Assembly (NCBI RefSeq): GCF_036370855.1
Contig: NC_088103.1
Coordinates: forward strand, 9,487,404-9,551,403
Direction of reading: 5' to 3'
Origin: Dromaius novaehollandiae
Lineage: Eukaryota > Chordata > Aves > Casuariiformes > Dromaiidae
Length of the DNA: 64,000 nucleotides
Positions 1 through 64,000 of this stretch are shown piece by piece. Under the pieces are notes generated by a model. The model made no database searches and was not told where the DNA came from. It worked only from the letters and a program-made list of their open reading frames with translations. The position numbers and the translations under genes are program-made. Position 1 is the stretch's first letter. Every line of letters starts with the position of its first letter.

Positions 1-555
1 AAAGCCTGATAAAAAGTGGAGCAAAAGCTCGCAGGAGTTCTCTGTTGGCTGATCTCAGATAAACGCATGCACAGTCCAAAACCTGAGCACGTCCCAAGGT
101 GTATCTGAAACACCTTTGGCCATTTGATTTGGGCAGTCTGCATGTTGCCTGCATGGTTCCCTCTTGCCACGCCTTCAGGCTGGCAGATGTTTTGTGCTGT
201 ATGAAAAATACAGAAACACACCAGTGATTTTTCTATTTATTCGGCCAAAAAGAGTAGCAGTAGATCCTGAAAACTGAACGCGTTGCGGTGGCAGTACCTG
301 CTGGTGTTAAGGTGGTCTGTCTCCCTAGGAAGCCGCAAACAGTGGCTAGACACTTTTTATTTGGATACCCTGACCAGTTGTTCTTTGCTAGCTGATGTGA
401 AAACATGTTTTGCAGCAGTGGGTAGGCTTTTGCATCAGGGCCAAGAAAACTCAGATCCCTTAGTATCAGGGAGAGGGGTGAAGGTAATGGAAAGAATGAT
501 GGAGGGATCTCCTCAGCATCTGACCCTTTCCTTGCCTCCGCTGATGTCTCTGCAG
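1..555 (+). other. ADAMTS14: ADAMTS14 intron (part)
   Basis: This stretch lies upstream of the first exon visible here and ends in a normal acceptor, tctctgcag. The metalloprotease, propeptide and signal-peptide exons must lie before the window. I see no exon or clear repeat in it. The two roughly 100-codon open frames here have no recognisable similarity to anything. Confidence 0.7.
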
Positions 556-11103
<10,548 letters not shown>

Positions 11104-13645
11104 AGCCGCCTGCCACCCGCGTCCTCCCTTGCTCCCTCTCTCTCTCTCCTATTTTATTTTATTATTATTTTTTTTCCTCCCCCCTTTTCTCCCAGCGATG
11201 GTTTTCGTGCTGCCGCGTTTCCCAGCTGCCTTTTGGAAAACCGTGATTTTTGGAAACGAACCGCCTCGCCCTGAAATTTCCCAGGAAAATGGCTTTCTTG
11301 TGATTTTTTTTTTTTTTCCTTCCCCCTCCCAGCTGTGACACTTTTTTGTTTGTCTGTTCTTGGACAGCGCCGTGGAAAAAGGCCAAAAGGAACAAAAAGC
11401 GACAGTTCGCTTGGCTGCGAGCAACGCGCCGGCGGGGGCCGGGGCGCACGGCTGGTGGGGACAGGGCTCTTACCTCAGCGGGTGGCTCGGACCGACGGGT
11501 CATTTTTTTTTCCCCAAGGTGCTATGCAGGGTGGTGGGGGTCATTGCTGCCCTTTCCGCACCCCGCCACCCCCAAGCGATAACGCAAAACGCAACGGGAA
11601 GGATCTCGGCCCGGTGGTGGGTTGTGCCGTGCTGCGGCAGCCGGGGCTTCCCCGGAGATGTTCACCTTGGATATCGTTTTCTGGATGCGTCGTGCGGTGC
11701 AGCAAGGCATCTTTGGCCGAGGGCCTCCAGGGCTCCTTCTGGGCACCTCGGTGAGATGGTCCCTGGCTCGAGGAAGCTGCTCACAGAGGTCGGTGGTGGT
11801 GGAGGAGGTGGCCGTCATCTCCATGGGGCTCCAGGGTCCTTGCCCCTCTCCAGCTCACAGACCTCTCTCCTGAGACTTATGTGAGGACCAGCTGTAGCAT
11901 GAGCACTAAGGACACGATCGAAGGCCACCAATGCATTTTAAAAATGCCTGTCACGCAGCCGTGGCTCTTTAGCCCATCCTGCCCTTGTTCGGCTTTGAGC
12001 TAGTGTCACATTGCAGCGTCCCCGGTCGCATGACCCTGTTGCCATACTCATGGTTTGACCCGTTTGGCGAAGGAAGCAGAGGGTGGCTTCAGCGTGATGG
12101 GGCCCCGCTGTTTTAACTCCCTGGGGCTCCGAGTGAGCAGCGAGGGAGCACCGAGGGATTCGGGTGGTGTGGGGGTCTGCTCCGGCGGGGGCTGCCTCGT
12201 GCACCGCGCGGGGCTCTCCTCGGCCCCGGGCGCTCTGCCGCCGTTTGCAACCCCCTGCCTGTGCCCCGGCGACGAGTTACTTCTGCTTGCCCTCCGGCGG
12301 GTAGCTGAGCGTGAGCTGTAAATGTGCATTTAAGGGAATAGATCAAGCCAGGCTGGTTAAGCTGTTCGGTTTTGGCTAAAGAAAAGCAGCAGGGATGGAT
12401 TTTGCAAGCAGTTGCAAAGAAAGGAGAGAGGAGGGCTGGTCTGGGACGGCCAGGACAAGCAGCTCTCCCTGCTCTTGCACGGGAAGGGTAAAGCCATTAA
12501 ATGCGTTGTGCCAAGCAGCGTGTATTTGCACAGCCCTTCAGAAGGGCCCCATCCAGTTGGATTTCCTTGGTGTCAGGACGCCCTGCATGGGGCGGGCAGG
12601 CTTGGGTACCATCTGAGACAGGGTCTGAGGGCTCGGTGCGTGGACGGAGAGCCGTGGTGGGTCACGGCTGCCGCGTGCGGTGGTGGTGGTGGTGCTCCAG
12701 GGCTGCCTGGTGCGGTGGCCCGGGCTTTGGTGCTCCGCAGGATTTTGGGGCACGCTGCTGTTGGAGACGGATGCTCCTCGGCGTTGGTAGTACTTGCATG
12801 GTGTCCAGGCTCGGTGGGGTGGCATCTGAGGCTGGGGCATCTTGGAGGAGCTAAAGCACGTGCTAGCTCCCGGCATCCTCTCCTGCTCCAGCGTGGCTCG
12901 AGACGGGGAGGCAGGCTGAGGATGCTCCATCCTTCATGTTAATGGATGGACACTGCCATGCCTTGGTGGCATTTTAAACACCGGGCTGGTGCCACCCTCT
13001 CTGCCACACTCCCCTCTGTGATCAGTGGTCGATGATGTGGTCGATGGTCAACGACGTGCCAAGGGCTCGAGGGTCACCCAGAGGGCGGCCGGGAGGACTC
13101 GTACAAAACGCGGTGGCGGGGTGCCTGCGCCCGAGGCCAACCGCGAGCCCAGCACGGGCTGCACCGAGGTGCTGCAGATGTCCCCAGGGCAACGGCGTGG
13201 GATTTATTTATTGTACCAAAGATCCGTGCTGCAGCTGGGCCACCATGCAGGGAGCCACCTTCCTCGCACGCAGCGTGGACCTCCTGCCCCTTCTGCAGCC
13301 CCGGGGCGGCTCGCCGCAGGGCTGAGGTGGCTGAGCTTTGCCCCTCTTGCAGCAAGGCGTCAGCTGCCCCGTGGCAGTGCCTTGGGGGGAGGCACCAAAT
13401 ACACCCCAAACCTCCCCAAACGAAGGGGCTGCAATGTCTCCGGGCAGCTGGGGCCGGGGGGCACATCCAGTCATTCCTGTGATGTCACCTTGTCCCGTGT
13501 TACGGTGTATAAAGTTTTGTACATACGAGATTCAGAGCTTTTTAATTTTTAATATTTATTAATTTTTTGTTGGGTTCTTTTTTTTTTTTGAACTCTAACA
13601 ATGTAAAAAAAAAAAAAAACAAATAAAATCCACACCAAATTCTTC
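11104..13645 (+). other. ADAMTS14: ADAMTS14 3' UTR (predicted)
   Basis: About 2.5 kb follow the stop codon without an exon I can recognise. The stretch has pyrimidine and T-rich runs near 11,130-11,340 and 11,500. It ends in an AT-rich block (13,540-13,630) typical of a distal 3' UTR, with the first clear AATAAA. The open frames inside have no similarity that I recognise. The UTR length is inferred only from the position of the poly(A) signal; an ATTAAA near 12,495 could be used earlier. Confidence 0.5.
13622..13627 (+). terminator. ADAMTS14: Poly(A) signal AATAAA, ADAMTS14
   Basis: This is the first AATAAA on the + strand after the ADAMTS14 stop. It lies just after an A-run at about 13,604-13,620 and is followed by T-rich sequence (gttgcttttttt) suited to a downstream cleavage element. 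Confidence 0.55.
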
Positions 13646-14020
13646 CCATGTTGCTTTTTTTGGGGCGCAGGAGGGGATAATTTATTGTATGAGGATGTGT
13701 GACCTGCGTGCGGTTGTCGAAGAGGGGGGACAAGACGGGGCCGGGTGTCCTTTGGCATCGTAGCTGGACCGGGAGGGAAGCGAAGGGAAAGGAAAGGAAA
13801 GGGTGGAGGAGGAGGAGACCTCCATCGAAATCGGTGCTGAGAACTACGCGGCAGCACCCTTGCACCGCTCAGCCTCCTTTTAAATGAGCATGAAGCAGAG
13901 CAGCTCCAGCCAGCGCCCCTCGCTCCTGTCACTGGTGAGCTGAGTTTGCTAGTCCTCCCACGCCGGTTCACTGAGCGCACGCCTGAATGCGAGGCGTTTC
14001 CCAGGGCAAGACAGCATATC

Positions 14021-14026
14021 TTTATT
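14021..14026 (-). terminator. Poly(A) signal AATAAA for the StAR-like gene
   Basis: On the minus strand AATAAA lies 621 bp past the StAR-like stop codon. A second minus-strand AATAAA at 13,681-13,686 is an alternative. Between stop and signal lies a TA-rich low-complexity stretch (about 14,380-14,445). The two genes are convergent, with poly(A) signals about 400 bp apart. Confidence 0.5.
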
Positions 14027-14646
14027 TTCTTGCAACCCAAACACTCCTATTTATCAGCCAGAGTTTCACAGGGCTGTTTCAACACACGTTTTTTTCCCAA
14101 TAAATAAGACAAGAACCCAGCACAACATGCGGACGTATAAATCACAAGCCCCCAGCACGGGATAACGCGCTGTTTCCCAGCGCCCGGCGGAGGCTGCTGG
14201 CCGGGCCCCGGCTCCTGGAGCAGGAGCGGCCGCGCACCCACCGCGCTTGCCTCTTGCTTGCCTGTCTTTTCCTCAGTCGGTTGAACTAACGATGGAAAAC
14301 GCCTTTCTGCTCCTCTAGGCATGGCTTTAGTGGCGTGCGGCTGCTTGGGCTGCATGTGCTACTATTGGCATAAAAGGAAAATATATATAGATAGGTATAT
14401 ACATTTTTTTTTATATATATATATACACAAACATGCATAAATATATAGTTTAGCCCTTCCAAAAATAAATAAAGGTGCAGGGCATGGTGTGCACGCTGCC
14501 GACGGAGCCGCTATCTGCTGGTAAATCGGGGTGGCGATGCAACGCGGCAGCCCCCATCCCACGTGGTGGGCTGCAGGCGGCAGAGCCCCCCGGCCTGGGA
14601 CCCCCCGAGCGGGTTGCCCGCGGGTGACGGCGGCGGTGGCTCTGGC

Positions 14647-15815
14647 TCAGGGGCGCGCGAGGCGCTGGCGGAGGCGGCCGATGAAGTCCGCTTGGGAGCG
14701 CGGCAGGACGCGGTGGAGGACGGACGCGGGGATCCAGCCCTTCGGAAAGAGAGCCCGAGAAGAAAAGGAAGGAATAGAGTAGATAAATAAAGAAGAAATT
14801 AAAGAAAGAAAATGAAAGTGAATGAATGAATACACAATTAAAAAAAGGGGAAAAAATTAAAAAACGAAGACAAATGAAGAAGATCAAGAAGAAGGTGGCG
14901 CCTTGCCTTCAGGTCCATGCAGAGGAGCCAGGTGAAGCGGGTGCGGCCGGGGTCGCCCGGCAGCGGCCGCAGGACCACGCAGCTCAGCCGGGACTCGGCC
15001 CTGGCGGCGGGAAGGGCGGGGGCGTCACGGCGGCGCCGGGGCGGCCGCGGGGGCCGCCGGGGCGGGCGTTACCTGACGCAGCCCGGCGGCGGGGGCGGCG
15101 GGCGGCCGCCGGCGGCCGTGCCCACGAGGTAGACGGCGGCGGGCGCGCTCCGGCGGTGCCGCACGCTGACGAAGTCGCGGGGCCCCGCCAGGTCGCCGGG
15201 GCCGCGGGCCGTCACCTCGTGCGTCAGCAGCGTGTCGGGCCCGACGCGGCGCAGCACCTGCGGGCGGGCGACGGCCCCGGGGCGTTGCGGGGGCTCCCGG
15301 CCGTGAGTTGTTTCGGGGCGGGGGGGGAGGACGCGGCTCGCCGCTGCGCCTACCTCGACCCGGCCGAGCGCCGGGTACCACTCGGGCATCCGCTCGACGT
15401 CCTCGAAGAGCTCGCGGTGCAGCCGAGCCACCGGCGCGCCCAGGACCGCCTCGGCCCGAAACACCCTGCCCAGCCCCGGCAGGGCCGCGCTCGACACCGC
15501 GGCGCCCGCGTCCTGCAAGAGCGCGCCGCCCCCGGTGCATCACCCGCCTCCGCTTGCCACCCGAAGGACGAAGAGAAGCAAAGTCCGCCCCCCCTCCCCA
15601 GCGTAATTCCTCCCCCTCCGAGTTTTTCCCAGCTCGGAGCAGCGATGGCAACGGGTTTCGGGGCTTTACCGGCACGGTTTCGGCCTGCCAGCCGTCGTGC
15701 TGCTGCAGGATGCCCAGCGCTCGCTGCAGGGCCCTTTCTCCTTGGCTGACGTAGGACAGGTCCACGCTGGAAAAGCGGCCGGAGCTCAGGTCGCCGTCAG
15801 GCTCCGGGCAGGCGG
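14647..15815 (-). CDS. StAR-like exons 3-7: START sterol-binding domain
   Basis: Exon 3 has SYVSQGERALQRALGIL, and exon 4 has VFRAEAVLGAPVARLHREL. In exon 5, THE, GPRDF and VSVR place Glu178, Arg191 and Arg197 at the positions of human Glu169, Arg182 and Arg188, the buried charged residues whose loss causes lipoid adrenal hyperplasia. The next segment aligns without a gap, but the RRGS-Ser195 kinase site of human is replaced (HRRSAPAAVYL) and a run of six prolines follows. Exon 7 (GWIPASVLHRVLPRSQADFI) is the C-terminal helix that lids the pocket. Confidence 0.9.
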
Positions 15816-16952
15816 CTGTAGGAGCAAGTGCGATGGCACGTAAGTGCACGAAGGACATACATGTGAGACGTTCATCGCATCCAAGCGTTTCCAGCTCTGG
15901 CCCACGAGGGGAGCCAGCTCGGCTCGGGAGCCACTCGGTGAAGAACGTATCATCCTGAGCAGCGGCCTCAGGATTTGTTTACTACGTCTGCGCTGACTGC
16001 CTGAGACTTTTTTTTTCTTTTTCTTTTTTTTAAATTGCATTTCAAATCAATTCTCAGTAATACCCCGGCAGAAATCTCAGGTTGCTCAGTTATTATTAAC
16101 ATTTCACGTGCAGCCACCAGGCCAAGCTGCACTCAGAAAACAGCTGAATTTGCCCATTTGCACATCTTTGGGCAAGCGGGTGGAATGCAGACGCAGCTGA
16201 CATGCAGCGAAACACGGATAAGCCACGGTAACCCTTGCTAAAAGCTTTGATTGCCTTCCCAGTGAGTTAATTTAATTTGCCTTTCCGAGACCTCAAGGTG
16301 CCCCTGCTGACACCGTTTGCCACGAGTAGAGGGACCGTGTTTAAGCCACCCGCGAGATGGAGACCTGTTGAGAGGTCACAGCAGGATCCTCCGGCCCCTC
16401 GCGCACGGGGATGGGAGGTGGGAGGTGGGAGCCCAGCCAAAACACGCAGCGGTGGGGACGAGCAGACGGCTTACCAGCATCCTTCCCCATCAGCCGCTGG
16501 ATATAACGGGGCAGTTTGGAGGGCAGCCGCCGGGAGCCTCTTAACACCAGCCCTCGCACGTCGTTCTGCATCGCCGCCACCGCCGCTAGCTTCAGGCCTG
16601 GGGGGGAGAGGCGCACGCTCCGGTAACGCGAACCGCGGCGTTTAGCACAGCCAGCAGTTATCCAAGGACACTTGGCGAGCTCCTGCCCGCCGCCGCGATG
16701 CCGCTCTGCCGCGGTGGCCGGGGAGCACCGGCACCTCCGCGACCGGCGTGCCCCGGCTGGCGGCAGCAGGATGCAAAGGGCCGGTGCCGATTCCCCGGGA
16801 GACTCGTCCTCTCGGCGAGGCGGCGCCGGCACGAGCGGCGTCGGGGTCAGCGTGCCGCTGGGGAGGGCGGGCGGGCGGGCGCGCTTACCGGGCAGCCTGC
16901 GCAGGTGGTCGTGCGCGATGCCGCAGCACAGCTTGACGGTGGCCTGCAGCAT
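14647..16952 (-). CDS. StAR-like START-domain protein (STAR2-type paralogue), complete, 287 aa
   Basis: StAR moves cholesterol to the inner mitochondrial membrane for steroid synthesis. Coding exons, 5' to 3': 16889-16952, 16475-16597, 15670-15815, 15354-15512, 15073-15257, 14907-15000, 14647-14739. That is seven exons and 864 nt, with no break; human STAR has seven coding exons and 285 residues. The start MLQATVKLCCG matches human MLLATFKLCAG, and GPRDFVSVR is identical. I call it a paralogue because similarity over the rest is moderate and because, as I recall, true STAR lies elsewhere (human 8p11, beside FGFR1), whereas this gene sits beside ADAMTS14. A second StAR gene (Star2) has been reported in fish. 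The last intron has a GC donor. Confidence 0.92.
14901..14906 (-). promoter_or_regulatory. GC-AG splice donor, StAR-like intron 6
   Basis: Exon 6 ends GACCTGAAG and the intron starts GCAAGG. No GT is available at the homologous position. The acceptor at 14,741-14,740 is a normal AG, and phase 0 joins DLK to GWIP exactly as in human StAR. AG|GCAAG is the usual context of functional GC donors. Confidence 0.8.
16475..16952 (-). CDS. StAR-like exons 1-2: mitochondrial-type leader
   Basis: Exon 1 (16889-16952) gives MLQATVKLCCGIAHDHLRRL plus PG. Exon 2 (16475-16597) adds 40 residues, including LVLRGSRRLPSKLPRYIQRL. The first 60 residues hold many Arg and Lys and very few acidic residues, as expected of a cleavable mitochondrial targeting sequence. 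The ATG has G at -3. Exon 1 ends in phase 1 with the donor GTAAGC. Confidence 0.9.
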
Positions 16953-16991
16953 GGCTGGGAGCGGGGCTGCCCCCGCGCATCCCGCCGCGCC

Positions 16992-16997
16992 TTTATA
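16992..16997 (-). promoter_or_regulatory. TATA box of the StAR-like gene
   Basis: The minus strand reads GCTATAAAGGC, 40 bp upstream of the ATG at 16,952, so the 5' UTR would be very short. Just upstream on the + strand lie a WGATAR match, TGATAG (17,022-17,027), and TGAAGGACA (17,005-17,013), a weak SF-1/NR5A-like half site. Known StAR promoters combine a TATA-like box with GATA4 and SF-1 sites, so the arrangement fits. The SF-1 match is imperfect. Confidence 0.5.
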
Positions 16998-17029
16998 GCC
17001 GCCGTGAAGGACAGCACCTGATGATAGGC

Positions 17030-20000
17030 CCGTGCTGCCAGATAGCAGCTGGGAAGAGGGAGTACCCAAGGACAAGGCAAGCAAAAGGAGGGGCCGGAGG
17101 GAAAGGCCACGCTCCCCCTGTGAATGAGGACTCGCTGCACCGTGCACTTCTTCATTTCTGCTTCGGTCAGTGATGATCTTGCTGCAATGGGACCAACCAG
17201 CCCCTCTTCCGCAGCCGCTGTTGGAGCGTGGCATGCCCACGGCTGCGGTTGCCTGCAGACCCCGTTCCCTCGCAGCTCCAGGGCGGTCGCAGCTGTAACG
17301 GTGACAGGCGGATGGACCCATGTTGCACTGAATGCTGCTTCAATGTGCTAGGGAAGTGGTGGCGTAGCAAGGATAGGTGCCTCCCTATGTCTTTCAGCCA
17401 TGGAGTAACTGTGGCAGAGAGTAATTGGATAGGTAGGAAGGGCAATGGTAGGAAATAACTGTTTTCACCCAGAGAAAGTTGGTGGAGTTAAACACGATTA
17501 TTTGCTCTTTCTGTCTTGTGATGGCTGGTTCCTTTGAATGGATGTGAGTGCCCAGGAGCAGCTTCTCACCTAACCGGTGGCCCTTGCAGATGGCCCAGGG
17601 TGTCCCACCAGCCGAGAAAGCCAACACACTACACCTGTATGGGGGGTGGTGGTTGTGTATATGCTCAGCTTCTTCCTCACGGCTTTGGCCCCTGCTGCCC
17701 CAGAGGGTTTTTAGCACAGCCCCAGGGCCTGGCCACCTCGGCCCACCCGCTTCCCATGCTCCCTCCCTGCCTCTGCAGCTCTGGCCCTGAGCTCCCCCCC
17801 GGGCTCTTCACTGGGGATAACCTCCCTCCACCCTCCCGGCGGCTTGCGCAGCTGTGCCCAGCTGCAGCTGGGCCACGTTTGCACGTGCTCGCCGATTGCT
17901 GGGCAGGTTATTAAGGGCTCACTCCCAGGCGGTACCCCTCAGAAGAGCTGCTCTGCTCGTGCCCTTCCTCTTCATCACCTCTCCCCGCATGCTGCTGCAC
18001 TGCTGACCTGCTCCAGGGCGACTTCTTCTACTGTGGCGAACCCAGGTGAACGCCCACAGACACGTCCCACCTGCACGAAGGGCTCAAGGCGTATGTGTGT
18101 CCTAGGCACAGCCCAGAGATCTTGCATGCTTTGCAGCCATGGTTTTGGGGACCTGTTGTAGCTGGTCTCCGTCCGCACAGTAGATCTGACATTGCCAGAT
18201 GTCTGCATTTGGTGCTGGGTTTCACGCTGCTTCTCTGGTGAGTTACGAGCCTCTCTTCTCAGGCCTTGATATTCCTTGGGGTCTGGAGAGTCTCTGAGGC
18301 TCTGCAATTACAAAATCCCGTATTCCTGCTGGGCTGCTCTCCTTCCGCGAGCTGCCCAGGAGCAGGGGATGAGAGAAGGAAGCCCAGTGCTATCAACGTG
18401 TGCCGCTGCTACCTCCCCGGGAGGGCCTGTCCCCCCGGAGGAAGGTCTCTCCTCTGGCACCCATTCCCATCGCTGCTGTGCACGCTTGCCCCGTTAGTTG
18501 TGTCTCCGCACAGAGCTGCAATAGACATGCAGAGAATGTTTTATCGCCCCCCCGATGGATGTTACCCATACGTTCTCCTGAGAGCTACATGAGATGTACA
18601 GGGGTAAAATGACCTGTGACAAGGCGGAAGAGCGGTCCTCCTCCCCGTGTCTCCCTCCGCCAGCCTATCTGGAGCACTGCCTTTTGCAGGTGTCTCCCAG
18701 ACTGGGAAGCGCTGGACCAGGCTGGGCTTCCATACGCCCGTGCTGGAGCACAGGGTAGCAGTTCAGTGCCTGGTCCTGCTCCTAAGGGAGGAAGGTGGCT
18801 GCTCCGGGCTCAGACTGTGGCTGCATGGGATGGGTTTGGCTCTGCTGGTGGCAACCCGCCGGGCCGGTGTCCCCGACATCCCGGCCAGTGTGCCTGCAGC
18901 CTGGTCCCTCACCCCGGTGGGGACTGGCTGTGGCAGCAGTGCAATTTTGGGGGGGACACGTCCCCCCGCATCTGGCAGCAGCCGCTGGAGGTCACTGCTG
19001 ATCCGCAGCGCAGAGCCGCTTTGGCAGAGCCGGCCAGCAAGGCTGCTCCGGCCCCCGCAAAGCCTGCGGGTCGTCCCCGGCACCGCTGCAGAAGGGGTCC
19101 CGCGCCCTCCACCCACCCTGGCTGCCGCCGTCCTTCGCTCCTGGGCGAAAGGATGCTCTGGGGATGCCGTCACGTCCTATTGCACAGCTCAGGTGGGGGA
19201 CACTGGCTCAGGAAACGTCCTGAGCTCCCGAGCGAACACAGCTGTGAAGCGCCAAGTGTGCAGCTGGCGCTCCGGGAAGCAAAGCCCGAAATTCGGCAGT
19301 GAATTCTTCCCTCCTCCTTCTCGGCTAATAGTCCATTAGGCATAACGTGCATTTCAAGGAGATTGTTCTTTTTTATTTCTCCTTTTATACCTCATTTCAC
19401 TGTGATGTGTTCAGATGTTTGTGTCCTCCTGCCCGTTTGCAGGCGGGAGCACCGATGAAGCTGGCATGCAGGTATGGGAGAGGACGCGCTGTCTAGGCGC
19501 TTTATCTTGCACTCTCCGGAGTTTCCTTTCCCTTGGCTCGCTCTTCCTTGTCTCGCCCTTTCTCGGGGTGTTTCCAGGGCTTTCTGGGAGGCCGGCAGCC
19601 CTGTCATTACAGCCAGCCCCCCGGGCTCGGGCCGCAGTGAAAAGCTAATAGATGCTTCCCAGGGCTGAACCTGGCAGGGGGAAAACCTTTGCTAGCGTGC
19701 CCGGGGGGTTTATTTGGAAGTGCTGAACTGTGTCTTCACCTTTTGGTTTAAAAAACAAAGCTATCACTGCATTGTTGTGGTCCTAGTAAGTCATTTCTAT
19801 GACTTCTTTCAAGCGGTCGGCATCCCCGTCCCTCACTGCGCCGTCCGAAAGAGCATTACGCCCCAGCTCTGGGTGGGCAGGGCAGTCAGAGCCGGGGTTT
19901 GGGGCTGAAAGGTGCCTTCTAGGAGGGCTTCGTGCCATTGCCAAAGACACTGGCAGTATTGGGGAAATGCCCATGTCCCTTCACTGTTTATTGCTGTTTG

Positions 20001-23000
20001 ACCATCCAACCGTCGGTGTTTGGGCCCCAGTGATGATGCCAAATCAGCGCGGAGGACGCGGCGGTGAGCGGCTGCAGTGCCCCTGGCAGCAGTCACAGGG
20101 GAAAGGGCCCGGTGATGCTGGGGAGTAAGTACCTCGTCCTTGTTACCCGGGTTTTGTTGGGTGTGTTTTTTGAGGAACCATTTTTTGGCTGCTCACATTG
20201 CTTACACCATGCGATGGCTGCGGGTAGCGAGCAGTCTGCTCACCGCTCGGCAATGTTACTCTCCCCCCATCCCAAGGGTTAAGGGTGGCGTTTTCTGATT
20301 TAGGCTGGGCAATGCAAACCCCAGCCGAATGACAAATCTGCCTCTATAGATCTCCTTATCCACCAGAAAGGCAAAGGAAACTGAGGCGGGGGAGAGACTT
20401 CTGCAAATGGTCCGAAACAGCAGCTGGGCTGCTGGCAGCCCACCCCTTCTCCTGGCTTTGGCCGAGGAGCAAGGTGCTGAGGCCGTTTTGCACCTAACGG
20501 AGGGAGGTTTCGGGTCGAGCAGTCCTCCCCAGGCTGCTGGCAGAGCTGGGCGAGAAGCGCAACAAGGGAGATAGGGGCCGCTCCTCCCACGGTCGCGCAG
20601 GGATCCTCCTGTTCGGACCCGAGGGCAAGCGCCCGGGCAGCTGCTGGGCGTCCTTGAGGGCCGCTCTGGGCGAGATCGCCCCGTAACCAGCGAAGCCTTG
20701 GGGCAGGGGAAGCCCTGATTTTAAGCAGTGCCTTGGACGGTCTCCAGTACCCTCGCAGCAATTGGAAGGAGCGGATAAGCCAGCGTCGGCAGCCCCACGG
20801 GAGCCTGCTCGCGGGGCAGCAGGCCATCCGTGCCGGAGCACGCCAGGGTTTGGGGGCGAGCTGCTCCTGCCTGGTAGCCCCAGCGGGGCCTTTAGCCACA
20901 GGTATCTGCAGCACCCTGAATGCAGACCTAGAAATCAGGTTCCTGGGGAGCAGCATTACATACAGCTGGGTTTGGCCATGCTCTTCTTGTTGGAAATGCC
21001 TGCGCTGCAGGAGCTGCCCTCTGCTTTTCTCTTCATCCCAGTTTTATGTCCAGAAAGGCTAACGAACAGAGAAAATATAAAAATACATCTCATTTATTTC
21101 TGCACGTAATCAAAACACTCAGAATTAGCGTCTCCAGATGAAAAAGCAACCAAGTTTCCTCTCCAAAAATCAGGAGACCCTGTGCTGCATTTGCATCATG
21201 TTCACAATTTTGACAATATTTATAAAAAGCATGTTTTCTAATACAAAAAAAATAGAAATATTTCAAAGGCACTGTTATCAGAAAGGGATGAAAAAATACA
21301 GCTTTTCCTTGCAAGCCTCCCTCCGGTGCTGAAGGGACGTTCGGCTTTTGTGGCCGATAAAAGTCCGATTTGAGAGGAGAATTCAAAACAGCAGAACAAT
21401 ATTTACTTGGAGTTAATTGTAATTTTCATAAGTTGTCACCAAAAGTGCCCAAATACAAGCAGGAACGGGGAGCTGCTGTATCTCTTTGTTGGTGGAACGC
21501 TGCCTTCTGCACGCAGGGTTGAGGCGATCTTATCTGCAACCGCTGCCTCCTTTGAAAGAGAAGGGGAACTGCTGTTCAGGCGATAAGAGAGACCAGAGGC
21601 TTCTCCTTTAATATGTAAACTTTGGATCAAAAAGAAGAGGAGCCTCTAGGCAGAAGCCGTCCCTCAGTATATGAATTTTAAATCTGTACGCATAAGCAAA
21701 ATATATATGTCTACTAAGATTTACTGGCTTCTGTGAAGAGCAAAAAGGGAGGGGGTGGAGGTGTGAGCCCCTCACTTTAGCTTTTCCAGTTTTGGTTGAC
21801 TAATGTCCGCGCTGAAGGATGATTACCTGAAGTAACGGCCTTGTACTACCTTGGCCAAACTTGCCTTGACAGATTCTTAAATCCAGAAAGGATCACTTCA
21901 GTCCAGCACGATGTTTTGCCCCCCACAGCAACTGATACCTGCATTTGGCCCTGGTGATGTGGACTGAGCTAACAACAACTCAGAAAAAAATACCCAAGGG
22001 ATGCAGAGTTTTCCAAACGTCTTGGCAGCCTGGGCCCACGGTTTGAAATAGTGTTGTTTCCCGACTGAGCGCTGCTGAGTTCAGATCCAGCTCTGTGTGC
22101 TACCTCTGTTACAATAGTGATTTCTCTACTTCCAGTGTCTTCACCCCATGCTGAGAGTCCCAATAATCAAGACACCTTTTAAGTCCAGTCCTTGCAAACT
22201 AAAATGTTTGTGCTCTTGCAGTTTTTCATTGCATGGTGTTTTTCATGACCTCAGCTGGTCCTTGTAGCCCTTCCTTAGCCTTTCTTAGGGGGGCAAAATG
22301 TAGGGGGAAAAAATGCAAGCGCAGGCACCGGAACAGGAGCCAGAAGCAGTCTCCGAGGATCAGCATTAGGAGAAGGTATGCGGAGGTGTGATGGGATGGT
22401 TTAATGCCTTGGGTGCATCGGTGTCTCTTCCCTTTTCCTTCAGCCAGTCCCCACTCCAGACTGTCTCCTTCCACCCTTCAGCAGCAGCTGGTGGGTCTTC
22501 AGCATCTTTTCCCACTTTTAGCCCCATCTTCGCTACAGTTCTTGCTTTTTTTAAAAGGAGGATCGAGACTGCTGCTCCGTGCTCTTAAGGACGGTCTCTT
22601 GCCACAGGGTAGACTTTCCCCTGCTCCGTTTTAACCTTGCTTTCGTTTTCAGTCCTTTTTGTCCAACTTTTCCTGAGCGCTGTGGGCCGCGTTCCTCTGC
22701 CTTGCTGCTTCTCCTTGCACCAAGTGTGACTCTGACCTCTCTGAAACGTGAGCTGTTCCCCTCCCGGCCTCATCCTTGCTGCCTGACGTGACATCTGCCA
22801 TATCCCTGGCAACAGAGTGCAAATCGCCCGCGGGAATAAGACGGTGGCAACAAGCTGTGAGGGGGCTGAGTTGCCTTCTTGTGCAAATAAATGCAAACAC
22901 CTTCAATTATGCTGGAAAGAACATACTGTAATTGCCAACAGGTTATGCAGCATTTTGTCTTGCTGCTCTATCCCTCTCCCTGAGGATTGTTCTGGGGCGA

Positions 23001-24410
23001 ACGTCTCTGTGGTTGCATTAAAACACAAAAACAAGAAACCTGCACCTCCTCCAGAAATGAAAATTTCCACCTCCCCGGACTCTGGCAGCCACAAAACCAT
23101 GCATTAAAGGAGGGGGGATTCACCTTCTCCCTGGGGAACCTTTCCCTGCCAGCTGCAGATGTGCTCCCTCCTGACCGCTTTGACAAGCGGGGAGGAAATA
23201 AGGCAGTGCTTGGGGTACCAGCTTGCAGAACGCGCTCTTGGGCTCTCTGAAACTCATTCATTTACAAAAGGCAGGGTTTTTTGTTGTTGCTTTTAAACAA
23301 GACCATTTGGACTTCCAGACAGCCCTTCTCCGTGAAGAGGAAGAGTTCAGGCTGACGAACCTATGGGGTCTTGGGGCAGGCCTAGATCCTCAAGCCCTGG
23401 CCCAGAGCAGTGGGGTGCTCCTTGCTGTTTGGTAGCGGTTTCTCTCATGGACTCTTCTTACGCCCTAGTTTCAGCATTTTCCTTTTTTTTTTTTGTTTTT
23501 TTTTTTACTATTGTCAGTGAAAGATGGCTGTGTAGGAATGCAGCAGGGCCCTCGGCAGCTCACGCTGAAGAGCGGGGACGCGCGGCAGGAGGGGAGCTGT
23601 AACCCAGGCCTGAAGCGCGCCGATTCCCCTATTTTTCGTCCGCCGTCAGCAGGAGGTTGCACACCTCGGAGTTGGCTCTGTGCAGGGCAAACTCCCGCCC
23701 AGGCACGGTGCCCCGCCGGCCTTTTCGCCTAGTGCTGACTTGGCTCCCAGCGGACTTGGAAACAGTGAAGATCTCTCTGTGGGCAGAGCAGACTGGTCAG
23801 GAGGCTGTGCTGGTGGACCGCATCCATCTCCCACACCAGCGTATTCACACTCGGGGCTTTCTATTTCCAGAAGACTTCATGGTCTGGGCATGGCCTTTCC
23901 ACCCACCTCACCATGAACTTGCCCAGTCCTTCCCCAGCCTCCCTCCCGGTTTTGGCCCACCCCGCTCAACAAGCGTGGAAATGTTAATTCTCTCCTCTCC
24001 CAAGAAGTCCCAGGTCTTTTGTTGGAACTTCAAAAAGGGAAATTTCACTGCTGGTTTCATTTATAACATGGTTGAATCCTGTGGGGTTTCCACAGTAGGT
24101 AGAACCACGTTGCTTTTTAGGTGGGGAAGAAATAAGAGATGTTTTGGGTATCGTCTCACTCCTAGCCATGGGCTGAAATGGAGAAGCTCTTATTGGGAAG
24201 AGTATGGGAGAATGAGTGGGATCTGTCTGTCCGAGGTACCCGTGCTCCTTACTTGATCTTTGTGCCCTGGACACCTACAGTAAAGGCTGTCCGAGACCGA
24301 TAGATTGTATTGGCCCCTCTGAAAGATACCCAGCAGAGTGCAAGAAAGCAGTGCTGCTACATCTGGGGTCAGGAGATTATTATTAGCAGAAGGATAAATG
24401 GTTCCTGCGT
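17030..24410. other. Intergenic region between the StAR-like and MTTP-like genes; no gene recognised
   Basis: No exon with recognisable similarity is seen on either strand. GC-rich patches at 18.6-19.3 kb and 20.3-20.96 kb carry open frames of 218-230 codons on either strand, overlapping in more than one frame. I judge these to be low-stop-frequency artefacts. A T-rich tract (T with one G) lies at about 23,482-23,508. The 21.0-22.2 kb part is AT-rich and featureless. Confidence 0.5.
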
Positions 24411-24417
24411 AAAGCAG

Positions 24418-24423
24418 TTTATT
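24418..24423 (-). terminator. Poly(A) signal AATAAA for the MTTP-like gene
   Basis: On the minus strand AATAAA lies 287 bp downstream of the proposed stop codon at 24,710. It is the nearest canonical hexamer I found in that direction. Confidence 0.45.
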
Positions 24424-24709
24424 ACCTTAATGCTGTAGAAAACAGCCTAGTGGTTTTCTGGGGAGAAGATTTGGTTAATCTTGATGCTCTTTAGTTCAGC
24501 TCTTTGCCTGGGGCTGTCTGAGACCTCTGTTAGCCTTCCCCTCACATCCCGTTATGAGGACTAACTTGGGCTTGCTTAAATTAAATTCTGGGCATGGACA
24601 CTGTTATCCTTCTCTATAGGCAAGGTACTAAGCAATCAGCTCCTCCTTGGGAAGAGGAAAATGGGCTTTTAAAACCCCCTCTCTCCTGCGCAGCTCCTCC
24701 TCCCTGGCT

Positions 24710-26357
24710 TTAACTGCGTGCCGCCGGAGCTGCTGTTCCTGCGTTCGGAGCCAGGGACAGGTACGACCTCAGCCCAGGGAGGAGCTCGGATGCCTGCTGG
24801 ATCGGGACGTGAGGGTGACACCGGTGCAGAGCTACTGCGCGGCGAGGCGGCATCCCCAATCCCTGGGCCTGAAGCCCTGGCAGTGTCCTTCACCAGAGCT
24901 CTGGAGCTTACCTGTATGGGACCTGGTCCTCTCTCAGCTGCAGACACACCAGCACAGGGCGCTCAGAAAACCGCAGGACCGTGTCAAAGTGGATCGAGGT
25001 CTCCACCTCAGTCTGGCTTCTCATGGTGGCTTGGAAGAAAGGGGCGTCCACTTCTGTCTGGAAATCGATGGCTAGACTTCCCCTGCAAGAGCAAGGAGCA
25101 CAGGTCTGGTCACTGGGCAACGAGCTGTGCCTGGGCACCCTGCAACGGCGCTCCGCAAGCCCACGATCACCTCAATTTTAAGTCTGCCTGTGGAAAGGAA
25201 GCATGTAATCACTGCCCACCAGCTCCCCACCCACACCTTCGCTCTCCCTGAGCACAGGCTTGGCTGGACACAGTGGGAGAAGGACACGGGGACAGTTGCA
25301 AGGCTGTCTAAGATGGGCAACCCTCGCGCAGGGTGTTAAGACCCTCCTGGGTAGCCTGCATTCCCAGAGCCAAACCATTTCCCATCCACTGACCTCGTGC
25401 TGATGCTGCTTTTCAGTTCCTGCTCCCATACGCTCACGTCCATGTCGGCTGAGATGTCAAGTCCAAGCCCACCCTGGAGTTTGACCACCACTTGTAGACC
25501 AGACTGTAGCGGGATGACCTGTGAGATGGAAAAGGCAGTACTTGCTCTGAGGCTGGACACACAGCTCTTGGCCGAGATGCTGATAAAGGAAATGATGTGA
25601 GGTTACTGGGACTGTCTAGTCTAATCCCCCTGGCTGGGTTTGCGTGGTGGGAACTAGAGCCATGGGCGTCCCGTGGCAGAGCACAGCCACCCAGCTGCTC
25701 TACCAACCCTAAAAGGCCTTTGGCAGTGCCATCTCTCTCTCAGATTTGGGTCCACGGTGAATAACAGGGCACGACCCAGCGCACTTCACGTATGGGGACT
25801 CACTACGCTTTGACATCCATGGCCCACTCTCGCAGCCAGAGCGGGCAGAGGCAGGTTGTCCCTCCACCCGTTACCTGGTGATGGTCCACCAGCAGGAGAT
25901 TCCCTCTGACCAGCCTTGTGGGTCCTCCACTGCTTGAGAGGACCTTGGCCATCAAGTCTGCATATCCCTGGAAGAACACGACTGGCCGAAACTGAACGTC
26001 GAAGAAAGTGGCAGACATCCCAGCCATGAGCTCCTCTTCTTCCAGGGTGTTTTCTCCCAGCATAGACTCCATCCCTCGTGCTTCAAGAGCGACCTAAAAC
26101 ACAGCGACAGAGCCGTGTAAGCTGCACGGAGCAAAGCCAGAGAGCTGGTTCGATGCACCGCGATGCTACTTGCGATGCTACACTTGTTGAACCCCTTTGC
26201 GTGGCCAGCACCTGGCCAGTCTCCGGGCAGCACACCTGAGCCAGGTGAAGCCGATGGCCGCGGCCGAGCAGCGAGAAGTCGGAGAGGCACTTCCTCAGGA
26301 ATCCACCCTCCGTGAACAGCAGCTCCAGCCCGAAGGTGGAAAGCAGGTCCTGGGTGA
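24710..26357 (-). CDS. MTTP-like exons 14-18: C-terminal lipid-cavity sheets and diverged tail
   Basis: Exons 14-17 carry FDVQFRPVVFFQGYADLMAK (human [20 protein letters not shown]), LQGGLGLDISADMDVSVW and a conserved end, LVCLQLREDQVPYR. Exon 17 ends in phase 2 with GTAAGC. The only suitable continuation I find is 24,710-24,767, giving 18 residues and a stop. It has no similarity to the human tail and lacks its cysteines. Exons 14-17 are secure; exon 18 is a guess, and a different last exon nearby cannot be excluded. Confidence 0.8.
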
Positions 26358-29300
26358 CTGAAAGACAGAGAGGTGCCCGTGAAGAGGTCCGCACTGCAGC
26401 CATCGCGGCGGGATGTGACACATGGCTTTTTGGGAATGAGTCACAGGACCACAATGAATCACAAATGCTCGGATAACAGCTGCAGGGGAGCAACACTGAC
26501 CAGATAGCAAAAAGCCCCCGGGCAGCTGCGGGAGGCACTGGCTGAGAGCTGCAGATCCTGGCGTGACCACAGGCAACCTGGCTGATGCGTATGGCTTTCC
26601 CTGTGCCTGGTGCAATGGAGCTAGAGCTTGGCAGAGCAGGTGAGTGCTTGTAAAAAGCTCATCCAGGTTTACTGTGGAAAGCGGGGGGGCCACTGGGGGT
26701 GTCTCAAAGCAGGCTCCTGAGAGCTCCTTGGTAATGTTTAAGCCTACTCAAGAGATTGTGTTGCTAGTCCTGTAGGGCTCTTGCGTTTATGCTCAGGGTG
26801 GATAAATATATTAGCAATAAAACATCTGACAAAGCTAAAATATTCAGAGGGAAAAGCTTCTCTGCACCATCTTTTTCCATTCTTACAGTACTTGGAGGAT
26901 TTAGCATTGCTGTATTTTTCTTATGGATGTTGGTTACTTTGCTTCTGCACCCCCCCTAAACAGAGTTTTATAAATTCAAGGCTAGAAAAAGATGATTTGA
27001 AGAGGGTTAGAAGTGAGAGCTGACAGGTGAAGATTTAAGCAGATATCTAGCAGGCATTAATTGCAGTGTCTCTGAAGTTTGATGGTTTTTTTATCCCAGC
27101 CCAAGGATTCTCTGCTTTGAATCACTTATTAAAAATACCTAAGGAACCGACTTATCAGGGAAAGCACAGAAACTCCCTCCCACACGCTACCACTGGTTTC
27201 ACCTTCAGATGAAATTCCTCTCCCAAATGAGCAGGATTTGGGGAAAGTATGTGGCCCAGCTCATGTTCCGCTGAAAGCGGGAGGTTGCGAGGAAGCCAGA
27301 GGAAGGCGTATATGTATGAGGAGAGAGTATGAATATGTAGGCGTGACACCTGCTCTTGGACTCTAAAGGTGCTTGTGGGAGATGCTCAGAAATCTCGGAC
27401 TAGGTTTTGGGGGATTTCTGTAACCCAGAGGCACCCGCTGGGCCTTTCGAGGGGAAGGGGAACAGTGTTGTCCGTGTCCCCTGTCACCTGTCAGGGGTCC
27501 TGAGAAGGCAGAGGAGACGCCAGCTTTCGAGAAGTAGTTGTAGTTATTTATCCGTGGGTCTCTCATGACTTCCTTCACTATCTCCCTGGAAACAAGAAGG
27601 AAAAGGTGTATGAGGACTAGGAAGGAGGGAATGGGAATTTGCAGTCAGAATTCAATATAAGCCAAATTCATCACCAAAAAACGTTAGTGGTTGTTAAAGA
27701 AAGCTGTACAAAGAAAAGGAGGAAATGAGAATTTAAAAACTGCAGGAAAAAATGCAGCCTCCCAACTCCTTGTGCCGCTTGGCTGAAGCAAGCGTGTCAC
27801 AGGGCACGCTGATTTGTGGAGTGCTTTTTGTTCCTATTTTACAAGGCAATGATCCCCAAAGGAGCATTCGGAGCAACTGTGTGAATGCTTATGGGGTGGA
27901 AGTCCCCTGTAAATCCCGCTAGATGTGAATACGTATAACTGGCTTGATTTCTGCAGGTATTTCTCTGAATTCCTGACTGCCCAGACAAATGTGAGCAAAA
28001 AGGAAACGAGCAGACTAGGACCATGCTGGAATCTCTCTCTGCTCTGGTTTATCAGAATAAACCATTGAAATGTTTTTGGGAAGCTTCTGCCTCGCTCGGA
28101 AACTTTTGTGCTCGGTTTGTTTTGTGCACACAGAAAGATTAAGCGAGTTACAAGTTGTGCGCGGTGCTGCAAGGCAGAGCTTTGGCCTCCAAGGACTCTG
28201 CTGCTGGGCTCCTGCTGAAGCACCGAGCCCGGGCGCTGCTGTGCTGCGGGACCGGCCGAGGAGGGGTGCCGGGTTTGGGCTCGCTTGGCAGCACCTGCCT
28301 TAGCAGCCGTGCAGTCGTCTTCCTCCCACTGCTGGGAACTACCAGGCAGCCCTGGCACTGATGCAGCGTTGCTGCGCGGTGCTGCCAGACCTGATGTTGA
28401 CCCAGCTCTGAGGGGCGGGCAGTTCAAAAGCCACAGCTGGGGTGTAGAGGAGGAAAAAGATGATGTAGCCTGACTGGGGGGGGGGGGGGGGGGGGAAATG
28501 CGACTTTTCTTTCCTGACCCACCTTGCTGGGTGGTGTTCAGCACGCAAACTGTTCTGGATCTTCAGCCGCAGAAGCGTTGCCAGTTCTGTTTCCATCTCC
28601 GTGGTGGCCAGTAGGATGTTGATGACATCCATGGGCAAAGGCTCGTGGTCTAAGAGGATTTCTGCAGCAGCCAGGCGGCATGTTTTTTCATAGCTCTTCC
28701 TCTTCTCGTGGAAAATCCTCCTCATTGCTCTCTTCACCTGATGCGAGAACACAGTTAAAGCTATGGTGTTATGCCCGATGACGTGCAAACGGTGGTGGTC
28801 AAGTCTTTCGGGCTGTGCTCTGCATCCCCAGCCATCGTGTCCCAGTTTAACCGGGAAGCTTCGTTTCATACCTCGCTGGAGACGTGTTGTGTGGGGAACC
28901 TCTGCAGGGCAGCGACTGCTGCAGCCGTGACCGCAGCGGGGCCTTCCTCGGTGTAACGCAGGAGGGTAGGGATGCTTTCGGGCAGCAAGGCGTTCCTCAG
29001 GGCCATCAGGTGAAGAACCACCTCTGACTCCTCCTTGGCGTTCCCTAGTCCCTGCAGGATGGTTTCTGCTCCGCGCTCCACCTCCTGGTTTGGTTTTGCA
29101 AGAGGGCAGAAGCAGAGGAGGAGGAGGATGAAGTGCAGGATATGTTTCAGGCAGCCTCAGAGGAAGAGGAGGGATGGCAAGGCTAAAAAACCAGAGCACG
29201 GAGGTTTGTCGGGGAACCCACCTGTGATCCGCACAGCTTCTGCCGGCACAATTTGCTAACGAGAGAGCCTATGACAATTATCCCTGTCTCCCGGACCTCC

Positions 29301-32300
29301 AGTGCTAACCGCTTCCCTCGGAGCTTGTCCTGGGAGGAGGAAAAGGGGTTGAAGGAAAAGAAGGGAAACGGAAAAAAGAGAGAGAAGGCGTAGGCTTTAG
29401 CTATTATCTCAGTGTTTACTAAAGAAGTAAGAAGGACTAGCTCTTACCAGCCTTGAAGGAGGTCTGATCAGATAAAATGCCGATTTTCACAGTAGGTAAT
29501 TAAGCTTTTAATATCTGTAATACACTGATATAAAGGACTTTCTGCTGAATGCATTTGCTCCCATTGCTGGTGTCCAGTTAAAGCCACTCAGTGCCCGGGA
29601 CCGTGAGGGAGGGAGAGAAATGCCTCTACTTACTAACACCAGGCTGAGAAGCTCCTTTGAAGGCCGGGGGGAGAAGGCCGCCGCGTAGAGAAACTTCTCC
29701 AGCAGAGACCTGGGGGTCTTGCCGAAATCCAGAAAGCTGGAGAGAGCTGCCAAGGATGCCGCTGACTGGGCGGCCACTGCTGCCTCGACGAAGAAGGGGC
29801 TGCAGCGAGAGAGGGATGGTCAGAGCAGTCCGAGGCGGAGGAGAAACAAGGCGCCTAGTGTGGTGCTGCTGGGATCGGTGACCTTGCCCCAGCCTTGGCC
29901 CTTGCAGAGGACCTTGGCTCCCCTTCCCCAGGCCAAGGCAAGCGAGCAAAGGTTGAGTCCTTTGAGGGATGCGGGGACTGCGTGCACCTCCAGCGGGGCC
30001 GAATGTGACCCCCAGCCTTTCTAAAGCTGCTAAAGATAATCCCACTTTCATTTGCTTTTTCCTACTTAAAAGCACCCTGAAGTTTCAACTGACAGGTTAA
30101 AAAACCTAAGAGGTCAGGACTTTTGCAAAGAACTTTCTTTAAAGACAAGCTCATTAGCACTGGCTGCCGAGCTGGTATTATCTGTGCGTATCACAGCCGT
30201 GAGCTTTGCTCTGAACTTGGTCACACCTAGCATTTTGCTGCAGACAGGAGCCCGGCCCCGGCGTTCACACTCGCAGGGGATGGATGACAGGGCCGTGGCT
30301 GCGTGTTCTGTAAAGGCCAAGCCTCCGCCGATATTTCCCAAAGCCTTGCTGGAGCATTTGCTCTGCTCCAAAGCCCACTGCTCGGCGAAAACAGGCTGTA
30401 TGGTGGTTGCAAAGAACAGGCACGGAGGGAAAAACAGGAGGCCGTTTGCACTACTGAGGATAAGCTGGGAAAGCTCCTGCACAGCTGCCTGGGCTAGGTA
30501 CGGTTTATGGACCAGCATATCCAGAAATGGCCCTACATCCCAGGGTCCTACGTGCCATTTACTGGTATAGAGCCATCGGGGGCAAGAGAGGGACTGGGAG
30601 TCTTACACCATCTCCCTCGGAGCTTTCCTCAGCAGCTGCAGGATATCTTTCTTCTTTGCTCCGTGCAGCATGTGGATGAACCTATGGAACTGCCACGTTG
30701 TTGACACCTTGGCGATGTCCATTTTGACCTTCTGGCTGTCAAAAGTCTTCAGATAGGTTTTGAGCTGCAAAGGCAAGGTTTGTTTTGTTACAAGCGTCAT
30801 GTGCGATTTAGCCTTGCTCCCCGGGATCCTGAAACGTGGGACAACGTTTACAGTAAGTAAATACTTCGGAGTGCAGGGAGCTGTAGGGACACTGCATCCA
30901 GGCCATGCAATTGCCCCCAAATAGAGGGGGCCACAGAACAACTGCTACGCTCTCCCACTCCCACCACTGACGTCTTGCTGTACAGGAGCCAAAAAGCAAA
31001 TCTGTAACATGCAGGAGAAACTGAGGGCATCGCCAATGTCCATAAGGCACTTCGATTCCAGCTTCCCTAAGGAAAATGCCTGGAGAATACTTGGAGGCAG
31101 AAATAATCCCCCATTCGTCCTTGCCAACCTGACCTGCAGGGTGGGGGTGGAGGAAATATTTCCTGATCTCAGCCCTATGACGAGCTTAACCCTGACTAGA
31201 CATACCAGCTGTGCCTCTGGTTACTTCTCCCCTCACAGAAATGCAGCTGTGTCTCAGGGAGAGAGGTCTCCCTTCCACAGCTTGTAGCAACGTTAGGCAC
31301 AGCTCTTCAGGAGAGAAGTAACAGCTCAGGCTGAAGATGGGCTCTCTCTCTTAGTCTAGGCAAGAAGCCAGCCTGGAAGCCATCTCCTGCCTGTGTTGTG
31401 GGTGTCTGGGCGCCCAGCTGGGAGAGAAGCAGGAGGTGTGTTTTGGGGCTGTTCGGTGGCACTGACCGAAGGGCAGTGGGTGCAGACCCTCCGGTAGTGC
31501 AGGCAGGCCATGCCCAGGGGCCGGTGCTCTCCCTCCGTGCCAGCCAGCGCGTCCTCGAGGTTTTGTCCGGGCACCTCTGCTGGACCCGGCGTGGAAGAAG
31601 ACACGAGCTCAAGCTGTTGCCTGTGGAGGGAGAAGCAAATGGGAACATCATTTGCACCCTCCTTTGCTCAGAGGCTGGTTGGATGCATGCAGGTTTGGAG
31701 AAGGAAGATATACAGAGGGAGAGGAGATATTCTGGGCAGGCCGAGGCACAAAGGAAGAGAAGGGGAAGCTCTTGGAGACAGATTTGCAGACGTGTCCTGC
31801 AGCCTTTTTCTTCCCCAGGCTGATGACAGCTCACTTGACTAAAGCAGTGGGTCTCTAGTCTCCACGCAGTGAGGTTTCCCAAGGGCCTCTGGACCTCTTT
31901 TGGTTCCCACTGTGCCTGCATGCTCCCACGAGCTGCACATCCCCTTGCGGCTCCTCTCTCCAGAGGAAATTTCTGGTTCAGGGGATGGATTCCATGGGAC
32001 GGGATGCAGGGAAACGGCCAGCTATGGGGGGAAAGCAGTCAGACGGGTCCTGTCACTAAGCTGATTTCTGTGCGCCGTGTGCCTAGCTGTTGTGCTGCTG
32101 CATCTCCTGGCTGCCTGCGTCAGGCTGTGCTGGCTGAGCCGGCATGAAAGCAACGAAGAGCTTCCATCTTCAACGGATGGATGGTCATCCCGCGCTGGGC
32201 TGTCCGATTTAGGCAGCTGCCCAGGGTCATCACTCACCTCGAGTTGATTTTGACACCAGTGGTGGACCTCAGGCTCAGAGACACAACGTGGCTTTCCTCT

Positions 32301-35300
32301 GCGAGCACTGACTGGATGAGGTTGTCCTTCACCAAGTACAGACTTTTGCTGGTGGGTTGCCACTGGACTCCAAAAATCTTTGATTAAAAAAAAAAAGAAA
32401 AGATCAACTCTTTCTCCTTTGATTTCCCTTTTCTCGCTTCCTGTCTCCCCCTTCATCTTCAACTGTAGGAAGGGAAAACGAGGAAGGACCCTCCTGGGAG
32501 ACGGCCGCCCTTGGTGAGGACCACGACGCGCAGGTGCTCTGGTGCCCGGCCTGACATGTGGAGGAAGACTGGTGACACCATGTGGATACTCTCTTCTATT
32601 ACATTTATTTCATCGTGTCACTGCGGCTCAGCTACAGCAGACAACAGGGGAAGCGGAGCCGGGAGGGTCTGCTGAAGGGAGGAGATGCTCCTGCTTTCTG
32701 AGGCTGCTGGCTAGAAGCCGTGCAAGCTGCAGGTGAGTTCCTCACAAAGCAGTACCCTCCTTTGGGTCCATTTGGCAGCACTAGCTATGCAGCTGCCCCG
32801 GCACGAGTGTCTCGCGTGGGAAGAGGTACCACCTGCAAAGAAAACCTGCCTTGTCCCAATGAGCATTTGCAAGGACTTTCTCCAAGCAAAAGAGACAGCT
32901 AAGCAAAAATAATCACCGATGAACTTATGCCAAAAATGCTTGGCTTTTTTGCTATGCTGCGCAGTGACCTTGGGGAAGCTCTCTGCTTTTTTCCGTCTTC
33001 CTCCTTCCGAAAGAAGTGACGCACACGCTGGACTTCACCCCTTGCCTCTGCTTCATCTCTCAGCCCTGGTGTGCAGAGGGCTGATAGCTGCAGGGGATGT
33101 TATCGGAGCACCTGGGGCTGCATCTGGGAGTGCTGGGGGGGAGCTGGCTGGCAGCAGGCTTGGAGACCCCTTAGGGACTGGGGCAGAAGGCTGCTTCCAG
33201 CTATAAGTGGGTCACTCGGGCCAGGGACTCAAAGACCACCCATAGTAAGATTTGAGGAAGACCCCAGTATACTCGACAGTCACCAGCTGAGTCCTACCAC
33301 CACCACGAGAGCAATGGACTTGCCTTGTTTACGGAGGAAAACCCAAATTTCGGCTTCGTGCAGCTAAGGAGATCTTTTGTCTTTATGGCTGAGTCGTTGG
33401 AAACGGCATACGTGACTTGACAGCTCCCAGAAACATCCTCCTGAAACAAAATTAAGTGTAAGAAATCACGGCGAATGGTGAGCGGCTGTCATTACAGCTT
33501 GTGAGAGCCTGAAGAAAATGATCTGTGTAGAGAGCAGACGCAGTAAAAGACAAACCCAGTAAATACAAAAATCATCGAGAAGCTAGGAACGGGGCTGTAT
33601 TTTGCAAATCTGGTCCTGAGGCTGTGAAGTTTGAAGTCTGTGTCCAATTATCTGCTCATAGCTGCTAGTATGGCTACGGCATCAGATTGCATATGTAAAT
33701 CAAGTAACTGCCCCAATGGGGCGTTTAATATCCCAAAATCCAGTTGGGAAGGATGTTAGCCTCATTGCCTTTTCAGGCTAAACCAGCGGCAGCACCTTTG
33801 TGCCTGGACTCCTGAGCCTACAGTTTTGAGGTTATTTGGTTTGGTTCAAAATTCACTTCTGAATAGTTCAACTCCGAAGAGAGGGATTTCCCTGCCGTTT
33901 GCTGACTGCTGGATGGGCTGTGTGAAGTGACTCCCACTGAGCAAAATGCCTTGTAGATATTTTTTTTTTCCTCTGCTCTTCCTTTTGCCCAGGGGATAAT
34001 GATTTTCTAAGAGGGCCTGTTCCTGAAAATCATCTATCTATCTATTTATATATATATATTTTTAGTTTGTTCTCACAAGCCCTTTTTGGCAGGAGCAGTG
34101 AGGGTGTTTGCACAGCACCTCCTGCCCTGGAGTGTCCTTTCCAACAGTCATCTTCATTCACACCCCAGGGGCAACCAGAGCAGCAAACCCAGGTACGTTA
34201 ATCCTGAATTTTGCCTCTTCTGCTGAAAATCTTGGGCTAGCTCTGCTTCAGGGCTGGCTTTACTGCTGCAGCGTGGTTTCCAGGCCCGGCTTTCCTGCAG
34301 GATTTGTCCTCCGAACTAACCCCAGCTCAGCACCTACCTCCACTGCTGTGCCAGGATGGGGCTGGACCTGGAGCAGACTGATGAGGCCTCGTTTCAGATT
34401 TGAGATCAGGGGACTTTCTGCTTCATTTCCGTAGAAGGCTTTGACCTAGAAGGATAAAACTGGTGTCTGGCTGTGTGGCAGCAGGCTCTCTCTGTTGCCT
34501 TCTCTGCTGGAAGGTGTCTTCCCCTGCAGCCTAAGCGGTACCGGAAACCCTGCAGACACCTGGAGATTTTGCAAGAAAGGTTATATCCCTAAATAGCGCA
34601 GGCTTGACTTTGTGGATTTGTGCCTGCAGATCTTCTATCTGTTTTTAAGCAAAGCTTTCCAATTTTCCCAAACTTTAGGAGAGAGGAAGGTCAGAAAGGA
34701 GGTCCCATCCTAAGATTAAGGCCTAGGCACTGCTAAAAGAGGGGTGCTGGAGCTTCTCCTGAGTCTGCAGCACTGACGCAGTTTGGAGCATCTGGGTCAT
34801 GCTGGGCTCTGGGAGACCGTACGTTCTTGTGTTTGTGACTCTGGTCAGTTCGCGGGGAGCACGGGTGGGCGCAGGAGTTTCCAGCTCACCTTCCCGCTGT
34901 TCCAGGAGATGAAAACCGGCTGCTGGAGCTCTGCTTGGGTCTCCTCGCTCAGTGCAATCTCCGCGGATGGGTCTCCAGCGCTGTCCTGACTCCTCTTCTG
35001 CTCTGGTGCATGTTGGGCTTTTAGGTCTCGGATCTACGATGGAGGAAGAGAGAAGAAAGCAACGACAGGACGCGTGCTGCCAGGTTCCCCATAGCTGCTG
35101 TGCATCTAACCTGCAGGTAATGCCCTTTGTCACAGAGCTCATTTTTCATATTGCTTGGGTTCAAAATGGAAGGGGGTAAGGGAATAAAACCCCACTACTT
35201 ATATGAGGCCTATTGAGCTGCAGTGGATTTACCATTCATTATTAAAAAAAAAAAAAAAAAAAAAAAAGGTCTGATATGAGAAGCACTAATAACCCTTTGG

Positions 35301-36794
35301 CAACCTCCCGTACCTGCACCTGGAGAAGCTCTTCCCCTGCTTGATCCCTCCAGAGTCGGTGCACCTGAACCAAAGCTTCAGCCTTCAGCCAGCTTCCCTG
35401 CAGGGACAGCCTGGACACATAATCTAGCTGGACGTCCAGGGAATAGCGGTACTGATACAGGATCCCGGGCTGGAATGAAAGCGGCTGCAGATTCCCTAGG
35501 GAAAGAGGCAAACATCGAAGTCCTGGCATGCATCGGTGGTTCTTGGTCCCTCTGCTTCCTGAAATACTTGCAGACTGCACTGCTTTGCCTTCTGAAAGTG
35601 TCATTTTTCACCAAGCGCTAGGTAGGACTGACATGGAAGAATATGAGAAGGTTATCCTGCAAAAATATTTGTGCCTGCAGTTTGGTTTTGGTTTTACTCA
35701 GGTTACAGTAGACAAATACTTCTTTCAGACAACACCCACTTCTGTAATAAAGGCAGGTTAGCGGATATTTGGGCATTTGCAGGGTGGCAGTTGATTCCTG
35801 GCCAGGTTTCCAGGCCTGCCTTAGAAAGGATGCGCAGGGTGGGTGCCCTGCTCAGGGACTTTGGGACTTTTTGAAGGTCCCCGTGAAATACATTTCAGTC
35901 CTGAAGCGGAGTCCCCTGAACATGCCCACACATGGGTGAGTTGTTCTGAAGGGTCTTTCAGCGCTCTGCATTAATAGAGACAACACTAGTGTGTTTAGCT
36001 GAGAGAGGAGCCATGTCCTATTCTTCATGTCGCACCTTTTCCCTCTTTTTCCCCCCCATTTGAAGAGTAGCTGTGTCAGAACTGCTCACCCTTAATTATA
36101 TCACTGGCCTTGTGATATGGTTAAGTGAAGTCACTGGGGCAGCGTTAGATCAAAACTCCTCTTTGCTTTACTCTTATTTGCCTTGAATTATTTGCAGTCA
36201 TTTCCTTGTTCATATGCAAACAGAACTGGGGGAGCTGGCCAATTTCTAGGGTCACTTGAAATGCTCCTCCCAATCCGATGCTCTACCTGGGCTTCCGAAA
36301 CGGTTTAGAGTGTGGCTACTTTTAGTATAACTTTCAAACTAGGCTTTAAAATCCCTCTGGAAAATTATCGCTTTCTCCAGGAAGGGAAAAAGATCTGCAT
36401 TTGATGCAGTCAGGAGAAGTGAAAGTCCAGCTCACCCCCTTGGGTTTCCCTCTGCGAATTAGGATTGTTCCCACACTTCTGCGCCGCGCGCGGTCTGCAA
36501 AGCCCCAGCTTTGCTCACCCCCGGAGAGCACTTCTCGGGGTCCCGAAAATGCGACCACCCCGACCCGTCCCCGAGCCCGGGAGCAGGGCAGCCTCCGCGC
36601 TAGGTCTTGGTGGCCGGAAGGCAGAGCGGTGGCCCTGCACTTCCCTCGCGGAGGTGGCCCCAGGGCTGCGTGCGCGGGGGACGAGCAGCCCGGGCCGCTG
36701 CGGGAACCAGGGTGCAAAGCCTCTTACCTTGCGCTGTGCTCCCCCAGGACAGGCAAAGCAGGCAAATGCATCCCGAAACCACCTGCGGGTTCAT
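24710..36794 (-). CDS. MTTP-like large lipid-transfer protein (MTTP paralogue), about 854 aa
   Basis: MTTP with protein disulfide isomerase (PDI) loads lipid onto apoB in the ER. Exons 5' to 3': 36728-36794, 35314-35495, 34890-35033, 34338-34445, 33324-33440, 32238-32377, 31467-31620, 30607-30764, 29634-29799, 29222-29329, 28872-29084, 28523-28737, 27488-27585, 26236-26357, 25875-26093, 25394-25518, 24912-25082, 24710-24767. Phases join without an internal stop. Exon count (18) and boundaries follow human MTTP (894 aa). It is probably a paralogue, since MTTP itself lies on human 4q and this locus is beside ADAMTS14. The start has a good Kozak context (CCACCATGA) and a signal peptide. The last exon is uncertain. 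Intron 5 has a GC donor. Confidence 0.92.
25588..25645 (-). repeat. Possible degraded CR1 3' end in an MTTP-like intron
   Basis: The + strand reads GACTGTCTAGTCTAATCCCC then CTGGC. This resembles the reverse complement of the CR1 3' UTR (...CATCTAGTCCAACCCCCCTGC...). The match is short and diverged. Confidence 0.35.
27488..30764 (-). CDS. MTTP-like exons 8-13: alpha-helical domain
   Basis: Helical repeats show the best conservation: HGAKKKDILQLLRKAP, AALSSFLDF, VIGSLVSKLCRQKLC (the human Cys440/Cys445 pair), ALRNALLPESIPTLLRY and RRIFHEKRKSYEKTCRLAA. Exon 9 starts in the second half of a Val codon (GT|C), which fixes the exon 8 donor at GTAAGA rather than at the overlapping GTGTAA. In MTTP this domain is the main PDI contact surface. 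Confidence 0.92.
28476..28495 (+). repeat. Poly-G run (20 G)
   Basis: Twenty consecutive G on the + strand, C on the transcribed RNA. The run lies in the intron just downstream of MTTP-like exon 12, starting 28 nt past its last base. The true length may differ, because homopolymers of this size are error-prone in sequencing. Confidence 0.9.
31467..36794 (-). CDS. MTTP-like exons 1-7: signal peptide and N-terminal beta-barrel
   Basis: MNPQVVSGCICLLCLSWGS is a hydrophobic signal peptide. The vitellogenin-type N-sheet follows: GILYQYRYSLDVQLDYVSRL, then VKAFYGNEAESPLISNLKRG, the counterpart of the human VKEFYSYQNE...ENIKRG segment. A cysteine pair 20 positions apart in exon 5 (GSCQVTY...LLSC) matches the human Cys174-Cys194 disulfide. 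Exon 7 ends VCTHCPS, matching HCKGCPS. In MTTP this barrel contacts apoB. Confidence 0.9.
33319..33323 (-). promoter_or_regulatory. GC-AG splice donor, MTTP-like intron 5
   Basis: Exon 5 ends GTAAACAAG and the intron starts GCAAGTCC, the ideal AG|GCAAGT context. The homologous human boundary falls at the same residue (PNQ|VLG; here VNK|IFG). A nearby GTAAAC 9 nt upstream could act as a GT donor in the same phase and would drop three residues (VNK). Confidence 0.75.
35244..35267 (+). repeat. Poly-A run (24 A)
   Basis: A pure A-run of 24 lies in the intron downstream of MTTP-like exon 2. No retrogene body or SINE is recognisable beside it, so I record it only as a homopolymer. Confidence 0.85.
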
Positions 36795-36854
36795 GGTGGG
36801 GGCTGAGAGGCCAGCGGAGAGCGGGAACCGGGGAAGGAAGTGGGTGGGAGAGAG

Positions 36855-36962
36855 ATTATACGACAAAAACGGGCAAGATGTGCGGCGTCAGGTGACTGCG
36901 CCCGATCTTCTTCCTATGCCTGTGTTAACACACCCACAGAAAAGCAAATAATCCTTTGCACC
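36855..36962 (-). promoter_or_regulatory. Possible proximal promoter of the MTTP-like gene
   Basis: Upstream of the ATG the minus strand has TATAAT (36,855-36,860), 61 bp from the ATG. Further up are GTTAAC (36,924-36,929), an HNF1 half-site-like palindrome, and GGTGCAAAGGATT (36,950-36,962), a loose DR1/HNF4-like match. True MTTP promoters use HNF1 and HNF4/DR1 sites. These are short motif matches only. Confidence 0.25.
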
Positions 36963-38138
36963 GGCCCGCAGCAGCCCCAGCAGAAGGGGTTGGGAATCGG
37001 CTGATTTATGCCAAAGACGGGCGAGGGGGAAAGTTGCAAAAAAGAGCTGCCAGAAGCATTTCTGGGTGGAGAAAAGGCAGCAGCGGGGCCTGCTGAATTT
37101 CCTTGGGGTGGGAGGGGATCGCTCAGAAAGTGGCTCTGTCCCTTAGCAAACCGTCTGGTCCCAGCTGCCCGCCCCCTCCGCCAAGGGAAAGTGAAAGAAG
37201 TGGTTGCCTTTAAAAGAAATGGCCCAGAAGGCGATGAAAGGAAGGGCAGCAGCCTTCCCTCCTCTTTCGAGCTGGAGACGGAGGTTTCCAGCCCAGAGGC
37301 TCAAGTTACTTAAAGGGGCAGGCTGGGGGGGGGGAAGGGGGGAGCGCCTGCAAGTGGGTGGGCTGCGGACACGTTCCCACGCGCCCGCGGAGGGAGCCAA
37401 GGCGGGAGTCAGCCTCCATCCCAGCGCCGCGGCAAAACCCGGCTCCCTGCGGAAATACCGTGGGAAAGGGTGGCTAAAGGGTTCGGAGGCTGGGGCTGCA
37501 CCCTTTGCACTCCGCGCAGCCTGCTGACCCCGGGGCCCACCAGCCTTGGGGGCTTTTTTTTTTGGGCATGAGCTTTCTGAATGCTGATTGCTGGGTTTAA
37601 TCCAGTCCGAAAGGTCCTATGGGCCGTGGCTGCAAGGGAGCAGAGCCCCTTCGGGCTGGGTGACGGAGGGGCTGGGGTCCCGTGGAGTCCAGGCTGGCTG
37701 CAGGTAGAGGCACGCTTCACCTGCTCCTCGCGTCCTGACCCGTGGGCAAGCGGCCTCCGAAGCTGCGGGAAGGCTCCGCGCAGGCAGGGCCTGTCCTTGG
37801 AGACGCCGGGAGCTAAAGCATGTGGCTGCCAGCGCCAAGCCCTCGGCACGGAGGAAAAGGCAGCTGTGGTTATGCCTGCAGGTACCGGCGCCGGGCTGCG
37901 CGGAGCGTAGTGATCGGCTCGCCGCTTCCCAGAGCCTTGCATTTCATTTGAGCAGCTCGGTATAGGTGGAAATTCGTGTGAAGCAGAGGAAGCTGGGATG
38001 GGGGAAGGCTTCAGGGCCAGGATTTGGGGGAAAAAAAGCTTTGGCTTGCTTTATTTACTGCCCTTTATACAAGATGGGTTCTGACTAGCCAGGCCAAAAC
38101 CCAGCGACTAGCCTGAGGGCGTGATTTCCAACAGGATT
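36963..38138. other. Intergenic region between the MTTP-like gene and TBATA
   Basis: About 1.2 kb separates the 5' end of the MTTP-like gene from the 3' end of TBATA; both are on the minus strand. The region is GC-rich near 37.1-37.9 kb with a G-run at about 37,325-37,342. Open frames up to 177 codons there show no similarity that I recognise. Confidence 0.5.
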
Positions 38139-38144
38139 TTTATT
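38139..38144 (-). terminator. TBATA: Poly(A) signal AATAAA, TBATA
   Basis: On the minus strand AATAAA lies 225 bp past the TBATA stop codon. A second hexamer at 38,050-38,055 is an alternative. Confidence 0.5.
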
Positions 38145-38368
38145 CAGAGATCAGCTAGAGTTGCATTGAAAAGATTTAATGGGTCAGTAACTAAACTGCC
38201 GTTAACTTTGGAGCATCCCAGCGTAGGAAGTAAAAGCAAGGAGAGGATCTAGGCGATGCTGAGACTGCACGACTTGTTGCATGAACTCTTTGTACTACGT
38301 AGGGAATGAAGCATTTCAGGTGTAGCGGGTAACGTGACAGCAGTTCCTCGCACAGGGCTGTGGCACCG

Positions 38369-41300
38369 TTAGTTGGTGGGGTCGGGCTGCCTTGGCTTCT
38401 CCTCCCGGGACGAATGGACCTGGAGGACTTCTGCTGTGCCAGTGCGCGCTGAGAAAGAAAAACGCATCTGAGATGGATTAAAGTCCTGCTGAACACCGAG
38501 AAATTTAGCTCTTTGGCTAGGGTGGGGAAAAAATGAAGTATTTAGAAGAGCAAAGTGGCTGAGGCGTCTAAGGGCCTAAGTCCCATCTGAAAATGAGGCT
38601 CCAGAGTGCTTGCGGGCAGAATTTTCCCAGCAATCCTAAGAAAGGGAATTTATCCACTGTCCCACACCCAAATCCCGGCGGGAGGAAACCTGCTCCCCTG
38701 GCCTGGACTACCGCTCGCTCCCGGTGATGGGCTGGTGAGCCCCTACGTGCTGCCTCTGAAATCGACACGGAGGAAATCTTGCTGGCATTTCTTTACCTAC
38801 TCTGTTACAATCTCACGCTCATAATAAGATGGCAATGGTCTGGAAAAGTGGTCACGTAGCTGGAGAGTCATCAGGGAGGGGATTTATCGCTAGGTTCCTA
38901 AGTGAGGTCTCTAGCCTAAACCAGCCATCCAGGATCCTTCTAAAGCCAGGGGAGAAGAGAGAGGTGTCTTTGGAGGATGCCGTGTGCCGCATAGCCTGGG
39001 CACTGCCTTACAGTGACATTAATCTCCCTCTGATGGTATTTATTTAACTCCATCAATTATGTAGGAAATTTAATACCTAGCTCGGGCTTTGATGTGTGCT
39101 TAGGAATGAATCACCCTCTCCGAGTGACGCGCGGCTTTGTCGGTCGCTGGAAGGAGGCGTCCCTGCCGGAGCGCCTGCTGGGGCCCCGGGGTCCGGGTTT
39201 GCAAGGACGCCGCAAGCCTGGGGTGCAAAGTGCGTGGGTGGCAAAGGCAGTGCGTTTTAATGCCTATCCGTACCTGCTTTCTCCTCCTGTGGAACTGGTT
39301 CTTGCTTCTGTCCCTGGGAGCATCTGTGAGAGAGCGGAAGAAATCAGATGCTTTATCTCCCTGGTGCGGGTCACAGGTATGCAGGACAGGCGGCTGAGCC
39401 TGTTGCTCAGTGTTATGCTTGCTTGCGGTGTTTGTCCTCTCCGTGGTGACTATACAATGCTGTGGCTGTGGGTCTAGCCAAAGATACCGCTGCCCAGCAT
39501 CGCTACGTGGTTTACCCCTATCCTGTGCTTCCATCCCACGTGCTAACAAAGTCACAGGCCTGCCAAAAACGTTCGTGAGCTTCGACTCCGCTCCTCAGTA
39601 GAACCAAGGGGTGGGGGAATGAGGTGTTCGCGCAAGGTTAACCTGGTTAGGAGCCCCTGGTGTTTCTTTTCCCACGCGCGGGTCCGTCCTGCGTGCGCAC
39701 AGGAGCCCCGAAGGGTCGGTCCCCCCCCCGTCCTCCTGCAGAAATGCCCTGCGGTACCTGCCTGGCTGGTTCCTCCCGCCGCGCCGGTCCCTGGAGGAGA
39801 GGCCCGCGGTGGCCTGGGACGCCTGGGACCTGGCGCTGTCCCCCGTGCCTGTGCCCAGGGCCTGCGGCTGCAGCTGGAGGGTGGCACTTGCAGCCTGCAG
39901 CAGCCCCAGGACAACATCCTTTTCTGTAAGAAGAAGAGGGCAAAGAGGCAGCTGTGGCACTAGGAGCTTTGGTATTGGTGGTGTAAGCTGGCCCTCCTTC
40001 CCCCCGCTTTCTGGATCTTCACTTTTGATTTCCACCCACTTTGGAATTAACCAACTTTTATAAAATCTCTGATTTGCTAAACTTTCTCCCCAAAGCCTTT
40101 ATCTTTACCTCCTGTTTTCCTTCCTTCCAGCTTTGCCCTCCCTGCTCCAAAAATCTCTGCTTTCATGCCCACCATCTGTACTGTGCAGGGCAGGGTGAGA
40201 AATCGCACAGCCTCTGGGGATGTCACGCTCTCGGAAAGATGGCTTATGCAATATTGCAAATCTATAGACAGATTTGTTGTCCTATAAATAGTGCTGCTAA
40301 AAGCCTGGGTGCTCCTGCAGCCCCTCACCGTATCACCCAAGAGAAGCATGTTCTCCCACCTCCAGCCTGGCACATGCTGCCAGTGCAAATCCTCTTCTAA
40401 CAAACTAAATCCATGCAGTGTGGTCATGGACACCTACCTCCCCATCATCATACTTTCTTAGCTGAATGCCTTGCTGATGTCTGGAGGTTTATCTGCAACT
40501 AGCACCTAAAACTTAGAGCCAAAGTGGCTGTGCCAAATATTGGGCAGCTGAAGCCATAATAACTGGGTAAACAAATAACCCGGATAGCTGAAGCACTGAG
40601 CACTGATCATCTCCTTGGGGTGAATGGCTTCTTTAGAGCAGTAGAAATTTTGTAGCTGAAAATGCTGACCAATGTCTTTTAAAAGTGAACAGCCTTTTTG
40701 ATTTAAGGCTGGATTCCCTTGGAAAGTATCAGAAAAACCAAAAAACTAATCAGCAGCAGAACGGGCAGAGTGAAGACAGCCCTCCTGGAGACCAGAGAGA
40801 GACAATGTCCCAAAAGCTCTTTACACTCTAGGTCTGTCCAAGTGTTCGAGAGGGCCCAGGACCATAACGATCTGAATCCCGGGCAAGGGGCAGTCGTTAC
40901 AAACACAGTGATTAGAAAAACCCAAGCAGTTCCTCGTGACCCCATTTCTCCTCCCCAGGGATGTGCGCGGCAGGGAGCTTTGGGCTCCGTGAGATAAGAA
41001 ACGCTGAATTCACTCACGGCAGGCCCGGCCGAAGTAGCGAGGCTGGCAGGCTTTAAGGACAGGAGTGGGATCCTGAGCCCCAGTCCCCAACCCTCATATT
41101 CCTGGCTGTCCTCACCCCTCTGCCCGGCTGTGAGCAGCCGCTGCTGAGCCGCCGTCGAGGAGTGTGCCTGCAGGATCTGCCCCGGCGGCTCCAGCACCTG
41201 TTGGCGGAAGAGCGTGGGAGAGACGGTCAGCGTAGTCGGGTCATCGTGCCCCGGGTTGTCTGGAACACGCGACGGGTCAGCACGGTACGCGCGGGGACCT

Positions 41301-44300
41301 TGGTCACCTAGCTAGGACACCAGGAGGGACTTTGGCAGAGCTGCAAGTAGGGCGGAGGACATGGAGATTGCTGCACGAAAGCCCCTCAACTGCAAGTCTG
41401 AACACACGGTCTCGGCTGGCCGGAGGCAGGACCAGCCACCCGTCCCGGCTGGGCGCAGGCTCCTCGGGCTCTGCGTGCCTCCCCATCCAGGGGCACCTGC
41501 ACGTGGCAGGGGGCACTTGCAGGGGCAGATTCTTGCCAGAAATGTCCAATGGAAACAGCAGTGCATTAGCCGTGCGAATGCCAGCAGCAGAAGAAAGCCA
41601 GGGTCTCTCGGCTTGGAGGCAGGACGGGGCTACGCGCTTGGGTTTGAACTGCGGAGGCTGCTGCATGGTCTCCTGGCTTTCCCAGTACAGGTCTCAGCTA
41701 GCTGGGAAATTTCCAGCTCCGTTTCTAGTGTCTGATCACGCTGGGGCAGACTGGAGGGGGAAAGGAAAGAGTCTCTAAGGGCTCTGTTCCTCCCCCCTTT
41801 CGTGCACATGACGATCCTTGGTTACACACCCACTCCAGCCTCCCGTTATTCGGGAGTTTTTAGGAAAGGCCTGGAAGCAAGTGCAAAATAACTGCTGACA
41901 AAATATGCAGCCATCCCAAAGGAGGAAATAAGAGGTAATGAAGAGGACATAACAGGCCCCCAGGGGCAAATCACAGAGGCACGAGCGAAGGATGCTGGCT
42001 GCCCCTACGGAGCAGGAGAAGGCACGAGTTACTCTCCTGAGAGACCTTTTGGCTGCCATGAGGAGCCTCTCGAGGGGCTGCTTGCTTCTGCTAGCTAGGA
42101 CAGCCCGTAGCAGGTCCCACTGCAGCCGGCTGGGCTTTGAGCCAGGGAAGACCTCAGGTGGTTGCCACTCGTCCGGTCCTGCCCGCACGTGGGTGCTCCT
42201 GAGCATCCCCTGGGCACTGCCCTGGCCGAGAGCCAAAGCCGGGCACGTCCTAACTGGGAACAGAGCACGCAGTTGAACAGCGAGGCTGATTCACTGCGGA
42301 ACACATTGCCGAGGGAATCAGCAATGCTCCATCTCCTGGTAACCTCCTTCCCAGAAGGAATGCGTTTTGGGAAGATGGCTCTTCTGCAATGCAAGAACAG
42401 CCAGGCATAATTCTATAGCCCCAACACGTCCGATGACGTGATATAATGACCCGTAGTGGCTTTAAATCTTAATCAGTGCCGCCTATCTTTTCTATTACGG
42501 ACCAGCAGATTGTGAAGGCAAGTCCTACTGTCTGTCTCTCTGCCCCATCTGCTCCAGCCCTCCTTGCCTGGCCGCTCCAGTCTCTTCTGCTTACCACGAG
42601 CTCTCGGTCCTGGCAGGAGAGGGCAGCTTGCTTCCCTTCGGTCCTGGCACTCCCGCGGTACAGCTGGCGCGATGAGCGGCGAGCGGTGGCACGAGAGGGA
42701 GGTGGGATGAGCTGTCCCATCTCTGCTGGGTACTGGGTCACCCGCTGGGCCTGCCAAAATGTAAAAGCACATGTGCTGGCTGAGGAGGAGCCAAAATGCA
42801 CCAGAACGGTGCCCTGCATCCCCTCTTCTGTGCCCAGCCGCTGCCTTTCCCTAGTGGTGCTCCTTGGGTTTGACCTGGAGCTGCTCATACGTCCTGGTCC
42901 ACCCTTGCTGCTGGGCCCTTCTCAGGTGCTGGGGCCGGGTGCTGAAGGGGGGACTGTGTCAGCTCCTCTCACCCGTGTGCTGAGGCAGGACTGGCCTCGC
43001 GATTCAAGAGGCGAAAAATGACTGTGTTAAACCAGTTCTCGGTTTGGCTCAGTCGCCTTCACTTTTGCTGCTGGAGGCATTGGCTTTGAATAGTGAAGCC
43101 TGCTTTCCAGCGCCGCGGGGAAGGGGCTCCCTGGGCTCCGGAGACTACGAGTCAGTACACGATGGAGGGATGCATGCTGCGTGGGCTCCAGGGTTTGGAC
43201 GGGAGAGTTCAAAGCTGGGGCTGGGAGCAGAATTCCTCCCCCTGCACCTTTCACCCTGAGCAAGGCGCTCTTCTAAGCTTCCCTCTTCTCAAGGAGATTC
43301 CCCACGTCCCTTCAAGTCCTAAAGGACACCCGAACATCAGGACTTAGAGGAGTGATGGAGCAGCCTCAGACTGAGCGTAGTTCTGGTTTTTCTCCTTGTT
43401 GCCCCCACCCTTCCCCTCCCTCCCATGTGCCCCCCGTACCTTTTCGTGACTTGCCACCTCCTCCTTTGCCGTTTCAGCAGGAGAGGCAGCGTCAACTCTG
43501 GCGGCGAGTTCCCTCGGTTCCTCCCTCCAGGCCTCCGACAACACACCTGAGAGAATTGGAGAGCTGTGAGGAATTCCCCCCGACTTGCACCGGTGACACC
43601 CCAAAGTCCTCAAAACCCCGAGCGAAGAGACGTCCTCTCATTTCTCCCATCCAGCAGCCTCGCGAGCAGAACCGGGACCTGTTTCAGCCCAGCGAGATGG
43701 ACCTGTCCATCCCGAACCCTGCTTCGTCGGGACAACGATTACCGGAGCCTGGGATGGGGAGCGCGCTCACCTGCGGTCAGCCACGGGATCGCCTTGCTGG
43801 GGGGATCCCCGATTGGCATCTGCCTGCCCGGCCCCCCCGGGATGGGGGTGGAAAGCCGGTCCTTAATCCGGGATTGAGGCGAGAGCGGGCTCAGCGCTGG
43901 CCAGCCGTCCTTCGCCGTGCATACGGGCACGCCGTTCAGGCCTGCGGAAAAGGGGAAAAACCAGCACGGCCAGCAGGAACCCACATAAATCTCAGTGTTT
44001 CTGCTATGTCCCGCCAGGGTAATAAATCCCCTAGCGCTTTGCAGCCAGCACGGGGCCCGCAGCACCCCCCCGGCTGCTCCCGGCCCCCGCGCCCCCCACC
44101 CGCGATGTGGGTCACCCGGTGCGGGTGGGGGTTGTGGGGCGAGCAGAAGGAGCGGTGGCCGAGGTTGCCGAAGCGGGAGCCGCTCCGGGAGGGGGGTCGC
44201 GCAGCCGCCGGGCCGAGGGGCCACGTGGTCCAGCGGTGGGTGATGCCTTTGCCTTCGCACGGCCGGCGACGGGGCTCCCGAGCCGCCCCGTCTCCCCCGC

Positions 44301-44797
44301 CGCAGAGGCACCCGTGGCGCTGGAAGGGAAAGAAAAGCAAATCACTCACCCGCAGTCCCAGCCGCTGAAACCCCTGTGCCCCAGGACGACCGGCCGGGCT
44401 CGTGACACATGTGCATGTGTGTGCAAAGGAGTCCTGCAGCAAACGGCTCGTTCGGTATTTATAGGGACAGGGTGTTGTCACCTCCAGGCCAAGAGGCAGC
44501 TCCCGCGAGGAGAAGCGGGAGGCGAGTCCGTGCTGACTCCCAAGAATGTGCTGAAACGCTGAAAAAGGAGCCTGCGAGGGAAACCCCCAGAAAAACAACC
44601 GTGTGCCATCGCCACCGCGGCCCTGCTGCTGATTTTTGAGCCCAGATCAACGCGCGGCATCTGCAGCCACGTGGAGTCCGGCCGGCATCGCTGGCCGCTC
44701 TCCTTTGCTGCCGGTACCGCTCAGCGAGTCCTCCCGGCCCTGGCACTTACTGCGGCTGCTGGGAGTCGGGTTGCAGATCCCCGGGGTCTGTTGACAT
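38369..44797 (-). CDS. TBATA: TBATA (SPATIAL; thymus, brain and testes associated), complete, 313 aa
   Basis: TBATA is a poorly understood protein of thymic stroma, brain and testis; mouse Spatial has been linked to thymic epithelial cell growth and to spermatids. Exons 5' to 3': 44751-44797, 44100-44182, 43771-43941, 43440-43546, 42595-42750, 41116-41197, 39758-39923, 39274-39323, 38369-38448; 942 nt, all phases closing. Similarity to remembered human TBATA (351 aa): HNPHPHRVTHI (HHPHPQHVTHI), PVCTAKD (PVCVVRD), SEAWREEPRELAARV (SEAWKKELKELASRV), EKDVVLGLLQAA (EKDLALGLLQTA) and AEVLQVHSS (AQVLRMHSS) near the C-terminus. It lies between ADAMTS14 and SGPL1 on the same strand as in human. The start MSTD with A at -3 parallels human MATD. 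Confidence 0.93.
44100..44797 (-). CDS. TBATA: TBATA exons 1-2 (N-terminus; exon 2 acceptor uncertain)
   Basis: Exon 1 is MSTDPGDLQPDSQQP plus two bases, with a perfect donor (CA|GTAAGTG). Exon 2 must resume in phase 2. The acceptor CCCCTCCCGGAG before 44,182 does this and gives HGSRFGNLGHRSF, aligned with human PGTYCFGRLSHHSF. A stronger-looking acceptor, CCCTTCCAG before 44,319, is open in the same frame but would need a phase-0 partner exon, for example one ending at GFQRLGLR near 44,355. Human TBATA has about 45 more residues in this region, so an extra exon is possible. Confidence 0.6.
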
Positions 44798-45924
44798 TTT
44801 AGCAGGTCTCTAAGAAGGCAGGAAAGCTGCTGCTCGTTCCTGTGCCCTTAGCCACACGGCCCTCTCGATACGTGACTGTCTAGTGTTACACAGGCAGATG
44901 CTGCCCGTCACTTCCCAATCCCCGCCTAGATTTCAGCTTTGCAAAACAGCCCGTGGAAGACGTAAAACTGGATGGCCAAGCTGTGGTGCAGCTTCTGCAT
45001 GTGACGGCACCTGGCTGGTAGGGATGCCAGGGTGACCAGGGACACCAGCCGGCCCTGGGTGTGGGGCGCAGCAAAAATCAGAGGGTGTCACAGTGCAGGA
45101 TTCGCGTGTATAGATTTTGGGGCAGAGGGATCAAACCAGAGGAAGAGACCTGGTGGGCACTGACTTCACTTTGACAGCCAGATGCTTGGGATGCAAAGTC
45201 CCTGCTCCCTAGCAGGGTGACCACCGACGGGTTCTTTGCTTATGCAGGCTGAGCTGGGGGCCTGTAAAAGTCTCTAACAGCCTTTTTTAGAGGCTAATGC
45301 TTGAATATCTGGAGAAGAAGCTGAACTGTCCATTCCCCGTCTAAGCTGGATCATTCATTGCCTCTATCCTCCAGGCTGGGGGCAACCCCTCCGTGGGAAT
45401 TTGTGGATATATTGGAGAAAGCTTGAAAGAGTCCTAGAGCTCACTGGGAGCAGGTGATGATGCTCTCCTCCAGCAGCGTGCAGCACTCGAGTAAAATACT
45501 CAGCGGTAAACACAGCCTTGCAACACATGGTTTCTTAACAATTTACCATGCACAAATAATACAAGCAAAAGGCATTCCGGTAGTTTCTCTGAAAACGGTA
45601 ATCTCCCCAAACTCATCCCTCTGTGAAATAACCTGGGGACAGTTTTCTCGAGCGAGGCATCTGCAACACAGTTTAGGAGTGGGGGGTGTCGACACCTTTC
45701 CCAGCTTGGTTTCCCTGTTCAGGCAGGCCTGCCTGATGCTTCCTTAGAGCTTTTCTAATTTTTGTGTTTATCAACCCGTGCAAGCGCTCTTGCTGCAAAA
45801 AGATGTGTTTTAATGCAGAGGAAAGCCTGCCAGCCGTGCCTGCCACCTGCGGACAAGGCTGGCCACCAGGACCCTTCAGGCCAGGGGAGCCAAGCGTGTG
45901 CCCAGCATAGAGCTGATGACAGGT

Positions 45925-46260
45925 CCTGAGGGCACTAATGGGCCTTAATGGTCCTGAGCAGCCTCACCTGGTGCCCACCCACCCATCCACGCCACATTTA
46001 AGCCCAGCCCTGGCTCCTAGGTGGGTCCTTCAGACCCATTTTGTAGCCTTGGCTGCAGCCTCATCCCTGGCTGCTCCTGGCTGGAGGCACCCTGGACCTG
46101 GTTCATCCCCTTGCTGCATCTGGGGTTGTTGGTGGAGCCTGGTGCCCCATCGGGTATGTAGGTCCCCTGGGGGGCCATTAGTGTTCCTGAGACATCTGTC
46201 CCTTCCTCCTGCTTCCCCTCTCCAAGGTGTATGTGGTGTATCCTGCCATGCAAAAAGCTT
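45925..46260. repeat. Candidate dispersed repeat, family unknown
   Basis: A GC-rich segment, different in composition from its flanks, with internal near-duplications: GGGCCTTAATGGTCC at the start, repeated GGCTGC/CTGGCTGCTCCTGGCTGG units, and CCACCCACCCATCC. It has the look of an interspersed element, but I cannot name a family or define its ends. Confidence 0.25.
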
Positions 46261-48658
46261 GCCTGGGTGAGGGGCATCAGGCACCCAGGGTCTGACTCTG
46301 CCCCCAGAGACTCTATTAATAGTGTAAATGCAACCAGATACCAGGAGCAAAGCTATGCAGATAGACTTTTTTTTCTCCAAGACAAATACCTTGGGTGAAG
46401 ATACAATTCCTGCAAAATGCTCCATATCCTGCTTTGGGAGCAAAGATGTGTTATCTATCTGACTGGTACCAACATTACCTGGTTTCAAAAGCAAAGAATA
46501 ATCAAAGAGAGGTAGGTGAAAATACTCAAATGCTCTCAGGCATCAACAGTAAATACTGGGCTTTGACATCTTTAGAGCCATTTTATTTATGAATCTTCAC
46601 ACAGCTCTGGTCTTGTATTATACCTTTTAAAGACAGCTCATGTAAGCTGAGCCTAGCAGCTAGCAGTTCTCGCTTCCCAGCCTTTTTTTAGGCAGTTGTT
46701 TTGCAGGGAGAATTTCACATGGACAAAGGAAAGCAGCCAATGCTAGCGATGCGTCTGCTGTTAGATATACAAAAAGAACTGCTCACCACCAGCCCTTGTG
46801 CTGGGGAGAGGCTTGTGAAACCCCCCGCTTTGCATGGCAGCGTGCGTGTGTGCTTTGTGCCCCGTTGTGCCGGGGTTGCTAGGCTCCTTTCTCAGGACAG
46901 CAGCAGAGCCTGCCCGCCCTTCTTCCCCCACCCACAGCGGCTGTGAAACACCCTCGCGGCTCCGTTCCTCCCGAGCCTTGGTCGCTCACCATAGTTACGT
47001 CTCGGGCTTTCAATAGCTGAGGTCAGTAAAGGCTGCCTGGGCACGGTGAAGTAGCAGGAGCCGGTTTTACATCTGAATCTAAGGTCTCCCGAGCCCAGGC
47101 TGCAAAGCTCCTCTTTGGGTCTGATAACCCTAAGAAAAGCTTTTGCTACACCGATGCCCAGTGATTTCTCTTGGAATTGCAAAAGATGAGGCTGGAATTG
47201 ACTTCAGGCGGTTGCGTGGCCCCTCTCCCCGCTCCGAGGCAGGGCTGGCTTTGCCGGTGCTGTTCACCATCAATGACTGTCTCACCTGTTTGTGAAGCCC
47301 CTCTGCTGGTGGAGATTCCCGGTTCCCCGAGTGAATTTGGTCCAGTGCTTCACTACTCTGGGTACAAAGGTTTTCTTATGTCTCATCTTGCCTTGGTTGT
47401 AGCTTATAACTTCTAACCTTAATCCCAGTTGACATGGAGGGCTGCTGCTTTTCTTTACAGGGGATTTTGAGGAGATGTGACCCTGTTGCCTTCTGTCTGA
47501 CCTCAGAGGCCCTGTTTTCCAGACCCCTCATCATTCCTGTGGTTCCCCTATGCACCTTTGGTAATCGGTGCACGTCTCTGTGAGCTGTGTGCCCATTTGG
47601 GCCCGGTTCTGGCTGCTCTCTTCCACCTTCTGGGAGCCATGGATGAAGGTCTGCTTTGGATGAGCACATCCTGCTCCCTCTGCTCAAGCAACTAATCTTG
47701 CAGCTATTCTAGTCTCCCCTCTTCTGCTCTGGTTTTAGACTTTTTAGCTGTGATTGGGGCTTCCTTAGGCTAGTGTGAAACACCTGCTGAAATGGGAAAA
47801 AAGGAAGATTTTCTTTTTTTTAAGGTAATAATGCTTCCTCCAAGTCCTTGAGGCATGATCATATTTGTTTAAAAACAACAGAGCAAATGCCCCTGGTGCT
47901 GCATCTTCTCTCTGCGTAGTTCATTAGTTTGTACTCAACACTGCTAGGGAAACCATTCCAACCTTGTCAACTGGCAATGCGACCGCCTCTTAATCTAGCT
48001 TTAAAATAGGTTTTTAAATCAGGTGATGCCTCTGCTATTGATCTGAATTCTTAATTTAGTCAGTGGCTGTTTAGCAGGATCTTTGTTATATATCTTTAAT
48101 GCCCACTGCAGGGGTCAAAAACAAGCACATCTGCTTGTGGTCTGAGGCCGATCTTTGGAGCACCTTGGCATGGGCTGAGGCTGTAGTTCACGTGATGTGG
48201 ACGGCCAGCTTGTCTCTGGATCAGCACGGTGCCAGGCTCCTTGGGAGTGCAACGTGTCTGGGCTGAGCTAAAACCAGCAACAGAGAAGGAAAATGCACAG
48301 ATCCAGCTCTGAGGGCTAAAGCTTCTGCCCCACTCTGCTCTCCGCCTCGCTGTAGGAGGGAAATCCTTCTGACACGGTCCTTCCCGTCAGCTTTCTTTGT
48401 AGTTAAGCTAAAAAAGCTAGTGGACAGTGCTCAGTATTTTGGGACCTAGTGGGATAACTGCAGATGAGAGGAGCTGCCTTATTGCTGGTTAGGCAGTCAA
48501 TGCCTCAGTCTGCAGCCAGAGCACTTCTCATCCTGGCTGAACTGAATATAAATAAAGGGATTTTTAGAGATGCCTTGGCTGGAAAGAATTTAACAGAACA
48601 GATTGGAACATCAGAAGCACAGTAATTGATATTTCATTGTTCCTCTAGATCTTAAAAA

Positions 48659-48660
<2 letters not shown>

Positions 48661-48703
<43 letters not shown>
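48661..48703. repeat. TG/TA compound microsatellite
   Basis: About five TG units are followed by about 16 TA units. It is a simple repeat, likely to vary in length between individuals. Confidence 0.9.
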
Positions 48704-48706
<3 letters not shown>

Positions 48707-51700
48707 ATATTTTTTTTTACTGTAGTATTTTGAGAGATGCTACTGTGTCTCTCCCCAAGAAAAACCTCACAGCCTTATTGTTTCCCCTGTTTGCTTCGGT
48801 GAATGGCTTTTCACTTGTATGCTGCTTGTAGCCAGATTATTTCTCAAACTGAGGTCCCTTAAAGTGCTCAGGCTTTCAGAAAATGAAGAGCTTTGTTCTA
48901 GCTGAGGGATTTTTTTTGTTTTTTTCTCATTTTTGAAGACACAGCACTCCACATTTTGAAATCTTCAGAACATGACTGTGCATCTTTCCAGCTCCGGGAG
49001 GTCATGGTCACGTCTTGCTCCAAAACCTGCCGGCGGAGTAGATTGCTCTTGAGTGAGTGGTATTGGGAGCTTTTCTGCTGTGCAGATGCTTTTCTCTTAA
49101 CTCTAGAAGTCATTTGATATCATCCCAGAGACCTACTAATGAGGTGATGCTGATGTTGGGCCTGTAAAGGCAGGAGTAACCGGAGGACATGTAAAACCCT
49201 CCTATCAGTGCTCATTCAAGTCCTACTTGGCCATTAATTTTTCAGCGTACACAGTATCATCAGCAATGTCTTTGTTTGCATGCTGGGGTGTAATTACCAG
49301 TTTACCCTTTGCGCTGGGTGTCCTGTTACTCCGCTGAGCATCCCTGAGTTGCAGGCAAAATGTTTTATTTACCAGTGTAACCTAACCTGGCTGGATACAA
49401 AAGCGTGCTCCACTTAATAAAAATAATAATAATAAAAAGGAAAGAGGCCAGAGAAGCCAGTGTTGGGATCATCTTTCTGTTGCCCGTAATCCCTGCCGCC
49501 CCTGAAAGCACTGCTGCCTCGTGCAGCAATGACAGCCAGCAAAGCATGGGGTGAGTCGCAGGTGGTCCTGGGAGGTGCCACACTCCGACTGATGCTTCAT
49601 CTGATATTTAATCAGCTATAGGGAAATCATGGATGCTTTCCTGACTCTGACACCTGTATCTTGTTACTTATCAGACTGCTGCCGCTGGCTTTAGAGGTAG
49701 CTACAAGAAAGCCAGTGCCTGCTTAGAATTAAAATGATTCTTGGGGAGCCTCAAGTGCAGCTGAAGAACCTCTTGCTTCTCTCTGTTTGGGAGATATATG
49801 AGAGTCAGGAGGCATTAGGCCAACTCTCTGCATTTTATTTACATTTTTACAATTAAACAGGCAGTTGATAAGATTGACAGGAAAGATATGATTTAGGAGC
49901 TTGTTAGACAGAAACCTCTAAACTCTTTGGGTGATTTAAGAGCGGTAGGATATGAAGAATGTTTTCCAGCGTGGGATTAGTGTAATCAATACGAACATGC
50001 CTGCTGACATAAAAGTCACTTCTTAAAAAGCAATTTATCACGCATTTAAATGCAGGAGCTGCAGTGTTTGACAAATCCTCAGCCGAACGAAGGAGAATAT
50101 TCCTGTCTGACTTCTTTGCTCTTGCTGGAGCAGGACAAGAAATCAATCATAGTTAAGAAAAGTGCTTTTCTTAGTGATCACCTACAATTTAGGGGGAAGC
50201 AGTAGAAAAAGTATCCAGGGGCATTAATTACAATTTAAGCTGCACTGCCTTCTTTCCCTGCGTGTGAGGTCTGGGGACTGTGCAGTATCATTTGTGGGAT
50301 GTATATTGTAAAAACACTTTTTTTTTTTCCTCCCCAGGCTTAACGTTGGAGAGTCAGCTCCCTCTATGGTCGGAAGATGGAGGGACACCTTCCTCCCTTC
50401 GGGGGATCTTTCAGTTTTCGCTGTGCTCTGGAAGAACTGGGTGTTTCTGTCTAGCAGGTACAGAGAAAGCCTTGCCTCCTTCCTAAAACCGGGTGCGAGG
50501 CGACGGACCTCGAGCTGCCTCTGTGCAGCAGCTGGGTGCAGATGGGATTTTTGGGGGGTTCCTCGGTGCTGGGCCCAGCTCAGCTGGGAGACCCGGGGCC
50601 TCCTGGCAGAGCGGCGAGGCACGGCGTGGGTAGCGGTCCCTCCTTGGTGGCTTTGGGCGCTCGGCTGGCGGCAAAGGCCAGGCGCTGGGTCACCTCCGGT
50701 GACAGCAGGAGGGCGAGGGGCACCCGAAGGTGACTCAGCCCGTGTGCGGCAGGGATGATCCTGCGGCCGAAGCTGCTCTCCCGGGCTGCGGCTGCAGGAT
50801 GGCTGCTGCTGTCTCCAGCTCTGCAGTTAAGTGGGATAAATCCTGTCTGAGGTCTGGGTCGCACAGCGCCGGGGCCTCAGACCGGCTTTTAAGCGGTTAT
50901 ACGGCCTCATGCTGACTCCCACCGCCTGGAGAATGGGGCTGTTGAGGGCAGTTTGCTGTCCTCAGACATCAAGGGGACCGTAAGCGGTGTTACCTACCTC
51001 GGCACCACATCTAGTGGCTGCAGCTGTAGGAACAAGGTCCTTAGTGATCCCCAGAGATAACAAACTGATATGCATGAGCACATGCAAATATTGGAGTACA
51101 GCTCCGTGAGACGAGGCTTATCATAACCACGAGGCTGTCAGCTGATTCCCAGGCACCCATCCTGCAACTGGCTCTCTGCAAGGCTTCGTGGCAGTGGGGC
51201 TTAGTTTGCTGTGTGGTGTGGGGTAGGCAACGCTTTTTCACCATTATCTTGTGTGTTTGACTGGTGTCAGCACTCCCAGCCAAAGAAACAAATACAGAAA
51301 TTCTTGTGTATATAGGACATGTGAGAATTTGTCCTGTTTGGCAAAAAGCATGGCTTTTTTTGTAGCTCACCTTGCTAAATGCTGAGCTCTTGGTGTCAAA
51401 AGGAGAGCTTGCTGTTTCCTTCTCCCCCATCTCCAGAGCAAGTCTAAGATGTTTTTTTCCCCCGGCAAGAAGCTCTGAAGAAATCGGTGGGAAGCAAATT
51501 GCAACACTGAAGAAAGAGCAGTTTGACATTGTGAGTATTACAGCCACTGTGAGCCCAGGACCACAAGGTAATTGTTGCAGCAATCCAAATCCACTTGGAA
51601 AAGTGCCTCTGATGGGAGCACTGCCTCTGCCTAGGCCTTGGCAAGTGTGATTTTTTTTTTTTTTTTTTCTTCAAACAGCTGCTCTTGGGAAGCAGCTAGA

Positions 51701-54700
51701 GGCTGTCTCAGTTGTGGTTTAATCGTCTGGTAACAGGCTGCATTGCTTTCTAGCCTGGGTGAAACTTATTCCACTGGCAGCAGAAAGGAGCTTGCTACAT
51801 TTATGGCTTAATCCAAGTTTTTAATATTCATTGGGCAAATTCAGTCCAGCGGTAAAAGTATTGCCATTGCATTGGGAATTAGTGCCCTGTGGATTTTACG
51901 GGTTTTGTTTACTTTTAAGGTTTATTTTGCAACTCCTGCGAATGTCACTTGATGTCGTAACCCCCCCAGTGTTTGCGGCACTGTTAATGTGCTGCTCGGC
52001 TGGCTGACCGGAGCCAGCGTGCAGCAGGATGTGGTAATTCTGGGATTGCTCCAGGCTGGGCTGGATCCCAGCGCTCTGGATGGCGAAACGCTGCTGAAGT
52101 GCTTGTGCAAGCACTAACCGTGGAGAGACAGCTGCAGGTGGGAGAAACTTGCCCAAATCTTTCTGCTCTGACACTTTGGCACATTTCTTGCACACAGCAG
52201 TTAGCTCAGCGAGCGATATGGCGATTTCCAAGGTGTTTATCAAATCAAGGGACATAGGTTATCTAACCCAGACGCTGGAGCCGGTGCAGCTGTTGGGGAA
52301 AGTCCAGGGTCAAAACCTCGGCTCTGCAAGCTGCCGGGTGCCCGTGACCTGCTCCACGCCGAGCACTGGGGACCAACAGCCACAGGAGGGGTTTGCTGGG
52401 CGTGTTGCCAGGTGACTTTGTGGCCCTTACTTGGGGCTTTTAGGAACTGAAATTGAATCTAACCTAACTAGGAGCTTTTCAGTTCGTATCCTCTGTGTCT
52501 CGAATAACAACTGGGGGGTGCAGAATCTTCTTGCTAAGAAGCACCGAAGAAAGTACAGGTGGGGAGGAGATGATTACTGTGTGTGTATGTGTGTATATAT
52601 ATACTTGTATCTGTACACACACATCCCTCTCCCCACTGGATACTTGAAAAGTGCTGGTGGTAGAAAAGGTCTCTAACGCTCTATTCTGAATGCCAGGCAG
52701 TACGTGCTCTGCAGCAATGTGACCCTAATTGCCACCAGGCCATAACAAATGAGCTGTTGAGATTGTGCCTCATGGTAAAGGACTGCAGATGTGTTTTTCT
52801 CCACTGCTGCCTTGAATGGGTGCGAATAATAAAGTAGGCATACGAAGAAAAAAATCTGCCTTGGATGAGGTCTCTCTTACAGCTTCCCTAGGCTCTGAGC
52901 ATCCTCAACGGCGGGGACTGCAGTGTGGTGCCAAAGTGCTTCTGTAGGAGTTGGCTGAGAACGCCGGGGACTGCTTCACAGGAACAGCACATCTGAAGCC
53001 TAATCTTGGCTGGGCACCTCTTGGTGTGTGTCTAGGAGGCTTTCTTGGGGCAGCAGAGGCTGGGCTTGCACATGCACACGAACACTAGCAAATATGGTCA
53101 GTCTTGCTGCTGCAGAGTGCCTGGAAAAGGAGTTTACTAGTGAAAAAAGCTGAGGAAATCCTTGGGCTCAGCTACAGTGCTGTGGGGGAAACACTTTGAA
53201 ATGGCAATGACAAATAATGCCATTTAAGTGTCTTAAACTTTGCATGACAGTGCAGTTTTTCCTTGCAATAAACTCTGCTTGTGTTTCAGGTTAGAGTCCA
53301 TCTGCAGAATTATGTCCTTTGACACCACTGATCTCAGTAATATATCCAGTGCATTCAGCAAGCAGCAGCGTGTGGTGGCACAGGACACTTGTCTGACATA
53401 AAGGGGTCAGAAGGGGTTTTGGGTTCGGCAGCCCATCTTGGGTTATCCAAGGAGCTGAACATTTCCTGTTGTCATCTTGCAGTACATGGTGTATAATATT
53501 AACAGCTTTGTACCTGGTAGGCTTCTCTATTGCCTTTGGAAAGATAAAGATGTTTTTTCTTCTGGAAAAGCAAAAACAAACAAACAAAAAAACCCCCCAA
53601 ACTTTGGGGAAACACATATGGGGCTACAAAACTGGACAGAAGAACTACTACCTGTTTTTCTTCTGATGAGCTACTATGAGTGACTTGCCCTTTCCCAATC
53701 TTGAACTGCCATCATTAAGCTAACTCATTTCCTAAATTTCTGTGGGAAGATGTTAACATGTATTACACTGTCTTTTAATTTCTGGCCAGTTTATATAAAA
53801 TCAGAATTTTGTATTTGTCACTTAATATAGACACGATGAATAATATAAATCTTTATTTTCAAGTACTTGTATTTCGGCACTTTGAACAGCTTTTGTGTCC
53901 TGAACAGCATTAGAAACAAAAGAAAAGGGACACCTCTTAAAGCCAGCTTCAGTGTAAATTTAATCATTCATCACTTAGGCTTAGAGTATGATTTTCTATA
54001 AGGTGAGATTTGTTGCCTGCCTGATAGGAATAGTTTATAGCTCTTTCAGGAACTGAGCTTATTTGCATGTAACAAAGTTGTATCAAGATTACAGGAAGGA
54101 AAAGGCTTGCTAGTGTAGAAAATGGATACTGTTCTTGAGGTGTTTATGTACACTTGAAACAAATCAGCTGGAAAATTCCAGGTTAAAACAGGCACTGTGT
54201 TTTTATACAAATCCACACCAGATTCTCATTGCAAGGGTCCTTTGAGCCCATTTATTTTTACATTAAGTCTATATTCCTCACATCATTATGAGTTTGTTTC
54301 CTAGTCCTAATCCTTTGTATTCCCAGGCTTGACCCTTAGGCACTGTAAATTCTTTGATTAAGCTTGTGCTGTACTTTGAGCTTAGGCTTAGAGCCTCCAT
54401 TCCTCCAAAGAGCTTTGAGGTAAGCTGGGGCAGGAAAGCTTTTGTTGAGGAAGGTCTAAATAACCATGTATTTGTGGAGCAATTGGGCTGGACGTGCTGT
54501 ACCTGACCCAGCCACTGGATATGGGCTGTGTTAACAAGCTGGGTGTTTTTACTGGAAATCTGGGTAATTCGTTCAAACCACTCATGGGGATCATCTGTTC
54601 AACTAATTCTGCTTCTTTTCTATTCCTAAATAGCTCGATCAGATTTTTTTTTTTCTTAAAATGATTCAATTAGCTATATCACTAGGTTTTTAATGAGATT

Positions 54701-57700
54701 AGCTGCTAGGCCATGAGTTGCTTGGGAGCTGTACCTGCCCTTTATTGGTTATTAAATGTTCACTGCATTCCCTCTTTGATTAGGTAGATGAAAGGATGGG
54801 GAAGCAGGTATGGACGGCATTTCCTCCCTGGGCCTTCTACGTCCTCCAAACAAGCAAGAAGAACCGGTCAGAGGACTACTATTCAACCGAAGCCTCAGTT
54901 AAAACATTAGCCGAAATGCTTGTGACTTTAGTTTTATTGGCCCTGCTTTTACACCTCAGATTCTTGTGGGTTTGGTCAAAATCAAGCAAAATACCTCTAC
55001 ATTCCTGCTGTGAACTCCAAATCCTCATGTGAACTCCTACAGCCCTTTCCGACAGGGTTCAGCCCTGGGATTGAGGGGGCTCCTGGGTCAGAGGAGCGTG
55101 GCGTGGCCACGTGAAGGATTTGGCCAGCGCACTTGGGTGGAGGCACCCTTGGAGGTCCGGATCTGCTGACCTGATGACTGCTTGGGGCTCTCGGGGTAGC
55201 TGGCAGCTGCTAGCAACCTCCCAACCACACGTACTGTGGTCTTCAATCAACAGGGATGTGTGGAAAGGAAATGAGTGTGGGGTGAGGCACATGTTCTGCA
55301 TGGTCTGGTCTAGGAAGCTGCTGTTTCTCATCTGCATCTCCTACAGGCCAGGCCTGGCTGGAGCAGAGGTGGCAATTCCTGCTTGTCGCTGGATTGGGGA
55401 GCAAAGCTTGTTGTAAGGGACGCAGGCTTTCAAATTAAATCCCATCACTTCTTCTTGTCTCTTAAAAGTTAGCCCATGTTTTCTCCCCAGGATTGCCTGA
55501 ACCAAGCAAACTGGGATTGAATAGGCGTAGCTGCTATCTCAAACCGCATCGACAGCGCAATATGCTTTTAAAATAACATATGCAAATATTTAAATCTATG
55601 TTCCTACCTCTGCCCTGTGAGGGCGTCTGCCCAGCATGTGCTGAAACCGGGGTGCTGCTGTCACCCGAGCCGCAGGGCGCTGGCTCCGGCCGCTGCGTGG
55701 GGGCTGCAGCCTCGGCGCCTCCGAGCCAGCTCGTGGCCTCTTGCTTGCAGATGCGAGTGGGCAGAGCTGGGGCAGAGGGAAGAAAGAAGTGTTTGTTCAT
55801 TGCAGAAAGTTGTTATAATCCCCTCCTTTCATTACTTTGCAGAAAGGGGAGGGAGCACTTTTCCTCATCCTCCACTGCTTTCAGGCTTGACTTTTGCGTC
55901 AGCCTCTCACCTGACTAGTCCTGCTGGGTTGCCCTCATGACTTTTTTTTTCCCCCCTTCCTAAGTACCTAAGCAGTGTGATGCACACTGTAATTCGAACA
56001 GCCCTTGCGGCAGGGAAGGTCTGGGAACAGTTTAAAACTGGGTCTAACTTTTTCTCCTTAGCCCCTTTTCCAGGACAGCCTCTATAGGAGCGGGAGGTGC
56101 TGGCCCAGAGAAATGGAAAATCTGGTTCAAAAGATGTATACAACTTCTGGTTCAAAATAACCCCATCTTCATTGGGAAAGTCTTCCGGTTCCAAGGGAGG
56201 TCCTTAAACTCCGATTTAAAGCCTTGATGAAGCCAGCGTCCTTTGTCACCATGTGCTTTGGAGAAGTGGCTCCAGCTTTTGGGGCTTGTAAGCTGTTACC
56301 GTGCACTGCTTATGCTACCGATTCCCGAGCAGCATCGGTAATGTCTACACTGAAATGGCTTCTTGCAGTAGTAGCAAGGCATGGCATCAGTGACCTCACT
56401 GTGTTACGTGAACCATACATTATCCTGCCACATAATGAGGGTATTAGGGACACGGGGGAAGATGAGCTCCTTCTGTAATCGAGTCCAGACTACTCTTTAC
56501 ACAGGCAGGTATTCTTCACAAAGTTTGAAATTTCTAAACTTTGAGGTTTTTTTGTTTTGCTTTTTTCTTGTTCCAGCTAGTTACAAACCTTCTTCCAGTT
56601 TTTAGCCTGAAGGGGTTCGGGGTCACCCTGCAGCCGTTTTGTTCTCATGCCACCATTGTATTCCACTTAAAGCGCTGTTCTTCCTCCCCGGGGTGTCTCT
56701 TCCTCCCCCCACCCACATATTGGTATGACGCAGCGTATCCCTTTCTACCCGCGCTCAGCTGGGTTAAACAAACCCGGCTCCCCGTTTCCTGGCATTATGC
56801 GAAGGTGCGCAGAAAAATAAACACGACTTGCAAAGATGCATCTCAAGAGGTTTATTTCAGGCTTTGAGGAGCAAATGAGGCTTCTTCTCACACCCCTCAG
56901 AGTAAAATGTCATTTAGAAGTAAACTTTTTTTTAAGAATACTTTTGAAATAACATTTTTCTGAAAGTTTGGAGGCCTTAGAGTGCTTGTTGCAGAGGATC
57001 TTTCAATAAGAAAACACTTAGCGCTTTTGGGGTCAAAAGCAGCTTTCTCAGTTGGGAGTGTGCAGGGAGGTGACCTACTTTGCAAGACTGATAATGGTTT
57101 GATAGCGGATCGGTCTGTTCCCTCTTCTGCCAGAAAAGCGCATCCGATATCTGGGGATCCCTTTAAAGACAAGCATCCCACGAGGGCAGCTTTCTGGAGA
57201 CGAAAGGCCTGGCCGTGGCTTGCGCGAGGAGGCGACGGCTTGGCTGGCGCGGTGACGACTGATGAAAATACTTGCTATTGTAACGCTGCGCACGGCTAGA
57301 TATTTGTACGAGGAAGAAATGCCAAGGGCTGATACTTGTACACCCCTTCCAAAACACTGTAAAAACGGGAGTGCAGCAGGTGAAACAGAAACATTTCAAA
57401 AAGCCACCTGGGAACCTGGGCGAGCACAAGCAAGGAAACACGGAATTATACCTTTTACAGCCCAAATGTGTTCTGGTGTGACTAACCAGAAACCTCCGGT
57501 TTTAGTAAGCCTGAATGCCTTAATTAATAGGTGTAGCAACCTCCAGCAGGAGGTACACCTTAAACATTTTATTATATTCTATGGACACCATGGGCATAAA
57601 ATAATTGCAGGTTTCAACTCAGTGTAAGCAAAGACACCATCCGGTCGTAAAAATAAATGGTTATTTTATTCGCAAGTGGTTCGAGCGTGGAATTTGTGCC

Positions 57701-58149
57701 TTCTCCGAGCCTCTTTGCAAGCACAGGTGAGGATGCACACCTCGCTGCAGCGTCGTGGTGGCAGGGGCATGGCACCTGTGAACCCCTGGTTGCCCCATGC
57801 ACTGATTTTTGGCCTGTTTTCTGAAGGAAATGTGCTGAATGGTACTGTGTTGTTTGCCCTGCAATAGTGCTTGCAGTGCAGTATAAGGCAATCTGTTCCC
57901 TGCGTTGCTTCCCACAGCTGAAAAAACACCCTTGGGATATCTGCCAGGTGCTCTTTGCCCTGGATGCGTATAAAGCGCTGTGCTGGGGGGAGGCCGGTCC
58001 CAAGCAGGACGCTGCCCACCCAAAACGCAGCACCTGCCGTTCGCCCCCCGAGGCCAGGCCTGCTCTGCGCAAAGCGGAGTTTAACGCTGTGCTCAAACGA
58101 GTCCAACCAGCAGACGCTGCGCTAACCCGAGAATAAAACGCCTCAGGGG

Positions 58150-58800
58150 CTTCGTGCTGATAAGCTGCCCCCGTCTGCCAGAAGGGCCCGCCGCTGCCGC
58201 AGCCTCGCCCGGGCCCGCGGGTCGCCCCGCGTTTCGCAGCACCCGCTAGGCCTCAGGCCCCGGGGAGAGCTGCTGCTCGCCGCCCCCGACGCTACCACCA
58301 CCGCCCGATGCTCCGCTCCCCGCGGGCGTCGCCGCGGTGTCGCCAGCCGGGCCGGGCCGGGCCGGGGGCGGCTGCTGCGCGCGGCGCGGCCGGCGGGGGG
58401 CGCCGCGGTGGGCGGCGCCGGGCGGGCGCAATCTCGGCGGGGCGGGGCGGGGCGGAGCGCGGCCGGGCCGCGGCGGGACCCGCGCGGCGGAGGCGGCGGC
58501 GATGGTGAGCGGAGCGGAGCGGAGCGGCGGGGCCCAGGCGCCTCTGCGGCCCGGTGGCGGCCGCCCCGACGGCGGAGCTGCCGCCGGGGCCCCCGCGGCG
58601 CCGGGGCGGCCTGGGCGCGGCGCGGGGGCGGCCTGCGCGGCGGGGCCGCCGGGCCGCGGAGGCGTCGCGGGCGGCGGGGGGGGCGCTGGCGGCGGGGCCC
58701 GGTGCGGGAGCCGGGCTGCCGGCGCCGGGGGCTGCGCTCGCCTCCCGCCGGTGTCACCTGCGCTCGGCCGGCTGCGGGGCGGGGGGAGAAGTTGTAGTTT
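58150..58800 (+). promoter_or_regulatory. SGPL1: CpG island promoter, probably SGPL1
   Basis: A block of very high GC and CpG density with GGGGCGGGGCGGGG-type Sp1 boxes at about 58,437-58,455 and no TATA box. It is the only strong CpG-island promoter in the second half of the window. Its place after TBATA, in the divergent orientation, matches human SGPL1. Long open frames on both strands (up to 368 codons) are consequences of GC content. Confidence 0.6.
58440..58504 (+). other. SGPL1: Probable SGPL1 first exon (mostly 5' UTR)
   Basis: SGPL1 is the ER enzyme that cleaves sphingosine-1-phosphate. Here GGCGGCGGCGATG is followed directly by a donor, GTGAGC (58,505). The exon end is a guess from this donor and its start is arbitrary. 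The assignment rests only on gene order, since no SGPL1 coding sequence is seen in the window. In human, as I recall, exon 1 is non-coding and the start codon lies in exon 2. Confidence 0.35.
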
Positions 58801-61800
58801 CTGCCTGCGCGAAGGATTTCGGGGAAGGCGCCTGACTCTGCAGACAGCCGCCGGCCTGACCGAGACCCTCTTCTCTTCCTTTCTTTTCTCCTTTTTCTTT
58901 CCTCTCTCTCTTTTTCTTCCCCTAAGCCAGAGGTGGTAGAGAAGCAAATCCTTCAGTTGCATCACGTATGAACCAAGATTTGTTGCAATATAGCCAGCAC
59001 GTGATGGCATAGTATGCGTTTCGTGACTCCTCTTTCCGAAGGTGGACGAGGGGCTCCGAGATGGCAGCGCGGTGCTGGCCCGGCAAGGTGGTCCGCGCGA
59101 GAGCGCCTGCGGCCAGCTGCCCGCCTTTCCCCCCGGAGAGGGCATTCGGGGCCGAGCAGTCAAGTGCCGCTTCCCCTTGCTGCCCTGGCATGCAGCTGTG
59201 CCCACCCGGGGTGTCACGGGTGCTTCCCGCCTGCCCACGCCGTCTGGGACAGCGTCAGCACTTAATTCTCCTATCCCCGTGGTTCCCTGTGTTGTTCTGG
59301 TGGCTTTTGGCTGTCCAAAGTTGGCTTTTCTGGCACTAAATAACCGCGGCACATCTTGCGCGCCGCGTGCTCTAGACTGGCCCGGGGTTTCTGGACGTGC
59401 GCGCCGTGCTCAGGCTGTTCTCCTGCTCGCCTCCCCGTGCCAGCGCTCTGCCGAGCGTGCCGCCGCTTGCTGTGCCTGGAAGGCCTGCGCAGGTTGGCCG
59501 CTTTATTCCTGAGACCAGGCAGCGGCTTTTGCACAGGGTTACTGGCTCCTGGGAAGCTCATGAAGTCGGTTATATATCCAGGAGTTGAAGCTTTCTGTGG
59601 AAAACAGTGAAATATGGCATTTTTCCTGAGGTGTGGTTTGAGTCTGTGATGCTTCCCGTGCCCTCGGCAAAGCGGATGGTGAGACAGCGGAAATTTTCTT
59701 TTTTTTTTCTTTTTTCTTTTTTTTTTTTTTTAATTAAATGAAGAAAAATCCAGCTTCCCCCATCCCCTGCACACTTTTAGCCTACTAAGTTTTCCGCCCT
59801 CTCGCTACCCTTACAGGTTATAGGCGAATCGCTAACCCCAGCGAGGGAGGATCTGCTGACGCCTGCCGTGGAGGTGACGCCTTGCTCCCTGCCTTTCTCT
59901 CCAGTGCACCTTTCCCCTGTTGTTCGGTGGCATTGAGTTGGACCTCATCGCAGCCTTTGTCGTGCGTGTCGTGACTGTCCTGACCAAAGGGATTCAGCAG
60001 AGTCCGTTTCCAGGCCTGCAGACTTCTGAGGTGCTACTTGCCTTTGTTGCAAAGCGAGCTTAACGCTGGCCTGAAAAGGGCATTTGTTGGAAGAGATGCC
60101 CTGTTAGAGCTGCTGTCCCCCGCGTGCAGCGGCCGTTGCCTGATCTGCTCAGGCCCTTCGGTTTTTGCAAACAGCGGTGTGTTTTTGAGCTGGAAGCGTT
60201 GGTCTCGTTCCCTGCTTCCCAGGAGGTTGAAGAAAGTCCCTTTCAGCGCAGCTAGATCTTCATTCTGGAGCATTTAGTAACCGAAATCTCTCTTTATAGA
60301 CTAAAGGCTGTGGCCCTTTGTTGGTGAGGGCAGTGATAAGAGCTTGGAAGCATGCTTTGATGCTATGTATGATATGAAACTGGGATTTGGGTTCCTCGGG
60401 TTGATGTTGCGGTAGCAGGTGTGCTGGTCTCTTAGCTGCTCCCAGAGGCGCCTGCGCGTGGCTATCTTCTTTTTTAGAAAAGATTTGCGTTTCCTAGAAA
60501 TCTGCAGGCTTTTGCAAGTCCTGGCATTCTGGGAATTTTTGTTTCCTTTGTGCCTTCTAGCTCGTGGAGATCCTGGAAATACCAGGCAGGGCACGTGACG
60601 AAGTGCTGCGAGGGCAGGAGGGGTTTTTGCACAACGCTGCGCCGGTATCGACAAGAGAAGCCTTTGAGGCTCCTGCAGGGTGGTCGGAGTCGCCGGAGAA
60701 AAGGCTTCTTCTTGCATAACGGCGGCGTTCGGTTTGTGCTGATCCCAATGCTTTTGTCCGAGGCTTGTGTAACCCGCTGGGAAGATGTGCCAGGGCGCCC
60801 GGCCGCCTCTGTGCTCCGCTGCCCCGAGCAATCGCAATGCGCCCGGCTCTCCTCCGCTTGCGGCAGCTCCCTCCGAGACGCGCTCTCGTGATGCTGCGCG
60901 CTCTCGTGATGCCGCGTTTGTCCTGGTTGGTGAGGAGGAGGTTTGCAAGCAGGAGCTGCACCTGCTTGGAGCCAGCGGCCTTCACCCGTCCTGTTTTGAG
61001 GGCTTGGGGTTCCCTCTCGGGAGCGCAACCCGAGGGTGCTGCCCTCGCTCCCCGTTGCTGCCTTGTTTAATTTTGTGCTAACGCCGTAATTAGCCGTCGT
61101 GCAGCCGCCCCCCTCGGACCTGCCGGGCTGGTGGGATAGTGCCTGTGCACTGGGTTGCGTGTATTTTTGCTATCCCCCTAAGCGGGAGAAGGGGAGGCTC
61201 TTGCAATGCAGGTGTGAGGTTTGCCAGTCTACCGCCTTTCTGCATCTTTTTTTAACAACACACAAGGACTTAATACGGTTCCAAAACTTGCTGCCAAGGA
61301 AATGCTGTTCTGGCAGAATTACAAAATCTGCTCTTACTAGCTTTGGCATTTTTCTCCCTCTTTCTTTCCCATCATCTGGGGCAGAAGAGCATTACTGCAG
61401 TTAATTTGTCCTCTTCTGTAGTGGGGTGAGTGCTCTCCCTGAAACAGCTCATCTAGCTAATGGCTTTCAGAAGTGAAGTCCTTAGGATCTGTTCCTAATC
61501 TGCGTAGCTAAAAATGTACTGTGTAAACTGCTTGGCTTGCCGAGTGCATTAATATCGGTACAAATGAATATTGCATGTCCTAATGACAGCAATTAGTACT
61601 TTATCTAATACCGGGGTCTGTCTTAATGCTCTGAGAATTAAGAAAAAATCCTCTAGTGGAGATTTTCTCCCATACTTTTTAATGTGCTCCTGAGTCAGGC
61701 TTTTAAATTGATCCTAGAGTAATCCTGTGTCTCGTGGAGTTGGGTTGCTTTTTGTCGGGGGAAGGTTCTTTTAGGGGAAAAAAATTAACTCATCCACCCT

Positions 61801-64000
61801 CCTGTAAGGGGAGGGGAGAGCTTTTTTTTGATGCCTTCACAGATAAGCGGGTTATTGTCTTGCGTGGTATTCTGTCCTAAATCCTGTGTTATAACCAGGC
61901 CTGGTTGTTGCCTTTAGCCCAGCTGGGAAAGCGGCAGTAGCACAGGGAATGGAAGCGATAATCCCACAAAGCTGCGACTACGTCCCGTCTGATCGCATGT
62001 GATGGTTTGGTGCAAAACCTGCTTTTTGCCGTGTTGTGAGCAGCCTCCCCAGCGCTGGAGTGGAAGGAATTCAAATGATTTGGCTAAACATAGGCTGTTT
62101 ATTCCCCCCGCCTCCTCCCCATGGAATAAGGAAGCAGTGCAGAAGCACAGGAGCGAGGCTGGCATTGCACATTGGGGGATGTCACAAAAATAGATTACAC
62201 TTAAATGCGACCTCTGCATTCTCCAGCATTAAGTTAGTAATTCAGAAAGCAGAGGTCTCGCTTACCTTACTGGATACTTGGCGGAAGGAGGCACTTTAAA
62301 AACTCTGAATACTTAGTTAGCCAAGGAGCTGAGAATTTGTATTTCCTAGCTAACTCTTCTTGCACACTGGTTGACACTTTTTTTTTTTAAATCCCTGTTT
62401 TTAGTAGCCTAACCTGATCAGTCTCATCCTTCCAACTCTCAAAGAGCGTGGAAGCAAAGCGAGATGGCTGAAGTGCAGAAGGAGAGAGTGAGACCTACAG
62501 AGAGAAAATCTTGCTCTTGCAAAGTACAGTCCTACAAAAAAAAATCCTAGAAAGAACTGTGTTCTTTGGTGGGGCAACCTCGGATTTTTTTCCTTTTTTC
62601 TTTTACCGAAAAAGGGAAAGAAGCTCCTCAGCGGGTTAGGATTCACAGCGTGAAGCTCTTTGCTTGTTTGTTCAAAGCTTGGGCACGTCACTGAGTTACC
62701 AGCGATCGGTGGACCTGCGGTAGCAGCCTGCGTGCTTTTAGCCTGGGGTGAGCTTAAGGTGAAACACTGCGGCTTGCACCTCGTAACAGGAGCACGAGCC
62801 GAGGCATGTTCGCTCGCATCTGCAGTAGGTCGAGAGCAGGGAGGCAAGTGGGTCAGGTCATGTGCTGCTCCTTCAGCCGTGATGTCCTCACTGTGCACCT
62901 GAGCCTCTTTGGCTGATAGTGAAGCTGAGGAAATATCTTCATGTAGCAGCACGCTGGAGTTGCTGTCAGGCAGTGTCACACGCCGCGGAAGCAATTCTGG
63001 AGCCGAGCAGTCTGAATTTGCAGGCTCGAGTGTCAGTTTGATGGGCTCGTGGGCAGGGAGGGGCAGGAGGGGCCTGCGAGTGCATGTACGCCTCTTGTTA
63101 CAGCATGCAAGATTTTCCATTGGTATCGTGCACCTTGGCTGGGTCTAGAAAAACGGACTTACTTTCTTTTCCCTCCATCCCTGCAAAATGCAGTGATTTT
63201 GGTGAGGAGTGTGTGATTTCACACCACGATGTGGAACTGGCTGGGGACTTCTGTCTACATCCTCATCCAAGAGTGAGATCGGTTCGTTGCCAGGTGTATT
63301 ACCTGCCATTGCCTTACGCGATTCAGGCCTAAAATGTAATTTTTGGTTTTGATTTTGGGCATACAGCTTACAATATCTCTGTTTCCAGGAAAAAAAAAAA
63401 TGCCTAAGTGCACCACTCGATACTGCAGCATTTTCTTGCCATCGGTTGAGGACAGCAATGGAGAAACCGATACATTAATGGCTCCGTTTCCATCCTTTTA
63501 AGTGCAGTTTCAAAACTGGTTGATATCCAGGCATTAGCTCCTATAAGCCAAAGTCATCATTTTTGGTTTCTGCACAGTTAAGCACTCCCTTCCCATTTTT
63601 TTCCCCCATAAGAAGATTGAGCAAATTCAGTGAAACTTAAGAAGTACCTTCGGTTAGCTGGAGACGGCAGATCTCGCTCCAAATTCGAGGCTTAAATCAG
63701 CTTTGTGGCGACTGGGCTGTGGGACTGGGCATGAGCTCTGACATTTCCTAATGGCAGCGGCTTATGTGGCTGTCTTGTTTCCAGGCCGAAATAGCTGGCA
63801 TATTTTTAAATTGCCCTATGCCAAGTAAATGGGTGCTAATTTGATGTCTCAGAGCAGCGTGCCGCTCCTTAGTAGCAGAAATGTCCTTGCCTCATTTGGC
63901 CCATTTTCTTCGGCCTGTGCGGGGCCATGGATGGTGTTAATCTTTTATGGTGGGTTGACACTGTTGTTTTACCCTTATTTCTGGGTTGCTTAAGAGGCTT
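58505..64000 (+). other. SGPL1: Presumed SGPL1 intron 1 (part)
   Basis: No exon is recognisable to the window end; in particular I find no match to the SGPL1 N-terminal EPWQL-type motif before the transmembrane segment. It contains a T-rich tract at about 59,699-59,734, a short tandem repeat (CGCTCTCGTGATGC twice, 60,882-60,914), and open frames at 60.3-61.0 kb and 62.4-63.1 kb (minus strand) that resemble nothing I know. Confidence 0.4.

Follow-up and report, generated by a model that had tools for sequence, protein, structure and literature searches.

An intact second MTTP-type gene, MTTPL, at the ADAMTS-TBATA locus of Dromaius novaehollandiae and its predicted role in yolk lipoprotein supply

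Gene content of the locus

The window, i.e. the whole 64,000-nucleotide stretch of emu DNA that was analysed, carries an intact MTTP-type gene, here called MTTPL, which comprises 18 exons encoding 884 residues and runs on the minus strand from position 36,794 to 23,629, together with the 3' part of an ADAMTS gene, a STAR-like gene (STARL) and TBATA (Table 1). When ten plus-strand ORFs of the left flank were compared with Pfam, one scored above the TSP1_ADAMTS cut-off (2e-18); matches of another three, to ADAMTS_CR_3, TSP1 and PLAC, stayed below the cut-offs. The metalloprotease-motif pattern for ADAMTS was found neither in the window nor in the 20 kb to its left, and two TSP1 patterns had no match in the window, although the Pfam profile did show TSP1. 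We take this gene as ADAMTS14, a name that comes from the gene order with TBATA and SGPL1. Of the ADAMTS14-TBATA locus proposed in the earlier note, the presence of an ADAMTS gene and of TBATA is thus upheld, the latter by spliced alignment (score 403 versus 227 and 193 for two shuffles, with an approximate template sequence), and the number 14 follows from gene order. SGPL1 was not found within the window (133 versus 126 and 108 shuffled); it starts about 1.5 kb past the window end (394/556 identical). None of ten ORFs to the right of MTTPL matched Pfam at E up to 0.1.

STARL, which was absent from the earlier note, lies between ADAMTS14 and MTTPL, about 7 kb from the latter. It encodes a START domain (Pfam, 2.5e-10), and its spliced alignment scored 511, against 123 and 130 for two shuffles, and 540 when the emu STAR served as template.

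Table 1. Features of the window (CDS/SA: assembled CDS and human MTTP spliced alignment).
Feature	Coordinates	Strand	Evidence and remarks
ADAMTS gene, 3' part	2119..11100	+	only TSP1 exon above Pfam cut-off
STAR-like gene (STARL)	14653..16952	-	7 or 8 exons modelled; third-exon region uncertain
MTTPL exon 18	23629..23776	-	stop codon; Gly865 and Cys878 equivalents; beyond the earlier span
MTTPL exon 17	24912..25082	-	CDS/SA
MTTPL exon 16	25394..25518	-	CDS/SA
MTTPL exon 15	25875..26093	-	only exon searched singly; human MTTP match E 7.5e-18
MTTPL exon 14	26236..26357	-	CDS/SA
MTTPL exon 13	27488..27585	-	CDS/SA
MTTPL exon 12	28523..28737	-	CDS/SA
MTTPL exon 11	28872..29084	-	CDS/SA
MTTPL exon 10	29222..29329	-	CDS/SA; Cys440/445 equivalents
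MTTPL exon 9	29634..29799	-	CDS/SA
MTTPL exon 8	30607..30764	-	CDS/SA
MTTPL exon 7	31467..31620	-	CDS/SA
MTTPL exon 6	32238..32377	-	CDS/SA
MTTPL exon 5	33324..33440	-	CDS/SA; then GC-AG intron (AAG/GCAAGT)
MTTPL exon 4	34338..34445	-	CDS/SA
MTTPL exon 3	34890..35033	-	CDS/SA
MTTPL exon 2	35314..35495	-	CDS/SA
MTTPL exon 1	36728..36794	-	start codon at 36794, context CCACCATG; N terminus signal-peptide-like
TBATA	38384..55796	-	spliced alignment; outermost 5' exons uncertain

Gene model of MTTPL

When human MTTP was aligned to the window with splicing, 18 exons were recovered on the minus strand with a score of 1410, compared with 254-301 for three shuffled templates and 241 for the wrong strand. 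The assembled CDS measures 2,655 nt including the stop codon and is free of internal stops; GT donors are used by 16 of the 17 introns and GC by the one after exon 5, and all 17 acceptors are AG. The 18-exon MTTP-like gene described in the earlier note is therefore borne out, including its end at 36,794, which coincides exactly with the start codon. Its other edge (24,710) and its length of about 835 residues had to be corrected: exon 18 (23,776-23,629) lies outside that span and aligns in the right phase with the C-terminal part of human MTTP, and positions 24,710-24,767 are part of the last intron. A 6-nt exon at 33,117 arose only when donors were restricted to GT and disappeared once GC was admitted; it was rejected as an artefact.

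Domains and residues of the predicted protein

The MTTPL protein matches human MTTP with a phmmer E-value of 4.9e-176, and consists of a Vitellogenin_N domain (PF01347, 7.3e-50, residues 30-561) followed by the MTP lipid-binding domain MTP_lip_bd (PF19444, 4.6e-81, residues 593-880), both above the curated cut-offs. Identity to human MTTP is 36-41%, depending on the alignment; in one of them it amounts to 313/878, marginally below that to bird MTTP (325/878). Divided by part, identity to human MTTP is 52/109 in the C-sheet, 67/157 in the A-sheet, 124/299 in the helical part and 98/269 in the N-barrel, so that at the level of sequence the lipid-binding sheets are conserved as well as or better than the rest.

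Nine of the 11 cysteines of human MTTP are kept (10, 174, 194, 298, 301, 440, 445, 827 and 878); those equivalent to Cys397 and Cys866 are not, and the loss at 866 was discounted because the emu MTTP likewise carries Ser at this position instead of Cys. MTTPL also keeps Asp169, Ile344, Leu435, Leu477, Asn479, Arg540, Asn604, Tyr605, Leu633, Leu643, Gly746 and Gly865. Ile642 is replaced by Phe, a change that is reported to be tolerated (PMC10907164). At the disease-variant sites Tyr528, Ser590 and Asn780, MTTPL differs from both MTTPs (Phe, Arg and Thr, respectively), as it does at Asp831/Lys832 (Arg/Glu). Depending on the alignment, Asp384 corresponds to Pro or Thr (Glu in bird MTTP), and Leu648 is either kept or replaced by Ser. 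At the contact with PDI, two of five residues are kept (Asn604 and Tyr605), and Met600, Asp606 and Arg607 are changed to Pro, Asn and Tyr, unlike in both MTTPs. The C-terminal 30 residues of MTTP are required for PDI binding; the Gly865 and Cys878 equivalents lie in this region of MTTPL, and human residues past 885 have no counterpart.

The ordinary MTTP of the same genome

A search for the MTP lipid-binding domain at E up to 1 gave matches on contigs C4 (MTTP, six) and C6 (MTTPL, four), and nowhere else among the scored candidates. The MTTP modelled on C4 is 70% identical to human MTTP (624/890). Like MTTP, MTTPL has 18 exons, the MTP lipid-binding domain and nine of the 11 human cysteines; all 17 intron phases and 11 of the 18 exon lengths are common to the two emu genes. 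It is set apart from MTTP by its lower identity to the human protein, its altered PDI-contact residues and its separate locus. MTTPL shares the N-terminal PF01347 region with vitellogenin and lipovitellin (lamprey lipovitellin match, E 6.1e-8), but differs from these by its C-terminal PF19444. MTTPL is thus a true second copy of MTTP, as the earlier note had proposed, and not the sole MTTP of this genome.

Such a second MTP gene was already known. The view that MTTP is single-copy in vertebrates leaves out MTTPL as annotated in chicken (Gene 769580, Chr6), one of 13 overexpressed chicken genes that PMC6839265 lists as having no identified homologue in mammals. On emu contig C8, matches to the lipoprotein N-terminal region form three clusters, and chicken VTG1 and VTG3 are placed on Chr8 by the same paper; the emu contig numbers probably follow the chicken chromosome numbering. 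Based on name, chromosome number (Chr6 and C6) and product, the window gene and chicken MTTPL are most likely orthologues.

Origin of MTTPL

The phylogenetic tree comprised seven rows (four vitellogenins, human MTTP, bird MTTP and MTTPL); the first tree had also included apoB, which was dropped when the tree was redone owing to the low quality of its model (score 205, end branch 3.23). MTTPL and MTTP formed a clade apart from the four vitellogenin rows with support of 100/100, within which human and bird MTTP grouped weakly (77/55; 86/64 in the tree with apoB). A constraint joining bird MTTP with MTTPL, a pair named after the first tree had been seen, was rejected (p-AU 0.019), and one joining human MTTP with MTTPL was not (p-AU 0.128).

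The neighbourhoods of MTTPL (C6:9.51 Mb) and MTTP (C4:18.3 Mb) are both populated by members of the PPA, TET and ZU5 families. PPA has two matches in the genome (C6:9.38 and C4:20.10 Mb), TET matches are located at C6:10.7, C4:20.0 and C26:3.7 Mb, and ZU5 matches at C6:9.89 and 13.82, C4:16.70 and 23.55, and C26:7.55 and 8.78 Mb, as well as at single places on C5, C7, C10 and C15. STARL, next to MTTPL, pairs with STAR on C26. A human 4/5/8/10 paralogon, with ADAMTS3, 2 and 14 on human chromosomes 4, 5 and 10, is described in PMC2453138. These paired neighbours favour an ohnologue origin over a bird-specific duplication, and point to MTTPL and MTTP as probable ohnologues of the early vertebrate genome doublings, with MTTPL presumably lost later in mammals. 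No likely origin of MTTPL was found in the literature searched.

A fast-evolving duplicate of MTTP that arose in the bird lineage would account for the long end branch of MTTPL (0.94, where the two MTTPs have 0.18 and 0.24) and for its place in the published list of genes lacking an identified mammalian homologue (PMC6839265). We consider it improbable, given the rejected constraint and the paralogous neighbours on both contigs. At the 270 positions that distinguish human from bird MTTP, MTTPL agrees slightly more often with the bird (47) than with the human residue (35) and with neither at 188, but this bias is not significant (p 0.22). The identity of MTTPL to human MTTP is also lower than the 54% that PMC7444587 gives for zebrafish Mtp. 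The label "bird-specific" holds only in the sense of absence from mammals, while tree and paralogon favour an origin before birds.

Expression and predicted function

In chicken liver, MTTPL expression is reported to be 7.65-fold higher in laying hens aged 38 weeks than in pullets aged 10 weeks (PMC6839265), and the MTTPL protein to rise at peak lay (PMC8566343), whereas the passages on MTTP describe that gene as not induced in lay (PMC8398935, PMC4600267). Published expression data thus already lend support to the role in egg or yolk lipid handling that the earlier note had marked as speculative; the passages concerned contain no functional test.

We put the probability at roughly 0.6 that the emu gene, as the orthologue of chicken MTTPL and ohnologue of MTTP, encodes a PDI-binding lipid transferase of the ER that is used for yolk lipoprotein in lay. 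The gene, its domains and intron phases, the genome's own MTTP and the paralogous neighbours come from the present analysis, and the induction in lay from the cited papers. MTTPL would act in the liver as an ER-luminal M subunit bound to PDI, would load apoB, and possibly also vitellogenin, with triglyceride and phospholipid, and would be used above all in lay, raising yolk lipoprotein output. PMC6839265 classes MTTPL as a secreted rather than an ER protein.

Two other readings have to be weighed against this prediction. The classic MTP activity may be lost or altered in MTTPL, which would then serve for instance in phospholipid transfer only or as a vitellogenin chaperone instead of loading triglyceride onto apoB, as is conceivable from the altered PDI-contact and disease-variant positions. 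Drosophila MTP performs phospholipid transfer only (PMC10907164, introduction), MTP is cited as promoting secretion of Xenopus vitellogenin A1 (PMC8398935), and in hens with fatty liver MTTPL is reported to go down and MTTP up (PMC10919017). The well-conserved lipid-binding sheets, with Leu633, Leu643 and Gly865 in place, make such a change rather unlikely, a Gly865 to Val substitution being reported to block triglyceride but not phospholipid transfer (PMC7444587). That the emu copy is decaying or unexpressed, as its GC donor and long branch might be taken to mean, is highly improbable with no stop or frameshift over 2,655 nt, usable splice sites at all 18 exons, expression of MTTPL in chicken and expression in turkey of a gene annotated as large subunit-like (PMC9601516).

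Scans of the window for regulatory motifs returned one estrogen response element match (2.1 expected) and 11 DR1 matches (10.5 expected), none of the former above chance.

Implications for yolk lipoprotein production

MTP, which is also a drug target, is indispensable for the loading of apoB lipoproteins. MTTPL, as the lipid transferase predicted above, might tentatively be regarded as the MTP of the laying stage in egg-laying vertebrates, being a 2R ohnologue that was kept with bulk yolk lipoprotein and lost in mammals with the yolk, like the vitellogenins, although we hold this broader proposal to be less probable than not. If true, it would explain how VLDL rises in hens without a rise of MTTP, and MTTPL and STARL together would form a small cluster of lipid-transfer ohnologues that mammals lack. 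According to passages in PMC8398935 and PMC4600267, two papers in which the word MTTPL does not occur, VLDL output of the hen soars in lay with no induction of MTTP, or no need for it. With an old, induced second MTP, this question could be addressed directly in hens by knockout or inhibitor studies, and MTTPL would offer a natural variant with which binding to PDI, the transfer of triglyceride and that of phospholipid can be separated.

Gene model and homology

The window carries on its minus strand a real and intact gene, MTTPL, which comprises 18 exons and 884 codons without an internal stop. Spliced alignment of human MTTP to the locus gave a score of 1410, far above those of three shuffled templates (254-301) and of the other strand (241), and the match is therefore not a product of chance. 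When the encoded protein was searched, human MTTP (PDB 8eoj) was matched with an E value of 4.9e-176; the match to lamprey lipovitellin was much weaker (6.1e-8). Pfam assigned the MTP-specific lipid-binding domain at 4.6e-81. The earlier note had placed the gene at 24710..36794, but its 3' end was wrong: the gene extends about 1.1 kb further, through a last exon in which Gly865 and Cys878 have their counterparts. The share of residues identical to human MTTP varies with the alignment method (347/849 when spliced, 313/878 with MAFFT), and per domain amounts to 98/269 for the N-barrel, 124/299 for the helical domain, 52/109 for the C-sheet and 67/157 for the A-sheet; with the genome's own MTTP, 325 of 878 positions are identical. 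The intron following exon 5 is of the non-canonical GC-AG type (AAG/GCAAGT), where the MTTP gene on contig C4 uses a GT donor.

Features located in the window
Feature	Coordinates	Strand	Remarks
STAR-like gene	16,952-14,653	minus	START domain; between ADAMTS gene and MTTPL
MTTPL	36,794-23,629	minus	start codon at 36,794, stop at 23,629
Last exon of MTTPL	23,776-23,629	minus	
GC-AG intron after MTTPL exon 5	33318-33323	minus	
GC-rich tandem repeats	58377-58697		between TBATA and SGPL1

A second copy in the genome

Within the 1.468 Gb genome, all ten matches to the MTP lipid-binding domain (E up to 1, only the best candidates being scored) fall at two loci, six on C4 and four on C6, the contig of the window. 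The gene assembled on C4 is identical to human MTTP at 624 of 890 positions, and agrees with MTTPL in the phase of all 17 introns and in the length of 11 of the 18 exons. MTTPL is thus not the only MTTP of this genome, and the paralogue proposed in the earlier note is upheld as a true one. The interval C14:13146018-13164646 also gave two PF01347 matches (lipoprotein N-terminal family; E 4.2e-5 and 3.9e-4), which are separate from the C8 and C3 clusters.

Conserved residues and predicted function

MTP forms a dimer with PDI and transfers lipids onto apoB in the ER. The positions examined were those named in excerpts of PMC11745965, PMC10907164 and PMC7444587. MTTPL retains Asp169, Ile344, Leu435, Leu477, Asn479, Arg540, Asn604, Tyr605, Leu633, Leu643, Gly746 and Gly865; the Asp361-Arg392 salt bridge is replaced by Glu-Lys, which preserves the charges, and Ile642 by Phe, a change reported as tolerated. 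Altered positions are Asp384, Tyr528, Ser590, Met600, Asp606, Arg607, Asn780, Asp831 and Lys832, and the state of Leu648 varies with the alignment. Judged from its sequence, MTTPL is likely to bind PDI and to transfer neutral lipids.

We infer from product, chromosome number and place, rather than from sequence comparison, that MTTPL is the orthologue of chicken MTTPL (NCBI Gene 769580). A gene of this kind is already annotated in chicken, and its expression in laying hens is in print. In the published excerpts, MTTPL protein rises from pre-laying to peak lay (PMC8566343), early fatty liver shows lower MTTPL, accompanied by loss of H3K27ac, and higher MTTP (PMC10919017), and knockout of VNN1 in hepatoma cells raises MTTPL 2.08-fold (PMC10915194). 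In turkey, cold treatment of muscle satellite cells strongly induced a gene with the annotation large subunit-like, which may or may not be MTTPL and which ranked with the most up-regulated genes (PMC9601516). For MTTP itself, excerpts describe no differential expression in laying hens (PMC4600267) and, in a review, up-regulation as not required (PMC8398935), both citing Ivessa 2013. A scan of the window for estrogen response elements gave one match against 2.1 expected, and none stood out.

Age of the duplication

In a seven-row tree, MTTPL grouped with both MTTPs with 100/100 support. A constraint uniting bird MTTP with MTTPL was rejected (p-AU 0.019), and one uniting human MTTP with MTTPL was not (p-AU 0.128); the tested pair had been chosen with the first tree already in view, and MTTPL sits on a long branch. 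Support for the clade of human and bird MTTP was only 77/55 (86/64 in an earlier tree with a poor apoB row). Among the 270 aligned sites that distinguish human from bird MTTP, MTTPL carries the human residue at 35, the bird residue at 47 and neither of them at 188 (p 0.22); a duplicate arising in the bird lineage should show a clear preference for bird MTTP. For comparison, zebrafish Mtp is reported in PMC7444587 to be 54% identical to human. Taken together, the tree, the site counts and the zebrafish identity favour an old duplication, within a comparison of MTTPL with human and bird MTTP.

Neighbourhood and paralogon

The gene order in and beyond the window is ADAMTS gene (+), STAR-like gene (-), MTTPL (-), TBATA (-) and SGPL1 (+). 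In human, ADAMTS14, TBATA and SGPL1 are neighbours, and no STAR-like or MTTP-like gene is known to lie among them. The GC-rich tandem repeats between TBATA and SGPL1 are possibly a piece of a CpG-island promoter.

The STAR-like gene has retained the N-terminus of STAR together with most of the STAR exon plan, and shows 43% identity both to human STAR (118/274) and to the STAR encoded on C26 of this genome (117/274), two proteins that share 208 of 278 positions. Where these two differ, it agrees with human at 17 sites, with bird at 16 and with neither at 36. Our literature search turned up no paper in which a STAR paralogue of birds is named. Since tetrapods are stated to have a single star gene in the 2022 paper PMC9141715, excerpts of which also report star2 in most teleosts, where it probably arose independently, the STAR-like gene may represent a tetrapod ohnologue of STAR not described before, or else an orthologue of star2.

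Families chosen from human gene maps, and hence not a blind sample, were searched in the genome and compared with the positions of MTTPL (C6:9.51 Mb), MTTP (C4:18.3 Mb) and STAR (C26:8.15 Mb). The two pyrophosphatase matches lie one at C6:9.38 and one at C4:20.10 Mb; the TET search (8 matches) placed genes at C6:10.7, C4:20.0 and C26:3.7 Mb; and the 14 ZU5 matches, in which UNC5 and ANK are not told apart, include C6:9.89 and 13.82, C4:16.70 and 23.55, and C26:7.55 and 8.78 Mb, with further ones on C5, C7, C10 and C15. Excerpts of PMC2453138 derive a human 4/5/8/10 paralogon from two early tetraploidizations, its chromosome 8 member having partly moved to 2 and 7, and count ADAMTS3, 2 and 14 among its families. 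Relative to the open-licence literature, what is new is the correction of the gene model, the evidence for the paralogon and the presence of a STAR-like gene next to MTTPL. The TET and ZU5 genes across C4, C6 and C26, together with the STAR-type genes across C6 and C26, are the remnant of an early vertebrate paralogon, visible in one genome.
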